Shown: positions 1 to 64,000 of the stretch, one piece after another
How the letters are laid out: each line of letters opens with the position of its first letter
Numbering within the stretch: position 1 is the first letter of the stretch
Origin: an uncultured Flavobacteriales bacterium
GTDB taxonomy: Bacteria; Bacteroidota; Bacteroidia; Flavobacteriales_D; Crocinitomicaceae
Assembly: GCA_913054135.1 (NCBI GenBank)
Contig: CAJXJK010000009.1
Location: 62,001-126,000, forward strand
Direction of reading: 5' to 3'
DNA length: 64,000 nt
Made by a program: the position numbers and the translations under genes
The notes under the pieces: generated by a model
Told to the model about the DNA's origin: nothing
Database searches by the model: none
The model's input: the letters and a program-made list of their open reading frames with translations, nothing else

Positions 1-3000
1 CATTAAACGGTCCTGCTGACAACGAAATTTGGACATCTGCAGAAACTGGAGGGCCTTTCTCATTATATGGTGGAGGAGCAGTTGAAACAACTGTTTCATT
101 TTTTGACATAGATGTAAATCCGGGAGCACCGACAGGTGTATGTTATCGAACAACCGATACTCCCGAATCAGTAAACTGTGCAAGAACCAATGGAACGAAT
201 AGTTTTGATTTTGAACCAACTCTTACAGGTAATGGCGATTTATATGACATGGTGATGGCTTATGACGCCAATGATTCCATGGTTGTTGCTTATGTTGATG
301 GCGCTGGCGAAACACATGTTTATAGAGAAGATGGTGGCGCTTGGGTGGATGTCGGTGTTCCAGTAATGACCAACTTTAATTACCCATTGGATATTGAGAT
401 TTTTCATCCTTCAAATAGACCATATTTAACTTCAGTCGAAAGCAGTATGCCTGAGATTCGTGCCTGGAACCATCAACCTGCATATTTATCTGATGCTGGA
501 GTTATTGACATCTGCCAGGATGCCGGTGTATCAACGGTATTAACGGATATTCAATTTACGGACACCGATCACGATAGTGTGTTCGTAAAAGGATTCTCTC
601 AGAATGTGGGATTAATCCAAAACGCGAACATTGTTATTACGAGAACCAATCCATTTGATCCGTTTTCGAATTTAAATACTTTCAGCATAGATGTAACTCC
701 TGAGACAGGACAGTCTGGGTTTTGCACGGTTGACTTATTGGCTATTGATGGGCTCGATACCTTAACTCATCAAATTGTTGTAAATGTCTATCCGCAACCA
801 ACTGCTAACGCTAGTCTAGATCAGCAAATTTGTGCTGATTCTCCAACTACTAGCTTAACTGGATCTTTTAACGGATCAACGGGGGTGCTTTGGACATCAT
901 CAGGAACGGGTTTTTTCGGAAATACGACTAGTGCCGCCACAACATACACCGCCTCAGGAGCGGATATCACAGCAGGAACAGTCACACTGACTTTAACTAC
1001 TACTGGAAACGGAGCCTGCGCTGGTGATTCTGACGATATGATTCTCACCATCAATGCACTGCCTAATGTAGACGGTGGTATTGATCTGACAGTTTGTGAC
1101 GGCGACAATGTAACATTAAGTGGGTCAGGAGCTCAAATATATGCTTGGGACAATGGAATTTCAAATGCGGTTCCGTTTACTGCAACTTCAACAACCACCT
1201 ACACAGTAACAGGTACAGATGCAAATGGTTGTATGAATACCGATCAAGTTCTTGTTACAGTAAATCCAATTCCATCTACACCATTGGTAACTGCAAATTC
1301 ACCTCTATGCGAAGGAGATAATTTGAATCTTACAGCAACTTCAACAGGAGGTTCTACTTACAGTTGGACGGGCCCAAACACTTTTACATCAACTCAACAA
1401 AACCCAACCATTATTGGTGTTAGTTTAGCTGAGGCAGGGACCTATTCAGTAACTGCTACTTTAAATGGATGTGCGAGTTTGCCTGCAACGTCTATTGTAT
1501 CAGTTAATCCAAATCCACCAACATTTACAGTTACTTCTACGAACCCAACTATTTGTTCTATTGCTGATGGATCTTTATTATTGAACGGATTATTACCAGT
1601 TACTAACTATGACATTTACTATAACAATGGTTCAGTGCAAGGACCATTTGGTCTGGTATCAGGAACAGGTGGCGAATTGACAATTCCTGGTTTAGGAGCT
1701 GGCTCTTTTTCCGACATCACTGTTGTTAATACAAATGGCTGTCAAACTGTTGACGCAGGGCCTTATGGTCTTAGTGATCCGAGCGCGCCAACTGTTGACG
1801 CCGGAATTGACATGACAATCTGTGAAGGTGAGCCAATTACGCTAACAGCTGTTAATTCAGAAAATGCATTAATCAGTTGGGACAATGGAATCTTAAATGG
1901 TCACACATTCTTCCCAACAACTACCACAACTTTCACTGTAACAGCAAGTTCTTCTGGATGTACCGCGACAGATCAGGTAACAATTACGGTAAATGCTTTA
2001 CCTGACGTAACATTATCAGTAACAGATGCTACTTGCACTGCTGAAGACGGAGTGGTTACTTCATCAATTTCTAACGGCCTACCTCCATATGATGTCTACT
2101 GGTCAAACGGAACAACTGGTGGCGACATCAGTGGTTTAGAGCCTGCTCTTTATTATATAAATGTGACGGACGATAACGGCTGTTATACTATGGAAGTTGC
2201 GACAGTATCATCTACAGCTATGTCAATTACAGGAACTAAAACTGATAATAACTGCCCTGGTGACGCCAATGGTACAGTTGATTTGACTGTTTCAGGAAGT
2301 GGACCATTTACCTATCATTGGTCAAATGGCGACATTACTGAAGATATTTCTTCATTGACTTCAGGTCAATACGAAGTTATGGTAACCGACCAAAACCTTT
2401 GTATGTCAAACGCTTCATTCTTAATCCAAGAACCGACAGCTATGTATGGAGAGTTGGTTTCAACAAATGCTACTTGCGGTTTAGCTGACGGATCAATTTC
2501 TTCAGCTGTTTTAGGTGGAACGCCAGCATATGCATATCAATGGAAAGATGATGGTGGAGTTGATTTAACTGGTGAAAATGCCTCTACTTTGTCGGCTTAT
2601 GGACAAGGTGCATACAGTTTAGCCATTACAGATGTTAACGGTTGTACTCATGAACTCTTTGGAGGAATTTCTGAAAACAATGGGCCAATCGTAACTGTTG
2701 ATTCACTAATTGCTTCTACCTGTGCAAATGACGGAACGATTAACATTGATGTTAATTCTGCATTTGCTATTACTTCATATTTATGGAATACGGGGGCAAC
2801 AACTGAAGATCTTACTCCAACTGGTGCAGGTCAATATAATTTAACTGTAGAAGATGTAAACGGATGTTTCGGAGTTGTTGCAGTTAATCTTCCTGCTGTT
2901 CTTCCTACAACAAATGATATTTGTATCGTATCTGTTGATGACATCACCAACACCAACCTCATCGTATGGGAAAAACCAGTTACTGACGAAATCGCTTACT

Positions 3001-3740
3001 TTAATGTATACAGAGAATCTTCAATAGCAGGTATGTTCCAGCTTGTAGACAGCATTAGCTATAGCCAAGTATCTGAATACAATGATACAATTGCGTACCC
3101 GGGTCTTAGATCTTGGAGATACAGATTGGGAACGGTAGATACTTGTGGTAATGAATCTATTTTGAGTGAGCCTCACAAAACTATGCACATCACTTATAAT
3201 GAAAGTAGTGGAGTCTATAACCTGGCTTGGGATCATTATGAAGGTTTCCCTTATTCAACATATTATATATGGGAACACACTGACGCATTGGGCTGGACTG
3301 AAATCGATCAAGAACCAACTACAGTGACAACTTATACTCAAACACCAACCGACATTGTTGGAATTGATTATAGAGTGACTATTAACCCGCCTTCAACTTG
3401 TACATCTACCTACAAAGCGACAGATTACAACTCTTCAAGATCAAATAAATCTGAAAAGTCAGGCGCAACAACAAATGGACCAGATGACATAGGATTTGAA
3501 GAAGCAAATATTGAATTCGAAGTTTATCCAAATCCTTCTGAAGGATTGTTCAAAATTGATATGGGTGAATTCAATACATATGACTTAAGAATATTCGACA
3601 TCAGTGGTAAAGTGGCTTACTCAGAAACCATCAATAGTCAAAATGCATTGGTTGATATTTCACACTTAGAATCAGGTGCTTATTTGATTAAAATTAAATC
3701 AAATGAAGGTGAAGGAATCAAGCAATTGATTAAACACTAA
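1..3740 (+). CDS. Large secreted SprB-repeat/Ig-like protein with T9SS sorting domain (5' end outside window)
   Basis: The reading frame is open from the left edge of the window, so the start lies upstream and only the C-terminal part (about 1,245 residues) is seen. The visible part has a series of Ig/PKD-like beta domains with paired cysteines. It then has SprB-type repeats: segments with WSNG...TGGDISGL and ...Y.V.VTD.NGC, seen roughly from base 2000 to 2900. A fibronectin-like segment follows (about 2930-3450). The C-terminus is a type A T9SS sorting domain (VYPNPSEGLFKIDMG near base 3520, then a GAYLIKI motif and basic end). Proteins of this build are exported by T9SS and anchored on or released from the cell surface, often as adhesins or gliding-associated proteins. 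The exact ligand cannot be told. A strong terminator follows. Confidence 0.85.
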   Translation, partial: LNGPADNEIWTSAETGGPFSLYGGGAVETTVSFFDIDVNPGAPTGVCYRTTDTPESVNCARTNGTNSFDFEPTLTGNGDLYDMVMAYDANDSMVVAYVDGAGETHVYREDGGAWVDVGVPVMTNFNYPLDIEIFHPSNRPYLTSVESSMPEIRAWNHQPAYLSDAGVIDICQDAGVSTVLTDIQFTDTDHDSVFVKGFSQNVGLIQNANIVITRTNPFDPFSNLNTFSIDVTPETGQSGFCTVDLLAIDGLDTLTHQIVVNVYPQPTANASLDQQICADSPTTSLTGSFNGSTGVLWTSSGTGFFGNTTSAATTYTASGADITAGTVTLTLTTTGNGACAGDSDDMILTINALPNVDGGIDLTVCDGDNVTLSGSGAQIYAWDNGISNAVPFTATSTTTYTVTGTDANGCMNTDQVLVTVNPIPSTPLVTANSPLCEGDNLNLTATSTGGSTYSWTGPNTFTSTQQNPTIIGVSLAEAGTYSVTATLNGCASLPATSIVSVNPNPPTFTVTSTNPTICSIADGSLLLNGLLPVTNYDIYYNNGSVQGPFGLVSGTGGELTIPGLGAGSFSDITVVNTNGCQTVDAGPYGLSDPSAPTVDAGIDMTICEGEPITLTAVNSENALISWDNGILNGHTFFPTTTTTFTVTASSSGCTATDQVTITVNALPDVTLSVTDATCTAEDGVVTSSISNGLPPYDVYWSNGTTGGDISGLEPALYYINVTDDNGCYTMEVATVSSTAMSITGTKTDNNCPGDANGTVDLTVSGSGPFTYHWSNGDITEDISSLTSGQYEVMVTDQNLCMSNASFLIQEPTAMYGELVSTNATCGLADGSISSAVLGGTPAYAYQWKDDGGVDLTGENASTLSAYGQGAYSLAITDVNGCTHELFGGISENNGPIVTVDSLIASTCANDGTINIDVNSAFAITSYLWNTGATTEDLTPTGAGQYNLTVEDVNGCFGVVAVNLPAVLPTTNDICIVSVDDITNTNLIVWEKPVTDEIAYFNVYRESSIAGMFQLVDSISYSQVSEYNDTIAYPGLRSWRYRLGTVDTCGNESILSEPHKTMHITYNESSGVYNLAWDHYEGFPYSTYYIWEHTDALGWTEIDQEPTTVTTYTQTPTDIVGIDYRVTINPPSTCTSTYKATDYNSSRSNKSEKSGATTNGPDDIGFEEANIEFEVYPNPSEGLFKIDMGEFNTYDLRIFDISGKVAYSETINSQNALVDISHLESGAYLIKIKSNEGEGIKQLIKH

Positions 3741-3754
3741 ATCTAAATAATTCA

Positions 3755-3792
3755 AAAAAAGGCGTCTTGGTTTAACCTTGACGCCTTTTTTT
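3755..3792 (+). terminator. Rho-independent terminator after the SprB-repeat gene
   Basis: GGCGTC (3761-3766) pairs with GACGCC (3780-3785), with a further GG/CC pair inside, and is followed by seven T. It lies 20 bases after the stop codon. Confidence 0.8.
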
Positions 3793-3849
3793 ATTCCCAA
3801 TTGGCAATAAAAGATCGCTATTGAAGTTAATGTTTGTAAATTTATCCTA

Positions 3850-6144
3850 GTGAGAATTTCTCTTGTCATAACAACCTTTCTTCTCTGCTCATTGGCTCAG
3901 GCTCAAATAGGCATGCAAGATTGGCGAATTCATTTTTCAGCCTTCAATACTGCTGGTATAGCAGAAAGCGAAGAGTCAATATTCATGGCATGCTCAAATG
4001 GATTAGTTGAATACAGCCTTAGTGACAACTCAGTAAGCATGCTTACGGCAGCCAATGGTTTATCCGATTTAGGTGTTTCAGCTATCGAAGGGAAAGGCAA
4101 TGTAGTGATTGTAGGATACGCCAATGGGAATTTAGATGTGATAGAACCAGACTTAATCACAAACGTTCCTTGGATTCAAAAATCAGAAATTTCAGGAGAT
4201 AAAGCAGTTAACAACTTTTTCTTTGATGGCGACATCATTTACGTTTGCACAAACATTGGTTTGGTTGTATTTGATAATGATAAGAAAGAAATTAAAGACA
4301 CTTATTACCCTTACGATAATCCCTTAATTTATGATGTTACCATTTTTAACGACACCATTTATACGGCTACTGATAATGGCATCTACAAGGCGTCAAAAAA
4401 CAGTTCTTTCTTAAATGACAAGAACCAATGGACCCAAGAAAGTAATCTTCCAACAAACTTGGTTGGAGCAAACATTGAACAAATAGAATCGTTCGGGAAT
4501 AAATTGATGTTTACTTACAACACAACCGATTTTAAAAGTGACTCTCTTTACTATTTCGAGAACTCAGTATTGAATGCTTATTCTGGCAACCCAATTGAGG
4601 TGAATGCCATTCGTAATGATGACGACAAATTGCTTTTATCACTTTATGGTGGGTCAGAAGTTTTAGATGAAAATCTAGTTCAAGAAAGTATCATTTTTGA
4701 AGTTCAAGGAAACTTCCCAAATCCACAGAATTCATTATTAAAAGATGGAGAAATTTGGTCGGGTGATTCACGAAATGGGATGACAAGAGGCTTTAACAGC
4801 TGGGACACTAAATCTATCTTTTCAAATTCACCATTTTCAGATGGAACTTATAGAATAGACATTCAATTCGGAACCGTATTGGTTGCAGGTGGTGGATTGA
4901 ACAATCTGCAAAATAATTTTTCAAGAAATGGAGTCTATAAATTCAAGGATGAAGCTTGGACAAATTTCAACCATGAAAATCAAGACTCTATGAGTTTTGA
5001 TACCAATTGGGATTTCGTTTCAGTTGTTGTCAATCCAAACAATACAGATGATTTGGCTTTTGCTTCAGTATCTCAAGGTGGATTAATGGTGGTTAAAGAC
5101 GGTATTAATGTAACCGAAGTGTTTGACGAAAACAATTCTTCATTAGAAAGAGTAAATGGCAACATAGTAATCACTGATTTAAAGTATGACCAATTAGGAA
5201 ACCTTTGGGTTTTGAATAAAGGAGTAGAACCTCTTAAGATGTTGACTCCTGAAGGACAATGGTATTCATTCACCCTAGGTTCAGCCGCTAAAAATCAGCA
5301 TCCTTATAAATTGATGATTGACAATGATGGCGTTAAGTGGGTAGGAATTAATCAAGTAGGATTAGTGGCATTTAGTGATGGTGGAACCTTTGACGACTCA
5401 TCAGATGATCAATGGAAAACATTGTCTGCTGCCGAAGGGTACGGGAACCTCCCTTCTATTCTAGTAAAATCTCTTGCACAAGATGTTGATGGTGAAATTT
5501 GGATAGGAACTGATTTTGGTTTGACTGTTCTTTACAATCCTTCTAATGTTTTTGATGGCGGATTTGGAGAATACGATTCAAATCCAATCTTAATTGAAGT
5601 AGATGGCGAAGTTGAAAAACTATTGGGTGAATCAGACATTTCATCAATTACTGTTGATGGTGGGAACCGAAAATGGATAGGAACAAGTGGTTCAGGTGTT
5701 TTCTGTTTATCGCCTGACGGAACTGAAGAGATCTATAGATATACAAAAGAGAACAGCCCTCTTGTATCCAACAATATATTTGACATTAGAACAGATTTAC
5801 TAACTGGTGAGACCTATTTTGCAACTGAATCAGGTCTTGTTTCGGTAAGAACAGATGCCTCATTGGGAGACCCTGAATTTAGCAATGTCACTGTATTTCC
5901 TAATCCAGTAAGACCTGATTACCAGGGGCCAATCACAGTTCAAGGCTTGGGTTATCAATCTGATGTTAAGGTGACGGATGTTTCAGGAAACGTGGTTTTC
6001 AAAACTGTTTCAAATGGTGGAACCGTAATTTGGGATGGGAAAACACTTCAAGGCGAAAGAGCTAAATCAGGAGTTTATCTTGTATGGTCTGCTTCTGTCA
6101 CTGGCAAAGGAAGAGAAGTAGCAAAGATTCTCTTTATCAATTAA
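3850..6144 (+). CDS. porZ: PorZ-like T9SS beta-propeller protein
   Basis: This 764-residue exported protein has a signal peptide (LLCSLAQAQ) and many 'two-component regulator propeller' blades (for example IWIGTDFGLTVL, KWIGTSGSGVF). It ends in a T9SS-type sorting domain (VTVFPNPVRP). This is the architecture of PorZ, the T9SS surface component that delivers anionic LPS to the sortase in Porphyromonas. A porZ-recO neighbourhood is, as I recall, common in Bacteroidota, and recO starts 3 bases after this stop. The start is GTG at 3850; the only nearby ATG (3831) runs into a stop after six codons. The symbol rests on architecture and neighbourhood; a generic propeller protein is the alternative. 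Confidence 0.7.
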   Translation: MRISLVITTFLLCSLAQAQIGMQDWRIHFSAFNTAGIAESEESIFMACSNGLVEYSLSDNSVSMLTAANGLSDLGVSAIEGKGNVVIVGYANGNLDVIEPDLITNVPWIQKSEISGDKAVNNFFFDGDIIYVCTNIGLVVFDNDKKEIKDTYYPYDNPLIYDVTIFNDTIYTATDNGIYKASKNSSFLNDKNQWTQESNLPTNLVGANIEQIESFGNKLMFTYNTTDFKSDSLYYFENSVLNAYSGNPIEVNAIRNDDDKLLLSLYGGSEVLDENLVQESIIFEVQGNFPNPQNSLLKDGEIWSGDSRNGMTRGFNSWDTKSIFSNSPFSDGTYRIDIQFGTVLVAGGGLNNLQNNFSRNGVYKFKDEAWTNFNHENQDSMSFDTNWDFVSVVVNPNNTDDLAFASVSQGGLMVVKDGINVTEVFDENNSSLERVNGNIVITDLKYDQLGNLWVLNKGVEPLKMLTPEGQWYSFTLGSAAKNQHPYKLMIDNDGVKWVGINQVGLVAFSDGGTFDDSSDDQWKTLSAAEGYGNLPSILVKSLAQDVDGEIWIGTDFGLTVLYNPSNVFDGGFGEYDSNPILIEVDGEVEKLLGESDISSITVDGGNRKWIGTSGSGVFCLSPDGTEEIYRYTKENSPLVSNNIFDIRTDLLTGETYFATESGLVSVRTDASLGDPEFSNVTVFPNPVRPDYQGPITVQGLGYQSDVKVTDVSGNVVFKTVSNGGTVIWDGKTLQGERAKSGVYLVWSASVTGKGREVAKILFIN

Positions 6145-6147
6145 GAG

Positions 6148-6858
6148 ATGACTGGAGTTGTAGAAGGAATTGTTTTACAAAAGACAGATTATTCTGAGAG
6201 CAGTTTAATTATCAAATTCCTGACTTCAGAAGGAGTACAAAGTTTCATATTTCAAGGCGCAAAACGAAAAGGAAAAAAGGGTAATTTAATAAGTCCTTTG
6301 GCAATTTTATCAATCGAATATTACAAACGAAATGATTCAGCTTTAGGCAAGATTAGTAAAATTGAGCCGGCAATCATTTTCAAAGAAATTCCATTTGACC
6401 CATTTAAATCGAGTATTGTCTTCTTCATGAATGAAGTTTTGAATAAGACTTTGAAAGAAAAAGATGCCGACCATGACTTGTATACTTTCTTAAGAAGTAT
6501 TCTTGAAATCTTAGATTTGAGCACCACCACAGCCAACTTTCCAATAAAGTTTCTATACCAATTAACTAAGTATTTAGGATTTTATCCTCAAGTTGATGAA
6601 AACGGCATCTACCTTGATTTACAAGAAGGTAGGTATGTTAAATATCAACCTAATCATCCTTTCTACCTCACAAAAGAAAAATCTGACTTACTTTTGGAGT
6701 TTTCAGGCATGAATTTTGATGGTAAAAACGACCCAAATGTCACACTTAAAGATCGCAGAGAATTAGTTTATGACTTACTCAATTACTATAAAGTCATCTT
6801 TGATAATTTTGAAGAAATCCAAAGCTTATCAGTCTTGGAAGCTACTTTTCATTCTTAG
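6148..6858 (+). CDS. recO: DNA repair protein RecO
   Basis: The 236-residue product matches the length and layout of RecO. It has an N-terminal OB-fold (the TGVVEGIVLQKTDYSESSLI region; RecO proteins typically open with 'x.aivL....Y.E.s.iv...T') and a helical C-terminal part (YQLTKYLGFYPQ, FYLTKEKSDLLLEFSG). RecO loads RecA on SSB-coated single strands with RecR in the RecF pathway. The zinc-binding cysteines found in some RecO proteins are absent, as is usual in Bacteroidota. It begins 3 bases after the porZ-like gene, so the two are probably co-transcribed, and it runs into the start region of the following receptor gene. Confidence 0.9.
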   Translation: MTGVVEGIVLQKTDYSESSLIIKFLTSEGVQSFIFQGAKRKGKKGNLISPLAILSIEYYKRNDSALGKISKIEPAIIFKEIPFDPFKSSIVFFMNEVLNKTLKEKDADHDLYTFLRSILEILDLSTTTANFPIKFLYQLTKYLGFYPQVDENGIYLDLQEGRYVKYQPNHPFYLTKEKSDLLLEFSGMNFDGKNDPNVTLKDRRELVYDLLNYYKVIFDNFEEIQSLSVLEATFHS

Positions 6859-9244
6859 TCTTTTCTTTTCGGGCAATGCTTTCGGGCAAACTATAAAAGT
6901 GCTTGACAAAAAACATGGTAAAGGAATTAAGGAAGTTTATGTTTTTTCAAAGCAAAACGAAAGAGGAGTCATATCAAATCAAAAGGGCGAAGTAGATCTT
7001 TCTGAGTTTGGTTCTGAAGACCTCATAACCTTTAAACATGTTAAGTTCGAAGATTTTAGAATTAAGAAAACTGAAATAAAAAATGGGGCTGTAAGCCTCA
7101 CTGAAAAAGAAAACAGCTTACCAACAGTTTATTACGATTATCCCTTGAGATATAACATAGATGAAGAGGACGAAGCTGGTCAAATTGATAAGATATCAAG
7201 AGACATCATCAAACTTGAAAACCCGGCCACTTCTGCCGATATGCTTCAAAACACTGGTAATGTGTTGATTCAAAAATCTCAAGGAGGTGGAGGTAGTCCG
7301 ATTATTAGAGGATTTGAAGCAAACAAAGTTCTACTGGTGATTGATGGTGTGCGAATGAACAATGCAATTTATCGTAGTGGACATCTTCAAAATGCAATTA
7401 CCATTGATAACGGAGTTCTTGACCACACAGAGATCATTTATGGGCCAAGTTCTTCTCTTTATGGCAGTGACGCCTTAGGAGGGGTAATTCACTTTCATAC
7501 GCGCGACCCAAGTATATCGAACTCAGACAGTATTTACTTTGAGGGTAGCAGCTATTTTAGGTTAAACTCAAATAACCGCAGTATGACAGGTCACTTTGAC
7601 TTTGCTACAGGAAAAAAGAAGTGGGCCTTATTGAGTTCAATAACGGCAAGTCAATTTGGGGATGTTATTATGGGGTCAAATCGTGATTTTCATGGCGACC
7701 CAAATTATGCTCTTCATAATGATGTTGTTATTCAGTCAAATGGCGCGGACTCAGTGGTGCAAAATTTAAACCCCTTATGGCAAGCAAATTCGGGCTACAA
7801 TCAGTTTGATATTCTAGAGAAGTTTATTTACGAATCAAATAGTCATTTAAAATACACTTTCAATTTTCAATATTCTACATCATCAGCCGTAAACAGATAC
7901 GATAAACTAACAGAATATAAAGATGGTAATCTTCGATTTGCAGAGTGGTACTATGGTCCACAAAAACGATTATTTGGCCAATTTAAAGTTGACTTTTCAA
8001 AGAATCCAAATAATCCTAAAAACAAACTATACCATTCAGGAGTCTTTTCGGCGGCATATCAAAAGATAGATGAAGATAGAATCAGTAGATCATTTGGAAG
8101 TGACATCAGAGAGCACCAAGAAGAGGACGTTCAGGTTTTCTCATTGAACCTTGACTTCAACCGCATCTTCACAAAAAATCGAATTTTGTTCTACGGCTTA
8201 GAAGTACAGCATAACTTCGTCACCTCTACTGCCTTTGAAGAAAATATAAACTCTGGCTCATCAGTTGACGCCCAAAGAAGGTATCCTCAATTAAGCAATT
8301 ATTTATCTTCAGGACTGTATGTTGAATACAAACAAAAATTCAAGAATAATGCTTCTTTAACTGCAGGACTTAGAATCTCTGCAATCTATGCAAATTCTGA
8401 TTTTAGTGACACCACATTTCTACAACTTCCTTTCAATGAAGTGAATCTATTCGCCATGGCTCCTTCAGGGAATGTAGGGTTTGTAATGAGACCTGACACT
8501 TCAACAAACATTAAGTTTTTAGGCACTTCTGGTTTCAGAGCTCCGAATATTGATGATTATGGTAAAGTTTTCGAAAAGAAAGGTGTCACTGTAGTACCTA
8601 ATGATCAACTAACTCCAGAGTTTGCTCTAGGAGGAGAAGTATCAGTTCAAAGAAAGTTAGTCAATGACAAAATTCAACTAGGTGCCGTAATTTATAGTAC
8701 TTACATTTTGAATGCCATGGTGCAAAGAGATTTCACCTTAAACGGAGAAGACAGTATTGTTTACAATAGTGAAAACACGAAAATTCAGGCAATAGTGAAC
8801 ACAAACAATGCAATTGTGTACGGTACAGGTGCAAATTTGAAAGTGAATTTTACTGATAAATTGTCATTGGCCTATTCTCATAACTTCACCAAAGGAATTG
8901 ATTTAGCAGCTGATACACCACTTGAGCATATTCCGCCTCAATTTGGTAAAATCTCTTTTGGATATGCAGGACCTAAAATGAATACGGCTATTTATAGTTT
9001 CTACAATTTCAGAAAGAACTTGGCGGATTACACGCCAGGCGGCGACAATATAGACCTCACGCCTAAGGAAGAAGGCACGCCACCTTGGTGGACACTTAAC
9101 TTAAGATTCAGTTATACTTTTTATGAGAGCTTCACGGTTCAAGCAGCTGCAGAGAATCTTTTGGATATGCATTATGTTCAATTCTCTTCAGGTATTTCAG
9201 CTCCTGGCCGAAACTTTATGATTAGCCTCAAAGCAGATTTTTAA
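6809..9244 (+). CDS. TonB-dependent outer-membrane receptor, heme/hemoglobin-receptor-like
   Basis: After the signal peptide (LLFILSLFFSGNAFGQ) come a short carboxypeptidase-regulatory-like domain, a TonB plug (IIRGFEANKVLLVIDGVRMN, then YGPSSSLYGSDALGGVIHF) and a beta-barrel ending in a typical aromatic-rich strand (PGRNFMISLKADF). The segment YRSGHLQNAITID in the plug and FRAPNIDDYGK in the barrel resemble the hemoglobin/heme receptor class, so iron or heme uptake is the likely role; the substrate is inferred. The start is uncertain. TTG 6809 gives a good signal peptide (MKKSKAYQSW...) and overlaps recO by 50 bases. The only in-frame ATG nearby (6770) would give an unusually long N-region and an 89-base overlap. 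Confidence 0.85.
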   Translation: MKKSKAYQSWKLLFILSLFFSGNAFGQTIKVLDKKHGKGIKEVYVFSKQNERGVISNQKGEVDLSEFGSEDLITFKHVKFEDFRIKKTEIKNGAVSLTEKENSLPTVYYDYPLRYNIDEEDEAGQIDKISRDIIKLENPATSADMLQNTGNVLIQKSQGGGGSPIIRGFEANKVLLVIDGVRMNNAIYRSGHLQNAITIDNGVLDHTEIIYGPSSSLYGSDALGGVIHFHTRDPSISNSDSIYFEGSSYFRLNSNNRSMTGHFDFATGKKKWALLSSITASQFGDVIMGSNRDFHGDPNYALHNDVVIQSNGADSVVQNLNPLWQANSGYNQFDILEKFIYESNSHLKYTFNFQYSTSSAVNRYDKLTEYKDGNLRFAEWYYGPQKRLFGQFKVDFSKNPNNPKNKLYHSGVFSAAYQKIDEDRISRSFGSDIREHQEEDVQVFSLNLDFNRIFTKNRILFYGLEVQHNFVTSTAFEENINSGSSVDAQRRYPQLSNYLSSGLYVEYKQKFKNNASLTAGLRISAIYANSDFSDTTFLQLPFNEVNLFAMAPSGNVGFVMRPDTSTNIKFLGTSGFRAPNIDDYGKVFEKKGVTVVPNDQLTPEFALGGEVSVQRKLVNDKIQLGAVIYSTYILNAMVQRDFTLNGEDSIVYNSENTKIQAIVNTNNAIVYGTGANLKVNFTDKLSLAYSHNFTKGIDLAADTPLEHIPPQFGKISFGYAGPKMNTAIYSFYNFRKNLADYTPGGDNIDLTPKEEGTPPWWTLNLRFSYTFYESFTVQAAAENLLDMHYVQFSSGISAPGRNFMISLKADF

Positions 9245-9308
9245 TTGTCTTAATCAAAAAAGGCGGAGCCTCCTGAGGAAACTCCCCTTCAAATTTGTTA
9301 ATCAATCT

Positions 9309-12263
9309 CTATCTTAAAACAATCTTTTTACTTACTGTTTCTCCTTCTGATTGAATAGTTACAAAGTAAACTCCTGAAGCCATATCTGCTAAATTGAAGT
9401 CTACCGTTTGATCTTTGATGTCAGTAAATTCTTTTACAAAAATCTTATCTCCTAGAATATTGATGATTTCAATATGCATGTCTTTAGGTTCATTCAATCC
9501 AAATATTAATTGGAATGCACCTTCAGTAGGATTAGGATAAATTGAGAATGAATTCTCTAATGCCTCAGCAATTCCACCACCTGTATCAACAGTCAGTGTT
9601 ACTTCAAGTTCGGCTTCACAACCAGAACCGTCAGTTACGTTACAAACATAAGTTGTAGTTACCGCAGGAGCAACATTTACTGTTTGTGTAGTTCCAATTT
9701 CAATTGGTCCACCACCGTCATTAGCATACCATACCCAAGATGCTCCACCAGTCACTGTTAAATCAGTAGGTGTTGAAGCCGGAATTGTTGCGTCTGGTGT
9801 AATCGAAGGAGAGAATGTGTTTGCATTGTCAACTGTAATTGTTCCAGTAATTTCACAATTAGCATTATCTGTAAATAGATAAGTATAATCACCTGAAATC
9901 AAATCAGTGTAAGTTCCAGTAGTCTCAATAGTTGCTCCATTATTAATAGAGTAGTTATAAGGTCCACCATCACCACCTGTTAAGGTCACGACAATTCCTC
10001 CATCTGCAGCAATACAGTTTTCATCAGTTGTAGAGAATGATCCACCCATAGGAGGATTTACAGTCAATACGAATGGTCCGTCAACATCAGTCATACAAGA
10101 ACCGTCTGCCTCTAATGAGATTGTCCAAGTTCCTTCATTGAAAGGTGTCGTTAGATTTCCTTCATCATAAAAATAATCATCAGTACCATCTGTAATATCC
10201 CAATAGTATGAATCTGTATTAGCAGATCCAAATCCATTCATAGTTACTTCCATTCCTTCACAAGTTTCACTATTTGGCCATGATGCTAATGCTGTAGGAG
10301 CTGGTCCGTCAGACACTAACACATCCAAAACAAATTGTGTGTGCGCAGGGTTACCGCTTATAGTATAAAGATCTTGAACAGGATGCCAAGGTCCGTCAAC
10401 GGTTCCTGGAATCTCACAAAATGTTTCTCCAGGAGGTGTTCCTGTACCGTTAAAGCTAGTATAAAGAGCGAATGAATCTGTACTTACATAAGAAGGTTCA
10501 TATCCAATGAAATAGTTTTGACCAGCACTTACTGCAAATCCAGTTCCTGCAAAATCAACTTCACTCCAGAATCCTTCATTCATATCAGCTAAATCCATTG
10601 TAGTACTTGCTACTACAGTTCCTGGATCTCCAGCATTATTATCACTATAAATGTTGAATGTAATCGAACCTCCGGCGTCATTAACTCTCCAAGGTAAGAA
10701 ACGTAATCTTCTAATATTTGTGTTTGAAGTAAAGGTATACTCTTCAGCCCATCCTGTAATATCGATAGTACCGTTAACACTATTACCCATTAAAAGACCT
10801 GAAGGTCCTGAAACTTGAGAAACAGATCCTGAAGGGTCCCAATTTCTTAATGTATCACAATCAATTGTACCTGCTCCTGAAGCAACAACCGTAATGTAAG
10901 ATGTTTTGATTTCATCATCATTACCGTATGCATTTGAAGCATTTAATGTAACTGTATAAGTTCCTGTATTTGTGAATTGAACTGTTGGGTTTTGTGAATT
11001 AGCATCAGAACCTAAAATGAAACTTACACCAGCAGCTGGTGCAATTGTCCATGTCCAACCTGTTGGATAATTAGTTGATAAGTCAGTTAGGTTAATAGAA
11101 CCTCCTTGAATCACAGTTGTTATATCAGCTACAAAATCAGTTACTGGTGGTTGTGGATTAATTGGAGTACATGCATCTGAAACCAAAAGGCTAGCACGAG
11201 ATCCGTTCAATACGTCATCCATTAAGTTAGCTTGCTCTTGCGTATAAATTACAGTACAGTTTGAATAGTCCATGAAGTTCTCATATTGAGTCTCTGTTCC
11301 AGGACAAGTTTGTTGTGAACCTCCACAAGAACCAGCATAGTCAAAAGAAGGACCTGCAGTAAGCGGTGTATCAGTTAAACCATCATCTTGCGTACATCCA
11401 GATGCTTGATTCGAGTTACCCCAAGTGTGAGATAAACCTAAGTAGTGACCAATCTCATGAGTTAATACTCTGTTTGTTGGTGGCATACCTAAGTTGTAGT
11501 CAATTACGATTCCATCAATAGAAGCTGGAGGTAAAGAACTTACTGTAGGTTTGTAAGCGTATCCAGCAGTTCCTGAAGACGCTCCGTTTGTGATATCACA
11601 AATCCAAACATTCACGTAAGAATTTCTATCCCATCCAGGAGTACCAGTATCACCACCGGTGTTACCTTTCATTTTGTTTGATTCAGTATTCGGATCATAG
11701 AAATCTTCAGTAGTTGAAACTCTGTTAATTCCGAGCTCAGTCAACTGATTTCCCCAAGGATCTTTTTGAGCCATACAGAATTCGATATCTGCATCAGCCC
11801 CAGTCCAACCGAAACCACCTCTTAAGTTACCGATATCAGCATTAGAAGCAGTAAAGTCAGCATTCACTGCATTCAACAATGAAATAATATCCGCTTCAGA
11901 AACGTTTTCTGCAGGATTATTCGTGTTATGAACTACGTGAAATATGATAGGAATAGTATAGGTTGCTCTATCAGCATGTGCTACGTGAGCATCTTGGTTT
12001 TGACGCATTTGCTCTTCAGCATATCTCGTTTCAATTCCTTGACTGCTTATCCATTCATTGGTTAAAGCATCCGAAAAACAGTGATGACCATCATGCTCAT
12101 GATGTAAATCAGGAGATTTATTCAGGTTTACTGCATTTGTGGTATTCTGCGTTTTGGTAAGATGTGCGCCGCCTTGTCTAGCAATTTGGCCATAAGCTGC
12201 AGAAAAGCTTACCGAAAATATCGCCATAAGCGAGAGTCGAGTAAATGTTTTTCTCATATTCAT
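9309..12263 (-). CDS. Secreted M43 (pappalysin-like) zinc metalloprotease with PKD and T9SS domains
   Basis: A 984-residue exported protease. The zinc motif HEIGHYLGLSH is at about residues 269-279, with ENFMDYSNC downstream giving the Met-turn. A PKD domain follows (about 385-465), then beta-sandwich and Ig-like domains. The C-terminus is a T9SS sorting domain (SIYPNPTEGAFQL, GVYFVTIQ, basic end). A signal peptide is present (ends SAAYGQ), followed by a His-rich propeptide-like stretch containing LHHEHDGHHC. M43 enzymes cleave extracellular proteins; the target is unknown. ATG 12263 and ATG 12257 are both possible starts. It is a more distant relative of the three M43 genes at 42670-49031 and has different accessory domains. 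Confidence 0.9.
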   Translation of the reverse strand: MNMRKTFTRLSLMAIFSVSFSAAYGQIARQGGAHLTKTQNTTNAVNLNKSPDLHHEHDGHHCFSDALTNEWISSQGIETRYAEEQMRQNQDAHVAHADRATYTIPIIFHVVHNTNNPAENVSEADIISLLNAVNADFTASNADIGNLRGGFGWTGADADIEFCMAQKDPWGNQLTELGINRVSTTEDFYDPNTESNKMKGNTGGDTGTPGWDRNSYVNVWICDITNGASSGTAGYAYKPTVSSLPPASIDGIVIDYNLGMPPTNRVLTHEIGHYLGLSHTWGNSNQASGCTQDDGLTDTPLTAGPSFDYAGSCGGSQQTCPGTETQYENFMDYSNCTVIYTQEQANLMDDVLNGSRASLLVSDACTPINPQPPVTDFVADITTVIQGGSINLTDLSTNYPTGWTWTIAPAAGVSFILGSDANSQNPTVQFTNTGTYTVTLNASNAYGNDDEIKTSYITVVASGAGTIDCDTLRNWDPSGSVSQVSGPSGLLMGNSVNGTIDITGWAEEYTFTSNTNIRRLRFLPWRVNDAGGSITFNIYSDNNAGDPGTVVASTTMDLADMNEGFWSEVDFAGTGFAVSAGQNYFIGYEPSYVSTDSFALYTSFNGTGTPPGETFCEIPGTVDGPWHPVQDLYTISGNPAHTQFVLDVLVSDGPAPTALASWPNSETCEGMEVTMNGFGSANTDSYYWDITDGTDDYFYDEGNLTTPFNEGTWTISLEADGSCMTDVDGPFVLTVNPPMGGSFSTTDENCIAADGGIVVTLTGGDGGPYNYSINNGATIETTGTYTDLISGDYTYLFTDNANCEITGTITVDNANTFSPSITPDATIPASTPTDLTVTGGASWVWYANDGGGPIEIGTTQTVNVAPAVTTTYVCNVTDGSGCEAELEVTLTVDTGGGIAEALENSFSIYPNPTEGAFQLIFGLNEPKDMHIEIINILGDKIFVKEFTDIKDQTVDFNLADMASGVYFVTIQSEGETVSKKIVLR

Positions 12264-12460
12264 AGATTTTTTGATTCTGCCTAAATTAATGAAAATCAGG
12301 CTTGAATCAAAATGATTGAGAGTAATTCAACGCTTTTAGAGGGCACAGAACCATTTCTTAACGCCCGATTTCTAATCTGACAGACTCTTAAGAAGTAAAT
12401 TTTTCAGCTCAAGAAGAAGAAGGAATTAATGTACCAGATGTACTCTCAAGTTTAGCTCAT

Positions 12461-12497
12461 AAAAAATCCCTGCTCAGCTCAGCCAAACAGGGATTTT
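12461..12497 (-). terminator. Terminator after the C1 peptidase gene
   Basis: AAAATCCCTG (12463-12472) pairs with CAGGGATTTT (12488-12497). Read on the minus strand it ends in a run of T. It sits just downstream of the stop of the peptidase at 12514. Confidence 0.8.
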
Positions 12498-12513
12498 AAT
12501 TACGTTGGATATA

Positions 12514-13743
12514 TTACTTAACATCCAATTTCTTTTTCATCTCTTTTGACAAAGCGTCTTTGTGTAAGTAGATGTTAATTGTTTTGTACTTGAAGTATGC
12601 TTCAGAAGCATAGAAATATCCGTCACAATCATTGTTAGTTGTTCCCCAAGAATTCTTGATTAGAAGATATTTAGTGTCGTTTTGATCTTTATAAATCCCA
12701 ACTGCATGCATTCCGTGATCATCAGTTGTTTGCTTACCATCATAAGCTCTTTGTCTGATCTCTTGAGTGATCTCCATTTCTTTACCTGGCTCTAAAAAGC
12801 AAGATGCTTTTTTATCAGAACCACCATCAGAAAAGTTCTTATTGTTTTTTCCTGATACATAAATTGTTGATTTGTCTTCTGGTACTATTGCTAAACCAGA
12901 TCTGTAGTTAAAATAATCTTCAGATACATCTGATCCCCAAGCGAAAGAATAACCTTCCATTAAAGCGTGCTCAGCAGCACCCCATAAATCATCTAAAGAA
13001 ACATTGTATCCTGATCCCCATGCCCAGTTATCAGCAATTGCCAATCTACATTCTTTGTTCCAAGGGTGATTTGAGAAAGAAGTAAGTGAGATGTAATCAT
13101 CCATGTCTAATCCTAATTCATCTCTGTATGAAATTGGATTATATTCTTTACCATCCACTTGGAATTTAAAATCCTCAGTTTTTTCAGGAATAGCTCCTAA
13201 ATAAGCATCTAAAATACCACGCATTGCGTTTTTCCAAACCGGAGTAATTTGATCGTTATCTCCTAAATCTTTCTTCGCTTTCAGAAGTCCGTTCATTGCA
13301 CCTTTCAAAATCTCAGAAAGTTCACCATGTAAGTGTCTTTCAGATCCATAATTTAGACCTGAAAATGCAGATTCTGGAACAATACCGAAGCGGCTAATCA
13401 CCCAAGGGATATCGTGAAATGCACCACCTTCGTCAAAATTTGTGTTTCCGTCTGTTCTGAAATACTTATCAGCTTTACCTAAGTATGCTTGATAAACAAT
13501 GTACATTTCAGCAAGAACTGGCATTTCTTTGCCTCTTCTATTTAATTCTGATTCAAAGAATGAAAGAGCAGAAAAGCTCCAACAAGTTCCTGTCCAACCT
13601 TGAGATTGTACTGGAGTAGCATCTAAATGAACTACCTTTTTAAATTTATAATTACTTCCTTCTTTATTTGTAATATCTGCTTTTTGAGCAGTAGCGGCAA
13701 AAGAGATTAACCCTCCTAAAACCAATGCAAATGTCTTTTTCAT
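12514..13743 (-). CDS. Secreted papain-like (C1 family) cysteine peptidase
   Basis: The 409-residue protein has a signal peptide (ALVLGGLISFAATAQ) and the papain-fold catalytic triad. Cys54 lies in GWTGTCWSFSA, with the oxyanion-hole Gln just before it. His346 lies in DDHGMHAVGIY and Asn364 in IKNSWGT. The long insert between Cys and His recalls the bleomycin hydrolase/aminopeptidase C branch, but the signal peptide puts this member in the periplasm or outside. No T9SS sorting domain is visible. The start is taken as ATG 13743, giving MKKTFAL; a TTG two codons upstream is less likely. It has its own terminator, so it is probably monocistronic. Confidence 0.85.
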   Translation of the reverse strand: MKKTFALVLGGLISFAATAQKADITNKEGSNYKFKKVVHLDATPVQSQGWTGTCWSFSALSFFESELNRRGKEMPVLAEMYIVYQAYLGKADKYFRTDGNTNFDEGGAFHDIPWVISRFGIVPESAFSGLNYGSERHLHGELSEILKGAMNGLLKAKKDLGDNDQITPVWKNAMRGILDAYLGAIPEKTEDFKFQVDGKEYNPISYRDELGLDMDDYISLTSFSNHPWNKECRLAIADNWAWGSGYNVSLDDLWGAAEHALMEGYSFAWGSDVSEDYFNYRSGLAIVPEDKSTIYVSGKNNKNFSDGGSDKKASCFLEPGKEMEITQEIRQRAYDGKQTTDDHGMHAVGIYKDQNDTKYLLIKNSWGTTNNDCDGYFYASEAYFKYKTINIYLHKDALSKEMKKKLDVK

Positions 13744-13870
13744 ATTCAATGTTAAATTGGTATTGTCGCTAATTTAATGAAAACATCCTATTCGCCTTTA
13801 AAAAAGGTGGTTTAAAGGCATTGGATAAGGATGAATGACCTTTTTTGAGGATAAAACTAGTTCAGAATTA

Positions 13871-15145
13871 CTATTTCTTTAAAACCCAGCCCGAAAATCC
13901 GCTAGACTCAACCGAACCAACAGCATTTTTCGCATCTTGACGAGAAGAGTATCCTCCAGCAGAAACACGGTGAAGACCTCCCTTTTTGTCAATTATTTGA
14001 GCATTAAAACCTTGAGCTTTTAAATCAGCCACCAACTTCTCGGCATTTGACTTCACACCAAAGCATCCTGAAATCACATGGTAATCGCCTGAAGAAACAA
14101 CATCATTAGACTCTATTGTCGTATTAACAGGATCTAAATCAACTTCCGTCTTGTCAATGTCTTCAATAATTTCAGCCTCTTCTCTCAATATTTGAATTGG
14201 CACATAAAAATCTTCAGAGTATTCTAAATTATAGATGTCTGAATTAATTCCGGCAGTTAAATCTTCCCAACTTTGATGTTCTGTAATCTCTTCTGACTTG
14301 AATTCAGAAATTCTAGATCGATATGTTCTTTGAGCTTGCTTATGAATTGGATTGAAATCTGAAACCTGAATTGATTGAGTATCCAAAGCGTCCGTTTCCA
14401 TTGGAATCCAATAAGAATAAAATAGAGCCGGTACAATACAAACAGCCACTGCATACTTCGCAACAGTTCCGAGCCTACTCTTCTTAATAGGAATCACTTG
14501 GGCTTCTTGCTCAGAAGCTTCTGTTTTCTCTACAATTGGTTCAGCAACATTTAATGCTATCACCTCAACCTCTTTTTCTTTAGGCTCTTCAGTTTTAACT
14601 GGCTTTTTCTCAATAGGCTTTTCAACAACTGGCCTTTCTGTTATTGGCTTCTGTTCAATTACAGGCTTGGTCTCTACTTTTTTCTCCTCTACCTTTTCAA
14701 CTTTAGGCACAGCAACAGCTTTCACTTTTTGAGTGAAGTCAACAAAGTCAATTGTTTTCAGCCCATAAGCTGCAAGAAGTAAGTTTACTTCTCTTGATTG
14801 CTCAAATTGAATTTTGTCATTCTTTGAATACAAGAATCCAATCTCTCCTACCTCAATTCTCTCACCATCAATAAGTTTCGCGCTCCAGTCTTTAACCTCA
14901 TTTGAAATGAAACTTAATGCCGCAGAATAATCTATTGACTTATCATGTGAGATGTAGTTACCCAGCAAACCATCATTTGTAGTCAAATGAGGATTAAAAA
15001 GCACGCTTTTTGAAGGCGGATGAATCTTTTTTCGAAATTCATCAACCACTGCAGAACGGTAATTAGCGACAAACCCCCCAAATTCAGGAACAATGACACA
15101 ATTGTGCTCTTTTAAAAGTGCTGCTATGTAATCTTGTAATAACAT
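13871..15145 (-). CDS. HU-CCDC81/SPOR domain envelope protein
   Basis: This 424-residue protein starts with two bacterial HU-CCDC81-type domains (about 1-70 and 75-140; FGGFVANYR and GEIGFLYSKNDKIQF are typical). A Lys/Glu/Pro/Val-rich linker follows (about 145-220), then one membrane segment (AVAVCIVPALFYSYWIP, about 226-246). The C-terminus is a SPOR domain (about 350-424; YHVISGCFG..., LHRVSAGGY). SPOR domains bind denuded peptidoglycan glycans, often at division sites. The combination is characteristic of Bacteroidota and is thought to tie the cell wall to a cytoplasmic HU-like module; that role is an inference. It is transcribed alone and divergently from the receptor-like gene at 15395. 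Confidence 0.85.
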   Translation of the reverse strand: MLLQDYIAALLKEHNCVIVPEFGGFVANYRSAVVDEFRKKIHPPSKSVLFNPHLTTNDGLLGNYISHDKSIDYSAALSFISNEVKDWSAKLIDGERIEVGEIGFLYSKNDKIQFEQSREVNLLLAAYGLKTIDFVDFTQKVKAVAVPKVEKVEEKKVETKPVIEQKPITERPVVEKPIEKKPVKTEEPKEKEVEVIALNVAEPIVEKTEASEQEAQVIPIKKSRLGTVAKYAVAVCIVPALFYSYWIPMETDALDTQSIQVSDFNPIHKQAQRTYRSRISEFKSEEITEHQSWEDLTAGINSDIYNLEYSEDFYVPIQILREEAEIIEDIDKTEVDLDPVNTTIESNDVVSSGDYHVISGCFGVKSNAEKLVADLKAQGFNAQIIDKKGGLHRVSAGGYSSRQDAKNAVGSVESSGFSGWVLKK

Positions 15146-15292
15146 CTATAATACTAAGTTAAGGATATTAATTAATAGTACGTCATTAGGGCGATTTGGT
15201 TACTATTCAAAGCCATGATTTTAACTAAGATTACAAGAATTGTATTTTTTTTGCATGAAAGGTGACTAATCATCAAACCATTCAACCTTTAA

Positions 15293-15357
15293 GTTGAGCG
15301 TTTGAACTATTTGTTGAGCGTTCGTATTCTTTTAACAATTGAGAGTTCTTAGCTTTG
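15293..15357 (+). promoter_or_regulatory. Candidate promoter with 20-bp-spaced direct repeats
   Basis: TAGCTTTG (15350-15357) matches the Bacteroidota -7 box TAnnTTTG. No good -33 box lies at the expected distance. Instead, GTTGAGCGTT occurs twice (15293-15302 and 15313-15322), exactly 20 bases apart, where an activator would bind. The assignment to the gene at 15395 is inferred. Confidence 0.45.
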
Positions 15358-15394
15358 CAGATATTTGCATTAAGATTACAAATCCACGAAAAGA

Positions 15395-17821
15395 ATGAGA
15401 CATTCACAAATTCAAAAAATTAGTCTGGTAGTTTTTATCATGCTACTTTCTACAATAAGTTTTTCGCAAGGCACTTATAAAGTAAAAGGCTTCATTGCTT
15501 CTGTTGACGGACCAGTCCCTTTCGTATCAGTTCTTGTGAAGAATGCAGCAGATTCATCAGTTGCTAGAGTTGGTGTTACAGATACCCTCGGAATATTCAA
15601 TGTTAGTGGATTAAAAAATGGAAGCTTCTTCACCACCTATAAAATGGTGGGATACAAGGACCAAAATTCTGAAGTTTTTGAAATCAATGGAGCAGATGTT
15701 GATTTGAAAGAGATTCAATTAGCGGCTGACGGCGAATTAGATATGGTAATGGTTTCACAAATAAGACCTGTAATTGAAATACACCCTGATAAAACAGTAT
15801 TTAACGTAGATAACACTATTAACGCAACAGGTTCTAACGGATTTGATTTATTAAGAAAAGCACCAGGAGTTATTATTGACAATAGTAACAACATTATAGT
15901 TGAAGGTAAAAGTGGTGTTCAAGTTTATATTGATAATAAACCTGCAATTCTATCGGGTGATGACTTGATCAATTTTCTGAGAACGCTTCAGGCAGCAGAT
16001 ATTGACAACATAGAAATCATTACACAACCCTCATCTAAATATGATGCAGCTGGTGGTGCAGGAATCATTAATATCATATTAAAAAGAGATAAAAACTTAG
16101 GTACAAACGGAACAATAACTGCTGGCTATGCTTATGGTAGAAACCATCATGCCAATTCATCTATCTCTTTAAATCACAGAAGAAAGAAATTGAATGTTTA
16201 CACATCATACAGCAACAGTTTTGGTAAAAACTATCACTTCATGAATATGGAAAGAGATCAATATGGTGTGGTATATGATTCAAAAACTGAAAGCAATAAC
16301 TATACTGGCGCACATAACGCCAAAATAGGAGCAGATTGGTTCATTAATAAAAGACACACTTTTGGAGTTTTGGCGAGCGGAAACTACTTTGATGCAAGAG
16401 GTGAAGGAACAACAACAACTGATATAACACCATCAAATATTGGCACTGTTGATCAAAGACTCATAGCAGATAATACAGGAACAGGTTTAAACTATCAAGT
16501 TGCTGGAAATTTAAACTACCGTTTTGCAGATACTCTTGGTCATGAATTGACTATTGATGCAGATTACGCGCAATATGCAAGAGAATCAAACAACTACCAG
16601 CCAAACCTTTATTTGGACGGAAACGGAGATACTCTTTTCGAAAACAATTTTAGAATGTTGGCCCCAACAAATATTCAAATCATCAGTGCGAAAGCAGATT
16701 ATGCTCAAAACCTTTGGGGAGGAAAAGTGAGTGTTGGTGCGAAATTTTCTATTGTTGAAACTGACAATACTTTTGAATTCTATGATGTATTTGATGGTGG
16801 AGACGTACTAAATGTGGATCGATCAAACAACTTCGTGTATACAGAGAACATCAATGCTGCATATGTGAATTATGCTCGTAAGTTGAAAACAAAATGGAAT
16901 TTACAATTGGGATTGAGATTAGAGCAAACAAATTCAGTTGGTGAGTTGACTAGTACTCAGAGTTCGGCTGATGACTATGTTGAAAGACATTACCTCAACC
17001 TCTTTCCGTCGGGTGGTTTAACTTACACTCCTAATTACAAACATATGTGGGCTGTGAATTTTTCTAAGAGAATTCAACGACCAAATTACCAATCATTGAA
17101 CCCTTTTGTGAATCAATCAACCGAACTTTCATTCATGAAAGGGAACCCGTTCTTGCAACCTGCCTATGCTTATAACGCCAAGATTTCTCACACATTTAAA
17201 TATAGGTTTACCACTTCCGTGAGCTACAGTCATACGCAAGATTTCTTTGCTCAAGTAACTGATACTTTAGGTTTAGACAAAGCCTTTTTAACTACAATGA
17301 ATGTTGCTGATCAGAGCACGATTAATTTAGGCGTGAGTTTGCCTTTCAGTATCAAAAAATGGTGGAGTGTTTATTTATCTCTTAATGGCTCGTACAGCCA
17401 ATACTTGGCTCAAGATGACAAATTCCAAACTATAAATCAACCAACTTTTAGTTTATATGCTCAAAATTCATTCTTAATGAAATGGGGATTCAAACTTGAA
17501 TTATCAGGATGGTTTAGTTCGCCTTCAGTATGGGGAGGAACTTACCTTACCAAGAGCATGGGATCTTTTGATGCTGCAATTGAGAAGAAGTTCATGAAGG
17601 ATAGGCTCGCTCTTAGGATTGCAGGCTCAGATATATTCTATACTTCACCTTGGAAGGCAGAAGCCACATTCGGAGATGTTTCATTCATTGGAGCCGGAGG
17701 ATATGAAAGCCAGAGAATCACTTTTAGTTTAACTTACAACTTCGGTAACAGAGAAGCGAAAGGACCTAGAGATAGAAAAACTGGTTTGGATGATGAGGAC
17801 AAAAGAACTGGCGGAAACTAA
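15395..17821 (+). CDS. TonB-dependent receptor-like outer-membrane beta-barrel protein
   Basis: The 808-residue protein has a signal peptide (MLLSTISFSQ) and a carboxypeptidase-regulatory-like domain (about 27-110). It has a plug-like domain (GFDLLRKAPGVIIDNSNN, VYIDNKPAILSGDDL, then SSKYDAAGGAGIINIIL) and a C-terminal barrel of the 'outer membrane protein beta-barrel family' type (VNFSKRIQRPNYQSLNPF, and a final SFTLSLTYNFG-like strand). This family is widespread in Bacteroidota and is presumed to be a transporter with unknown substrate. The C-terminal tail is unusually charged (RKTGLDDEDKRTGGN) instead of ending on an aromatic residue. Its own promoter candidate lies upstream; the next genes are convergent. 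Confidence 0.85.
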   Translation: MRHSQIQKISLVVFIMLLSTISFSQGTYKVKGFIASVDGPVPFVSVLVKNAADSSVARVGVTDTLGIFNVSGLKNGSFFTTYKMVGYKDQNSEVFEINGADVDLKEIQLAADGELDMVMVSQIRPVIEIHPDKTVFNVDNTINATGSNGFDLLRKAPGVIIDNSNNIIVEGKSGVQVYIDNKPAILSGDDLINFLRTLQAADIDNIEIITQPSSKYDAAGGAGIINIILKRDKNLGTNGTITAGYAYGRNHHANSSISLNHRRKKLNVYTSYSNSFGKNYHFMNMERDQYGVVYDSKTESNNYTGAHNAKIGADWFINKRHTFGVLASGNYFDARGEGTTTTDITPSNIGTVDQRLIADNTGTGLNYQVAGNLNYRFADTLGHELTIDADYAQYARESNNYQPNLYLDGNGDTLFENNFRMLAPTNIQIISAKADYAQNLWGGKVSVGAKFSIVETDNTFEFYDVFDGGDVLNVDRSNNFVYTENINAAYVNYARKLKTKWNLQLGLRLEQTNSVGELTSTQSSADDYVERHYLNLFPSGGLTYTPNYKHMWAVNFSKRIQRPNYQSLNPFVNQSTELSFMKGNPFLQPAYAYNAKISHTFKYRFTTSVSYSHTQDFFAQVTDTLGLDKAFLTTMNVADQSTINLGVSLPFSIKKWWSVYLSLNGSYSQYLAQDDKFQTINQPTFSLYAQNSFLMKWGFKLELSGWFSSPSVWGGTYLTKSMGSFDAAIEKKFMKDRLALRIAGSDIFYTSPWKAEATFGDVSFIGAGGYESQRITFSLTYNFGNREAKGPRDRKTGLDDEDKRTGGN

Positions 17822-17833
17822 AAGTCCTGTGAA

Positions 17834-18544
17834 CTATCTTCTATAATACAAATCAAAGTAACTAAGCGTGGTAATTACTATTGCTCCGCTTGTAGTATCT
17901 CCGTATTTAGCAGGAAGACCACTTGAATAAACTTTCATCTTTTCAAATGAAGCCAAAGGTAAATTCGGCATGTTTTCAGATTTAACGCCATCAATAAAAT
18001 AGATTCCATCACCAGGCCGACCACCTCTAATTAATTCTGGTTCCTCATAATCCACAACAATGACGTCTTGAAAAGCATCAATGATTCCATCTGGAGATCT
18101 ATTTGGCACATGCAAGATATCTTCCCTTGTAATAGTAAGAGATTTTTGGGCATCTTTTAAATCATTGTTTATTTGAATGGGCATTGGCCAACAACAACAA
18201 CCTCCTCCGAAGCATCCATCTATCAAGGTGTAGTTTGAGATCAACTCAACGCTTTTCAAATTAATTGCTTGATAATCCCCTAATTGGATATTAGTGACAA
18301 TTGAGGTATCTACTCCAAGACCAGTAATTCTTAGCTCATAAGTGCCTACTTTCAAATAAGGAAATTCAAACCTACCCTCTAAAGTTCCTAATTTCTTAGC
18401 TACGACTGAATCGTTCAAATAAAGAATGCACTTAGGAGCGGGATATGTTGATCCATCTTCAGAAATAGTATGTCCCGATATTGAACCAATCTGCCCGAAT
18501 GCAATGCCATTGGCAAGAAAGAATAAGATTAATAAAGATTTCAT
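17834..18544 (-). CDS. Barrel-less plug protein (CarboxypepD-regulatory plus TonB plug), Cys-cluster variant
   Basis: A 236-residue exported protein: signal peptide (ILFFLANGIAFGQ), a carboxypeptidase-regulatory beta-sandwich (about 20-105), then the end of a TonB plug (RGGRPGDGIYFIDGVKS, LPAKYGDTTSGAIVITTLSY). It stops where a receptor's barrel would start. Between the two domains is a cysteine cluster (Cys111 and Cys116-118 in GCFGGGCCCWP) absent from its two neighbours. It is the most divergent of three tandem paralogues. The stop is 10 bases from the convergent stop of the barrel gene at 15395. Function is unknown; binding a surface or TonB-linked partner is only a guess. Confidence 0.75.
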   Translation of the reverse strand: MKSLLILFFLANGIAFGQIGSISGHTISEDGSTYPAPKCILYLNDSVVAKKLGTLEGRFEFPYLKVGTYELRITGLGVDTSIVTNIQLGDYQAINLKSVELISNYTLIDGCFGGGCCCWPMPIQINNDLKDAQKSLTITREDILHVPNRSPDGIIDAFQDVIVVDYEEPELIRGGRPGDGIYFIDGVKSENMPNLPLASFEKMKVYSSGLPAKYGDTTSGAIVITTLSYFDLYYRR

Positions 18545-18561
18545 ATTGGCTATTTTAGGAA

Positions 18562-18602
18562 TTAAAAAGCCCCGAGCATTACGGATATAATGTCGGGGCT
18601 TA
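18562..18602 (-). terminator. Terminator after the second plug protein
   Basis: AAGCCCCGA (18568-18576) pairs with TCGGGGCTT (18593-18601). On the minus strand the hairpin is followed by a T run. It separates this gene from the plug gene at 17834, so the paralogues are not one transcript. Confidence 0.85.
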
Positions 18603-18621
18603 AATTACACTCAGACTAGCG

Positions 18622-19335
18622 CTATTGTCTTGCTTTCCAAGCATAATATAAATCAAAGTAGCTTTTTGTTTCTAACACAACTACTCCACCTGTCGTATCT
18701 CCGTATTTTGCTGGAACTCCTCCAGTGTATCCCATCATTGATGCGATCCCAACTCCTGGCACCCCATTTAAATCATTTGATTTTACACCATCTACATAGT
18801 AAATAACATCTCCTGGTCTTGAACCTCTAATGATCATTTCTGAAGACCCTTCTGGGATGATAATATCAGAATTCATTGAAGCGAATAACTCTTTTGGATT
18901 TCTAAGGTTTGGACTATTCTCGATATCACTTAATGGAATCTCGATTTTTGATACATCCTTATTTATCAATGGCGCTTTATATCTAATTACAATTGGATCT
19001 TTCATGATTGAATTCTCTTGTAATTCAATCTTTTCCAAATTTGTAATTGCGTCTGGTTTTATTTGAACTGCGCTAATAGTTGTAGTGTCTTTCCCCATTG
19101 AAACTGCTTTGAGATTGTATACCCCAGGCTTTAAAGCTTCAAATGTGAACTTACCGTCTAAATCAGCTTTTTGTCTATTGATAGTTCCTTGTCCTTCAAG
19201 AAAAACTTTTGCTGAAGGAATTGATACTGATTTACCATCTACTACTTGTCCTTTCAATGTTCCCAATGAAACTTGCGCATTCACCATTCCTGAGCAAAAA
19301 ATTGCGGCTAATATTAATTTGAATTTAGTTTTCAT
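18622..19335 (-). CDS. Barrel-less plug protein (CarboxypepD-regulatory plus TonB plug)
   Basis: A 237-residue paralogue of the flanking plug proteins. It has a signal peptide (ILAAIFCSGMVNAQ), a carboxypeptidase-regulatory domain (GTLKGQVVDGKSVSIPSAKV, about 22-105) and a plug-type C-terminus (IIRGSRPGDVIYYVDGVKS, VPAKYGDTTGGVVVLETKSY) ending in FDLYYAWKARQ. No barrel follows. Its last 85 or so residues are almost identical to those of the gene at 19534, while the middle differs. The start is taken as ATG 19335 (MKTKFKLIL), giving a clean signal peptide; the frame continues upstream to 19413 without one. The leader AAAAACACAAGAC before the ATG resembles that of the 19534 gene. Confidence 0.75.
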   Translation of the reverse strand: MKTKFKLILAAIFCSGMVNAQVSLGTLKGQVVDGKSVSIPSAKVFLEGQGTINRQKADLDGKFTFEALKPGVYNLKAVSMGKDTTTISAVQIKPDAITNLEKIELQENSIMKDPIVIRYKAPLINKDVSKIEIPLSDIENSPNLRNPKELFASMNSDIIIPEGSSEMIIRGSRPGDVIYYVDGVKSNDLNGVPGVGIASMMGYTGGVPAKYGDTTGGVVVLETKSYFDLYYAWKARQ

Positions 19336-19476
19336 GTCTTGTGTTTTTAAAAGAAATCGGTGACCGAAGTTCTCATGTTCAGTATATAGATGCAGCCACT
19401 TTTCCAATTCCATAAAAATTCCACAAATAAAATTTAATTATTTTCAATTTCTCAGTATTTACTGAGCCTGTATCAC

Positions 19477-19513
19477 AAAAAAAGTCTGCCTCAATATTCT
19501 GAGACAGACTTTT
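19477..19513 (-). terminator. Terminator after the third plug protein
   Basis: AGTCTGCCTCA (19483-19493) pairs with TGAGACAGACT (19500-19510) over 11 positions with one imperfect pair. A T run follows on the minus strand. Confidence 0.8.
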
Positions 19514-19533
19514 ATCACCATATAAATAAAACC

Positions 19534-20238
19534 TTAACGTGCTTTCCAAGCGTAGTATAAATCGAAATAGCTTTTAGTTTCTAAAATCACTACACCACCT
19601 GTTGTGTCGCCATATTTTGCAGGAACTCCACCAGTATATCCCATCATTGATCCAATTCCAACTCCAGGCACCCCATTTAAATCATCTGATTTTACACCAT
19701 CAACATAATAAATAACATCACCAGGTCGTGACCCTCTGATAATCATTTCTGAAGATCCTTCAGGAATAATGATGTCCGAATTCATTGAAGCAAATAGCTC
19801 TTTTGGATTTTGAATATTACCAGAGTGTTTAATGTCTCCAATTCCTATCTGAATTTTACTCGGCTCACTGCTTACTAGTGGCTCTGTATGCACTAATTCA
19901 AACATCTTACCCATTAATGTACTTAATCTTAGTTCTACAGAACCTAACATTGAAATGTTGTCGGGTTTGATTTGAATACTTGAAATCGCAGTTGTATCCG
20001 TTCCCATTGCCCAAGATTTCAATGTATATAAACCCGGAGTAAGTGCAGAGAACTTAAATGCTCCATCCATATCGGCAAGCATTCTCAATGTTACTCCTTG
20101 ACCCTCAAGTACTACTTTTGCCGCAGGAATCGAAGCCTGTTCTTCATTTACTATTTTCCCTTTAAGGGTACCGTGAGTTACTTGGGCATTTAATGTTACG
20201 CCAAAAAGTAATGCTGCTATAATTAATCTAATTTTCAT
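19534..20238 (-). CDS. Barrel-less plug protein (CarboxypepD-regulatory plus TonB plug)
   Basis: A 234-residue exported protein built like the gene at 18622: signal peptide (IIAALLFGVTLNAQ), carboxypeptidase-regulatory domain (GTLKGKIVNEEQASIPAAKV), then a plug segment (IIRGSRPGDVIYYVDGVKS, GVPAKYGDTTGGVVILETK) ending FDLYYAWKAR. The central stretch (about 100-150) differs clearly from the paralogue while both ends agree, which suggests a recent duplication or gene conversion. It has its own terminator and a separate upstream region, so it is likely expressed alone. Function unknown. Confidence 0.75.
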   Translation of the reverse strand: MKIRLIIAALLFGVTLNAQVTHGTLKGKIVNEEQASIPAAKVVLEGQGVTLRMLADMDGAFKFSALTPGLYTLKSWAMGTDTTAISSIQIKPDNISMLGSVELRLSTLMGKMFELVHTEPLVSSEPSKIQIGIGDIKHSGNIQNPKELFASMNSDIIIPEGSSEMIIRGSRPGDVIYYVDGVKSDDLNGVPGVGIGSMMGYTGGVPAKYGDTTGGVVILETKSYFDLYYAWKAR

Positions 20239-20332
20239 CTTTCGTGTTTTTGTGAATTCGAATCAGCTGAAAAAATTCGTGTTCACCTATTAGATTACTT
20301 TGACCTAATAAATCCATAAAAGAAATTGAAAA

Positions 20333-21010
20333 TTATTTTCGGTAACTCATGATTACACCCGGAAATGCTGCGAATGCCGCCGTTTTCAATCCGCCAGATT
20401 TGAGAGCGCCATTGGTCCAAGAGTTGCAGGTATTGAGCATATGATAGTTTCCTTTTGCCTCATAAAAATGATCTGTTCCCCAATATGAAGTGCCAGGAAT
20501 AAATATTGGTTTGCCATCTTTCAATTTGAATGATGCTTTTACATATTCAATCATTGCTAAATAGTTTTCAGCCGAAATGTGCTCTTCTGAAACCATATCT
20601 CCCATTGTGGGTTCAAAATCTTTAAATTCAACATGCATAGCACAAGGGCTTGGTAAAAAAATGGCATTAACCGCAGTTGACGCTTTCAAATCGGCCCAAG
20701 TTGGAGTATCCAAAAAGAACCCTTTATCTCCCCAGCCAAAGGCGATATAATCGAATGAACTGTTTTCAGGGAAATAGCTAGTGTCTATAAAAGTAGTCCA
20801 ATCGTAATAGTCTGACTTGACGGGGAAACAAACATCAGTATGCACGCCATTTGATTGCACGAACATCTTCAGTTCTGCCTCGCCTTGATCTTTTGCAGAA
20901 GATGGAATAATTGAACCCCAAGCAATTATAGCAATGTAAATAACCAAAGCAGAAATGAATGTCATCACAAATTGATAAATAACTTTGGCTATAATTTTCA
21001 GAATCTTCAT
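20333..21010 (-). CDS. DUF2459 / TIGR02117 family membrane-anchored protein
   Basis: A 225-residue protein with one N-terminal membrane segment (FVMTFISALVIYIAIIAWG), then an extracytoplasmic domain. It carries the family signatures VQSNGVHTDVCFPV, FDYIAFGWGDKGFF, TPTW.DLK and NTCNSWTNGALKSGG. The conserved Cys and the two HTD/GWGD motifs suggest a hydrolase-like fold (NlpC/P60-related), but no activity is established to my knowledge. It is divergent from rlmN, with only 58 bases between the two chosen starts. Confidence 0.8.
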   Translation of the reverse strand: MKILKIIAKVIYQFVMTFISALVIYIAIIAWGSIIPSSAKDQGEAELKMFVQSNGVHTDVCFPVKSDYYDWTTFIDTSYFPENSSFDYIAFGWGDKGFFLDTPTWADLKASTAVNAIFLPSPCAMHVEFKDFEPTMGDMVSEEHISAENYLAMIEYVKASFKLKDGKPIFIPGTSYWGTDHFYEAKGNYHMLNTCNSWTNGALKSGGLKTAAFAAFPGVIMSYRK

Positions 21011-21068
21011 TTCTTATAAAAATCTAGGATGCAAGCGAATAGAACCGTACTTTTGCCCTGCATTTAAG

Positions 21069-22142
21069 GTGAAAGATAAGAAACAAAATATCAGAAACCT
21101 CTCCCAAAAAGAGCTAATTGAAGAATTAGAAAAAATAGGAGAGAAAAAGTTCAGAGCTAAGCAGGTATACGAATGGCTTTGGAAAAGAGGTGCCCGTTCA
21201 TTTGATGAAATGCACAACATTTCTAAAAAAGTGACTGAGCATTTGGCTGAACACTTTTTTATTGATGCCATTAGTATTGGTGATATGCAAAAAAGCAATG
21301 ACCAAACAATTAAATGTGCCTTTGATTCATTTGACAAACATGTCACTGAAGGAGTTCTGATTCCAACAACTTCAAGAGTTACAGCTTGTATTTCATCTCA
21401 AGTTGGTTGCAGTTTGGCCTGTAAGTTTTGTGCAACTGGTAGACTTAAGTTGATGCGTAATTTGAGTCCAGGTGAAATCTATGACCAAGTATTGCTTTTA
21501 AATAATCTTTCAGAAGAGAACTTTAAGCAAAGACTGAGCAATATTGTTTTTATGGGAATGGGTGAACCTCTTCTCAATTATAAAAACATGATTGACGGTA
21601 TTAAAATGATCACTTCAGAAGAAGGATTAGGAATAGCATCAAAGAGAATCACGGTTTCAACTGCTGGTATTGCTAAGATGATCACCAAATTAGGTGATGA
21701 TGAAGTGAAGTTCAATTTGGCGCTCTCGCTTCATGCTGCAAATGATAAAAAGAGATCAGAAATAATGGAGATTAACGACTCTAATAATTTAGAGGCCTTA
21801 TCTGAATCGCTCCAATACTTTTACGCCAAAACCGGATCCCGAATTACATTTGAATACATCATTTTCAAAGATTTTAATGATGGGATTGCTGATGCCAAAG
21901 AATTGGCTGATTTCTGCAAAGATTTTCCGGTCAAAATCAACATAATTGAATACAACCCAATTGATGATGGTGAGTTTCAACAAGCTGACCCAGAAAAAGT
22001 TGATGAGTTCGCAAGATTTTTAGAAGCTTGTAATTTAGTCGTGAATGTTAGGCGCAGCAGGGGAAAAGATATTGATGCTGCTTGCGGACAACTGGCAAAT
22101 AAAAATAAATCTATCGAGCTCAAAGAAAGAGTCTTGAAATAA
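21069..22142 (+). CDS. rlmN: Dual-specificity 23S rRNA/tRNA adenine-C2 methyltransferase RlmN
   Basis: A radical-SAM enzyme that methylates C2 of A2503 in 23S rRNA and A37 in some tRNAs. The 4Fe-4S motif C-x3-C-x2-C is at Cys114, Cys118 and Cys121 (GCSLACKFCATG). The mono-methylated catalytic Cys is Cys339 in DAACGQLA. An N-terminal accessory domain (FRAKQVYEWLWKRG) and GMGEPLLNY are also typical. The start is taken as GTG 21069 (357 aa). The longer frame from 20985 would overlap the divergent gene's start and adds a sequence unlike RlmN. Confidence 0.93.
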   Translation: MKDKKQNIRNLSQKELIEELEKIGEKKFRAKQVYEWLWKRGARSFDEMHNISKKVTEHLAEHFFIDAISIGDMQKSNDQTIKCAFDSFDKHVTEGVLIPTTSRVTACISSQVGCSLACKFCATGRLKLMRNLSPGEIYDQVLLLNNLSEENFKQRLSNIVFMGMGEPLLNYKNMIDGIKMITSEEGLGIASKRITVSTAGIAKMITKLGDDEVKFNLALSLHAANDKKRSEIMEINDSNNLEALSESLQYFYAKTGSRITFEYIIFKDFNDGIADAKELADFCKDFPVKINIIEYNPIDDGEFQQADPEKVDEFARFLEACNLVVNVRRSRGKDIDAACGQLANKNKSIELKERVLK

Positions 22143-22175
22143 AACTTAAATTAGCTTACAATTAATAAAACCCTT

Positions 22176-22847
22176 ATGAAAAATTTTAAACTCTTTTTAG
22201 TAGCTGCAGTAGGTGCCTTCATGATTTCTTGTGGTGGTGGATCTTACGATTATGATGATTCTTATTTAGATGATTATATCGCTACAACTTCATTATATGT
22301 AGATAACTCAGCAGATACAAACGTAACTGTTACTTTAACAGGTGTTGACAGAGATACAACATTTGAAGTTGAAGTAGAAAGTTATTCATTAGAGTACATT
22401 TCTGTTCCTTACGGGAAATATACAGTGGACGCTATTACTTGTCTCGATTCTGTTATCATTGATGGAGAAGAAATTTTCATGGATGAAGATGATTACAAAT
22501 ACAGCTATAACTTAAATCTTTCAAAAGAAGATTACATCATGGAAAACATGAAGTACACAGTTGAAACTGACTACTCTTCATTGTTAAACGAACTTGAAAC
22601 AAGCTTCACATATAAGGGTGAAACTTATGAAGGAATTGACGCAACAGTTATTCCAGGTGCTCTTTTAGTTCCAAACCAATGGGATTATAACCTAGATACT
22701 GACTACCCTGAAGAGGTGGAGGTTTCAGCAGGATATACTTCTACTACAAAGACTAAACTTTATAGAGCAAGTACTTTCGTACTTTATTTAACTCTTTATG
22801 AAATCTTTGGTGATTACGAAGATGACGGTGAAGAGACTCTTTGGTAG
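22176..22847 (+). CDS. Putative lipoprotein of unknown function
   Basis: The 223-residue product begins with a lipoprotein signal (LFLVAAVGAFMISC, Cys at about residue 19), followed by a Gly/Ser/Asp/Tyr-rich linker. The rest is acidic and rich in Asp, Glu, Tyr and Thr, with a beta-rich pattern (SLYVDNSADTNVTVTLTGVD) and an acidic C-terminus (YEDDGEETLW). No family is recognised. It follows rlmN by 33 bases and may share its transcript; the next gene starts 62 bases on. Confidence 0.7.
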   Translation: MKNFKLFLVAAVGAFMISCGGGSYDYDDSYLDDYIATTSLYVDNSADTNVTVTLTGVDRDTTFEVEVESYSLEYISVPYGKYTVDAITCLDSVIIDGEEIFMDEDDYKYSYNLNLSKEDYIMENMKYTVETDYSSLLNELETSFTYKGETYEGIDATVIPGALLVPNQWDYNLDTDYPEEVEVSAGYTSTTKTKLYRASTFVLYLTLYEIFGDYEDDGEETLW

Positions 22848-22909
22848 ACAACCTTGATACTTTCTTGTTAATGCGTATATTGTAATAGCTAAAGCTAGTA
22901 GATGAACCT

Positions 22910-24442
22910 ATGCGTATTTCTCTAATCATTATCCTTTGTTTAATCGGCCAATTTTCAATTGCTCGCTTTGGAGAACCTTTGATTGGACAAGAGTATTCTA
23001 CATCTAAGAAAGAAAATTTTTCGGGCTTTTTGGGTGAAACTGAATTCAGTGTTTTCACGGCAGACTATATCTATTACACCAAGCGTAAGCAAGAATTAAT
23101 CATTCGTAAATTTCACAAAAGTGATCTTCAATTAATTGATTCAAAGAACATTTACACTTTGGTTAAAGAGGGTTTCACTAATGATCCTGAAGAGATATTT
23201 CAACATAAAGGAAGCTTATATCTGTTCTCAACAATGCAATCTGACCGAGATAGAACTCAACTAATTTCGTTAGAGATTTTTGATGAGTCGCTTGAAAGAA
23301 CATCATTGACGATTGTTGATTCTGTAAAATCTGACGAGATAAACCACATAGAAATAACTGAAGACAAGAACGGATTTGTGGTTGCCAAACACCTCAAATA
23401 CACTCAACTGGTTGAACAAGAAATTGAAATGGTTCGCATCTCAAATAAAGGAGAGATAGAATGGAGAAAGGTTATCAAATCTCCTATGGCCTTGCAAAAC
23501 ATCCGAATTGAGCAAATATCTTTTTCTTCAGAAGGTCCTATGTACTATTTATGCAATTACGCCTTTGATATCACAACTGGTGACAATTCAACGTCTGATC
23601 AACTAGTAAACAACAAGTATTCTTTGTGGGCTTATGATAAAGAAACTAATTTCATGAAGGAGTTTGAGATAAGACTTAAAGGAAAGTGGGTTAATGGAGT
23701 TAAGATGGACATGAGAAGCAATAACGATTTGGTGATCTCAGGATTCTTCAATGAGAGCAAAGAACAAACAGTGAATGGTGTGTTTTCTCTCATCATAAAT
23801 TCTAAGCTCGAAATAGTTAATACTGCCTGGCATAAATTTGATTCAGATGAACTTGCAATGTTTGACAAGAAAGACAAAAAGATTAAAGAAATAGCTGATG
23901 TCAAAATCAAAAACTTAGCACTCATGGATGACGGAAGCTTTTACTTATTGGGTGAACAATTCTTTAAGTATACCGAACGTAGTTATGACCCACGAACAAA
24001 TGTCACAACAACCACCGAGCACTTTAATTACAATTCAATTGTTGCTTCTTATTTTGATAAAAGAGGAAATCATGTTTGGACGGAGCATATCCCTAAATAC
24101 CAAAACTCAACGAATGACTTTGGATACTTTTCATCATTTGCCCTCTTGAACTCGGGTGAAGACATTGCCTTATTCTTTAATGATAATGAGAAAAATAATC
24201 TCTTAGAAAACCCTTCGTATAAATCATATACCAGTGTTTTTAACAATAGAAAATTTCAAATTTCTTATGCCTTGATTAATGAAGAGGGACTGAGAGATAG
24301 GGGTGGATTGATTGACCCAAAAAACAACTTTATTTTACGCGCTAAAATGTCGGGACAAATTAATGAAGACGGGATTTACTTGATAACTGAAACCAATCGA
24401 TCTTCAAAACTGATTAAAGTGCCTGTAAAATCTAAAGGCTAA
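22910..24442 (+). CDS. Secreted protein of unknown function (propeller-like)
   Basis: A 510-residue protein with an N-terminal signal-like segment (ISLIIILCLIGQFSIA). The rest shows repeated short beta-strand units with aspartates at turns (ITEDKNGFVVAKHLKY, LMDDGSFYLLGEQFF, KEINDLVI-like pieces). This suggests a six- or seven-bladed propeller, but no named family is recognised. No T9SS sorting domain is seen. The stop codon overlaps the stop of the convergent gene at 24439 by four bases, with no terminator between them. Confidence 0.7.
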   Translation: MRISLIIILCLIGQFSIARFGEPLIGQEYSTSKKENFSGFLGETEFSVFTADYIYYTKRKQELIIRKFHKSDLQLIDSKNIYTLVKEGFTNDPEEIFQHKGSLYLFSTMQSDRDRTQLISLEIFDESLERTSLTIVDSVKSDEINHIEITEDKNGFVVAKHLKYTQLVEQEIEMVRISNKGEIEWRKVIKSPMALQNIRIEQISFSSEGPMYYLCNYAFDITTGDNSTSDQLVNNKYSLWAYDKETNFMKEFEIRLKGKWVNGVKMDMRSNNDLVISGFFNESKEQTVNGVFSLIINSKLEIVNTAWHKFDSDELAMFDKKDKKIKEIADVKIKNLALMDDGSFYLLGEQFFKYTERSYDPRTNVTTTTEHFNYNSIVASYFDKRGNHVWTEHIPKYQNSTNDFGYFSSFALLNSGEDIALFFNDNEKNNLLENPSYKSYTSVFNNRKFQISYALINEEGLRDRGGLIDPKNNFILRAKMSGQINEDGIYLITETNRSSKLIKVPVKSKG

Positions 24443-24672
24443 GCTTCTTGAGCTTGCTTTGCTTCACGCTCTTTCTTTTCTCCTGAACTCTTAATGATAC
24501 GTTTTAACTGCCATCTTCTCAGCAAGGCTAAAACAACACATAATACAGGAATAAAAAAGTAAACCGCTTCTAATTTTCCCATTGGCACAGCAATCGCAAC
24601 AGCAACTAATGTAATGGCCGCCATAGCAAACCAAAAAATCATTTGTATTCTACTCAATTTTACAAAATCCAT
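24439..24672 (-). CDS. Small two-helix membrane protein beside lptC
   Basis: The 77-residue product has two membrane segments (IFWFAMAAITLVAVAIAVP and AVYFFIPVLCVVLALL) and a basic, then charged cytoplasmic-looking tail (RRWQLKRIIKSSGEKKERE). It starts one base after the stop of lptC, so it is almost certainly translated from the same transcript. The position suggests an envelope role, but no family is recognised. Its stop overlaps that of the opposite-strand gene at 22910. Confidence 0.65.
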   Translation of the reverse strand: MDFVKLSRIQMIFWFAMAAITLVAVAIAVPMGKLEAVYFFIPVLCVVLALLRRWQLKRIIKSSGEKKEREAKQAQEA

Positions 24673-24673
24673 T

Positions 24674-25189
24674 CTATAAGTTTTTTTCTACTGATACCTC
24701 GTGCATGACGTAATCACTAAATGTTTCATCACTCTCAAGGCCTTTGCCTCTTGCGTAATACTTTTCGCCAAAAACTTCAAACTGTTTAGTAGTTGTGATC
24801 TTTTTGGCTGATTGCAACCAGATCAACTCTTCAGTTTTTAAAGTTTGGTTTTCAATATAATTGGTAAAAATAACATTATTTCTTGCGATAATGAGCTTTT
24901 CGTCTTGTCTCATTTCTCCATAATCTGCCTCAAGATGAGCTTCAATATCATCTTTACCTTTGAAAAAATTAACCTGAAAGCCGTCTTTAAAAATGGTGGT
25001 ATTCGTAGAGCTGGTTTTCTCCATTCTAGTGGCAATAATTTCAAACTTCACTATCCCAGAGTCAGAGTATACGGTATGCATTCCATTCACTATCTCATCA
25101 GGAGTTTCTTCTGTTGCGGTAACAGTCCTTACTTGTTCGAGATCATTTTCACATGAAGCCAATAGGCCACAAAAAAACATTCCCGCCAT
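24674..25189 (-). CDS. lptC: LPS export protein LptC-like lipoprotein
   Basis: The product resembles the Bacteroidota form of LptC, which bridges the LptB2FG ABC transporter to LptA. It has a lipoprotein-like N-terminus (CGLLASCEND), then an OstA/LptC beta-jellyroll with typical strands (GIVKFEIIATRMEK, GFQVNFFKGKDDIEAHLEADYG, LIIARNNVIFTN, LKTEELIW, GKGLESDETFSDY). The only standard start codon is ATG 25189, giving 171 residues with an odd signal lacking basic residues. The frame continues upstream for about 16 codons with a better signal (KKSYYIKFVPAILMAG) but no ATG, GTG or TTG. It lies in the coaX-OMP-TPR-lptC order that I recall from other Bacteroidota. Confidence 0.75.
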   Translation of the reverse strand: MAGMFFCGLLASCENDLEQVRTVTATEETPDEIVNGMHTVYSDSGIVKFEIIATRMEKTSSTNTTIFKDGFQVNFFKGKDDIEAHLEADYGEMRQDEKLIIARNNVIFTNYIENQTLKTEELIWLQSAKKITTTKQFEVFGEKYYARGKGLESDETFSDYVMHEVSVEKNL

Positions 25190-25236
25190 TAATATGGCAG
25201 GAACGAATTTTATATAATATGATTTTTTAGTATCGA

Positions 25237-26580
25237 TTATCTAGCTGTTGTTGATTCTCCCCAACATGTGCAGCTTACTGAGGCTCCAGCGCTAACTCCT
25301 TCAGCAAACATGTCATCTCCTGATGGTGCACTGCTCAAGTATTTGCTTGAACTAACTTTAGCTCCGTTTGCCGCAGCCTTTTTATAGTAATCGTTCGCTA
25401 ACCAGTAGTTCGCTTTTCTTTCGAAAGTCGAATTTCCACAGCTATTAGCAGTTGCAGCTATACAATCTCCAATAATCTTAAGTGCATCTCCTTTTCCTTC
25501 TCCACCAACTTTTCTTGCAGTACTTGCCGCAGCTTTATAAGATCTTCCCTTATACTGAGCAATTGCAAGTGCGAGAGTGTATTTATCTTTGTTTTCTCCA
25601 TCAGCTTCTAATTCAACTGCTTTCTTTAATGACTCAATTGCAGCTGATCCTTCTCCTTTTTTCATTTGGATATTTCCTAATCCCGCATAACCTGCAGCTG
25701 AAGGATTTCTTTTTACAGATTCTGTTACATACTTTGAGTAAGTTTCAGAGTCAGTACACTTTTGCTTTTCCATTAAAGAAATAAACTTGTTCAATTCTGC
25801 CAAACCAGCTTCTCCTTCAGGAATAGCTTCAAACTTCTTGTCTAAAACTGGTGTAAGTACAGCACAGTCTTTTGCAATCTTCAAGAAATACTTATCTAAG
25901 AATCCTTGAGCAGCAGTATAGCTTTTGATTGATCTTGCTTTCTTCTTTTCATCTGCAATTCCTTCTGCATTTTTAAGTGCAGCTTTACAGTAATCAGATA
26001 AAACGATATACTCTTCAATCACTTTTGTTCTTTCAATCTCTTTTTGCTCATCTTTAGCAGAGTTGAATTTGTTTAGGATCAAATGTCTGAAATAAGTTCT
26101 GATATGTGTTCCTGTTGCCTTATCTTTTAGAGTGTGGATGTTTGTGAATAATCCATCTACCTTATCAAAGTCTTCTGTTTTGTTTGTTACTAACATTACA
26201 GCATAGTCAAGTTCCCATCTAGGATCTTTCTCTACTGTCATTCTTTGCTCATATATCCAAGCAATAGTATCATTCAAAATTTGAATTTCAGCAGCATCTG
26301 CTTCTTTATCTAATCCTTTAATTCTTTGTAGGTATGCAACTCTTCCATTTTTGAAAAACTTTGAATCTAAAGAGTCCGTTCCACCACAGTTTGTCCAAGC
26401 TTTTGACCAAAACACTGTCGCATCTTTGTACATCTTTTGCTTTAAATACTGGTAGTAAAGACTTCTGAATTTTTTACAGTCGTCGCTATTATAATCGCCT
26501 GACGCTACTGTTGTTGAATCTTGAGCACTGGCTGATATGGTTGTAATTGCAAGTACTAATGTGAAAATTAATCGTTTCAT
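25237..26580 (-). CDS. Exported TPR-repeat protein
   Basis: This 447-residue exported protein has a signal peptide (TLVLAITTISASAQ) and is almost all helical. TPR-like motifs are clearest in the second half (AAGYAGLGNIQMKKGEGSAA, DKYTLALAIAQYKGRSYKAA, ANYWLANDYYKKAAA). It ends in a short Cys-containing tail (VSCTCWGESTTAR). TPRs serve as protein-protein scaffolds; the partners are unknown. It lies between the outer-membrane protein and lptC with gaps of 11 and 47 bases, which fits an envelope-biogenesis operon. Confidence 0.75.
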   Translation of the reverse strand: MKRLIFTLVLAITTISASAQDSTTVASGDYNSDDCKKFRSLYYQYLKQKMYKDATVFWSKAWTNCGGTDSLDSKFFKNGRVAYLQRIKGLDKEADAAEIQILNDTIAWIYEQRMTVEKDPRWELDYAVMLVTNKTEDFDKVDGLFTNIHTLKDKATGTHIRTYFRHLILNKFNSAKDEQKEIERTKVIEEYIVLSDYCKAALKNAEGIADEKKKARSIKSYTAAQGFLDKYFLKIAKDCAVLTPVLDKKFEAIPEGEAGLAELNKFISLMEKQKCTDSETYSKYVTESVKRNPSAAGYAGLGNIQMKKGEGSAAIESLKKAVELEADGENKDKYTLALAIAQYKGRSYKAAASTARKVGGEGKGDALKIIGDCIAATANSCGNSTFERKANYWLANDYYKKAAANGAKVSSSKYLSSAPSGDDMFAEGVSAGASVSCTCWGESTTAR

Positions 26581-26591
26581 TTTTTTATTGT

Positions 26592-28055
26592 TTAGTCGTA
26601 TTTACGTTTTAAGAACCATAAATCGCCAACACCCGGTGTTATTGAGATTCCGAAGAACAGACCTAAGTATTTTTCTCTTATCAGACCGTCATTCGTGGTT
26701 CCTAGATTACCCAAATTTGCTCCAAAATTAATATTTGTATTGGACTTTTTGATAACTGTAATCGGAATACCTAATCCAAAACTCATGCCATAAGCTGTTA
26801 GATCTGTATAATTATTCGAATTATTTAAAACGCTTAATTCAGTCATTGTGTAATTTGCTCCAATTCTGTAGTGAATTTTTGAGAAGAGTGGAGTGATTCC
26901 GGCATCAGGGATAGCGACCGGCGTATATTCAATTCCAAAACCAAATTGCATTCTGTCTTTCAGCTCGTTAGTGAAAGATGATCCAAAATCTTCATTATAA
27001 TTTGACCACTTTTGATATCTAACATCTCCCGCTATTTTGAACTGACTTGAGGTACCAAAATCAGTAGGCCCAATTCTATATTCAAAACCGGCTTTCATTG
27101 TTTCGGGAATAGTGACTGAACCTCTATTATCTCTAATAAATTCAATTGTATCTGAAAGAATTTCTGAGCCATTGAACCCACCAAAATTCAAATAGCTATA
27201 CGAAAACAAGTCTTGGAAAGCTTTTACTTTCAACTCTGGCGAATAAGCAATTCCAATTGCGAATCCATTCTGTTTTTTATCGCTTCCGTCAAATTTTGAT
27301 CTCAACCAGTTGAATTGGTAATTTAATCCGAACTCATATGTTAAGTCCGAAAAACGCAATGAATTGTCAACTTTCGCATTCAAACCTGAAAGTGAAGTTG
27401 CGTATTGAAACGTTCTGATTCTTGAAGTTGATCCAAATAAGTAATTAGCATTGGCCCCAATTGAAAGTATGTTAGTTCTTTGAATCTTAATTGAATCTTT
27501 AACTTCTTTACCTAAAGAGTCTTTCACAAAAAACACCTTCTTATGATCAGAAACTCTATTCAATGGTTGATAAGCAACTCCTAAATAAAATTTATTAATC
27601 CCTCCACTTCCTTCACTAGTATAAAGGGCTGTACTATCTGCATCCTCAACAACATAGTTTGAAACTTGATATCCGGTAAACGAATATGGTTTTAACCCGA
27701 TAGCCGCTCCCCATCTTTTTTTAATGGGAATTCCCAGTTGAAATTGATTCAAGCTAAAATAGCGTTGATTTGTTGATGATGTGCTTGTTTCAAAAGTTGA
27801 TAATCTTCCGTCTAATCCAATTTGTAAAATCGGTCTATATCTGCCAATAAATGAATATGATGCCGGATTAGAATGATTGACAATTGTTGAGTCAGTGGCA
27901 GCCATACTTACCCCACCCATTGACATGAACGCCGCATAATCATTCATTTTAAGCTCACCTAAACCGAATATACTATAAGGTGTATGGGTGTTCTTTTGGC
28001 CATAAGAAATGGTGGCCAATCCTAGAAAGAAAAATACTTTAAATGTTCTCAACAT
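26592..28055 (-). CDS. Outer-membrane beta-barrel protein (FadL/PorV-like build)
   Basis: A 487-residue protein with a signal peptide (FFLGLATISYGQ), an N-terminal HTPYSIFGLGELKMNDYAAF segment and many alternating hydrophobic strands (FGFGIEYTPVAIPDAGI, INFGANLGNLG), consistent with a barrel of about 14 strands. The family recurs beside coaX and lptC in Bacteroidota. Whether it transports lipids or fatty acids is not established. The start codon lies inside the coaX reading frame (17-base overlap), suggesting coupled translation. Confidence 0.75.
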   Translation of the reverse strand: MLRTFKVFFFLGLATISYGQKNTHTPYSIFGLGELKMNDYAAFMSMGGVSMAATDSTIVNHSNPASYSFIGRYRPILQIGLDGRLSTFETSTSSTNQRYFSLNQFQLGIPIKKRWGAAIGLKPYSFTGYQVSNYVVEDADSTALYTSEGSGGINKFYLGVAYQPLNRVSDHKKVFFVKDSLGKEVKDSIKIQRTNILSIGANANYLFGSTSRIRTFQYATSLSGLNAKVDNSLRFSDLTYEFGLNYQFNWLRSKFDGSDKKQNGFAIGIAYSPELKVKAFQDLFSYSYLNFGGFNGSEILSDTIEFIRDNRGSVTIPETMKAGFEYRIGPTDFGTSSQFKIAGDVRYQKWSNYNEDFGSSFTNELKDRMQFGFGIEYTPVAIPDAGITPLFSKIHYRIGANYTMTELSVLNNSNNYTDLTAYGMSFGLGIPITVIKKSNTNINFGANLGNLGTTNDGLIREKYLGLFFGISITPGVGDLWFLKRKYD

Positions 28056-28764
28056 TATATGTCAAAATTTTATTCAGCCCAAACAGGGTTAAATCTGAAT
28101 GTGCAAAGATGTCACATATAAACGGTTTATCAAAGAAATTAGCGTCCCCACCCGTCATAAAAATTGTTAATTGACCAAAGTCGTCTGAGTACTTCTGAAT
28201 AAATCCATTTATCTCATGATAAACTCCTTGTTCTACACCATTGTGGATGCTTGAATTAGTGTCAATTCCATATTTAAAATCAACTTTACTTCTTTTCAAT
28301 AATGGCAATTTTGAAGTGTAGTGATTTAATGCTCCAAATCTCATTTTTATACCTGGGCTAATATTTCCACCCTTATAAGAACCATCCGAACCAATCAAAT
28401 CATACTTTATGCATGTGCCCAAATCTATAACGAGCGTATTTTGATTTAAATTTCTAAACCATCCTCCAACGGCATTTGCTAACCTATCTCTACCTAGGGT
28501 TTCTGGCGTTTTATAATTGTTTTTTATTGGCAAAGGCGTGGTTTCATCCAATCTTAGCTCATTAAAATTGTACCTACTCAAATCAAGGCCTTCAACAACC
28601 ACTGAACTTATAATCACATGCTTTATTTTACTCAATCGATCAGATATCCATGAATGCATTTCTTGTTTTTCGAAAGGTTCGAAAACTTCAAACTCTAGTT
28701 GAAGATCATTCTCGTAAACAGCCATTTTGAAAGCAGTATTGCCTTCATCAATTATTAAATTCAT
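28039..28764 (-). CDS. coaX: Type III pantothenate kinase CoaX
   Basis: The 241-residue enzyme phosphorylates pantothenate, the first step of coenzyme A synthesis. It shows the ASKHA-fold motifs of the family: N-terminal nucleotide motif DEGNTAFK (residues 6-13), GRDRLANAVGG, VIDLGTCIKYDLI and GGNISPGIKMRF. The FMTGGDA motif near the C-terminus matches the conserved adenosine loop. It is the first gene of the minus-strand cluster leading to lptC; the upstream terminator isolates it from the tRNA gene. Confidence 0.93.
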   Translation of the reverse strand: MNLIIDEGNTAFKMAVYENDLQLEFEVFEPFEKQEMHSWISDRLSKIKHVIISSVVVEGLDLSRYNFNELRLDETTPLPIKNNYKTPETLGRDRLANAVGGWFRNLNQNTLVIDLGTCIKYDLIGSDGSYKGGNISPGIKMRFGALNHYTSKLPLLKRSKVDFKYGIDTNSSIHNGVEQGVYHEINGFIQKYSDDFGQLTIFMTGGDANFFDKPFICDIFAHSDLTLFGLNKILTYNVENI

Positions 28765-28814
28765 AGTGCAAAATTGGGGAAATTAATGGTAAGATGAAAT
28801 CTTCGGTTGCAAAT

Positions 28815-28848
28815 AAAAAAACCTCTTCAGAAAACTGAAGAGGTTTAT
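28815..28848 (-). terminator. Terminator after tRNA-Phe
   Basis: AACCTCTTCAG (28820-28830) pairs perfectly with CTGAAGAGGTT (28835-28845) around an AAAA loop. A T run follows on the minus strand. It lies 9 bases past the tRNA 3' end. Confidence 0.88.
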
Positions 28849-28853
28849 TAGAG

Positions 28854-28926
28854 TGGTGATAGAGGGATTTGAACCCCCGACACATGGATTTTCAGTCCAT
28901 TGCTCTACCAACTGAGCTATATCACC
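28854..28926 (-). tRNA. tRNA-Phe (anticodon GAA)
   Basis: On the minus strand the acceptor GGTGATA pairs with TATCACC and the discriminator is A. The D arm contains GCTCAGTTGGTAGAGC, the anticodon loop is CTGAAAA (anticodon GAA) and the T arm contains GGGGGTTCAAATCCC. The CCA end is not encoded. The length of 73 nt is normal. Confidence 0.97.
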
Positions 28927-28943
28927 ATTCAAAAATGTGTCGG

Positions 28944-28976
28944 CAAAGGTAACAATCAATTCTAAAACAAATCAAA
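28944..28976 (-). promoter_or_regulatory. Bacteroidota-type promoter of tRNA-Phe
   Basis: On the minus strand TTTG (28976-28973), a 21-base spacer and TACCTTTG (28951-28944) match the -33/-7 consensus. The tRNA begins 17 bases after the -7 box. Confidence 0.7.
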
Positions 28977-29083
28977 CTTTTACATTTTTTTTCATTTTAA
29001 CTTTTTCTTGAACTTAAAAATCAAAGTTAAATTTTGAATTCAATTTCGATAAACCGATTATTTTTGCGGATAAAGTCATGAAA

Positions 29084-29115
29084 TTGCAATGTTTTTACGC
29101 AATTTTTTAACTTTG
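29084..29115 (+). promoter_or_regulatory. Candidate promoter of the giant Ig-repeat gene
   Basis: TTG (29084-29086), a 21-base spacer and TAACTTTG (29108-29115) fit the Bacteroidota -33/-7 pattern and would give a leader of about 85 bases. A second possible -7 box, TATTTTTG, lies at 29059-29066. The region 28977-29160 is very AT-rich and holds nothing else I can identify. Confidence 0.5.
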
Positions 29116-29207
29116 GTACGAAAAATGTATTAGCACTTTACAAGACCTCACAATTAAGCTTGCTAAACCTTTTAGATTGCAGACTTAATTTGACTAAAAC
29201 AAAGCGT

Positions 29208-32200
29208 ATGAAACGAATTTTTACTTTACTCTTTCTGACATTCATAGTAACGACGGGAGCATTCTCGCAAAAAAGCTATGTTAATTATGATAAAGATTCT
29301 AGATGGTTTTTTGGAATTAATGGTGGTGCCACATGGCATACAAGAACCGAAACTGACAATGTAATTAAAGGTGGGTATGGATTCACTTTTGGACATTCAT
29401 TCGGCATGCGCCCTGAAAAATTATTTTCTTGGGATTTAAGACTTAGATACCTGCACGGATGGTGGAGTGGTCAAGCAACCTCTCAGTATACGCTTGACTC
29501 AACTGGCGTTTCAACTATTCCGAGCGGATATGGAAACAGCCTTCAAACTTATCAAGACTCAACAGGATATTTCGTTCCTAACTTTAGATCTCAATTAATG
29601 AGCGGATCTTTAGAATTGGCATTGAATACAAACCGACTTAGAGAAAATACTGGATGGAATTTCCAAATTTTTGGAGGAATCGGAATTAAAGGATATGATA
29701 CTAAAGTCGATTTAGTTGATTCGAATAATGAAATATACGATTACGATAATATTGGTGGATTAACAAAACCTAACTTACTTTCAAATCAAGACGGTAATTA
29801 TGAAACTTACGTGACTGGTTCAGATTCTGAATTTGAAGTTGACTGGGCGGCAAGCTTTGGTGCTGGTATTTCATACCAAGTTACTCCTTGGATGTCAATG
29901 GGAATTTCTCATAAAATGACGTGGTTAAGAAATGATAACCTATTTGATCCTGTTATCTCTCCAGTGGGAACAAACAAACCAAATGATATCTATCATTACT
30001 CTTCTGCTGGACTTAAATTTCACTTGTTTGGTGGAAACCATAGTACAAAACCAGATGACATTATTGAAGACGTAACGGACCCGAATGTATTTGACAACCC
30101 TAACAATAATATTACAACTCCGGTTGACAATACGCCTAAGCAAAAACCTATTGTAGATATCTATGATCCAGGTTCAAGTCCTTACACAACTACTTCTAAT
30201 ACGTTTAAATTATTAGCCAATGTTCACCATGTAGATGGTAAGCAGAATGTTACTTTCAAACAAGACGGAAACATCAATAATAATTTCTACTATAATCCTG
30301 CTACTGACAAGTTCTCCAGTAATGTGGTTTTACATCCTGGACAAAACATATTTGAAATTACAGGTGTAAATGGTGCTGGTCAAGATTATGAATCAACAAT
30401 CATTATTTATGAAAAAGAGGTTCCACAAATTCAACCTCCGATTGTTACTATTACTAATCCGCCAAATTCTCCTCATACAACAAGTTCAAGTACATTTAAC
30501 TTTGCTTCAACTGTATTGAATGTAGATTCAAAAAATCAAATTAAGGTTTACTTCAACGGAGCTTATATGTCAAATTTCACATATAGCACGACTAGTAAAA
30601 ACTTGTATGCGACATTAAATCTTCAAGAAGGAACTAACACGATTACTGTTACTGCTACAAATCCGGCTGGAAGTGATAGCAAAACAGCAACATTAATCTA
30701 TAGAAAGCCTCAGGTTCAACAACCTCCGGTAGTAGATTTCATTACACCACCAGTAGATCCGTTTGTGACTTCTCAAGCCGCAATGAATATCACTGCAAGT
30801 GTTTTAAATGTTACTTCAAAGAATAACATTACCGTTAAAATTAATGGGAATCAAACTTCTAACTTCTCTTATAATGCGAACACTAAGCAAGTTAACTTCA
30901 ATGTTAATCTTAACGTTGGTGCAAATGTATTAGAAGTAAAAGGGGTAAATAATGTTGGTCAAGATTACGAGACAACAACAATTATTTACAAGAAGCCTGA
31001 GGTACCAAAGCCACCTATCGTGACTTTCATTGACCCTGCTTTAGATCCTACGACGGTTTATGTTTCTTCGTACAATGTAAAGGCGAAAGTACTTTATGTT
31101 GATGGAGCTTCTGATATTACACTTAAGATAAACGGAATTCAATCGTATAACTTTTCTTACAGTACTTCTTCTAAGATCATGAACTTTACTACTAATTTGA
31201 ATAGTGGAGCAAATGTGATTGAGATTACAGGCACAAACAATGCCGGACAAGACACTGAAAACACAACGATTGTATACAGAAGAGTAGTGCCTCAAGCGCC
31301 TCCTGTAGTGAATATAACTTACCCGGTTTCAGATAACCAAGTGTTCAACTCATCTAATTTGACTCTTGTTTCATCTGTATTGAATGTAAGTAGCGCTTCT
31401 AATATCGCGGTATTAGTAAATGGTCAGCCAACTTATAACTTTAATTATAATACGGCCACTAAGATCTTGAACTTACCATTGACATTAAATGAAGGTTCAA
31501 ACACTGTTAAGATCACAGGTACTAATACTGCCGGTTCTGATAATGACACAAGAATCATCATTTATAAGAAACCTGTTGTGCCAGCACCACCAACGGTGAC
31601 ATATGTAAACCCTCCTACTTCTCCATTCTTGGTGACTCAAGAGGCCTTTACAATGACTGCTAACACAACTAACATTTCATCTAAATCTCAAATATCATTG
31701 TTGTTCAATGGTAATTTGGTGCCAGATCAGTTGTACACTTTAACATCTTCAAATCAAATCATCTACAATTCAACTTTGATTGAAGGCAATAACATCTTTG
31801 AGATTATTGTCACAAACAATGATGGATCAGATGATGCAATGGCTATTGTTACTTACAAGAAGGCAGAAGTGCCTTGTATCATTCCTACAGTAGGATACAT
31901 ACACCCGGTACCTTATTCAACTGTAAATGACCCTAATGTATTAATTGATGCTCAAATCAACAACTACACTCCAGGTACAACAATTCAATTAGTGTTGAAT
32001 GGAGTTGGACAAGGGTTGATGTCATATAATACCGGAACTTCAATTGCTGCTAAAGCTGCAGTATTAGTTGAAGGCTCTAATGCTGTGACAGTGATCGTTA
32101 CAAATGATTGTGGTACAAACCAAGCAACATTTACATTAAACTATGTTGCGCCTGAAGCACCATGTGTTGACCCTATGTTAACTCCAACTTCAATGGCAAA

Positions 32201-35200
32201 TACTACAACTCAAAGCGAAACTGCATCAGTTGTTTCTGGAGTATCAGAAATCACAGCTGCTAGTCAAATTACAGTGACAGTAAATGGTCAAAACACTCCG
32301 TTTACTTTTGATGCTGGAACAAATTCAATCTCAGTTAATGATGCTGCTCTTTCTTTAGGAAACAATAGCATTGTTGTAACTGCTACAAATGATTGTGGAA
32401 GCGCAACTCTAACTTACCATATTGTTAGAAAAAGTTGTGATACCCCGATTATTTCAGGAAGCAGTCCTGCTCATAACTCGGTAATTGAGACAAGTACAAT
32501 GAACTTCTCTGCAAGCGTTCAGAATGCGACACAATCTGAAATTCAATTTATAGTGAATGGGATTTCTCAAGCGTTCACATTTAATCAACAAAGTGGATTA
32601 CTTTCTGCGGCAGTTGATTTAGCAGTTGGAGACAATGCAATTTCAATTATCGCAACAAATTCATGTGGATCTACAAGAAAGGACTTTGAATTCGTTCACA
32701 CTTTACCATGTGAATCAATCGTAGTTGGCTTTGTACACCCTACATCAGCTACAGCAACTGTGACTGAATCTAACTATAGCATTGCATTGCATGCAACCGG
32801 TACCTTAAACTCTTCAGGAGTTACGGCAAGTCTTAACGGAACTTCAGTTGCTGCGGCATATAACTCAATCACAGGAGAAGTTGACATCAATAATTTAACT
32901 TTAGTAGATGGTGTAAACACGGTTGTGGTTAACCTAACAAATGATTGTAGTTCTGAAACTGTGACATATTCAATCACATATAATGGTTGTCAGCCACCAG
33001 AAATCGAGATTCCTGGTATTAATTCAGGAACTGTTGTGAACACTTCAACAATTGACTTTCATGCAGTAGTTCAAAATTCGAACGGAGCTGGAAATATTCA
33101 ATTGTTACTAAATGGACAAGCGCAAAGTTTCGATTTCAATGATCAAACAATGTTATTGACTTCAACTCTTGTTTTAAATGAAGGAAGCAATTCAATCATC
33201 TTAACAGTGAATGGTTGTGAAACAGCTAACGAAAACATTAATGTGACTTATGAAGTTCCTTGTGAGCCAATCTCATACTCATTAATGCAACCAGCTTCAA
33301 ATAACACGACTGTTGTTTCTTCAAGCTTTAGCTTATCAATGAACTTGATGCATGTTGAGAACAATCAACAAATAAGCGCAACATTAAATGGAACAGCTGT
33401 TACTTTCACATATTCAGCTGGAACTAATTCATTATCAGTTTCTGATTTGACATTAATTGACGGAGCCAACACAATTGTGGTTACTGCAACCAATGATTGT
33501 AGTTCAGAGACGATTACTTACACGGTTCAATATGATGGATGTCAAGAACCAGTGATCACACTAGGATCTAACGCAAATTCAATGACAACATCAGCATATA
33601 CGTTTAATGCATCTGTTACAAACATCTCTAGCCCAGCAGGCGTTGGAGTAACACTAAATGGTGCTGCCGTTCCTTTCATATTTAATGCTCAAAACGGTAA
33701 CATTAGTGGAGAGGTGACTTTAGCAGAAGGAGCCAACACAATTGTAATTTCTGCAAATGGATGTGCTTCTGATAGCAAAACAATCAATGTGGCATATGCT
33801 ATTCCATGTGACCCTATGGTTATTTCTTTATCGGCACCTAGTCAATTAGAAACTTCAGTTGCAGATGAATTATTTGCATTCAACTTAGTGGCACAAAATG
33901 CCAACACAATAAGTGTTAAACTGAACGGAGCAGTTATTCCACATACATACTCGAATGGTGTGATCAACGCGAATCTTACCTTGATTGACGGAGACAATAC
34001 TGTTATAGCAACTATGGCGAATGATTGTAGTAATGAAACTAAAACATTCACAATCCATCATGATGGATGTGATGCTCCAGTGATTACAACATCAATGAAC
34101 TCTGCATCTTCAAGCACTGCGACTTATACATTCACTGCATTAATTTCTAATGTTGATAATGCTAACCAACTCGGCCTTGATTTAAACGGAGCGAATGTGA
34201 CCTTCACATTTGATCCAATTACAACAGAGTTAGTGGCAACTATGACATTAACAGAAGGTCAAAATGTAATCACGCTTAATGCGAATGGGTGTGCATCTGC
34301 ATCAGCCAACATTAATGTGAGCTACGCTCTACCTTGTTCACCTGTTTCATATTCATTAGGAACTCCGAGCACACTATCTCAAGTTGTTAATGGTAACACG
34401 GTTGATATTAACTTGACAGTTCAGAGCGCAGATGAGGTTTCGGCTACTATTAATGGTGCTGCCGTGAATGCGAACTATGCGAATAACATAGTTTCAATAA
34501 ACAATGTGCCACTTAATGAAGGAGCGAACACTTTAGTTGTATCATTCTCAAACGTGTGCAGTTCTGAAACAGTGACTTACACAATTGAATCTGATCAATG
34601 CCCTAACAGTCCATTAATCACAGTGTTCAATAACAATGTTGTTACAACTGATGAATTATACAACTTTACATGTCAGATTTTACATGTAGATAACGCAAAT
34701 GATGTAAGTGTTAAATTGAACGGTACGGTTATTCCAAGTACTTATGTACCAGGAACAAATACTTTATCAGCTCCACTTAACCTAGTAATGGGCGCGAATG
34801 AAGTAGCTGTGACCGCAGTTGGTTGTGAAACAACATCAGTTGTTTATACAGTAACTAGAGAATCGGCTTGTGATCCAATCACATTTACGCATATGATTCC
34901 ACAAACGAATGATACAATGCATGTAAATGCTCCAAATTTATTTGTGAAAATCAATGCCCAAAATGTTACTCAATCAGGAGTTACTGCAACTTTAAATGGC
35001 GCAGCTGTTAACTTCTCATTCTTGAGTGGTTCAATCACTGTAATGAATAAGAGTTTAGTTGTAGGAAGCAATACACTTGTCATCACAATGACAAACGAGT
35101 GCAGTACTTCCTCAGCAAACTTCCATATTGAATATGGTGTTGATGAGCCTGATTGTGACCCACCAGTGATTGGATTCGTAATTCCTGATCCGGTAGTGAA

Positions 35201-37346
35201 TGATCCTGCATATACATTGAACATTAATGTTTCAAATGCAGATAGTTCAGAAATTGAATTGAAGCATAATGGGCAGGTGACAGCTTTCACATATAGTAAT
35301 GGTGTAGTGTCAGCTCCAATGACCTTAATTGAAGGAGCAAATAACTTTGTAATCGAAGTTGACGGATGCGAACATGTAGTTGGAACTTCAGCAGTGACTT
35401 ATACATTGCCTTGTACTGACTTAACATTTACTTATGTGGCTCCAGCGAACAGTGTAGCAACCTTAACAGAATCAGCATATGCAATAGAGTTGGCATCAAC
35501 AAATATTACGAATGCGGCGCAAGTGACGGCTACATTAAACGGCACAACAGTGCCAGCAGTTCTTAATACTCAAGATGGTAAAATCTCAATTTCTAACTTA
35601 ACTCTTATTGAAGGAGCAAATTCAGTAATTGTGAACATGGCAAATGATTGCAGTAATCAAATGTTGGAGTATGTAATTACATACAATCCACCAGTGGCTG
35701 CTCCGCTTCCATGTGGACCAAGATTTAATCCTGGAAATTCAGAATGGCAATTCTGTTTGGTAACTCCAAACGGCACATACAATAGAGATGATCTTTCATC
35801 TAACTCTAATTTCACATATAGTGGGCCTGCAACTGCGGCTTATTTCAAGCCTATTGCTGGAGGTGGAGACGCAATAGTTAATGGATCTCCTTATCCAGTA
35901 TCAAACGGTAACTATTACTTGTTTGAAGGAAACTTGACTGTTGATGTGAGTTCTTCTCACCCAGGTTCTATGGGTCATTGGGAGATTTGCATTAATTCAA
36001 ATGCTAATCCGACTTTTGGAAATGGTAACAACAGGCCTGCTAGTCCTTGTGAAACTTCGAATGGGAATGGGAATGGAAACGGAAACGGTCATGGCCAAAC
36101 GTATCTACAACCAGAATTTATCAATGTCAACCCTTCATCATTGAGTGTCAATGTTTCTAAAAAATCATTCACATTCCAGACAAAACTGAAGAATGTAAAT
36201 GAAAAAGCAGACTTAAAGATGTACTTGAATGGTGGTAACATTGACTTCAATTTCAACATGACTTCTAAAGTGATGAATAAGGTAATCACGCTAAGAGAAG
36301 GGGTAAATGAAATCAAAGTTGACGCAACAAATGGTGACAAATCGAAGTCTATCACTTATAGAATCACATACGCGGCACCTATTGTTACTCCGGTGATTAC
36401 TAATGTGAACCCAGCAGGAACTAAGGCAGAGAGTAAAATGACAACCTACACTTTCAAAGCAAAAGTTGAGAACGTGAGTTCTAAAACTGGAGTTAAGATA
36501 AGTGTTAACGGAATCCCGCTTAAATCATTCACATATAGTAGTTCTACCAAGATGGTGACGGCTGTGGTTAGATTAAAGACAGGTAACAACACGATTAAAC
36601 TTGAAGCAGTTAATGGTACTCAAAAAGCTGATAGAATTTATAACATCAGCTACGGAAAAACAGGTACGACTATTAACACGAATGGTAACACAAACGGGGA
36701 TTCAAATGATAACACTGGAGCGAAAAAACCAGTAATCACTAATATGTCTCCAAGTGGTACGTCAATCAATGTTTCGAAGGCAAGTTATATGTTCAAAGCA
36801 AAATTGAGCAATGTGACTTCTAAATCAGGTGTACAGGTTCTTGTAAACGGAAGAGCATTTACTGGCTTCACTTACAGTTCGTCAACGGGGCAACTTACGG
36901 CAGTTGTTTCTTTAAGAAGTGGCTTGAATACCGTGAAAGTAATTGCAAAAAACGGAAAATTAGCTGCTGAAAGAACTTACTCTATCACTTATAAAGCTAA
37001 TACAAGACCAAATCCGAATAACGGAGGAGTGATAAACAATGGAGGGACGAAGCCAACCAATAATGGAACGGTTAAGCCTACAAATAATGGTAAAGACAAA
37101 CCGACAAATTCTGGAACGGTTAAGCCTACAAATACAGGAACAGTTAAGCCAACAAACACTGGAACTGTTAAGCCGACAAACACAGGCACTGTTAAACCAA
37201 CCAATACTGGCACGGTTAAACCAACTAACACTGGAACGGTTAAGCCTACAAATACAGGAACTGTTAAGCCGACTAACACTGGCACTACGAAACCTACAAA
37301 CACAGGAGTCGAAAAAGGAAATAGCCGAAGAGGCGGTGGTTTATAG
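29208..37346 (+). CDS. Giant Ig-like-repeat protein with N-terminal outer-membrane-barrel-like domain
   Basis: About 2,712 residues from ATG 29208, with signal peptide TLLFLTFIVTTGAFSQ (a TTG frame start at 29160 has no signal). Residues about 25-290 look like a small outer-membrane beta-barrel (WFFGINGGATWHT, FSWDLRLRYLHGWW, AASFGAGISYQVTPWMSMGI). An acidic/proline linker follows, then 20 Ig-like repeats (about 313-2165) with the recurring pattern ...NG....F.Y......L.EG.N.I.V...N. A separate Cys-containing domain (about 2168-2280), a (Gly-Asn)n tract and three more Ig-like repeats (about 2300-2600) come next. The end is about eleven GTVKPTN(T) units and a short basic tail. No T9SS sorting domain. 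The repeats resemble glucodextranase-B-like domains. An adhesin or cell-envelope tether is likely; whether the repeats face outward or into the periplasm is unclear. Confidence 0.8.
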   Translation: MKRIFTLLFLTFIVTTGAFSQKSYVNYDKDSRWFFGINGGATWHTRTETDNVIKGGYGFTFGHSFGMRPEKLFSWDLRLRYLHGWWSGQATSQYTLDSTGVSTIPSGYGNSLQTYQDSTGYFVPNFRSQLMSGSLELALNTNRLRENTGWNFQIFGGIGIKGYDTKVDLVDSNNEIYDYDNIGGLTKPNLLSNQDGNYETYVTGSDSEFEVDWAASFGAGISYQVTPWMSMGISHKMTWLRNDNLFDPVISPVGTNKPNDIYHYSSAGLKFHLFGGNHSTKPDDIIEDVTDPNVFDNPNNNITTPVDNTPKQKPIVDIYDPGSSPYTTTSNTFKLLANVHHVDGKQNVTFKQDGNINNNFYYNPATDKFSSNVVLHPGQNIFEITGVNGAGQDYESTIIIYEKEVPQIQPPIVTITNPPNSPHTTSSSTFNFASTVLNVDSKNQIKVYFNGAYMSNFTYSTTSKNLYATLNLQEGTNTITVTATNPAGSDSKTATLIYRKPQVQQPPVVDFITPPVDPFVTSQAAMNITASVLNVTSKNNITVKINGNQTSNFSYNANTKQVNFNVNLNVGANVLEVKGVNNVGQDYETTTIIYKKPEVPKPPIVTFIDPALDPTTVYVSSYNVKAKVLYVDGASDITLKINGIQSYNFSYSTSSKIMNFTTNLNSGANVIEITGTNNAGQDTENTTIVYRRVVPQAPPVVNITYPVSDNQVFNSSNLTLVSSVLNVSSASNIAVLVNGQPTYNFNYNTATKILNLPLTLNEGSNTVKITGTNTAGSDNDTRIIIYKKPVVPAPPTVTYVNPPTSPFLVTQEAFTMTANTTNISSKSQISLLFNGNLVPDQLYTLTSSNQIIYNSTLIEGNNIFEIIVTNNDGSDDAMAIVTYKKAEVPCIIPTVGYIHPVPYSTVNDPNVLIDAQINNYTPGTTIQLVLNGVGQGLMSYNTGTSIAAKAAVLVEGSNAVTVIVTNDCGTNQATFTLNYVAPEAPCVDPMLTPTSMANTTTQSETASVVSGVSEITAASQITVTVNGQNTPFTFDAGTNSISVNDAALSLGNNSIVVTATNDCGSATLTYHIVRKSCDTPIISGSSPAHNSVIETSTMNFSASVQNATQSEIQFIVNGISQAFTFNQQSGLLSAAVDLAVGDNAISIIATNSCGSTRKDFEFVHTLPCESIVVGFVHPTSATATVTESNYSIALHATGTLNSSGVTASLNGTSVAAAYNSITGEVDINNLTLVDGVNTVVVNLTNDCSSETVTYSITYNGCQPPEIEIPGINSGTVVNTSTIDFHAVVQNSNGAGNIQLLLNGQAQSFDFNDQTMLLTSTLVLNEGSNSIILTVNGCETANENINVTYEVPCEPISYSLMQPASNNTTVVSSSFSLSMNLMHVENNQQISATLNGTAVTFTYSAGTNSLSVSDLTLIDGANTIVVTATNDCSSETITYTVQYDGCQEPVITLGSNANSMTTSAYTFNASVTNISSPAGVGVTLNGAAVPFIFNAQNGNISGEVTLAEGANTIVISANGCASDSKTINVAYAIPCDPMVISLSAPSQLETSVADELFAFNLVAQNANTISVKLNGAVIPHTYSNGVINANLTLIDGDNTVIATMANDCSNETKTFTIHHDGCDAPVITTSMNSASSSTATYTFTALISNVDNANQLGLDLNGANVTFTFDPITTELVATMTLTEGQNVITLNANGCASASANINVSYALPCSPVSYSLGTPSTLSQVVNGNTVDINLTVQSADEVSATINGAAVNANYANNIVSINNVPLNEGANTLVVSFSNVCSSETVTYTIESDQCPNSPLITVFNNNVVTTDELYNFTCQILHVDNANDVSVKLNGTVIPSTYVPGTNTLSAPLNLVMGANEVAVTAVGCETTSVVYTVTRESACDPITFTHMIPQTNDTMHVNAPNLFVKINAQNVTQSGVTATLNGAAVNFSFLSGSITVMNKSLVVGSNTLVITMTNECSTSSANFHIEYGVDEPDCDPPVIGFVIPDPVVNDPAYTLNINVSNADSSEIELKHNGQVTAFTYSNGVVSAPMTLIEGANNFVIEVDGCEHVVGTSAVTYTLPCTDLTFTYVAPANSVATLTESAYAIELASTNITNAAQVTATLNGTTVPAVLNTQDGKISISNLTLIEGANSVIVNMANDCSNQMLEYVITYNPPVAAPLPCGPRFNPGNSEWQFCLVTPNGTYNRDDLSSNSNFTYSGPATAAYFKPIAGGGDAIVNGSPYPVSNGNYYLFEGNLTVDVSSSHPGSMGHWEICINSNANPTFGNGNNRPASPCETSNGNGNGNGNGHGQTYLQPEFINVNPSSLSVNVSKKSFTFQTKLKNVNEKADLKMYLNGGNIDFNFNMTSKVMNKVITLREGVNEIKVDATNGDKSKSITYRITYAAPIVTPVITNVNPAGTKAESKMTTYTFKAKVENVSSKTGVKISVNGIPLKSFTYSSSTKMVTAVVRLKTGNNTIKLEAVNGTQKADRIYNISYGKTGTTINTNGNTNGDSNDNTGAKKPVITNMSPSGTSINVSKASYMFKAKLSNVTSKSGVQVLVNGRAFTGFTYSSSTGQLTAVVSLRSGLNTVKVIAKNGKLAAERTYSITYKANTRPNPNNGGVINNGGTKPTNNGTVKPTNNGKDKPTNSGTVKPTNTGTVKPTNTGTVKPTNTGTVKPTNTGTVKPTNTGTVKPTNTGTVKPTNTGTTKPTNTGVEKGNSRRGGGL
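36059..36095 (+). repeat. Gly-Asn hexanucleotide-like tract inside the giant gene
   Basis: A run of GGNAAN-type hexamers (GGGAATGGGAATGGAAACGG...) encodes NGNGNGNGNGHG. It acts as a flexible linker between the Cys-containing domain and the last three Ig-like repeats, and such a tract is prone to slippage. Confidence 0.7.
37047..37310 (+). repeat. 24-bp tandem minisatellite encoding GTVKPTN(T) units
   Basis: About eleven in-frame 24-base units encode the octapeptide TGTVKPTN with variants (NGKDKPTN, SGTVKPTN, TGTTKPTN). Units differ mainly at third codon positions (AAG/AAA, CCT/CCG/CCA, ACA/ACT/ACC), although two are nearly identical. This looks like a stalk or linker under protein-level selection. 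Confidence 0.9.
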
Positions 37347-37360
37347 AAACTTTAATACAT

Positions 37361-37393
37361 AAAAAAAGGGAGCTTGTTGGCTCCCTTTTTTTT
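37361..37393 (+). terminator. Terminator after the giant Ig-repeat gene
   Basis: AAAAAAGGGAG and CTCCCTTTTTTTT form a stem around the loop CTTGTTGG, 15 bases after the stop codon. Confidence 0.88.
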
Positions 37394-37676
37394 GCTTTCA
37401 AAATCCAATTCTAATTTCCATTGTCGTTGAAAATCCAGATTTTGCTAGCTTGATTAAAATGTATAGTGTTAATCATAAGCATGTGTGTTAGATTTTTTCT
37501 TAACACAATTTAACATCTTTAAACAGTACAGAGGGCAATAAAAAGTCATACTGTCTTTAATTTTTATTGAAGTGTATAAAATTGGGATTCTATGGTTTTA
37601 TGAAATTCGGCTTTATTCATATATTTACGTAATTACAGAATTTAACAAAAGTCATTGAGTAAGTAAAACTAACCGT
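37394..37676 (+). other. Intergenic region before the LytTR regulator gene
   Basis: Together with the terminator this makes a 330-base gap without a gene. It is AT-rich. TGTGTTA (37484-37490) and TAACACA (37501-37507) form a 7-bp inverted repeat with a 10-base loop. TATATTTA (37620-37627) is a near match to a -7 box about 50 bases before the start codon, with no good -33 box. No RNA gene or longer conserved element is seen. Confidence 0.4.
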
Positions 37677-38453
37677 ATGAAATTGAAGGCTATAATAGTT
37701 GATGATGAGGATTTGGCGAGAAAAAATCTGACAATGCTTCTTGAAGAATATTGTGAAAATGTTGAAATCATTGGAGATGCCGGAAACGTTTCAGATGCTA
37801 AAACACTTATTGAAAGCTCAAAACCTGATGTTGTTTTTCTTGATATTAGAATGCCAAGCGGATCAGAAGGGTTTGATTTATTAGAACAAATAGAAAATAG
37901 AGACTTTCTTGTCATTTTCGTGACGGCATTCAAAGATTACGCATTAAGGGCCTTTCAAGCAAATGCAATTCATTATGTATTAAAACCTATTGATATTGAA
38001 GATTTGGTTGATGCTGTTGATAGAATTTCAAGTTCTAAAACCACTTTTGCTGATAATCCTGAGAATTTTGAAACCTATTTTGAATCCATCAAGAATTTAT
38101 CTTCTTCAATGGAATCAGAGGGATATGGAAATAAAGTGGCTATTAGTCACACTAAAGGAATTAAGCTGATTCATATTGAAGATATAATCTACCTTGAGGC
38201 CTCAGGTAATTGTACCGTTCTTTATTTCAATGACGGTACACGATATTTAGATACGCGAACATTGAAAATCTATGAGGGAATTTTAAATCCATCCATTTTC
38301 TATCGCATTCACAAATCGCACATTATCAATCTTGAATATTTGAAAGAGTATTTGAATGAAGACGGTCATTTTGCAGTTCTTAAAAACGGTAAACTATTAT
38401 CGGTTGCAAGAAATAGAGTTTCAACATTTGTTAGAACCCTGAAGGGATTATAA
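37677..38453 (+). CDS. LytTR-family response regulator
   Basis: The 258-residue regulator has a CheY-like receiver (1-120) with acidic pair DDED near residues 9-12, phospho-acceptor Asp56 in VVFLDIRMP, a Thr in FVTAF and Lys in YVLKPI. The C-terminal LytTR DNA-binding domain (about 145-255) has the typical IIYLEASGNCTVLYFNDG and RIHKSHIINLEYL motifs. LytTR domains bind pairs of about 9-bp direct repeats. The start of the next gene follows the stop directly, so its partner is surely the histidine kinase encoded there. Confidence 0.93.
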   Translation: MKLKAIIVDDEDLARKNLTMLLEEYCENVEIIGDAGNVSDAKTLIESSKPDVVFLDIRMPSGSEGFDLLEQIENRDFLVIFVTAFKDYALRAFQANAIHYVLKPIDIEDLVDAVDRISSSKTTFADNPENFETYFESIKNLSSSMESEGYGNKVAISHTKGIKLIHIEDIIYLEASGNCTVLYFNDGTRYLDTRTLKIYEGILNPSIFYRIHKSHIINLEYLKEYLNEDGHFAVLKNGKLLSVARNRVSTFVRTLKGL

Positions 38454-41396
38454 GTGAAGCAATTATTAGCTCTTCTTTTATTTTTCTTTGTCACTCAAGC
38501 ATTTGGGCAACAGTATAATTTCAAAAACTATACTGTTCAAGATGGTTTGGCACAATCACAAATAAACTCAATTCAACAAGATCTCTCAGGTTATCTTTGG
38601 ATAGGAACAGAATCTGGATTAAGTAGATTTGACGGAATCGATTTCATAAACTTCTCGGTTGATGATGGATTACCAGACAATAAAATTGAAGCAATTTTCA
38701 TTAGCGAAGCAAATGATATTTGGATCGCAACTCCAAAAGGTTTAGCCCTCTATAAAGAGGACAAATTCGAGTCATATCTATTCGAAGAGCCAAAAAGAGT
38801 GAACGATTTAATTGAATTTCAATCAAAAATTTTTGTTGCCACTGATAAGGGCTTGGTTAAGTTTAAAGAAGGTAAGTTCACACTTTTACCTTTTGACCTT
38901 GACGAAGAACTCTATTTACGTTCTCTTGAAAACGACCAAGACAACCAACTCTATTGCGGTTCAAAAAATGGGATCTATACTTGGACTAATCATTTTGAAA
39001 AACTTGACCACCCTGAACTTGAGGAACTCAGTGTGAGTGGTTTAAAAATCAGAAAAAATGAATTATTAATCAGCACCTATAGAGATGGATTACTATCCTA
39101 TAATTTACAAAAGAAGAGTGTTAAAAGCTTTGATATCAATTTGAGTCGTATTAGGTCAATGTATGCAGATGATGAAGTCATCTTATGTTCAACAATTGAT
39201 GGGGCAGTTGAGATAAAAGGAGACGAAATCACCTATTTCAATGAAAATAACGGTTTAGAAAGTGGCCGATTGATTTGCTCTTTCAGAGACAGTGAAAAGA
39301 ATTATTGGTTCGGTTCAGACGGCATTGGATTATTAAAATTTTTAGGCAAAGCTCTTATTTCTTACACGGTCAAAGATGGACTAAGCTCTAACTTAGTTAT
39401 GAACATTAATCAGGATCAAAATGGTAATTTCTTATTTGGAACTTATGGTGAAGGGTTGACCATCAAAAATTCAGAAGGATATGAGTATTTATCAAATCGA
39501 AACGGTTTGCCCAACAGCTCTGTTTGGTCTACGCTCGTAGATGATGAGAATAACTATTGGATAGCTACATCAAGTGGCGTTGACTGCTTCAAAGACGGTA
39601 AAAAAGTCAAGCAAGAAATCACCAATTTAATTGACACAAAAATTCGATCTATTATTCAATTTGATTCTTCTTTTGCCTTTGCTGGAACAAATGGTCTTTA
39701 CTATTTAACGAATAATGAACTTGTTCATCTAGATGGCACTTCTGACCTAAATGTTAACGATTTATGCTATGAGCATAACACCATTTATATCGCCTCAAGA
39801 AATGGACTTTACTTCGTTACTGAAGATGAAGGTTTTAATAATCCTCAAAAAATTGAATTAGACGAAGAGAGTGTAAATTCGGTTGAATGTGATGCCGATC
39901 AAAACCTTTGGATTGGAACCAACAATGGTCTATTTGTAAACTTAGGTGACAAAGGTATCGTTCCAATATTACTAGACGCAGAAGACTTCAAATCTAAAAC
40001 GGTAATCGGAATAACTTCGGCAAAATCTGGAGACATTTGGGCGGCTACAATGAATGGTGTGTACCAAATAACTGGGAAAGAAAATTCGGAGAACAGCTAT
40101 GAGATTTCTCACTACGGTAGCGCAGAAGGACTGATTAATTTAGAAAGCAACTTAAATGCAATTTATGAGGATACTTATGGTATGATTTGGATAGGAACTT
40201 CGGATGGATTAGCGAAAATTAATCCTGAATTAAAAGAAGAATTATTCAACGTTCAAGCGCCTTACTTGAGACTTACCGGTATTCGTTTATTCATGGAGGA
40301 GTTTGACTACGACAGATTTGAAGCGTCATACCAAGAGGGAAGAACCATACCAACTGAATTAACTTTGCCTTATAATCAGAATCACTTGACCTTTGATTTC
40401 ATTGGTATCAACTTGAAAGATCCTGAATCAGTGAACTATGAATACCGCCTTTTAGGTGCAAATTACAGTTGGTCTCCATTGAGCAGTTCAAATACTGCCA
40501 CGTATTCATCAATTGCTCCAGGTGAATATGATTTTGAACTGAGAGCAACCAACAAAAACTTTATTTGGTCAACAACTGAATCAATTCACATCACTATAAA
40601 GTCACCATTTTGGAAAACTTGGTGGTTCATTTTGTTGATGTTCTTTATGGCAGGCTTCATTATTCTTCTAATTTTCAGAATTAGAATTAGATCAATTAAG
40701 CAAAAACAAGAGAACGAAAAGTTAGGATTTCAGAACAGACTCTTGTTTTTAGAACAACAATCTCTGAATGCATCAATGAATAGGCATTTTATATTCAATT
40801 CATTAAACTCCATTCAATACTATATCAACAGCTCGGACAAGCGTTCGGCAAATAAATACCTTTCGAGCTTTGCAAAATTGATTCGAAAAAATCTTGATAG
40901 CTCTACAGCAAACAACTTCATTGTTAGCTTGCAAGAGGAAGTTGATCGTATTCAATTGTACCTAACTCTTGAAAAGATGAGGTTTCAAGAGAAATTTGAG
41001 TATGAATTGGACGTAGATTCATCAATTGATACCGAAGGAATAGAGATTCCGAGCATGATTTTGCAACCTTTTGTAGAAAATGCCATAATTCATGGTGTTC
41101 TTCCTTTAGACCGAAAAGGCCTAATAAAAGTGAGAATTTATGATGAATATGGAGACATAGTTTTCGAAGTTATAGATGACGGAGTGGGGATTGATAACAC
41201 TCTTAAAAACAAGAAGGTCAGTATCTCTGGAGACCACGAATCTAAAGGGATGGAGATAACAAACCGTAGAATTGAATTACTTAGAAAATTAACAGGAGAC
41301 AACCTACTAATTGTGGGCCCATTTCAGCTGAATGATGCCGAAGGAAATAGCCTTGGAACCAAGGTAACTATTAAGATGGGGATTAAGTCAGAATGA
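38454..41396 (+). CDS. Propeller-type sensor histidine kinase (LytS/His_kinase family)
   Basis: A 980-residue hybrid-like sensor. It has a signal peptide (FFFVTQAFGQ), about 14 'two-component regulator propeller' blades forming two periplasmic propellers (DLSGYLWIGTESGLSRFD, GMIWIGTSDGLAKI), then a Y_Y_Y Ig-like domain (VNYEYRLLGANYSWSPLSS). A transmembrane helix at about 722-742 leads to a LytS-type kinase domain with His778 in NRHFIFNSLNSIQYY. The HATPase follows (PSMILQPFVENAIIHG, VIDDGVGID, SKGMEITNRR). It starts with GTG immediately after the regulator's stop. Such sensors often detect glycans or envelope signals; the ligand is unknown. Confidence 0.92.
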   Translation: MKQLLALLLFFFVTQAFGQQYNFKNYTVQDGLAQSQINSIQQDLSGYLWIGTESGLSRFDGIDFINFSVDDGLPDNKIEAIFISEANDIWIATPKGLALYKEDKFESYLFEEPKRVNDLIEFQSKIFVATDKGLVKFKEGKFTLLPFDLDEELYLRSLENDQDNQLYCGSKNGIYTWTNHFEKLDHPELEELSVSGLKIRKNELLISTYRDGLLSYNLQKKSVKSFDINLSRIRSMYADDEVILCSTIDGAVEIKGDEITYFNENNGLESGRLICSFRDSEKNYWFGSDGIGLLKFLGKALISYTVKDGLSSNLVMNINQDQNGNFLFGTYGEGLTIKNSEGYEYLSNRNGLPNSSVWSTLVDDENNYWIATSSGVDCFKDGKKVKQEITNLIDTKIRSIIQFDSSFAFAGTNGLYYLTNNELVHLDGTSDLNVNDLCYEHNTIYIASRNGLYFVTEDEGFNNPQKIELDEESVNSVECDADQNLWIGTNNGLFVNLGDKGIVPILLDAEDFKSKTVIGITSAKSGDIWAATMNGVYQITGKENSENSYEISHYGSAEGLINLESNLNAIYEDTYGMIWIGTSDGLAKINPELKEELFNVQAPYLRLTGIRLFMEEFDYDRFEASYQEGRTIPTELTLPYNQNHLTFDFIGINLKDPESVNYEYRLLGANYSWSPLSSSNTATYSSIAPGEYDFELRATNKNFIWSTTESIHITIKSPFWKTWWFILLMFFMAGFIILLIFRIRIRSIKQKQENEKLGFQNRLLFLEQQSLNASMNRHFIFNSLNSIQYYINSSDKRSANKYLSSFAKLIRKNLDSSTANNFIVSLQEEVDRIQLYLTLEKMRFQEKFEYELDVDSSIDTEGIEIPSMILQPFVENAIIHGVLPLDRKGLIKVRIYDEYGDIVFEVIDDGVGIDNTLKNKKVSISGDHESKGMEITNRRIELLRKLTGDNLLIVGPFQLNDAEGNSLGTKVTIKMGIKSE

Positions 41397-41424
41397 AAAT
41401 AATCCTTAAAAACTTGTTAAAATC

Positions 41425-41456
41425 CTTGTGTTAAGAACATTTTATTTATATATTTG
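41425..41456 (+). promoter_or_regulatory. Bacteroidota-type promoter of the acidic lipoprotein gene
   Basis: TTG (41426-41428), a 20-base spacer and TATATTTG (41449-41456) match the -33/-7 consensus. The start codon is 33 bases downstream. The gene can therefore be expressed independently of the kinase operon. Confidence 0.65.
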
Positions 41457-41488
41457 TTTGTAATAGGCTCTGAAAGGTCTTGAAAACA

Positions 41489-41785
41489 ATGAAAAAGTTA
41501 GTTTACATATTATCAATTTTTGCGGTACTATTCGTATTTGGTTCTTGTGAAAAAGAGGTGATTACACCTTTTAATCAAGATCAAGATGAGTATATCGAAA
41601 ACCCGAATGGTACTCGTGGAGGCGAATTCGTTGATGATGGTGATTCAGTAACTGACCCAGACGAAGACGAAGACTTCGACGAAGAAGAAGAGGATGAAAA
41701 TATCGTTGATCCTGATGAGGATGAAGATTTTGATGAAGAAGAGAAAAATGGTGGTTCAAAACCTAATGTCTCAGAAGGAAAATAA
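41489..41785 (+). CDS. Short, strongly acidic lipoprotein
   Basis: The 98-residue product has a lipoprotein signal (LSIFAVLFVFGSC, Cys at about residue 20) and then a low-complexity acidic region. A unit of about 16-18 residues with DPDEDEDFDEEE occurs twice, followed by a polar tail. No family is recognised. Such an anionic tether might bind divalent cations or basic partners, but this is speculation. The start is ATG 41489; a TTG three codons upstream is less likely. It has its own promoter and terminator, directly after the LytTR/kinase pair. Confidence 0.7.
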   Translation: MKKLVYILSIFAVLFVFGSCEKEVITPFNQDQDEYIENPNGTRGGEFVDDGDSVTDPDEDEDFDEEEEDENIVDPDEDEDFDEEEKNGGSKPNVSEGK

Positions 41786-41804
41786 ATAAACTCCCCAAAT
41801 AATA

Positions 41805-41837
41805 TTCTAAACTCCTTTCGAACAAAGGAGTTTTTTT
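41805..41837 (+). terminator. Terminator after the acidic lipoprotein
   Basis: AACTCCTTT (41810-41818) pairs with AAAGGAGTT (41824-41832) around CGAAC, followed by a T run. Confidence 0.88.
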
Positions 41838-41882
41838 GTATCCTTAAGTCTAAATTCAATTGCTTAACGCCTTTGAAAGGAC

Positions 41883-42617
41883 ATGAAATCACTTTTAATC
41901 ATACTATTTGTATTTGCATCCTTTGCGTCTAATGCGCAAAAGATTAAACAAATTATAGAAGACGATTACGACCTTTTCTGTCGGAACATCTATGAGGTGT
42001 TGAAAAAAGATAAATCAGTTAAACACGGTAGTTATAAAAGCACCTACGTTAACGGCAGCCCAAGAATCAAAGGTTGGTATACATTCAATCAAAAAGACAG
42101 CTTATGGACCTATTTTAACTCTGTTAAACCAATAATGGCTTCAAGAGGTAAATATAAGTACGACATCAAAACAGGAGTTTGGGATTACTTTGATGATAAA
42201 GAAGGCTTAAGACATAGATACAATCACAGCACTGGAGTACTAAGCTTCACAACTTTTGAAGACACAGTTAAGACTAGAACCATTTCAATTGACGATTCAA
42301 TATTCCAAGATAAAGTAAGCAGGCCACCTATCTTTCTTTTAGGAGATAAAGAAAAGCTCAGGATAATAAGAAACAATATCAGCTATCCGCAAACAGCAAT
42401 AAATCAAAATATTTTTGGAACGGTAATGATTTCATTTTACATCAACAAATACGGCAAGGCCGTGAGACATAAAATTACTCAAACAATTGGAGGAGGTTGT
42501 GACGAAGAAGCTTTGAGGGTAGTTAAGTTAATTCCCAACGAATGGGTTCCTGGCATATACAAAAATGCACTGACAGAAATGATGATCACAGTGCCAATCA
42601 CTTTTCAGTTAAACTAA
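41883..42617 (+). CDS. Exported MORN-like protein with TonB C-terminal domain
   Basis: A 244-residue protein with a signal peptide (LFVFASFASNAQ). A region of MORN/YwqK-like repeats follows (HGSYKSTYVNGSPRIKGWYTF, RGKYKYDIKTGVWDYFDDK, about 45-125). A TonB_C-type domain is at about 155-244 (ISYPQTAINQNIFGTVMISFYINKYGKAV, GGGCDEEALRVVKLIPNEW, VPITFQL). TonB_C domains contact TonB boxes of outer-membrane receptors. The usual N-terminal membrane anchor and proline-rich spacer of TonB are missing, so this is not a standard energy transducer. Function is uncertain. Confidence 0.8.
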   Translation: MKSLLIILFVFASFASNAQKIKQIIEDDYDLFCRNIYEVLKKDKSVKHGSYKSTYVNGSPRIKGWYTFNQKDSLWTYFNSVKPIMASRGKYKYDIKTGVWDYFDDKEGLRHRYNHSTGVLSFTTFEDTVKTRTISIDDSIFQDKVSRPPIFLLGDKEKLRIIRNNISYPQTAINQNIFGTVMISFYINKYGKAVRHKITQTIGGGCDEEALRVVKLIPNEWVPGIYKNALTEMMITVPITFQLN

Positions 42618-42655
42618 AAAGCCCCTTAATCTATTAAATTAAAGGGCTTATTATT
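42616..42655. terminator. Bidirectional terminator between convergent genes
   Basis: AAGCCCCTTAAT and ATTAAAGGGCTT pair with a single mismatch. A-rich sequence on the left and T-rich on the right let it act for both the TonB_C protein gene and the M43 gene at 42670. Confidence 0.75.
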
Positions 42656-42669
42656 ATAGTCTGTTTCTG

Positions 42670-44772
42670 TTAGTTCTTAATGAATTTAATCGTTTGATTA
42701 TTTCCGTCATGCATAACACTCAAGAAGTAAACACCTGCCGGAATCTCATTAGCATCATAATCAATTGTTTTAATACCATTAATCAGCTCCCCGTTAAATA
42801 CATTTGAAATTGTTTGTCCTAATGTGTTCTTCAACTCAACTGAATACATTCCAGCTTTTGCCACATCTAATCGTACAGTGAAGTCATCTTCGGCAGGATT
42901 AGGATAAACAGATAAGTTAAATACATTCTCATTCTCACCCAAATTAGCCATTGCTCCTGATGATATATTAATGTCATCAATAAAAATGTTGTTACCTATG
43001 TCGTTTTCATATTGAATCTTAAACCTGAAGTTCTCTACAAAATATGTTTCACTAATATTGGTAATATCCACTTGAGTCCAATCATCTTCTGCCGGAGAAT
43101 TAAAAGAAGATGACATTACTTCATCACTTAAATCATCATCATGAATATTTTTTCTCAGTACCCATGTCTCTCCACAATCTTTTGAAATATAAAACCTCAA
43201 CCATTCGTCATTTGAAGCTGAACGTTTTTTGTAAGCATATTTAAAATTAAAGACAATGTTATCGGTAGGATCTACACCACTTAAGTCAATTGGACCAGAC
43301 AAAATTTCATCTTTAGATTGATCAGTGTTTCCAAAATTAGCAAGCTTAATGCACTGCGTGCCACTTGAACCAACACCTGTAGCAATATTCCAAGCTACTC
43401 CATCTTCATTTTCTACTAACCAATTTTGATTGTCAGGAATAGAAGAGTAAGTTTCAAATCCTTCAGAATAAGGTAAAGAAATGCCTGGGTTTGCTAAAAC
43501 AATAATGTGTGCAGTCTCGGTAGTAGAAACAGAACTTGATCCGTCAGATACTTCAAGCTCTACATCATATACCCCAGGTGTGTTATAAGTTATAGTTGGA
43601 TTTTGATCAGTTGAAGTTGCAGGTGTACCTCCATCAAACGTCCAATCTCTTGTTGCAATATCAAAATATGATAAGTCAGTAAAATCAACCGTTGAGCCTG
43701 CGCAAATTATTGTCTCTGTTGAGCTGAATTCAGCCGCACACAATTGTGGAGCTGACCCTACACCAGTTGCAATTCCATTAGTAACTCCTCTTAGCGAATC
43801 CATCCACTCAAGGGTATTCATGTTTCCTAACATAATATCAACTTGATCAGCTGAAAACATGTATTGACAAGGAGAATAACTCATGAAGTTTTCCCATTGA
43901 TCAAGAGCGTTAAATCCATATGTGTCATTGGTAGGAATTTGATCACAAGAGTTTTGCGTTTGATTACACGTCCAAAACGCTTCTTGCTGAGGTGGTGTAT
44001 CACAACAGTAATCACCATTATCACTACAATCTTGACTGTGACAACCATCTTGGAAAGTATGTAACAAACCTAAACAGTGTCCTAACTCATGTGTGAACGT
44101 TCTGTCACCATTCGCAGTACCAATGGTACCAAACGCATCATGTCTTATTACAACTCCGTAAGTATTGGCATTACCGAAATATGGGAATTGCGCATAACCC
44201 AAGGTTATTCCTGGGCCTGAACTCTCAATTGAAGATACCACCCAAATATTCATGTAGCTGTCTCTTGGCCATTGATCAAGTCCCCCACCACTATAAGTTT
44301 TAATGTTTTGATATGCATTAATGGTTGCCGGCGAATTTCTTCTTTGAACACCATTGGTACAGTTTCCATTAGGATCAATTTTTGCCAATTCAAACGACAA
44401 TTCTAGAACTCCTACTTCAGGAGCAAAAGGAGCGGTAGCTGTATTCCTTGCGTTTCCAATATCTGGATTCGTTCCGTTATAGTCTTCATTTAATTGTTGA
44501 ATCGCCGATTCAATTTGCTCATATGAGATATTTGAAGCACCACCATCATGAATTACATGTACTACCACAGGAATAATACCGTTTGTCGATCTATCGGTAG
44601 CGATATTCGTTGAACGAATTCTCGCAATTTGCTCTGCCATTAATTGCTCAGCATTGGGAAATTCTTGCTTCAATTCTTCCATATGCTCATCAGTACTGCA
44701 ATATCCGTGTTCTTGAGCGAATGTTCCACTCAAAGCAGAAACAGATAACAATAACGTAAATAATTTTTTCAT
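42670..44772 (-). CDS. Secreted M43 zinc metalloprotease, third of a tandem trio
   Basis: A 700-residue exported protease: signal peptide (LLLSVSALSGTFAQ), a propeptide with Cys25 in HGYCSTDEH, and the zinc motif HELGHCLGLLH starting at about His228. The Met-turn region is QWENFMSYSPC. A PKD domain (DWTFDGGTPATSTDQNPTI) is followed by a MAM/choice-of-anchor-J-like domain (LPYSEGFETYSSIPDNQNW...FIDDINIS). A T9SS sorting domain (VYPNPAEDDFTVRL) ends in IKFIKN. It sits 6 bases after the next paralogue, so the trio is one operon, and this copy keeps the canonical Gly in HExxHxxGxxH. Confidence 0.9.
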   Translation of the reverse strand: MKKLFTLLLSVSALSGTFAQEHGYCSTDEHMEELKQEFPNAEQLMAEQIARIRSTNIATDRSTNGIIPVVVHVIHDGGASNISYEQIESAIQQLNEDYNGTNPDIGNARNTATAPFAPEVGVLELSFELAKIDPNGNCTNGVQRRNSPATINAYQNIKTYSGGGLDQWPRDSYMNIWVVSSIESSGPGITLGYAQFPYFGNANTYGVVIRHDAFGTIGTANGDRTFTHELGHCLGLLHTFQDGCHSQDCSDNGDYCCDTPPQQEAFWTCNQTQNSCDQIPTNDTYGFNALDQWENFMSYSPCQYMFSADQVDIMLGNMNTLEWMDSLRGVTNGIATGVGSAPQLCAAEFSSTETIICAGSTVDFTDLSYFDIATRDWTFDGGTPATSTDQNPTITYNTPGVYDVELEVSDGSSSVSTTETAHIIVLANPGISLPYSEGFETYSSIPDNQNWLVENEDGVAWNIATGVGSSGTQCIKLANFGNTDQSKDEILSGPIDLSGVDPTDNIVFNFKYAYKKRSASNDEWLRFYISKDCGETWVLRKNIHDDDLSDEVMSSSFNSPAEDDWTQVDITNISETYFVENFRFKIQYENDIGNNIFIDDINISSGAMANLGENENVFNLSVYPNPAEDDFTVRLDVAKAGMYSVELKNTLGQTISNVFNGELINGIKTIDYDANEIPAGVYFLSVMHDGNNQTIKFIKN

Positions 44773-44778
44773 TTGATC

Positions 44779-46869
44779 TTATTTCTTAAGTAATTTGATA
44801 GTTTCAAGACGACTATCAGTCTGTATTCTTACAAGATATATTCCTGCACTCAAATCTGCCAAGTCAATCTTAAACTCGTTTGAAGTGGCAATTGAATTTT
44901 GTAAAATCGTTCTAATCACCTTTCCATCAGTGCTCAATAATTGAATTTGGTCAATGTTTTGAGTAGAATTCAATTTTAATATTGCCTCATTAGTTGCCGG
45001 ATTAGGGTACAGAGTATAATTCAATTCTTCTTCGGCAATACTGGTCATTGAAGCCGGATACAGATTAATATTATCTATGTAAATATTGTTTCCTCCGTCA
45101 TTTTCAAATCTGAATTTGAATCTAAAATCTGAAACATAATAAGAGCTGCTAATATTAGAGATGTTCTCAGTATACCAGTGAGCGGCATCATTAGGTGTAT
45201 AAGCAGATCCTGCCGTAACTGTGCTTAGATCATCACCATGAATATTCTTTCGTAAAACCCATGTTTCTCCGCAATCTTTAGAGATATAAAACTTGAGCCA
45301 TTCATCATTTGAATCATTCAATTTGCGGTAAGCATAATTAAAGTTGAATACGATATCATCAGAAGGATCAACACCTGACAAATCAATTGTAGCAGAAATC
45401 AATTCGTCTGCTGAACCGTCAGTATTTCCGTAGTTTGCAAGTTTGGCTGAGGAAGAAGTATTGGTTGCTCCTGTGGTATTATCCAACGACCATGCTAATC
45501 CATTTTCGTCAAGTATTACCCAATTCTCATTATCTGGAATTGAGGTAACATCTTCAAATCCTTCAAAATAAGGAAGGTCTTCTCCATCACTGTTTAAAAC
45601 CGCAACATAATTAGACTCAATAACGGTTTCGTCATTTGTCCCATCAGTTACTTCTAAAGTCACCGAAAAGTTTCCAGACGAATTGTAAGTCACAGTAGGA
45701 TTTGCATCAGAAGATGTTGAAGGTGTTCCACCTTCAAATGTCCAAGTTCTTGAGGTCACATTATGATAAGAATCATCAGTAAAAGTTACTGTTTGACCTA
45801 AACAAACTGCTTGAGTATTTGATGAGAACTGTGCCAAACATAAATCACCAGGACCGTTAGTTCCTGTTGCATTTAAATTGCTTGCTGTCCACAAATTATT
45901 TCTTTCAGCAGTATTATCATTAAGAGCGGCATGCATACGTGCTACCTGACCTGTCGTAAACATTCGTCTACAACTGCCAGTGTACTCCATGTTATTTTGA
46001 ACATTATTAACACCAGAACCGCAAGACTCTCCATCTAAATCACATCCTGACCATCCTATAGAAAGAGGAGTATCTGTCACTCCATCATCCATACCGCAAT
46101 TACCAGCATCACCTGGAGTATTAGAACTACCCCAACAGTGTTGGATATTCAACCAGTGCGCGCACTCATGACTTATAGTTCTCCTTCTTCCAGTAGAACC
46201 GGTTCCAATTGTTCCGCAATAATCGTGTCTCAGATATATTCCACCCTCCATACTTGTTGCAGGATACCAACCTGCAGGATAATTTGTATATCCAGCTGCA
46301 CCATTTGGATCTGCACAAATAAATATGTTCAAATATCTATTTTGAGGCCAAGTTCCATGCAAGGCAGCTACTTCATCAATAATTCCGTCACCGCCATCAT
46401 GGTTAGTATTCTCAGATACAGTTCTTGTAATTCCTGGATGACATTCTCCCTGAGGATTTTTAGTTGCCAACCTGAATTCAATATCTGGATTTCCAATCAC
46501 AGCAGTGAACTCAGTAACTACATCAGACAAATCAGTGTTTGTACCTGAGTAATCTTCATTTAACTTCTCGAGAGCATCCATAATCTGGGCATCCTCAATG
46601 TTTTCAGGACCACCATTGTGAACCACATGAAACACAACCGGGATCACATAAGATGAACGTGCATTTGCATCAAATTCATGAGCTAAATAATACTCATAAA
46701 AAGTCTGAAAATCATTTTGCTCTTGAATGATTTGATCTTCGAATTCAGGGTGTTCAAGAAGATACTTCTCTTGCTCAATATTATTCAAACAATGAACATG
46801 AACATCACTTTCTTGAGCTACTGAATGTAGTGTCAGTAAGGACAGGGCAACAACAAATGCGCTCTTCAT
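44779..46869 (-). CDS. Secreted M43 zinc metalloprotease, second of a tandem trio
   Basis: A 696-residue paralogue of its neighbours with the same domain order: signal peptide (ALSLLTLHSVAQ), propeptide with Cys27 in VHVHCLNN, M43 catalytic domain, PKD, choice-of-anchor-J-like domain, T9SS sorting domain (TLYPNPATNEAIL...IKLLKK). The zinc motif is HECAHWLNIQH from about His234: all three zinc-binding histidines are kept, but Cys-Ala replaces the usual xG after HE and Asn replaces the usual Gly. The start codon overlaps the upstream stop by one base (TAATG), indicating coupled translation. Confidence 0.9.
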   Translation of the reverse strand: MKSAFVVALSLLTLHSVAQESDVHVHCLNNIEQEKYLLEHPEFEDQIIQEQNDFQTFYEYYLAHEFDANARSSYVIPVVFHVVHNGGPENIEDAQIMDALEKLNEDYSGTNTDLSDVVTEFTAVIGNPDIEFRLATKNPQGECHPGITRTVSENTNHDGGDGIIDEVAALHGTWPQNRYLNIFICADPNGAAGYTNYPAGWYPATSMEGGIYLRHDYCGTIGTGSTGRRRTISHECAHWLNIQHCWGSSNTPGDAGNCGMDDGVTDTPLSIGWSGCDLDGESCGSGVNNVQNNMEYTGSCRRMFTTGQVARMHAALNDNTAERNNLWTASNLNATGTNGPGDLCLAQFSSNTQAVCLGQTVTFTDDSYHNVTSRTWTFEGGTPSTSSDANPTVTYNSSGNFSVTLEVTDGTNDETVIESNYVAVLNSDGEDLPYFEGFEDVTSIPDNENWVILDENGLAWSLDNTTGATNTSSSAKLANYGNTDGSADELISATIDLSGVDPSDDIVFNFNYAYRKLNDSNDEWLKFYISKDCGETWVLRKNIHGDDLSTVTAGSAYTPNDAAHWYTENISNISSSYYVSDFRFKFRFENDGGNNIYIDNINLYPASMTSIAEEELNYTLYPNPATNEAILKLNSTQNIDQIQLLSTDGKVIRTILQNSIATSNEFKIDLADLSAGIYLVRIQTDSRLETIKLLKK

Positions 46870-49016
46870 TACTTCTTGATCAACTTCACAGTTTGTACGT
46901 TTCCTTCGCTTTCGATTCTAACAATATAAATTCCTTTTGCTAGCTCAGAAGTATTGTACTCAAAGTTGTTTAATCCTTTAGCTAAAGTACCTTGGTAAAT
47001 AGAAGCAACTTGTTGTCCCATTCCATTCAATACTGAAACATTATAATCTTGACCGTCAACAGCTGAAAGTTGAATGTTTGTAATATCAGTTACCGGATTA
47101 GGATATACATTCAATGTTGTAGCTTCCTTTTTCTCAACTACATCAGACATTGAAGAAGGATACATATTGATGTTATCAATGTAGATGTTGTTTCCGTTAT
47201 CGCTTTCAAACACAAATTTGAATCTGAAATCAGCTTCGTAGTATGAAGAACTGATATTCGTAATATCAACCGTGTACCAATCGTCGTCACCAGCAGGTGT
47301 ATAAGAACTTGAAGCAGTAACAGAACTTAAATCATCATCATGAATATTTTTTCTTAATACCCAAGTTTCACCACAATCTTTTGAAATGTAGAATTTCAAC
47401 CATTCATCATTTGAAGAAGTTCTTTTTCTGTAAGCATAATCAAAAGTGAAAATCATATCATCACTTGGATCAACTCCTGATAAATCAATAGTACCTGAAA
47501 TTAATTCATCATCAGATGATTCAGAGTTATTGTAGTTTAAAAGCTTTGCTGATTTTTGAGAACCTTGAGAACCCGCAGTAGATGTCAAAATCCACGGATC
47601 ACTTCCAGCTTGGTCTACAATCATCCAGTTTTCATCATCAGGAATATTACTAATTGTTTCAAAGCCTTCAGAATAAGGCAATGACTTGCCAGGGTCAGCT
47701 AAGACGATAACAAAATTGTTTTCAGTTGACGAAACATCATTTGAACCATCAGAAACGGTTAAGCTAACAGGGTAAACTCCTGGAGTATTATAAGTAATAA
47801 CAGGATTTTCATCAGATGATGTTGCAGGTGTACCTCCTGTAAATATCCAACTTCTAGTTTGGACATTATGAAATGACTCATCATAAAAATCAACTGACTG
47901 CCCTGCGCAAATGTATTTGTAGTTAGATGAAAATTCTGCCTCGCAAATATCTCCAGGTGCATCTGTCCCTGTCGCCGCTAAATTTGAAGCAGTCCACAAA
48001 TTATTTCTACCCGCCGTACTTGAATTAAGAGCCGTCTGAACTCTTGCCGCTTGACCTTGAGTAAACATTGTTCTACAACCAGCATAATCCATAACATTCT
48101 GAACATTATCAAGAGAACCACAAGTGTTTGAACTAGTGTTACATGAAAATGAACCTTCACAATTTGGTGTATCAGTCACGCCGTCGTCATCACCACAATT
48201 AGCTGCTTCTCCTGGAGAATTACTCCCTCCCCAGGTATGACTTAAATTTAACCAGTGACCTACTTCATGACTTAATACGTGTCGGTAAGATGATGTACTT
48301 GTCCCAATTGAACCAACGGCAGTATTATCCATATAAATAGATCCACCCATGCCTGATTGGTTGTACCAATTACCAGGCGTATTCGTATAACCTAATGTGA
48401 TTCCCCCGCCAGTGCTAGTGAATTTCTTGACTATAAAAATATTCATGTACTTGTTTTGAGGCCAATTGCCATGTGCAGATTGAACAGCAGTTCTAACATC
48501 ACCATTGTCTCCAACATCATGTTCACCAGCACCTGCTACATAAGTTCTTGTTATCCCTTTATGACAATTTCCAGATGGGTCTCTTGTAGCAAGAACAAAT
48601 TCTACATCAGCATTTCCAATAATGCTAGTAAAAGCTGGAATTGTATTAGAACCATCATCATTGGTCATTGTAAAGTCTTCGTTAATCCTAAGAATAGCAT
48701 CATAAATCTGCTCGTCAGAAATATTTTCAGACCCATTCTCATGAACTACATGAACTACAACCGGAACAGTATAGGAAGATCTAGCATATGGATCATAATC
48801 TTGAAGGAACTGTTGGTATTCATTCTCAAAATTTGCCTGATCTATAATATGCTGAGCTTCTAATTCAGGATTCTGTAAAAAGACCTTCTTCATTTCAACG
48901 TTATTCTCACATTCATGACTAACAGCCTGATTATGTGAGTGGTCGTGTTGAACAGTTGTTTGTGCAATGGCTCCAATAGCTAGGAGTCCTAATGACAATA
49001 GCGTAACTTTTTTCAT
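46869..49016 (-). CDS. Secreted M43 zinc metalloprotease, first of a tandem trio
   Basis: About 715 residues from ATG 49016 (MKKVTLLSLG; ATG 49031 is also possible). Signal peptide (LLAIGAIAQ), then a His-rich propeptide with QHDHSHNQAVSHEC (Cys36). The catalytic motif HEVGHWLNLSH is at about residue 250, with NVMDYAGC as Met-turn region. PKD, choice-of-anchor-J-like and T9SS sorting domains follow (NVYPNPVTDITNIQL...VKLIKK). This is the promoter-proximal gene of the three-gene unit. The enzyme is expected on the surface or in the medium; the target is unknown. Confidence 0.9.
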   Translation of the reverse strand: MKKVTLLSLGLLAIGAIAQTTVQHDHSHNQAVSHECENNVEMKKVFLQNPELEAQHIIDQANFENEYQQFLQDYDPYARSSYTVPVVVHVVHENGSENISDEQIYDAILRINEDFTMTNDDGSNTIPAFTSIIGNADVEFVLATRDPSGNCHKGITRTYVAGAGEHDVGDNGDVRTAVQSAHGNWPQNKYMNIFIVKKFTSTGGGITLGYTNTPGNWYNQSGMGGSIYMDNTAVGSIGTSTSSYRHVLSHEVGHWLNLSHTWGGSNSPGEAANCGDDDGVTDTPNCEGSFSCNTSSNTCGSLDNVQNVMDYAGCRTMFTQGQAARVQTALNSSTAGRNNLWTASNLAATGTDAPGDICEAEFSSNYKYICAGQSVDFYDESFHNVQTRSWIFTGGTPATSSDENPVITYNTPGVYPVSLTVSDGSNDVSSTENNFVIVLADPGKSLPYSEGFETISNIPDDENWMIVDQAGSDPWILTSTAGSQGSQKSAKLLNYNNSESSDDELISGTIDLSGVDPSDDMIFTFDYAYRKRTSSNDEWLKFYISKDCGETWVLRKNIHDDDLSSVTASSSYTPAGDDDWYTVDITNISSSYYEADFRFKFVFESDNGNNIYIDNINMYPSSMSDVVEKKEATTLNVYPNPVTDITNIQLSAVDGQDYNVSVLNGMGQQVASIYQGTLAKGLNNFEYNTSELAKGIYIVRIESEGNVQTVKLIKK

Positions 49017-49198
49017 GTAAAAATTTTTCATGGCGCAAAGAGAGATGTCGGTTTCTCAGCTCTGCTGATTAAATGGGTGACTCAATTTACCAATTTATGG
49101 GCGTATTGAGTTATACAATATAGTGAAATGCAGTAGTTATTGAGTGAACGGTAATTACAAGCGGTAGTAAAAAAATGTAAACGGAATATTATGCGCGC

Positions 49199-49924
49199 CT
49201 AGAAATCACGTACTGAAATTAAGGTCTCAGGGAATTTTTCTGGATTTTCAATGACCATATTGAGCTTATTTGCTACCAATTGTGGCGTAAAAAGCTCATT
49301 GTTTGACTTTAAATCTTTGAAATATTGAACTCTATTAAATTCTTCTTCAGAAGAAGAACGAATCTGCTCTTGCATATTTGTATCAACCACACCAGGTGCA
49401 CAAGAATGAACATGCCAATTGGTTGCTTGCGCCCATTCTAACTCAGAACTCATTGTTTCTGAGAATAAATCTAGGGCCGCTTTTGACGCACAGTAGGTGG
49501 CCCATGAATCAATGGCGCTTTTCCCTGCACCCGAACTAATATTCAAGACATGAAAGCTACCTTTTTCGTTTTGAAAACGTTTTATAAAGTTATTGCACAG
49601 GATTTGGGGCGCTATGGTGTTAACATTCATAACCTTTTGTATATCAGAGTTTTGAACAGAACCCAATGGATTAATATCTCCTACTAACCCGGCGTTATTT
49701 ACTAATAATACCTTATCAGCCGTTTTTTGAAACTCAAATGAGCTAACTTTTCCAATATCAGCCAAATCAAGCGTAATATGCTTAAAGTTTTCAGCTTTTA
49801 AATCATTCGACCTAGAAAGCCCAATCACTTCATAACCCTCCTCTAATAAGAGTTCAGTTAAAGCTCTGCCAATTCCTTTAGAAGAACCGGTTATATAAGC
49901 TAGTTTATTTTGTTGGACACCCAT
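49199..49924 (-). CDS. Short-chain dehydrogenase/reductase (sepiapterin reductase-like)
   Basis: A cytoplasmic 241-residue Rossmann enzyme of the SDR family. The NADP-binding motif TGSSKGIG is at residues 12-19, the NNAG motif in VLLVNNAGLVG, and the catalytic set is ISS...YCASK. The ITLDLAD segment is the typical NADP adenine contact. The overall pattern, with APGVVDTNMQ, recalls the benzil/sepiapterin reductase branch, but the substrate is not known. The start lies inside the end of the rhodanese gene (20-base overlap), so the two are translationally coupled. Confidence 0.88.
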   Translation of the reverse strand: MGVQQNKLAYITGSSKGIGRALTELLLEEGYEVIGLSRSNDLKAENFKHITLDLADIGKVSSFEFQKTADKVLLVNNAGLVGDINPLGSVQNSDIQKVMNVNTIAPQILCNNFIKRFQNEKGSFHVLNISSGAGKSAIDSWATYCASKAALDLFSETMSSELEWAQATNWHVHSCAPGVVDTNMQEQIRSSSEEEFNRVQYFKDLKSNNELFTPQLVANKLNMVIENPEKFPETLISVRDF

Positions 49925-50219
49925 TTTCTGACCATCCTAAAATTCCACCTTCTAAGTTCTGAATATTCTCATATCCACTCATTTTGAGAAACATACAAGC
50001 ATTCATACTTCTCTTCCCTGAACGGCATCCAATAATGATGTTCTTATCTTTTGGGAATTCAGCCATTCTTACTTCAATTTCTCCTAATGGAATGTGTAAG
50101 TGCTCTACCCCATATGATACTTCTTCTAATTCGTAAGCTTCTCTTACATCCACAAATATGTGTGTTCCAGCATTTACTGCGCTCACAGCATCTTGACATT
50201 TAATTTCTTCTACAGTCAT
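49905..50219 (-). CDS. Single-domain rhodanese
   Basis: The 104-residue product is a rhodanese-fold sulfurtransferase: FVDVREAYELEEVSYG, HIPLGEIEVR, the active-site loop Cys65-Arg-Ser-Gly-Lys-Arg-Ser and the closing GGILGW. It carries sulfane sulfur as a persulfide on Cys65. It lies just downstream of a trans-sulfuration enzyme, which fits a sulfur-metabolism role, and overlaps the following SDR gene. Confidence 0.92.
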   Translation of the reverse strand: MTVEEIKCQDAVSAVNAGTHIFVDVREAYELEEVSYGVEHLHIPLGEIEVRMAEFPKDKNIIIGCRSGKRSMNACMFLKMSGYENIQNLEGGILGWSENGCPTK

Positions 50220-50243
50220 TTTTTTATTTTAATTCTTTATAAT

Positions 50244-51383
50244 TTATCTCAAAGCTTGCGCCAAGTCGGCTACCAAGTCTTCAGCATCTTCAATTCCAAC
50301 ACTCAATCTTATCAATGAATCGACAACTCCTGACTTCTCTCGTTCTTCTTTCGGTATCGCAGCATGTGTCATAGTTGCTGGATGTCCCATTAATGATTCA
50401 ACACCACCCAAAGACTCAGCTAGAGCGAATACATTCGTCTTCTTTAAGAAAGCAAAGGCGTCTTCTAATTGGTTTCCAACAATTGAGAATGAGATCATAC
50501 CACCAAAATCTCGCATTTGACTTTTAGCTACTTCGTGGTTAGGATGATCTTCAAAACCAGGCCAATATACCTTGTCAACTTTAGGATGCGATTTTAAAAA
50601 CTGGGCCACTTTTCTACCATTTTCACAGTGTCTTTGCATTCTAAGGTGTAAAGTTTTAATTCCTCTCAAGGCCAAAAATGAATCCATAGGTGCTGTTACG
50701 GCTCCTGACGAATTTTGAATACGATAAATTTCTTTAGCAATAGCCTCATCATTAGAAACCAATGCTCCCATTACGACATCAGAATGACCTCCTAAATATT
50801 TTGTAACAGAATGCATAACGATATCAGCACCCAAGTCTAATGGGTTCTGTAAATATGGTGTAGCAAAAGTATTATCCACAGCTAAAAGAGCATTGTGATT
50901 TTTGGCTATACGAGCGCATGCTTCAATATCAATGATATTCATCATTGGATTTGTTGGTGACTCTACCCAAATTAATTTGGTATTTTCATTGATATAATTT
51001 TGGATGTTTGCAGCATCTTGCATGTCAACGAAATGAAACTTTAGGCCGTAATTCTCAAAAACAGTTTTGAAGATTCTGAATGACCCACCATATAAATCAT
51101 TCGTTGAGATTATTTCATCACCTGGTTTAAACATCTTTAAGACACAATCAATTGCCGCCATTCCAGATCCAAAGCATGCTCCAAACTTTCCATTTTCAAT
51201 AGCTGCAATGTTTTTTTCTAATGCATCTCTAGTTGGATTTTTTGAGCGAGAATAAGCATAACCTTTATGGTTTCCGACTCCATCTTGAACATATGTACTC
51301 GTTTGATATATGGGAGTCATGATGGCACCAGTCGCCTCATCAGGAGCAACTCCTGCGTGAATAGCCTTGGTTCCAAATTTCAT
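50244..51383 (-). CDS. Cystathionine gamma-synthase-type PLP enzyme
   Basis: The 379-residue protein belongs to the Cys/Met metabolism PLP family. The PLP lysine is Lys195 in [51 protein letters not shown] and [17 protein letters not shown] are family signatures. It makes or splits cystathionine (MetB, or cystathionine gamma-lyase); the sequence alone does not settle which. The start is taken as ATG 51383 ([11 protein letters not shown]); ATG 51398 and TTG 51407 are alternatives. It heads a unit with the rhodanese and SDR genes. I saw no SAM riboswitch in the 80 bases upstream. Confidence 0.9.
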
Positions 51384-51488
51384 GTCTTTCTCTTTCATGC
51401 TCTTCAACGAAATTACTCAAAATCTCGTATCTTTTAGTGACCTTTATCAAAAGCAGACATTAAATGGAGGAATTTCGTATGATTTCAA

Positions 51489-54400
51489 TTAGAAAAACGC
51501 TCTTAACTCCATTCCGCCTGAATGAATCGCATTATTATCTTCTGACTTACGCCCGTTATAGTTGAAATTAAGCTGAAGATTTTTGGCCACTTTTCTTTGA
51601 TAAGATAATCCCCAAGTAAAGTTATTTCCTGTTTTTAATCCTTCTAACATTTCAAAAGCAAGAGAAGTATTGTTACTAGCATTATATGAAATGAGGATGT
51701 AATTCATTCTCAAATTAAGACTCCCTTTTTTTGCCCTATTATATCTCAAGTCAAAACCAACATCTCTGATTGTGGCATGCTCAGCTAGATCAGAATTATT
51801 CAATTTATCGGATAACTTTCCGCTCAAAGAAACTCTAAACGCCGTATTGGGTTGATAAGCCAAAGTTGGTTCAATTTCAAAGTAGTTTAAGAAGTAATTT
51901 CTGTTGTTTGCGTAATCAGAATTGCTCTTTTTTCGCCCTAAGACTCCATTAACTCTTAGATTGTATTCTTTGCTAATGTTCCACCTCAGTCTCACTTCAT
52001 GATAAGTGTTTAAACGAGAATCAAAGCCATTTGATAAAAGAACTTTTGATCCGTTCTCTTGGTAAGAATAATTTGCTCCAAAAACGGCACTGCTCTTGTT
52101 GAAGTAGAAGGTGTTTCTGAAAGAGGTTGCGATTGACACTAAAGAGGTGTCGGCTATTGTATAGACGAAAGGGTTAAAAGCTTGGAGGGCATCTTCAAAA
52201 GATGTTTTTCGATTCACCTTATAAACAGTTTGATTCGCAAAACGAGACATCATTTTTTTAATTCCTTTCTTCTCTGCTCTCCAAATTCGATCGGGTCTTA
52301 AAAATATTGAGCTATTGAACTGATTGGTATATGTTTTTACATAATCATTAGTCGGAATGAACACTCTGATGTATTGTCCTTGATCTTGAAATGCAGCAAT
52401 TTCGAATTCTCCCAAATCCTTGATGCCGTCATTGTTATAATCTATCCAGGTGTGAGTACCTTGACCATCATTCACTTCAATAAATATGAACTCTCTTTTA
52501 AGCTCTAAACCTGATCCTATTTCGTAAAAAGTAGTTGCTGTCACTGTTCCTTTCCATAACCTCAACACGTGTTCAAGTCTATTCAATAAGGTGTTTTCAG
52601 GCTTGCCTGAGAAAAGTGTGGTGTCTAAAATTGCCAACTTTCTGTAATTTAAATTCACCTTAAATACATTGTTTCTATTCTTTAGTAGTTGAGCATCAAT
52701 CCCGATATTTTGTGCTTTTGTAGACTGCCTCAAATCAATAGAATCAGAAAACCAATCATAGCGCTCACGATAGTAAAGTTCAAACTTGTTTTGAGAAGAA
52801 TCTAATGTGCTAATGAATGCTTTCCAATCATAAAATCGATAAGATGTGTTTTGCAAAGTGGGGTCCCCTTCAAGAAATTTCTCGTTTTGCTCATGTATAT
52901 CTTCAAAACCAACTTTAAGCACTTTGATATTTTGTGAAATTCTTGAGTTATGTCTTAAGAAAGAAGTTGATTCATTTCCATCAGACAACAGCCAACTCGC
53001 ATCAATTTTGGCATTAAAGCCATTGGTTCTAATGTCGGTATTTAAGCTATTTCTGAATCCTTGATAATCTTGCCCCCAAACAAAATTTGAAAAATCGTAC
53101 CCGAAACTACCAACACCTTTCCCATTCAATGACAATCCGGCATTAGAAAGCCACTGATTACCAGAAAATGGTTGGCTTCTTACATTCCAATCTCTATCAA
53201 ATTCAACTGACCTGAACCACTGAATGGCTTGAAAATGTCTTTGTTGCAATTCAAAATTTGCGTTTGTTTTAAGCCTCCAATTTTCAGATTCAGTTATGGC
53301 ATGATCTGAATCCCATTTCCACTTCACAGCAATCCCCTTATTGTCTCCGGCATCATTGTTTGAGAAGGTATTGACGTCTTGATTTGAAATTGCTACCTCA
53401 ATTGAAGATTTTGCGTGTTTACTAAATAGATATTCGGTTCCGAAACTCATCATTTGCTTCTTTTGAGGGGCTACCAATAATTGCACGGCTTCGTAATCTC
53501 CCTGGGGAACTCCAGCAACAGGCGCTACCCACCTATAAACTCTTCCGTTCGCGGTAAACTTTTCAAAAATATAGTCTCCATTGTTGTCTCCGACTTGTCT
53601 AAAAGAGGCTTGGTAAATTGCAGAGTCAGCATTCACTGAAAAAACTAAAACTGAATCATAACCAACCGAATCAACCAGTTTGTATAATACCCTGTTATCA
53701 AAGTACCCAATACTGTCAATGCTATTTGAAAAGGCCAGCTGAATACTATCTCCCACTGCAGCTAAGATTCCTTTCTTCTCAGTTGTCAAAGTTTGTTGAA
53801 TGGTTTGATTCTTTGCATCCTGTTCAGAGTACACATTTATCCATGAGTGATATTTTTCTCCTTTAAACTCGGCGTTATAAGCAATCAATGATCGCGCATA
53901 ATTGAGATCAGAATACTGAAACTCAACAATAATACGTTTGTCTTTAGTCACCAATTGATTTGCTGTAAAAGTCACTTCGGCTGTATTGTAATCAATTGTG
54001 TAATCGAACTCTTGTCCTCTTTGCATTAATTGGCCATCAATAAAGACCTTTTCGGTTCCTGCCAATATGATAATAAAGGGCTCATTTTCAGTTCCGGTTA
54101 AACGATAAGGACCTTGATTCCCTTCTACTCCTTGAATGACGTTACGAGAAAATTTCCCTCTAGAAAATGCTCCGGATATTTTGTGCTCGGCATTTCCTTT
54201 CATACCTAGAACACTCATATCGTGAAAAGCCTCAACAGATACCCCTTGGCTTCTTTTAGCATAATTAAGGAAATAACCTTGAGGTTTTCTGAGCCAAAAA
54301 TCTCCTCCAATAACGGCGAAATCATCATTATAAACTTTAAGGTAAACCTGATCAAACTCTTGAAGCTTCTGTGTGTTTCCGCTTGGTTGAAACGGAATGT

Positions 54401-54941
54401 TATTGTCAGAAATTGACCCTTTCATAAAAAGGTTTGGACCAATTTGCCCATCTAATTGGAGATTTAAAGTGGATTGTAAAGAGAGGTTTTGTGCGTTACC
54501 AACGGTCACTCCTCTTGATATTGAACCTTGTTTGTTCAATTTTGAAGAACCAAAGAGATCCTGATTTGGGTTAGTTGCCGACACGGTATGAATAAATGCT
54601 TCAACATCCTGAATGGTGTCAGAAACGATAATATCTCTTGATTTGTGAGCTAAGGGTTGATTAAAGTTGATTGGAGTTGGCTCATACTTAACGACAATTT
54701 CTTTTCCGCTCAAGCCATTCTCTAATATGACATATGCCTTCACAGAATTCAAGTTGTATTGATTGTCAGACAATTTGTTGCCATCTACAAAAATCTCAAA
54801 ACCAGAATTGTAAACCGAAACAGTATCGAACTGAATTGTATCAGAAGAAAAGGGCATTGTTTTTTCAAGACGGGATTGAGCCAGGCTATAATTGCCTAAA
54901 AATGAAATCACCATCAATATGTACCATCCTGTCTTAGCCAC
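51489..54941 (-). CDS. Large outer-membrane beta-barrel protein of unknown function
   Basis: A 1,150-residue protein starting at GTG 54941 with signal peptide LMVISFLGNYSLAQ. The first 250 residues are beta-rich and carry GSISRGVTVGNAQNLSLQSTLNLQLDGQIGP-type strands. A middle module (FIDGQLMQRGQEFDYTIDYNTAEVTFT, about 300-345) resembles modules of the giant T9SS protein SprA. The rest is a long series of amphipathic strands ending in GMELRAFF, as expected of a barrel C-terminus. It recurs as an unnamed protein in Bacteroidota. A large OM pore or assembly factor is plausible but unproven. Confidence 0.65.
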   Translation of the reverse strand: MAKTGWYILMVISFLGNYSLAQSRLEKTMPFSSDTIQFDTVSVYNSGFEIFVDGNKLSDNQYNLNSVKAYVILENGLSGKEIVVKYEPTPINFNQPLAHKSRDIIVSDTIQDVEAFIHTVSATNPNQDLFGSSKLNKQGSISRGVTVGNAQNLSLQSTLNLQLDGQIGPNLFMKGSISDNNIPFQPSGNTQKLQEFDQVYLKVYNDDFAVIGGDFWLRKPQGYFLNYAKRSQGVSVEAFHDMSVLGMKGNAEHKISGAFSRGKFSRNVIQGVEGNQGPYRLTGTENEPFIIILAGTEKVFIDGQLMQRGQEFDYTIDYNTAEVTFTANQLVTKDKRIIVEFQYSDLNYARSLIAYNAEFKGEKYHSWINVYSEQDAKNQTIQQTLTTEKKGILAAVGDSIQLAFSNSIDSIGYFDNRVLYKLVDSVGYDSVLVFSVNADSAIYQASFRQVGDNNGDYIFEKFTANGRVYRWVAPVAGVPQGDYEAVQLLVAPQKKQMMSFGTEYLFSKHAKSSIEVAISNQDVNTFSNNDAGDNKGIAVKWKWDSDHAITESENWRLKTNANFELQQRHFQAIQWFRSVEFDRDWNVRSQPFSGNQWLSNAGLSLNGKGVGSFGYDFSNFVWGQDYQGFRNSLNTDIRTNGFNAKIDASWLLSDGNESTSFLRHNSRISQNIKVLKVGFEDIHEQNEKFLEGDPTLQNTSYRFYDWKAFISTLDSSQNKFELYYRERYDWFSDSIDLRQSTKAQNIGIDAQLLKNRNNVFKVNLNYRKLAILDTTLFSGKPENTLLNRLEHVLRLWKGTVTATTFYEIGSGLELKREFIFIEVNDGQGTHTWIDYNNDGIKDLGEFEIAAFQDQGQYIRVFIPTNDYVKTYTNQFNSSIFLRPDRIWRAEKKGIKKMMSRFANQTVYKVNRKTSFEDALQAFNPFVYTIADTSLVSIATSFRNTFYFNKSSAVFGANYSYQENGSKVLLSNGFDSRLNTYHEVRLRWNISKEYNLRVNGVLGRKKSNSDYANNRNYFLNYFEIEPTLAYQPNTAFRVSLSGKLSDKLNNSDLAEHATIRDVGFDLRYNRAKKGSLNLRMNYILISYNASNNTSLAFEMLEGLKTGNNFTWGLSYQRKVAKNLQLNFNYNGRKSEDNNAIHSGGMELRAFF

Positions 54942-55027
54942 CCTAGAGAATAAAGATATGCCTTTATATACAATACGGGAGTTAGTGAGAAAAATTGCGC
55001 TTTAAATAAGGCTTAAGCTGTCTTTGT

Positions 55028-55432
55028 TTAATTGAATTCTGCCTTTTCAATCAATTCTTCAATAATTTGAACAGTGAGTGGCTTTTCAACAAACTCGTCA
55101 ACACATTCATAAGAATTAATTTTCTTGATATCATCAGGGTGTACTGATGAAGAAATCATCATGATTGTTGTCTTAGAATGGCACTCTTCTGGCAGCTTTT
55201 GATACTCGTCAAGAAACTCAAAACCATTCATAACCGGCATATTTATGTCCAAAAATATCAGGTCTAAAACAATTCCGGCTTTTGAGAACTCATCAATTTT
55301 ATAAAGTCCTTCTTGGCCATTTAAGGCTATATGAATGTTCACTACAGCATTGATTTTATTGAGCATATGCTTAACCAAAAAATTATTTGTTTGGTCGTCA
55401 TCAATCAAAAGTATGTTTTGAAACTTTTGCAT
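55028..55432 (-). CDS. Single-domain response regulator
   Basis: The 134-residue protein is one CheY-like receiver: acidic residues Asp11-13 (LLIDDDQTNN), phospho-acceptor Asp62 in LIFLDINMPVMNG, the conserved Ser/Thr in MMISSS and Lys in VEKPL. There is no output domain, so it acts through protein contacts or as a phosphorelay shuttle. It is the last gene of a four-gene operon and starts one base after the stop of the histidine kinase, its likely partner. Confidence 0.93.
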   Translation of the reverse strand: MQKFQNILLIDDDQTNNFLVKHMLNKINAVVNIHIALNGQEGLYKIDEFSKAGIVLDLIFLDINMPVMNGFEFLDEYQKLPEECHSKTTIMMISSSVHPDDIKKINSYECVDEFVEKPLTVQIIEELIEKAEFN

Positions 55433-55433
55433 T

Positions 55434-57245
55434 CTATTTTTTTTCTACTGGAAAGTTAATAAAATAAGTTAAGCCTTTTTGAGATTCACTTTCTAAACTA
55501 ACTTCACCATCATTTTTTGAGATCAATTTTTTAATGATGTACATCCCAACTCCTGTGCCCTCAATAGAACTATCAGCTGTAAATCTTTGGAACATATTAA
55601 AGAGCTTTTCCTCATGTCTTTTCAAGTCAATTCCTTGACCGTTATCACTGTATGTAATCTCACATCTACCCTTATTTTCAACAGCTTTTATTGAAATATT
55701 TAAAGCATTCTCTTTTGATCGATACTTCATGCTATTTGTGAAAAGATTCTGAAAAACACTCGTTAATTCGGTATCTGATGCGTACACTTTGCTTTGCTTA
55801 ATATCCATTGAAACCGTGGCACCAATCCTTTCCAACTCTTCACGATATTCGGTCACCAAAGCATCAAATATGTTTTTAATATTCACTGATGATTTAATCT
55901 CGTCAACTCTTTCAATCCTAGTCAGTTCAAGCATGTCGGTCACAGTATTCTCTAGTCGGCTTGTAGATAAATCAAGATTTTCAAATAAATCTGGCAATAT
56001 TGGATTCGCCTCTTTATCTGAATATTCATTCAACATGCCAATCATGGTTTTCATATTCACAATTGGCGCTTTCAAATCGTGCGATACTCGGTAAGTAAAA
56101 CTGTCTAGGGAATGATTCAATTCTATGAGCTCTTCATTCTTCTTATGTAATCTGTATTCGCTTTTTCTTCTCTTCTTATTTGACCTGAACATGAAGACTA
56201 TAAAGAAGATGGCTAAAATCCCAAAAATGATTGATATCCAAGAAATAATTTGCTGTCTTTCTAAGTCAGAAAGCTGCTTACCCAAAATTTCATTTTGATC
56301 TTTGATTAGTGTTTTTTGATCGTCAATTTCTGATAGGTTCTCATTCAATAATTGCTGTTGTTCTTCTAATTTTTTAGTTTGAATGGTTACGTTATCCAGC
56401 TGATCTTGATAAGTCTTTTTTAACTCATTATTCGCAGCTGTTTGCTCATCAATATCTTCAAGAAGGGCATTCAATTTCTTGAGTTGCCTTTGAATATCAG
56501 CCTCTTGTTTTCGAATCTCTGCATTTTGCTCTTCAACCAACGCATTTTTTGACCTCAATTCGTCTAAAGTCTCGCTCAGTATTTTTTGTTGTTCTTCAAT
56601 TGCATCTTTTTGGCTCTTTATCTTTTTTGCCAACTTATCGAGCTCGGCTTGTTGATTTTGAACAGTGGCAATCTCTTCTTGCAAACGATTATAGAGTTTA
56701 TCCCAGTCAACAGTGCTTTGGATAGAGAAAGAAGTAAGAGCCGGGTCAATAAGTAATGATGCTTTATTGATTTTCTCTTCATTTATTTCAAATTGAAAGT
56801 CTTCGTCAATCTCAATAAAGTTGATCATTGATTCATGAAAGGGAAATCCTTCGGTTACCAAAAGTGCATTATTAGAGTACATTTCATCCAAAATAGGATC
56901 TAATTCCACCTTGTAATTCTTGTAGATGTAGAGTATATCCAAATTTTGAATTTCAGATCGAGATTGAATTGATTTGATTTTTACATCAAGACCTTTAATC
57001 TTTTTTTGTGCTGCCGTTTTCGAAAACTCTTCAAATAAAGCTTCATCCTTTTCACCCAATAAAGCAATCGTGAATTCATTTTGATTTTCTATGTTTTCCC
57101 AACTTATATACTTCGTAAAGTTGTAGATGTAATTTACCCTTTGCTTGTTTCTTATGGCCTCACTTTCATCCTGTGAAAAACTCAAAAATCCACTGAGAAA
57201 AGTGGAAAGCAGGAACAGAGAATATTTTAATTTAAGGGGTTTCAA
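55434..57245 (-). CDS. Sensor histidine kinase with N-terminal YfiR-like domain
   Basis: 603 residues from TTG 57245. After the signal peptide (LLSTFLSGFLSFSQ) comes a YfiR/HmsC-like (DUF4154) domain (about 28-180; VNYIYNFTKYISWEN, FTIALLGE, FEINEEKINKASLLIDPAL). A long Gln/Glu/Lys coiled coil (about 190-330) and one transmembrane helix (about 333-354) follow. HisKA has His389 in SHDLKAPI and the HATPase (about 490-600) has YSDNGQGID and GTGVGMYIIKK. In Pseudomonas, free YfiR is a periplasmic inhibitor of the cyclase YfiN; here the same fold is fused to a kinase. The gene starts one base after the receptor's stop. Confidence 0.92.
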   Translation of the reverse strand: MKPLKLKYSLFLLSTFLSGFLSFSQDESEAIRNKQRVNYIYNFTKYISWENIENQNEFTIALLGEKDEALFEEFSKTAAQKKIKGLDVKIKSIQSRSEIQNLDILYIYKNYKVELDPILDEMYSNNALLVTEGFPFHESMINFIEIDEDFQFEINEEKINKASLLIDPALTSFSIQSTVDWDKLYNRLQEEIATVQNQQAELDKLAKKIKSQKDAIEEQQKILSETLDELRSKNALVEEQNAEIRKQEADIQRQLKKLNALLEDIDEQTAANNELKKTYQDQLDNVTIQTKKLEEQQQLLNENLSEIDDQKTLIKDQNEILGKQLSDLERQQIISWISIIFGILAIFFIVFMFRSNKKRRKSEYRLHKKNEELIELNHSLDSFTYRVSHDLKAPIVNMKTMIGMLNEYSDKEANPILPDLFENLDLSTSRLENTVTDMLELTRIERVDEIKSSVNIKNIFDALVTEYREELERIGATVSMDIKQSKVYASDTELTSVFQNLFTNSMKYRSKENALNISIKAVENKGRCEITYSDNGQGIDLKRHEEKLFNMFQRFTADSSIEGTGVGMYIIKKLISKNDGEVSLESESQKGLTYFINFPVEKK

Positions 57246-57246
57246 C

Positions 57247-59946
57247 TTAGATGGTAAAATTTAACTTTAGAAAATAAGAAGCTCCTCTTATACCAAACTG
57301 CTGAACCCTTCTGCTATACACAAAGTTTCCTGAACTTGTATTGGCAGAATGGTAATGTTTGTCAGGATAAATATTAAATAAGTTATTGCCGCCCAATGAA
57401 ATGGTAAAGTAACTGTTCACTTCAAATCCAATCAAGGCGTCCGTTAGAATTTTTGCCGAAAAGGTTTGGTCACGACTTTCAACTTGACCTGTAAAATCAT
57501 TCGTCTGCCAATCGGCTTGATCTGCATCAGAAGGATGTATGTACTGAACTTCTCCGAATCTCGTGTTCTTCAGTAGAAAACTCCACCGATTCAGTGTGTA
57601 ATTGAGAGTTAAAATCGTTTTCGTTCTAGGTTGAGCAACCTCAAGTCTCGATATTTCTTCTCTGTTAAACAATAGATCCTCAGCACCCTGCAATATTCCC
57701 GTTGTCTCAATAGAACCAAGAACATTCGTTTTTGAATAGTTGAATGCTCCCCTTGCTTTGAATAAGCCTTTTCCCAATTTAATTGAATAGTCGGCTCCAA
57801 CATCAAAGCCGAATGTTTCAGTATTAATACCATTCAAAAAGAACTGAGCAGTACTTGCACCAACTGGATTCAGTATAGACTCAAAGCCCGATCCGAGTCG
57901 ACCAGAAAGCACTATTCTGTCTTTTATATGTATGTAATAAGCATCTGCAGAGAGCGCAAAGTTTTCGAGTAATTTGGCGGTAAACCCGAAAGCAACATTA
58001 TCCGAAGTTTCAGGCATCAAGCCAGTAGTACCAAAAGCTAAAGTTGTTGCGCTTTCATTATTAAAAGTTCCAACTTGAAGAGCTTCTCCGTTCACGAATT
58101 GTGTACCCACATTTGAGAAATAGATTTGATGTAAAGAAGGTGCTCTGAATCCAGTATTATATGATCCTCTAATCGAAAACTTATCATTGAACTTAAATCG
58201 ACTAGCTACTTTCCAGCTCAAATTGCTACCAAATAGGCTGTAGTTCTCGAATCTCGCAGCAGCAGCAATCAACCATTTATCAGTCATGTTCATTTCAAAA
58301 TCTGCATAAGCTGCAAAATTGGTTCTGTTTTTTCTTAAGGCGTTTTGAGGCTGAAAGCCAGGGAAAACTTGAATCCCTGTAGCTTTAGCAGAGCCATCAG
58401 AAGTGGTGTCTCCGCCATCCATCCAAGAGGCAGCCTCACCGGCAGTAATTTCATAACGTTCAACCCTAAATTCTGAACCAAACCCCATATTAAATCCTTT
58501 CAAAAACCAAACTGAATCAAGCTTTTTAGAAAAGTCAAAATTGGTAATGTTTTGATTATAATCAAATCCCCCTGCATAAGCAGTTGTTGGGGATGCAGGA
58601 CCCATTGAAGCATTGTTTGAGTTATTAACAGTGAAATCAAAGCTGTTATGACCTGATGAATTTGAAAGATCAATCAACCAGCCATTTTTTTGATTGCGCA
58701 TTCCCATTGTGATTGAATTATCTACAATGTCCGTCTGGATCTCAGGTGAAAACCCATTCGGATGAAATTCATCTACCACTTTCTCTTCTTGTCTTGGTAA
58801 TCGATAAAAACCACGACCTTTTCCTTGTCTGTAGCTTATCCCTCCGTTTGCATAAAATTCTGCCTTATTTTTCATAGGCAACAATAAATTACCGAAAGAT
58901 GATGCATCAAATGCCGCAGCCGAACCAATTTCCATTATTCTTTGATCTTCAAAAGGAGTTTTATTCCAAAAATCATTTTGAGTAATCAGGGCCTGATCAA
59001 GAGAATCATCAAGGCTATAAATATTTCCTGTATAATTTCCAGCTCTATTGTACGATTCCCTTTGCATAAATTCAGAATTCACATTTAAGAATCCGCCATT
59101 TTCAAATTCTAAGCCATAATTAGCATTTAGGTTAACTTCTTGACCATCCCCTGCGAGGGTTGGATTGTAAGCAGCATTTATGGAGAAAACATTCGTTTGC
59201 TCTTTTAATATGATATTTATTACTCCCGCAATGGCATCCGAACCGTATTGTGCTGAAGCTCCATCTCTCAAAATTTCAATATGATCAATTGCTGAAAGTG
59301 GTATTGCATTAAAATCAGTACCAACAGCTCCTCTACCAACTGTTCCATTTACGTTAATCAAAGAGCTAGAATGTCTTCTTTTTCCATTTACAAAAACCAA
59401 TAATTGATCGGGCCCCAAACCTCTTAATGTCCCGGGATCAACATGATCGGTTCCATCTGAAATAGTTTGTCTTGTAGAATGAAAAGAAGGCACATGAAAA
59501 TGTAAGAATTGGCTTAATGTCATTTGGGTTGAGAGCGAAAAATCAGCCGGAGAAATAATATCAACTGCAGCAGTACTCTCCAGCTGTGACTTAGGTGCTG
59601 ACCTAGTTCCAACAGAGGCATTAGCGTCAACTGGACTAACTGAACTCAACACAAAATCACATGAATTTTCTAAGCTATTGAAAGAAATCGAAATTGTTTT
59701 TTCCTCACTTTTATACAACAAATATGAAGCAAAAATTTTATAAGTACCTGGCTTCAACTCAATATTGTAATCACCATTAATGTCACATTTCGATACTAAC
59801 TCTTCTCCTTCAATAGTAATTTTTGCTCCTGGCAAAGGTCCAAACTCATCTGATACTTTTCCTTTTATTGTTCCCAGCTGACCAAAGGACAATGCAGAAA
59901 AAGAAAGGAATAATGGTAGCAAAATATATTTTGACAAACTTCTCAT
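57247..59946 (-). CDS. TonB-dependent receptor within a two-component operon
   Basis: About 899 residues from ATG 59946 (MRSLSKYILLPLFL; an in-frame GTG at 59964 would add six residues). A signal peptide ending ALSFGQ precedes a carboxypeptidase-regulatory domain (about 23-105). The plug (TLRGLGPDQLLVFVNGKRRH, IEILRDGASAQYGSDAIAGVINI) precedes a 22-strand-type barrel (GSYNTGFRAPSLHQ) ending in SYFLKLNFTI. The plug has the VNGKRRHSSSLINVNGTVGRG signature. The substrate is unknown. It lies between a response regulator (gap 22 bases) and the YfiR-kinase (gap 1 base), so transport and signalling are probably linked. Confidence 0.9.
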   Translation of the reverse strand: MRSLSKYILLPLFLSFSALSFGQLGTIKGKVSDEFGPLPGAKITIEGEELVSKCDINGDYNIELKPGTYKIFASYLLYKSEEKTISISFNSLENSCDFVLSSVSPVDANASVGTRSAPKSQLESTAAVDIISPADFSLSTQMTLSQFLHFHVPSFHSTRQTISDGTDHVDPGTLRGLGPDQLLVFVNGKRRHSSSLINVNGTVGRGAVGTDFNAIPLSAIDHIEILRDGASAQYGSDAIAGVINIILKEQTNVFSINAAYNPTLAGDGQEVNLNANYGLEFENGGFLNVNSEFMQRESYNRAGNYTGNIYSLDDSLDQALITQNDFWNKTPFEDQRIMEIGSAAAFDASSFGNLLLPMKNKAEFYANGGISYRQGKGRGFYRLPRQEEKVVDEFHPNGFSPEIQTDIVDNSITMGMRNQKNGWLIDLSNSSGHNSFDFTVNNSNNASMGPASPTTAYAGGFDYNQNITNFDFSKKLDSVWFLKGFNMGFGSEFRVERYEITAGEAASWMDGGDTTSDGSAKATGIQVFPGFQPQNALRKNRTNFAAYADFEMNMTDKWLIAAAARFENYSLFGSNLSWKVASRFKFNDKFSIRGSYNTGFRAPSLHQIYFSNVGTQFVNGEALQVGTFNNESATTLAFGTTGLMPETSDNVAFGFTAKLLENFALSADAYYIHIKDRIVLSGRLGSGFESILNPVGASTAQFFLNGINTETFGFDVGADYSIKLGKGLFKARGAFNYSKTNVLGSIETTGILQGAEDLLFNREEISRLEVAQPRTKTILTLNYTLNRWSFLLKNTRFGEVQYIHPSDADQADWQTNDFTGQVESRDQTFSAKILTDALIGFEVNSYFTISLGGNNLFNIYPDKHYHSANTSSGNFVYSRRVQQFGIRGASYFLKLNFTI

Positions 59947-59968
59947 ACTCTTCGGTAAATTCACTTTA

Positions 59969-60415
59969 TCACAGCCTTGGAGATCTTGAAAATACTGTTT
60001 TTGTTTCAGATTCGTTAAACTCTTTTTGCAGATGTTCTAAAAACTCATCTTTTTTAAGTGGTTTTTTCAATAGAACTGAACTTAATTTTTGTTTTTGAAA
60101 ACGCTCGAAATCTTTTTGCATATCCGTATGACTCAACATGAAAATTTTAGGTTGAAAATCGTCATCAAACATCTCATCCACTTCATCAATCCATTCGAAG
60201 CCATCAATTACCGGCATCATAATGTCTAATAAAATTAAATCAGGAAACTGAAGGTTTGATTCTCTCTCTTTTTCTACAAATTCTAGCGCCTTTTCAGGGT
60301 CGTGAAACACAAATATTTCACCTATTTCAGGTATCTCTTTTAGAACAGTTTTGGTGATGAATATATCAACAGTAGAGTCGTCAATGATGCATACAGAGTA
60401 TTTTTTCTTTTTCAT
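59969..60415 (-). CDS. Single-domain response regulator (first gene of the receptor/kinase operon)
   Basis: A 148-residue CheY-like receiver from ATG 60415: acidic pair Asp12-Asp13 (CIIDDSTVD), phospho-acceptor Asp64 in LILLDIMMPVIDG, Ser in FMLSHT and Lys in LLKKPL. No DNA-binding domain. The longer frame from 60484 adds a stretch unlike any receiver. On the minus strand TATATTTG (60446-60439) is a good -7 box 24 bases before the ATG, though no -33 box was found. It differs clearly from the second regulator at 55028. Confidence 0.9.
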   Translation of the reverse strand: MKKKKYSVCIIDDSTVDIFITKTVLKEIPEIGEIFVFHDPEKALEFVEKERESNLQFPDLILLDIMMPVIDGFEWIDEVDEMFDDDFQPKIFMLSHTDMQKDFERFQKQKLSSVLLKKPLKKDEFLEHLQKEFNESETKTVFSRSPRL

Positions 60416-60438
60416 GTAAGTAAATTGAGTAGTAATCA

Positions 60439-60446
60439 CAAATATA
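60439..60446 (-). promoter_or_regulatory. Candidate -7 box of the regulator-receptor-kinase operon
   Basis: TATATTTG on the minus strand matches TAnnTTTG and lies 24 bases before the start codon of the first gene. A convincing -33 element was not found, so the call is tentative. Confidence 0.4.
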
Positions 60447-60526
60447 CATGGGATATACTCAATCGTATTCTTTTTTCTGCTCACCGGCCCTATTATACCG
60501 ACCAGAAGACATAAAGAGTCTTTGAA

Positions 60527-61189
60527 TCAAAGAATTTGAATCTCGGTTCTTCTATTTTGAGCTTTACCGTTTTCAGTTGTATTTTCAGCAACTGGAGCGC
60601 TTTCGCCAAAACCTTTCGTACTCAATCTTGATGCCGAGATACCTTTTGAAATCAGATATTTTTTAACTGAATTGGCTCTATTTTTTGATAGAGTGAGGTT
60701 AGCGCTTTCTTCTCCAACGTTATCAGTGTGTCCGTCAATCCTGATCTTCACCTCTGGTTTGAGTTTCAAATAATCTACCAATTCGTCTAATACCTTGAAC
60801 GAATTCGTTTTTATATCACTTTTATTGGTTGCAAAATTCAAATTACTCAAAGTGAAAGAGCGCGCTTCTTCTATCATCACTTCCATCCACATTTCGTTAT
60901 AAAATTGATTGGGTCCAAGCTCTGGAATTTCAAGAGTAGAGTAATCCATGGCTTCCCCGATACTTTTTAATTGAATGTCATATTTACCTGCAGGTAAGTC
61001 AACTTTAAATTTACCTTCATCATTTGACACTCCTTTGAATTGAATTTTAGAACTCTGATTCACGAAAATCACTTGTTCACCTTCAAGAGCTATCTTCTCA
61101 TAATTCATAACTGAAACACTCAAAGGTGCAGTTTGACAAAATGATAAGGTTTGAATAATTAAAGCTGAAAATAAGATGAGAAATTTCAT
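60527..61189 (-). CDS. OmpA-family protein with N-terminal regulatory-like domain
   Basis: A 220-residue exported protein: signal peptide (FSALIIQTLSFCQ), a short carboxypeptidase-regulatory-like domain (FKGVSNDEGKFKVDLPAGKYDIQLKS, about 30-90) and an OmpA C-terminal domain (about 100-220). The latter has RIDGHTDNVGEESANLTLS, NRANSVKKYLISKG and GFGESAPVAEN...NRRTEIQIL. OmpA domains bind peptidoglycan. No barrel is present, so it probably sits in the periplasm. The start is ATG 61189; the longer frame to 61231 lacks a signal at its N-terminus. It is separate from the four-gene operon downstream. Confidence 0.88.
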   Translation of the reverse strand: MKFLILFSALIIQTLSFCQTAPLSVSVMNYEKIALEGEQVIFVNQSSKIQFKGVSNDEGKFKVDLPAGKYDIQLKSIGEAMDYSTLEIPELGPNQFYNEMWMEVMIEEARSFTLSNLNFATNKSDIKTNSFKVLDELVDYLKLKPEVKIRIDGHTDNVGEESANLTLSKNRANSVKKYLISKGISASRLSTKGFGESAPVAENTTENGKAQNRRTEIQIL

Positions 61190-61424
61190 AATGTTACGTG
61201 TTGGTTTACTATTTAATGTAACACCAACCAAAAAGTAACTTTAGAAAATCGTTTGAAATGTGATTTGTGAATTAAGCCTGAGACAATCTCTAGAAAGCGG
61301 TCATGTCTCAAGCTTTAACTCTACCCTTCTCCTCACACCATACATAACGTAATTTCAAAATTGGTTACATTTTTAATTATCTTGGAATCACTTTTTGGGG
61401 GATTAGGTAAGCAAAAACATTTGG

Positions 61425-61697
61425 ATGGATTTCACAGTTTATATATTGAAGAGTTCTTTGAATGGGAGGTGTTACATTGGACAGACTCAAAACATTAAAA
61501 AAAGACTTGGCATGCATAATTCAGGTCTAGCTAAATCGACAAAAGCCTATGCACCTTGGATTTTGATGTACACGGAAAAATTTGAAAGTAGAAAAGAAAG
61601 TGTTAAAAAAGAACGACATATTAAATCGTGGAAAAAGAGAATAATGATTGAAAAATTATTACTTGAAAAAGGACAAAATATCGGCTCCGAAAATTAA
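61425..61697 (+). CDS. GIY-YIG nuclease-superfamily protein
   Basis: The 90-residue protein is a single GIY-YIG domain: VYI (residues 5-7) and YIG (17-19), Arg27 in NIKKRLGMHNSG, and a basic helix (SVKKERHIKSWKKRIM). These short YhbQ/UPF0213-like proteins are common in Bacteroidota and often lie next to tRNA or rRNA genes. Their role (DNA repair or homing relics) is unclear. Directly downstream is a tRNA 3'-end-like palindrome (61736-61760). Confidence 0.88.
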   Translation: MDFTVYILKSSLNGRCYIGQTQNIKKRLGMHNSGLAKSTKAYAPWILMYTEKFESRKESVKKERHIKSWKKRIMIEKLLLEKGQNIGSEN

Positions 61698-61735
61698 AAT
61701 TTTCGCGAGTCCTCGAAAAATTCTAATTCATTTTT

Positions 61736-61760
61736 CGGGATTCGAATCCGATATTCTCCA
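61736..61760 (+). other. tRNA 3'-end-like palindrome after the GIY-YIG gene
   Basis: GGATTCGAATCC (61738-61749) is a perfect 12-base palindrome that resembles the T-loop consensus GGTTCGAATCC. It is followed by TATTCTCCA, reminiscent of a tRNA-Ser acceptor end. No tRNA body precedes it, and T-stem pairing beyond the palindrome is poor. It may be a relic of a tRNA-targeted insertion. Confidence 0.35.
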
Positions 61761-61778
61761 CTATTCTTAAAATAAGAG

Positions 61779-62123
61779 ATGTTTGAAACCAAAATCAGAT
61801 GGGTAAAGTTTGCGGAGTCTGAAAATGATCTCGAAAAAATTCTATTAGGGAAATCTTGCGGCAAAACGCGAATTAATGGCAAGGCGGTTCTGCTCGTGAA
61901 ACATTCAGATGAATTCTTCCTCGTAAAAAACAAATGCCCGCACCAAGGAATATCTCTTGAAAAGGCTAGCTGTGAAGATGGGTTCATTGTTTGCCCTTGG
62001 CATAGGTATGGATTTGATCTAAAAACAGGTAGAGGTGGAGGAGGATTGCATCTAGACAATTATCCAATTGAAAAAAGAGAAGATGGATTTTATGCCGGAT
62101 TTGAATATATCAGTCTGTTCTAG
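61779..62123 (+). CDS. Rieske-type [2Fe-2S] ferredoxin
   Basis: The 114-residue protein has the Rieske cluster ligands Cys53-x-His55 (NKCPHQGISL) and Cys72-x2-His75 (VCPWHRYGFD). It is soluble, with no signal peptide or membrane segment, like the ferredoxin or NirD-type Rieske proteins. Its redox partner is not encoded nearby. The TetR gene follows after about 120 bases. Confidence 0.93.
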   Translation: MFETKIRWVKFAESENDLEKILLGKSCGKTRINGKAVLLVKHSDEFFLVKNKCPHQGISLEKASCEDGFIVCPWHRYGFDLKTGRGGGGLHLDNYPIEKREDGFYAGFEYISLF

Positions 62124-62194
62124 ACTGGGGACCTAACATTTCACTTCATTCATATCAAAAAAATCGCGTTTAAATGAACCAAATAAAGTTTTAC

Positions 62195-62226
62195 TTGTTT
62201 GTGTGATAGTATTACTATTATATTTG
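62195..62226 (+). promoter_or_regulatory. Promoter with palindromic operator before the TetR gene
   Basis: TTG (62195-62197), a 21-base spacer and TATATTTG (62219-62226) form a Bacteroidota-type promoter. Within the spacer is the palindrome ATAGTA-T-TACTAT (62206-62218), perfect over 6+6 bases. The placement is as expected for a repressor operator, most likely that of the TetR protein itself. Confidence 0.6.
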
Positions 62227-62244
62227 CGATTAAAATTTATTTAA

Positions 62245-62925
62245 ATGAAATCTTTACTATCAAACCTATCGATCAAGATCAATGAGAAGGTGTATCTAAA
62301 GGATCCAGAGTCCACTGAACTTGGAAAAAAAATTACCGCTCAGGGAATTGAAATGATTGAGGAATTGGGATTTGAATCTTTCACTTTCAAAAAACTTGCT
62401 GCTGAAATTGGCTCCACTGAAGCCTCTGTCTATAGATATTTCACCTCAAAACACCATTTACTTATTTATATTGTTCTGTGGTATTGGGGGTGGATTGAGT
62501 ATAGGCTTGTATTTGGTTTAAACAATATTGAATCACCTCAAGAACGTCTTGAAAAAGCCATAAAAATCCTGACAGAAAGAGTGGAACAGGACAGCACTTT
62601 CTCACACGTAAATGAGGTGAAATTAAATAGGATAGTAATTAGTGAATCCTCAAAAATTTACTTCAACAAGAATGTAGACTCTGAAAATTCAGATGGTTTC
62701 TTTTTGAAATATAAAAACGTGGTTGAGCGAGTAAGTCAAATTATTCTTGAGATCAATCCAAAATACAAATATCCCCATATGCTAGTCTCAACTATCATAG
62801 AAGGTGCGCACCATCAAAGATTCTTTGCAGAGCATCTTCCAAGGTTAACAGATGTAATAAAGGGAGAAGATGCCGTAGTTTCATTTTACCAGGAAATGGC
62901 TATTCAACAATCAACAAAAAAATAA
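62245..62925 (+). CDS. TetR/AcrR-family transcriptional regulator
   Basis: The 226-residue protein has the TetR helix-turn-helix at about residues 28-75 (IEMIEELGFESFTFKKLAAE, GSTEASVYRYFTSKHHLLIY). The C-terminal helical ligand domain differs from well-known members and has aromatic residues at the start (VLWYWGWIEYRLVFG). It probably represses its own operon through the palindrome upstream. The ABC exporter gene begins one base after its stop, so it likely controls that exporter. Confidence 0.9.
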   Translation: MKSLLSNLSIKINEKVYLKDPESTELGKKITAQGIEMIEELGFESFTFKKLAAEIGSTEASVYRYFTSKHHLLIYIVLWYWGWIEYRLVFGLNNIESPQERLEKAIKILTERVEQDSTFSHVNEVKLNRIVISESSKIYFNKNVDSENSDGFFLKYKNVVERVSQIILEINPKYKYPHMLVSTIIEGAHHQRFFAEHLPRLTDVIKGEDAVVSFYQEMAIQQSTKK

Positions 62926-62926
62926 A

Positions 62927-64000
62927 ATGTCACAACTAGATGTAAGACAACCTGTAAAAAGGTTTTGGTTATTGCTAAAACCAGATAAAAATGAAATTAG
63001 AAATGTTTATTTCTATGCCATTTTTAATGGTTTAGTTTACTTGACTCTGCCCATTGGGATTCAAGCGATCATGGGATTAATTCAAGGAGGTCAAGTTTCT
63101 ACAAGCTGGATTGTATTAGTCATATTCGTTTTATTAGGAATAGCTCTGAATGGAGTGCTCACAATAAGCCAAATGCGAATAGTTGAGAACCTTCAGCAAA
63201 AGATTTTTACTCGTGCAGCATTTGAATTTGCTTATCGAATTCCACGAATTAAAATGGAAGCACTATACAAGCATTACGCCCCTGAATTAATGAATCGATT
63301 TTTTGATATCATTTCGGTACAAAAAGGATTGGCGAAAATTTTAATTGACTTCATCACAGCTGGAATTCAAGTGATGTTTGGACTGATTTTGCTTTCATTC
63401 TATCATCCATTCTTCATCATCTTTAGCTTCATTCTTGTTGCACTGATTTTCGCCATTTTCAAAATTACTGCGAGAAAAGGTTTGGAGACCAGCTTGTCTG
63501 AATCAAAAAGTAAATATAAAGTTGCTCACTGGCTTGAAGAAATGGCAAGAAATAACGTCACATTGAAATTGGCTGGTGAAACGAACATACACTTAGAAAG
63601 AACTAATGACGAAGTAGGAAATTACATTGAATACAGAAGAAAACACTTCAAAGTTCTGATTCAACAATTCATATTAATGGTTGGATTCAAAGTTTTGGTT
63701 GCAACTGGTTTACTTGCCATTGGAGGCGTTTTGGTGATGGAACAACAAATGAATATTGGTCAGTTCGTAGCATCTGAAATCATTATTCTTTTAGTCCTAG
63801 GCGCGGTAGAAAAGCTTATTCTGAGTTTAGAAACAATTTATGATGTGCTTACGTCACTTGAAAAAATCGGTCAGGTAACCGACATGGAGCTTGAACCTTC
63901 AGATGGAGTTCAAATCTCTGATCATTGTGAAGATTGCGGATTGAGTGTAGATATTTCAAACTTGAATTTCACTTATCCCGGAAACCCGAATCCGACTCTA
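62927..64000 (+). CDS. ABC-type exporter, permease-ATPase fusion (3' end outside window)
   Basis: ATG 62927 lies one base after the TetR stop and the frame is open to the end of the window (358 residues seen). Six membrane segments are recognisable (VYFYAIFNGLVYLTLPIGI, WIVLVIFVLLGIALNGVL, MFGLILLSFYHPFFIIFSFI, VLVATGLLAIGGVLVM, IIILLVLGAVEKL), fitting the ABC_membrane fold. The last residues (DISNLNFTYPGNPNPTL) begin the nucleotide-binding domain; the Walker motifs lie beyond the window. The type resembles HlyB/toxin-secretion or multidrug exporters. A membrane-fusion partner gene may follow. Confidence 0.88.
   Translation, partial: MSQLDVRQPVKRFWLLLKPDKNEIRNVYFYAIFNGLVYLTLPIGIQAIMGLIQGGQVSTSWIVLVIFVLLGIALNGVLTISQMRIVENLQQKIFTRAAFEFAYRIPRIKMEALYKHYAPELMNRFFDIISVQKGLAKILIDFITAGIQVMFGLILLSFYHPFFIIFSFILVALIFAIFKITARKGLETSLSESKSKYKVAHWLEEMARNNVTLKLAGETNIHLERTNDEVGNYIEYRRKHFKVLIQQFILMVGFKVLVATGLLAIGGVLVMEQQMNIGQFVASEIIILLVLGAVEKLILSLETIYDVLTSLEKIGQVTDMELEPSDGVQISDHCEDCGLSVDISNLNFTYPGNPNPTL

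Follow-up and report, generated by a model that had tools for sequence, protein, structure and literature searches.

Within the window, i.e. the whole stretch of 64,000 nucleotides that was analysed, four genes encoding the response regulator RR-A, a TonB-dependent receptor (TBDR), a histidine kinase with a YfiR domain, and the response regulator RR-B lie in that order on the minus strand. The gaps between them amount to 22, 1, and 1 bases if the receptor starts at its ATG, the first gap being 4 bases with the GTG start. Gene order, strand, and gaps given by the first-pass annotation were confirmed from the coordinates, and its description of both regulators as bare receivers agrees with PF00072 as their only match in a Pfam scan of the window proteins (E up to 0.001). 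The host of the block is a marine bacterium. The features are as follows:

60439..60446, minus strand: TAnnTTTG motif, candidate -7 promoter element, 24-31 bases before RR-A; pattern match in an AT-rich stretch
59969..60415, minus strand: RR-A, single-domain response regulator of 148 aa with ATG start, first gene of the block; PF00072 only (Pfam)
57247..59964, minus strand: TBDR, 905 aa from GTG 59964, alternative ATG 59946; CarbopepD_reg_2, plug, and barrel (Pfam)
55434..57245, minus strand: YfiR-coiled-coil-TM-histidine kinase, 603 aa, TTG start; Pfam and orthologue alignment
56730..57140, minus strand: YfiR/HmsC-like head, kinase residues 36-172; DUF4154 (PF13689), E 1.9e-22, and Foldseek
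56253..56705, minus strand: periplasmic rod of 22 nm if helical, kinase residues about 181-331; proline-free with a heptad period of 3.50, one helix in the AlphaFold2 model
56193..56249, minus strand: single membrane helix, kinase residues 333-351; hydropathy
55443..56105, minus strand: HisKA (381-445) and HATPase_c (492-601) of the kinase, with H389; Pfam
55028..55432, minus strand: RR-B, single-domain response regulator of 134 aa; PF00072 only (Pfam)

TAnnTTTG is what we take to be the consensus of the Bacteroidota-type -7 promoter element.

Domains of the kinase and the receptor

A YfiR/HmsC-like domain and a long coiled coil had been proposed for the kinase, and both were recovered, as a DUF4154 match and a proline-free, heptad-periodic stretch. 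The head scored 80.4 bits against PF13689, compared to a curated cut-off of 24.9, and the one further PF13689 match in the genome belongs to a standalone gene away from the block. The 15 best Foldseek matches of the head model in the PDB were all YfiR chains with E values of 1.5e-6 to 4.6e-5, followed by a substrate-binding protein of Rhodothermus marinus with E up to 3.8e-4. The sequence profile of the sensor matched mostly unrelated coiled coils in the PDB and reached YfiR only at an E of about 0.009. Between the YfiR domain and the membrane helix, the rod measures about 151 residues. AlphaFold2 models it as one helix with block pLDDT of 87-95 over most of its length, the weak spots being the joint of head and rod (pLDDT 59) and the part near the membrane (pLDDT 79 down to 51). 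The phospho-acceptor histidine of HisKA, H389, is invariant across 8 aligned orthologues. CHASE8, periplasmic PAS, HAMP, and GGDEF gave no match in the window kinase (Pfam, E up to 0.001). Hybrid two-component regulators beside SusC/SusD loci also place a kinase next to a TonB-dependent transporter in Bacteroidota. Unlike these, the window kinase lacks a propeller or Y_Y_Y sensor and is not fused to a DNA-binding domain.

In the receptor, CarbopepD_reg_2, Plug, and TonB barrel were the only Pfam matches at E up to 0.001, with no match to the STN domain. Scores against the NCBIfam siderophore and B12 receptor models lay far below their cut-offs, and the best-matching stretch to solved receptors was confined to the plug region. 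In cell-surface signalling of the FecA-FecR-FecI type, the state of a TBDR is relayed to a regulator in the inner membrane. The block differs from this type in the missing STN match and in holding neither FecR nor a sigma factor.

Neighbourhood of fused YfiR-kinase genes

Fused loci were found by an alignment (profile) scan of genome contigs, while a single-protein scan gave none. Together with the gene of the window, 16 intact YfiR-coil-kinase genes (15 of them elsewhere) were compared, and a TBDR lies immediately upstream of all 16. In contrast, only 1 of 28 readable standalone YfiR genes in the same order has a TBDR directly upstream, so the adjacency of receptor and fused kinase is more than chance. 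A receiver gene directly follows 15 of the 16 intact fused kinases, and an RR-B orthologue was found in this position in the nine other order-level loci. At locus L102, a PIG-L gene stands before the receiver gene, and the rod is without the 3.5 period.

The survey upheld the earlier claim that receptor and YfiR-kinase belong together, as well as the receiver downstream, while RR-A dropped out of the shared arrangement. The position before the TBDR is visible in 14 other fused loci (L108 is cut there), and none of them has a single-receiver counterpart of RR-A in it. Two competing receivers, as suggested by the first-pass annotation, are therefore not supported as a general design. Three Crocinitomix loci carry a longer regulator at RR-A's place, with LytTR by Pfam in L067. 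In the tree, RR-A has a long branch and lies closest to the RR-B group, but this placement is not firm. At this place, RR-A is known from the window alone.

At least 8 of 399 genomes of the order contain a DUF4154 frame over 600 aa, and the four-gene block, RR-A included, is absent as a whole from three congeners, which speaks in favour of a single module. In a full-length kinase search of 59 relatives, only the window gene matched along its length among the matches listed, the others being catalytic halves. An N-terminal match in genome G044 was rejected as a kinase orthologue, as it proved to be a SpoIIE fusion. While the rarity of such DUF4154 frames and the single occurrence of RR-A at its position would fit genes that became neighbours by chance, such a reading is scarcely credible against a linkage of receptor and fused kinase in 16 of 16 cases. 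Chance adjacency is ruled out for the receptor, the kinase, and RR-B, and could apply to RR-A alone.

Split relatives and known YfiR systems

Split operons in the order TBDR-YfiR-kinase were found in Bacteroidota-level relatives and in Verrucomicrobiota. All 11 tested kinases of TBDR-linked split operons carry CHASE8 (Pfam), and HAMP matched in 11/11 as well, with L148 below Pfam's cut-off, while CHASE8 or HAMP occurred in none of 7 tested fused kinases (Pfam). Some fused and split systems fall into the same receptor clades and have cytoplasmic halves in common, that of L101 being 61-66% identical to those of L197, L198, and L205. Despite these shared parts, the YfiR domain sets fused and split systems apart. 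Given the common receptor clades and similar cytoplasmic halves, the YfiR-rod front end takes the place of soluble YfiR and CHASE8-HAMP.

Pfam CHASE8 is presumably the equivalent of YfiN's periplasmic PAS, and the split relatives, which retain CHASE8-HAMP, thereby resemble YfiBNR with the periplasmic PAS and HAMP of YfiN. In YfiBNR (also AwsXRO, TpbB; HmsCDE) of Proteobacteria, as presumably in the block, a YfiR domain links a partner in the outer membrane to a signalling enzyme in the inner membrane. The linked outer-membrane gene encodes the lipoprotein YfiB there and a TBDR here, and the enzymes are a diguanylate cyclase and a histidine kinase, respectively. Furthermore, YfiR is a separate soluble protein in YfiBNR, whereas in the block it forms the N-terminal part of the kinase on a long rod, with CHASE8-HAMP gone.

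The earlier suggestion that a kinase stands where YfiN has its cyclase is supported by the split relatives with their CHASE8-HAMP kinases and by published kinase outputs (PMC3375315). Malone et al. 2012 describe sensor-kinase outputs for divergent YfiR-YfiN[PAS] systems (PMC3375315 section 12). As in the block, YfiR goes with a histidine kinase there, controlling a YfiN-like periplasmic domain that is joined to the kinase; in the Thauera example of that section, a hybrid kinase is accompanied by two YfiR homologues. The same section mentions neither a TBDR nor a YfiR-kinase fusion, and the word TonB is absent from the main text of the paper. Among the open-licence literature matches listed, no title or abstract start described an operon of the TBDR-YfiR-kinase type or a fusion of YfiR to a kinase. 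Kinase outputs of YfiR/YfiN systems have been known since 2012 (PMC3375315), while the receptor pairing and the fusion are apparently new within these matches.

A simple feedback operon, in which the kinase controls the expression of its own TBDR and gene order is a regulatory convenience, is very improbable. Both regulators of the window are without an output domain, and the LytTR regulator that immediately precedes the TBDR in Crocinitomix could drive the receptor, but a feedback operon leaves unexplained that YfiR, split or fused, is kept between the receptor and the catalytic part of the kinase across lineages.

Proposed contact between the YfiR head and the receptor

With a rough probability of 55%, the block is a YfiBNR-like trans-envelope module with the TBDR in YfiB's place, the kinase in YfiN's, and a tethered YfiR head that probably touches the receptor. 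A direct reading of the receptor by the kinase is suggested by relatives that keep the two genes adjacent. In P. aeruginosa, YfiR is sequestered by YfiB at the outer membrane (PMC3375315), which also favours this module. The TBDR would reside in the outer membrane and the kinase, presumably as a dimer, in the inner membrane, exposing to the periplasm its YfiR head on a predicted coiled coil of about 22 nm. The Gram-negative periplasm is roughly as wide as this rod is long, so the head could reach the receptor's periplasmic face. Ligand binding by the receptor or TonB-driven movement would capture, release, or twist the head, and this change may pass along the helix and through the membrane to HisKA, where autophosphorylation would be altered. 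Phosphate would be transferred to RR-B and probably also to RR-A, leading to a presumed output.

In all 15 TBDR-linked fusions that were measured, the rod comprises 139-152 residues (about 21-23 nm), and the YfiR-to-TM distance of the sixteenth lies within the same band. Four YfiR-rod-SpoIIE fusions (Pfam) without an adjoining TBDR have rods of 86, 141, 141, and 177 residues, so a rod of this length needs no neighbouring receptor, and rod length is not a clean separator of TBDR-linked and unlinked fusions. Since the YfiR domain is equally gapless at the order level, the gapless alignment of the rod was no longer counted as special evidence. Across the six phylum-level fused pairs, YfiR and TBDR distances were not correlated (r 0.25, a value reached in 115 of 720 permutations).

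The SpoIIE fusions are also in line with the YfiR head being a periplasmic ligand sensor. In that case, a compound taken up by the TBDR would be bound by YfiR and its uptake reported by the kinase, so that head and receptor would share a ligand with no need to touch. We regard this as unlikely, though worth serious consideration. The YfiB-binding site of P. aeruginosa YfiR accommodates vitamin B6 or L-Trp (PMC4887326), and the Rhodothermus marinus substrate-binding protein ranks next after YfiR among the Foldseek matches. However, YfiR's outer-membrane partner in YfiBNR is a protein (PMC3375315), and the narrow range of rods in every measured TBDR-linked fusion is not obviously needed for a soluble ligand.

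The head might instead respond to another cue close to the outer membrane or the peptidoglycan, for example envelope stress or an OmpA protein resembling YfiB, with the TBDR merely a co-regulated target gene, which we consider improbable. YfiB is a Pal-like, peptidoglycan-binding partner (PMC3375315), SpoIIE fusions do without a TBDR, and an OmpA-family gene lies upstream of the block on the same strand. This gene, however, scored 92 bits compared to the YfiB cut-off of 128, has 31 matches in the genome, and is likewise present at this position in each of the three congeners that lack the block. None of the classified genes directly upstream of the 13 other fused loci with intact upstream regions was of the OmpA type (classified without an OmpA profile), whereas the TBDR is the constant partner (16/16).

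If head and receptor are in contact, the kinase may be a molecular ruler that spans the periplasm, docks its YfiR head under a specific TBDR, and reports the conformational or TonB-loaded state of the receptor straight to its cytoplasmic kinase part. Within shared receptor lineages, evolution would then have swapped the one-piece device and the two-piece one of soluble YfiR and CHASE8-HAMP kinase. We hold this more specific reading tentatively, at slightly under even odds. If true, it would represent a contact-based receptor kinase acting across two membranes, and it bears on possible signalling by TBDRs that lack an STN domain and on the way in which YfiR spans the envelope. Nature has provided an experiment here, with a one-piece form of near-constant rod length beside split forms that have receptor and kinase lineages in common with it, and contact between receptor and kinase thereby becomes directly testable. 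In split operons, soluble YfiR is predicted to move between the receptor and the CHASE8 kinase.

As in the block, a YfiR-like periplasmic protein and a TBDR occur under consecutive locus numbers in Thalassolituus oleivorans (TOL_0243 and TOL_0244; NCBIfam NF053591 and NF053590). The window proteins scored far below the cut-offs of these families with 62 of 125 and 29 of 645 bits, respectively, and TOL_0244 was up sevenfold on n-C28 alkane compared to Tween 80 (PMC6304351).

Conservation of the receptor-kinase-receiver linkage

The gene order of the block and its gaps, as given by the first-pass annotation, were confirmed on the minus strand: 22 bases (4 from the GTG start), then 1 and 1. Pfam found nothing but a receiver in RR-A and in RR-B, which had been described as bare receivers, and the YfiR/HmsC-like domain claimed for the kinase was recovered as DUF4154 (PF13689) together with HisKA and HATPase_c. 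The TonB-dependent receptor (TBDR) carries CarbopepD_reg_2, plug and barrel domains.

55028-60415, minus strand: RR-A, TBDR, YfiR-coil-kinase, RR-B
60527-61231, minus strand as the block: OmpA-family protein, directly upstream, 111 bases before RR-A

The genome of the window (4.05 Mb, 24 contigs) holds one further PF13689 match besides the kinase, a standalone gene. At L070:3148-10425 of this genome (contig C3), three genes follow this standalone YfiR gene on its strand: one for 335 aa that Pfam does not match, one for a SpoIIE protein of 609 aa, and one for a protein of 1295 aa with Reg_prop, Y_Y_Y, guanylate cyclase and HD domains. Elsewhere in the window, a 2728-aa open reading frame with a TTG start (29160-37346) is followed by a receiver-domain frame at 37677, and three successive minus-strand frames of about 700 aa each nearly abut at 42670-49031.

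PF13689 was matched in 188 of 399 genomes of the order, where short standalone frames predominate among the matches listed; frames above 600 aa with this domain occur in at least eight genomes, including that of the window. Ten order-level loci with a fused kinase, in which YfiR is joined through a predicted helical periplasmic rod and a membrane helix to the kinase, were compared (the window, L062-L068, and contigs L104 and L108), counting both L067 and its near copy L104. All ten have a TBDR directly upstream, truncated at the contig end in L108, and an RR-B-type single-domain receiver directly downstream. Profile searches around the phylum, in overlapping sets of 395, 296 and 245 genomes, added six intact fusions (L098-L102 and L194), each directly preceded by a TBDR according to Pfam. 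The proposed neighbourhood therefore stood for the receptor, which adjoins the fused kinase in 16/16 loci, and for the following receiver gene (15/16; in L102 a PIG-L gene intervenes), but not for RR-A: the position upstream of the TBDR, visible in 14 of the 15 other fused loci, holds a single-domain receiver in none. Genome G891, with TBDR-YfiR at the end of one contig and the kinase at the start of another, agrees with the linkage pattern and was left out of the 16. Gaps between TBDR and kinase measure 0 to 60 bases (15 loci tabulated), while kinase-receiver junctions range from overlap up to 38 bases, the overlaps of 38 (L064) and 134 (L099) stemming from naive longest-frame starts. By comparison, a TBDR lies upstream in one of 28 readable standalone YfiR genes, the best-scoring such loci of the order with 1.5 kb flanks.

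Split relatives and a probable exchange of the front end

Of the standalone YfiR loci matched in the phylum, 15 were selected and inspected; nine of these (L197, L198, L201, L203-L208) show a split arrangement with TBDR, YfiR and separate kinase in that order, and a receiver gene next in all except L201. The TBDR lies downstream of YfiR in two of the remaining loci and is absent from four, one of these four being located at the end of its contig. After deduplication of the phylum-level loci, the neighbours within 1.5 kb allowed 34 short YfiR frames to be classified: 16 have a TBDR upstream (including L180, the broken G891 gene), 5 downstream and 13 none. The TBDR-YfiR-kinase order also occurs in Verrucomicrobiota (L150). 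At L148:3154-14179 (Opitutales contig JAJFLR010000086.1), three tandem TBDR-YfiR pairs precede one CHASE8 hybrid kinase with two receivers, which suggests that multiple receptor-YfiR inputs feed a single kinase.

Twelve separate kinases were run against Pfam. Every kinase preceded by a TBDR and YfiR (11) matched CHASE8 above cut-off as well as HAMP, the latter below cut-off in L148; the twelfth, L202, has neither an adjoining TBDR nor CHASE8. CHASE8 or HAMP was found by Pfam in none of seven fused kinases (window, L098-L102, L194). We take CHASE8 to be the periplasmic PAS of YfiN. According to PMC3375315, YfiN is made up of a periplasmic PAS, a HAMP and a GGDEF domain.

A YfiR head, coil and membrane helix are also joined to a SpoIIE phosphatase domain (Pfam) at L069:9454-11154, L113:1862-3871, L114:7920-9818 and L115:7806-9848, an arrangement in which this front end serves a different output.

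A single branch (96/92) of the YfiR tree sets apart the 15 fused kinases sampled, and two SpoIIE fusions, outside that count, are nested among them. The receptors cut across this division: one group (100) unites those of fused L101 and L194 with those of split L197, L198 and L205, and another (100) unites those of fused L099 and L100 with that of split L203. The cytoplasmic half of L101 shares 66, 64 and 61% identity with those of L197, L198 and L205, respectively, over 411-412 aligned positions. AU tests rejected a single clade of the fused TBDRs (p 7e-36) and a YfiR clade made up of L101, L194, L197, L198 and L205 (p 0.0002), both groups having been chosen after the trees were seen and the TBDR tree being long-branched, L102 most. 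The simplest reading of these trees is that the YfiR-rod-membrane helix front end arose once and then replaced soluble YfiR and CHASE8-HAMP in several receptor-kinase lineages; replacement in the reverse direction could also have taken place. Across the full set of 27 pairs, near copies included, YfiR distances correlate with those of the TBDR (r 0.86, 0/5000 permutations as high); among the six fused pairs at phylum level they do not (r 0.25, 115/720 permutations as high).

Rod, head and a proposed sensing mechanism

With limits set by an ad hoc anchor rule from YfiR to the membrane helix, the rods of 15 TBDR-linked fusions measure 139-152 residues, or 20.6-22.6 nm if helical, which is roughly the usual width of a Gram-negative periplasm. 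Proline is absent from them and the period is 3.50-3.52 in 14; in the sixteenth fusion, L194, the distance from YfiR to the membrane helix is 187, within the band of 181-194. At order level, mean identity is 35% in the rod and 55% in YfiR, and ten sequences show no gap columns in either (0/151 and 0/150). AlphaFold2, given 17 aligned sequences, predicted a single helix at kinase residues 181 to 370 (mean pLDDT 86, pTM 0.46). In this model pLDDT is 87-95 along most of the rod, drops to 59 where the head joins it, and declines from 79 to 51 on approaching the membrane and beyond it. The four SpoIIE fusions, which lack an adjoining TBDR, have rods of 86, 141, 141 and 177 residues, and rod length by itself is therefore no proof of a receptor partner.

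In YfiBNR, YfiR represses an inner-membrane cyclase and YfiB draws YfiR to the outer membrane (PMC3375315). By analogy, the TBDR would most likely stand in YfiB's place and the kinase in that of YfiN. Soluble YfiR of the split operons would shuttle between receptor and CHASE8, and in the fused form the head, held at the tip of a rod roughly as long as the periplasm is wide, could sense the receptor directly. The main rival, in which the head binds a compound imported by the receptor, is a serious contender on two grounds: small molecules bind to the YfiR of P. aeruginosa (PMC4887326), and the best 15 PDB matches of the modelled head, all YfiR, are followed by substrate-binding proteins.

A 2012 paper (PMC3375315) reported sensor-kinase outputs for YfiR/YfiN systems, including one that has a pair of YfiR homologues, and NCBIfam names YfiR-like protein and TBDR families with consecutive locus numbers. 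Judged by titles and abstract starts, none of the papers listed by full-text searches of open-licence literature describes the YfiR-rod-kinase fusion, the front-end swap or, for these phyla, an operon of receptor, YfiR and kinase.

RR-A, block borders and Crocinitomix additions

L062, L063, L065 and L066, all of one genus, carry a frame of 109-126 aa upstream of the TBDR, without Pfam match in the two tested. In the Crocinitomix loci L067, L068 and L104 this place is taken by a regulator of 229 aa, which Pfam identifies as LytTR in L067. In the tree, RR-A sits on a long branch and comes closest to the RR-B group (35-50 bits), so it may stem from an old duplication.

Three congeners lack the block but have the OmpA-family gene at the corresponding site. 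This gene stands 101 bp from the 1150-aa gene on the other flank in G001 and 93 bp in G003, while a Y-family polymerase gene (Pfam IMS) lies between them in G002. As the site is empty of all four genes in these congeners, RR-A, receptor, kinase and RR-B are jointly present or absent among the four genomes, which fits gain or loss alike. No second PF13689 match was found in G001, G002 or G003.

The genome of the window has one HPt match above cut-off, inside an 806-aa frame outside the block. In the three Crocinitomix loci, RR-B is followed by a 115-129 aa protein without Pfam match, in which an HKLKS stretch is invariant across the three sequences. The best PDB matches of its AlphaFold2 model (pLDDT 86) are HPt proteins, with probability up to 1.00 and TM-score up to 0.73, no E-value being below 0.001 and designed four-helix bundles being listed too. 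Next in L067 and L068 comes a frame (285 or 272 aa) that carries two receivers. With the LytTR-position regulator upstream and the HPt-like and double-receiver genes downstream (L067:463-7549, L068:5723-12826), the Crocinitomix version looks as if it fed a phosphorelay.
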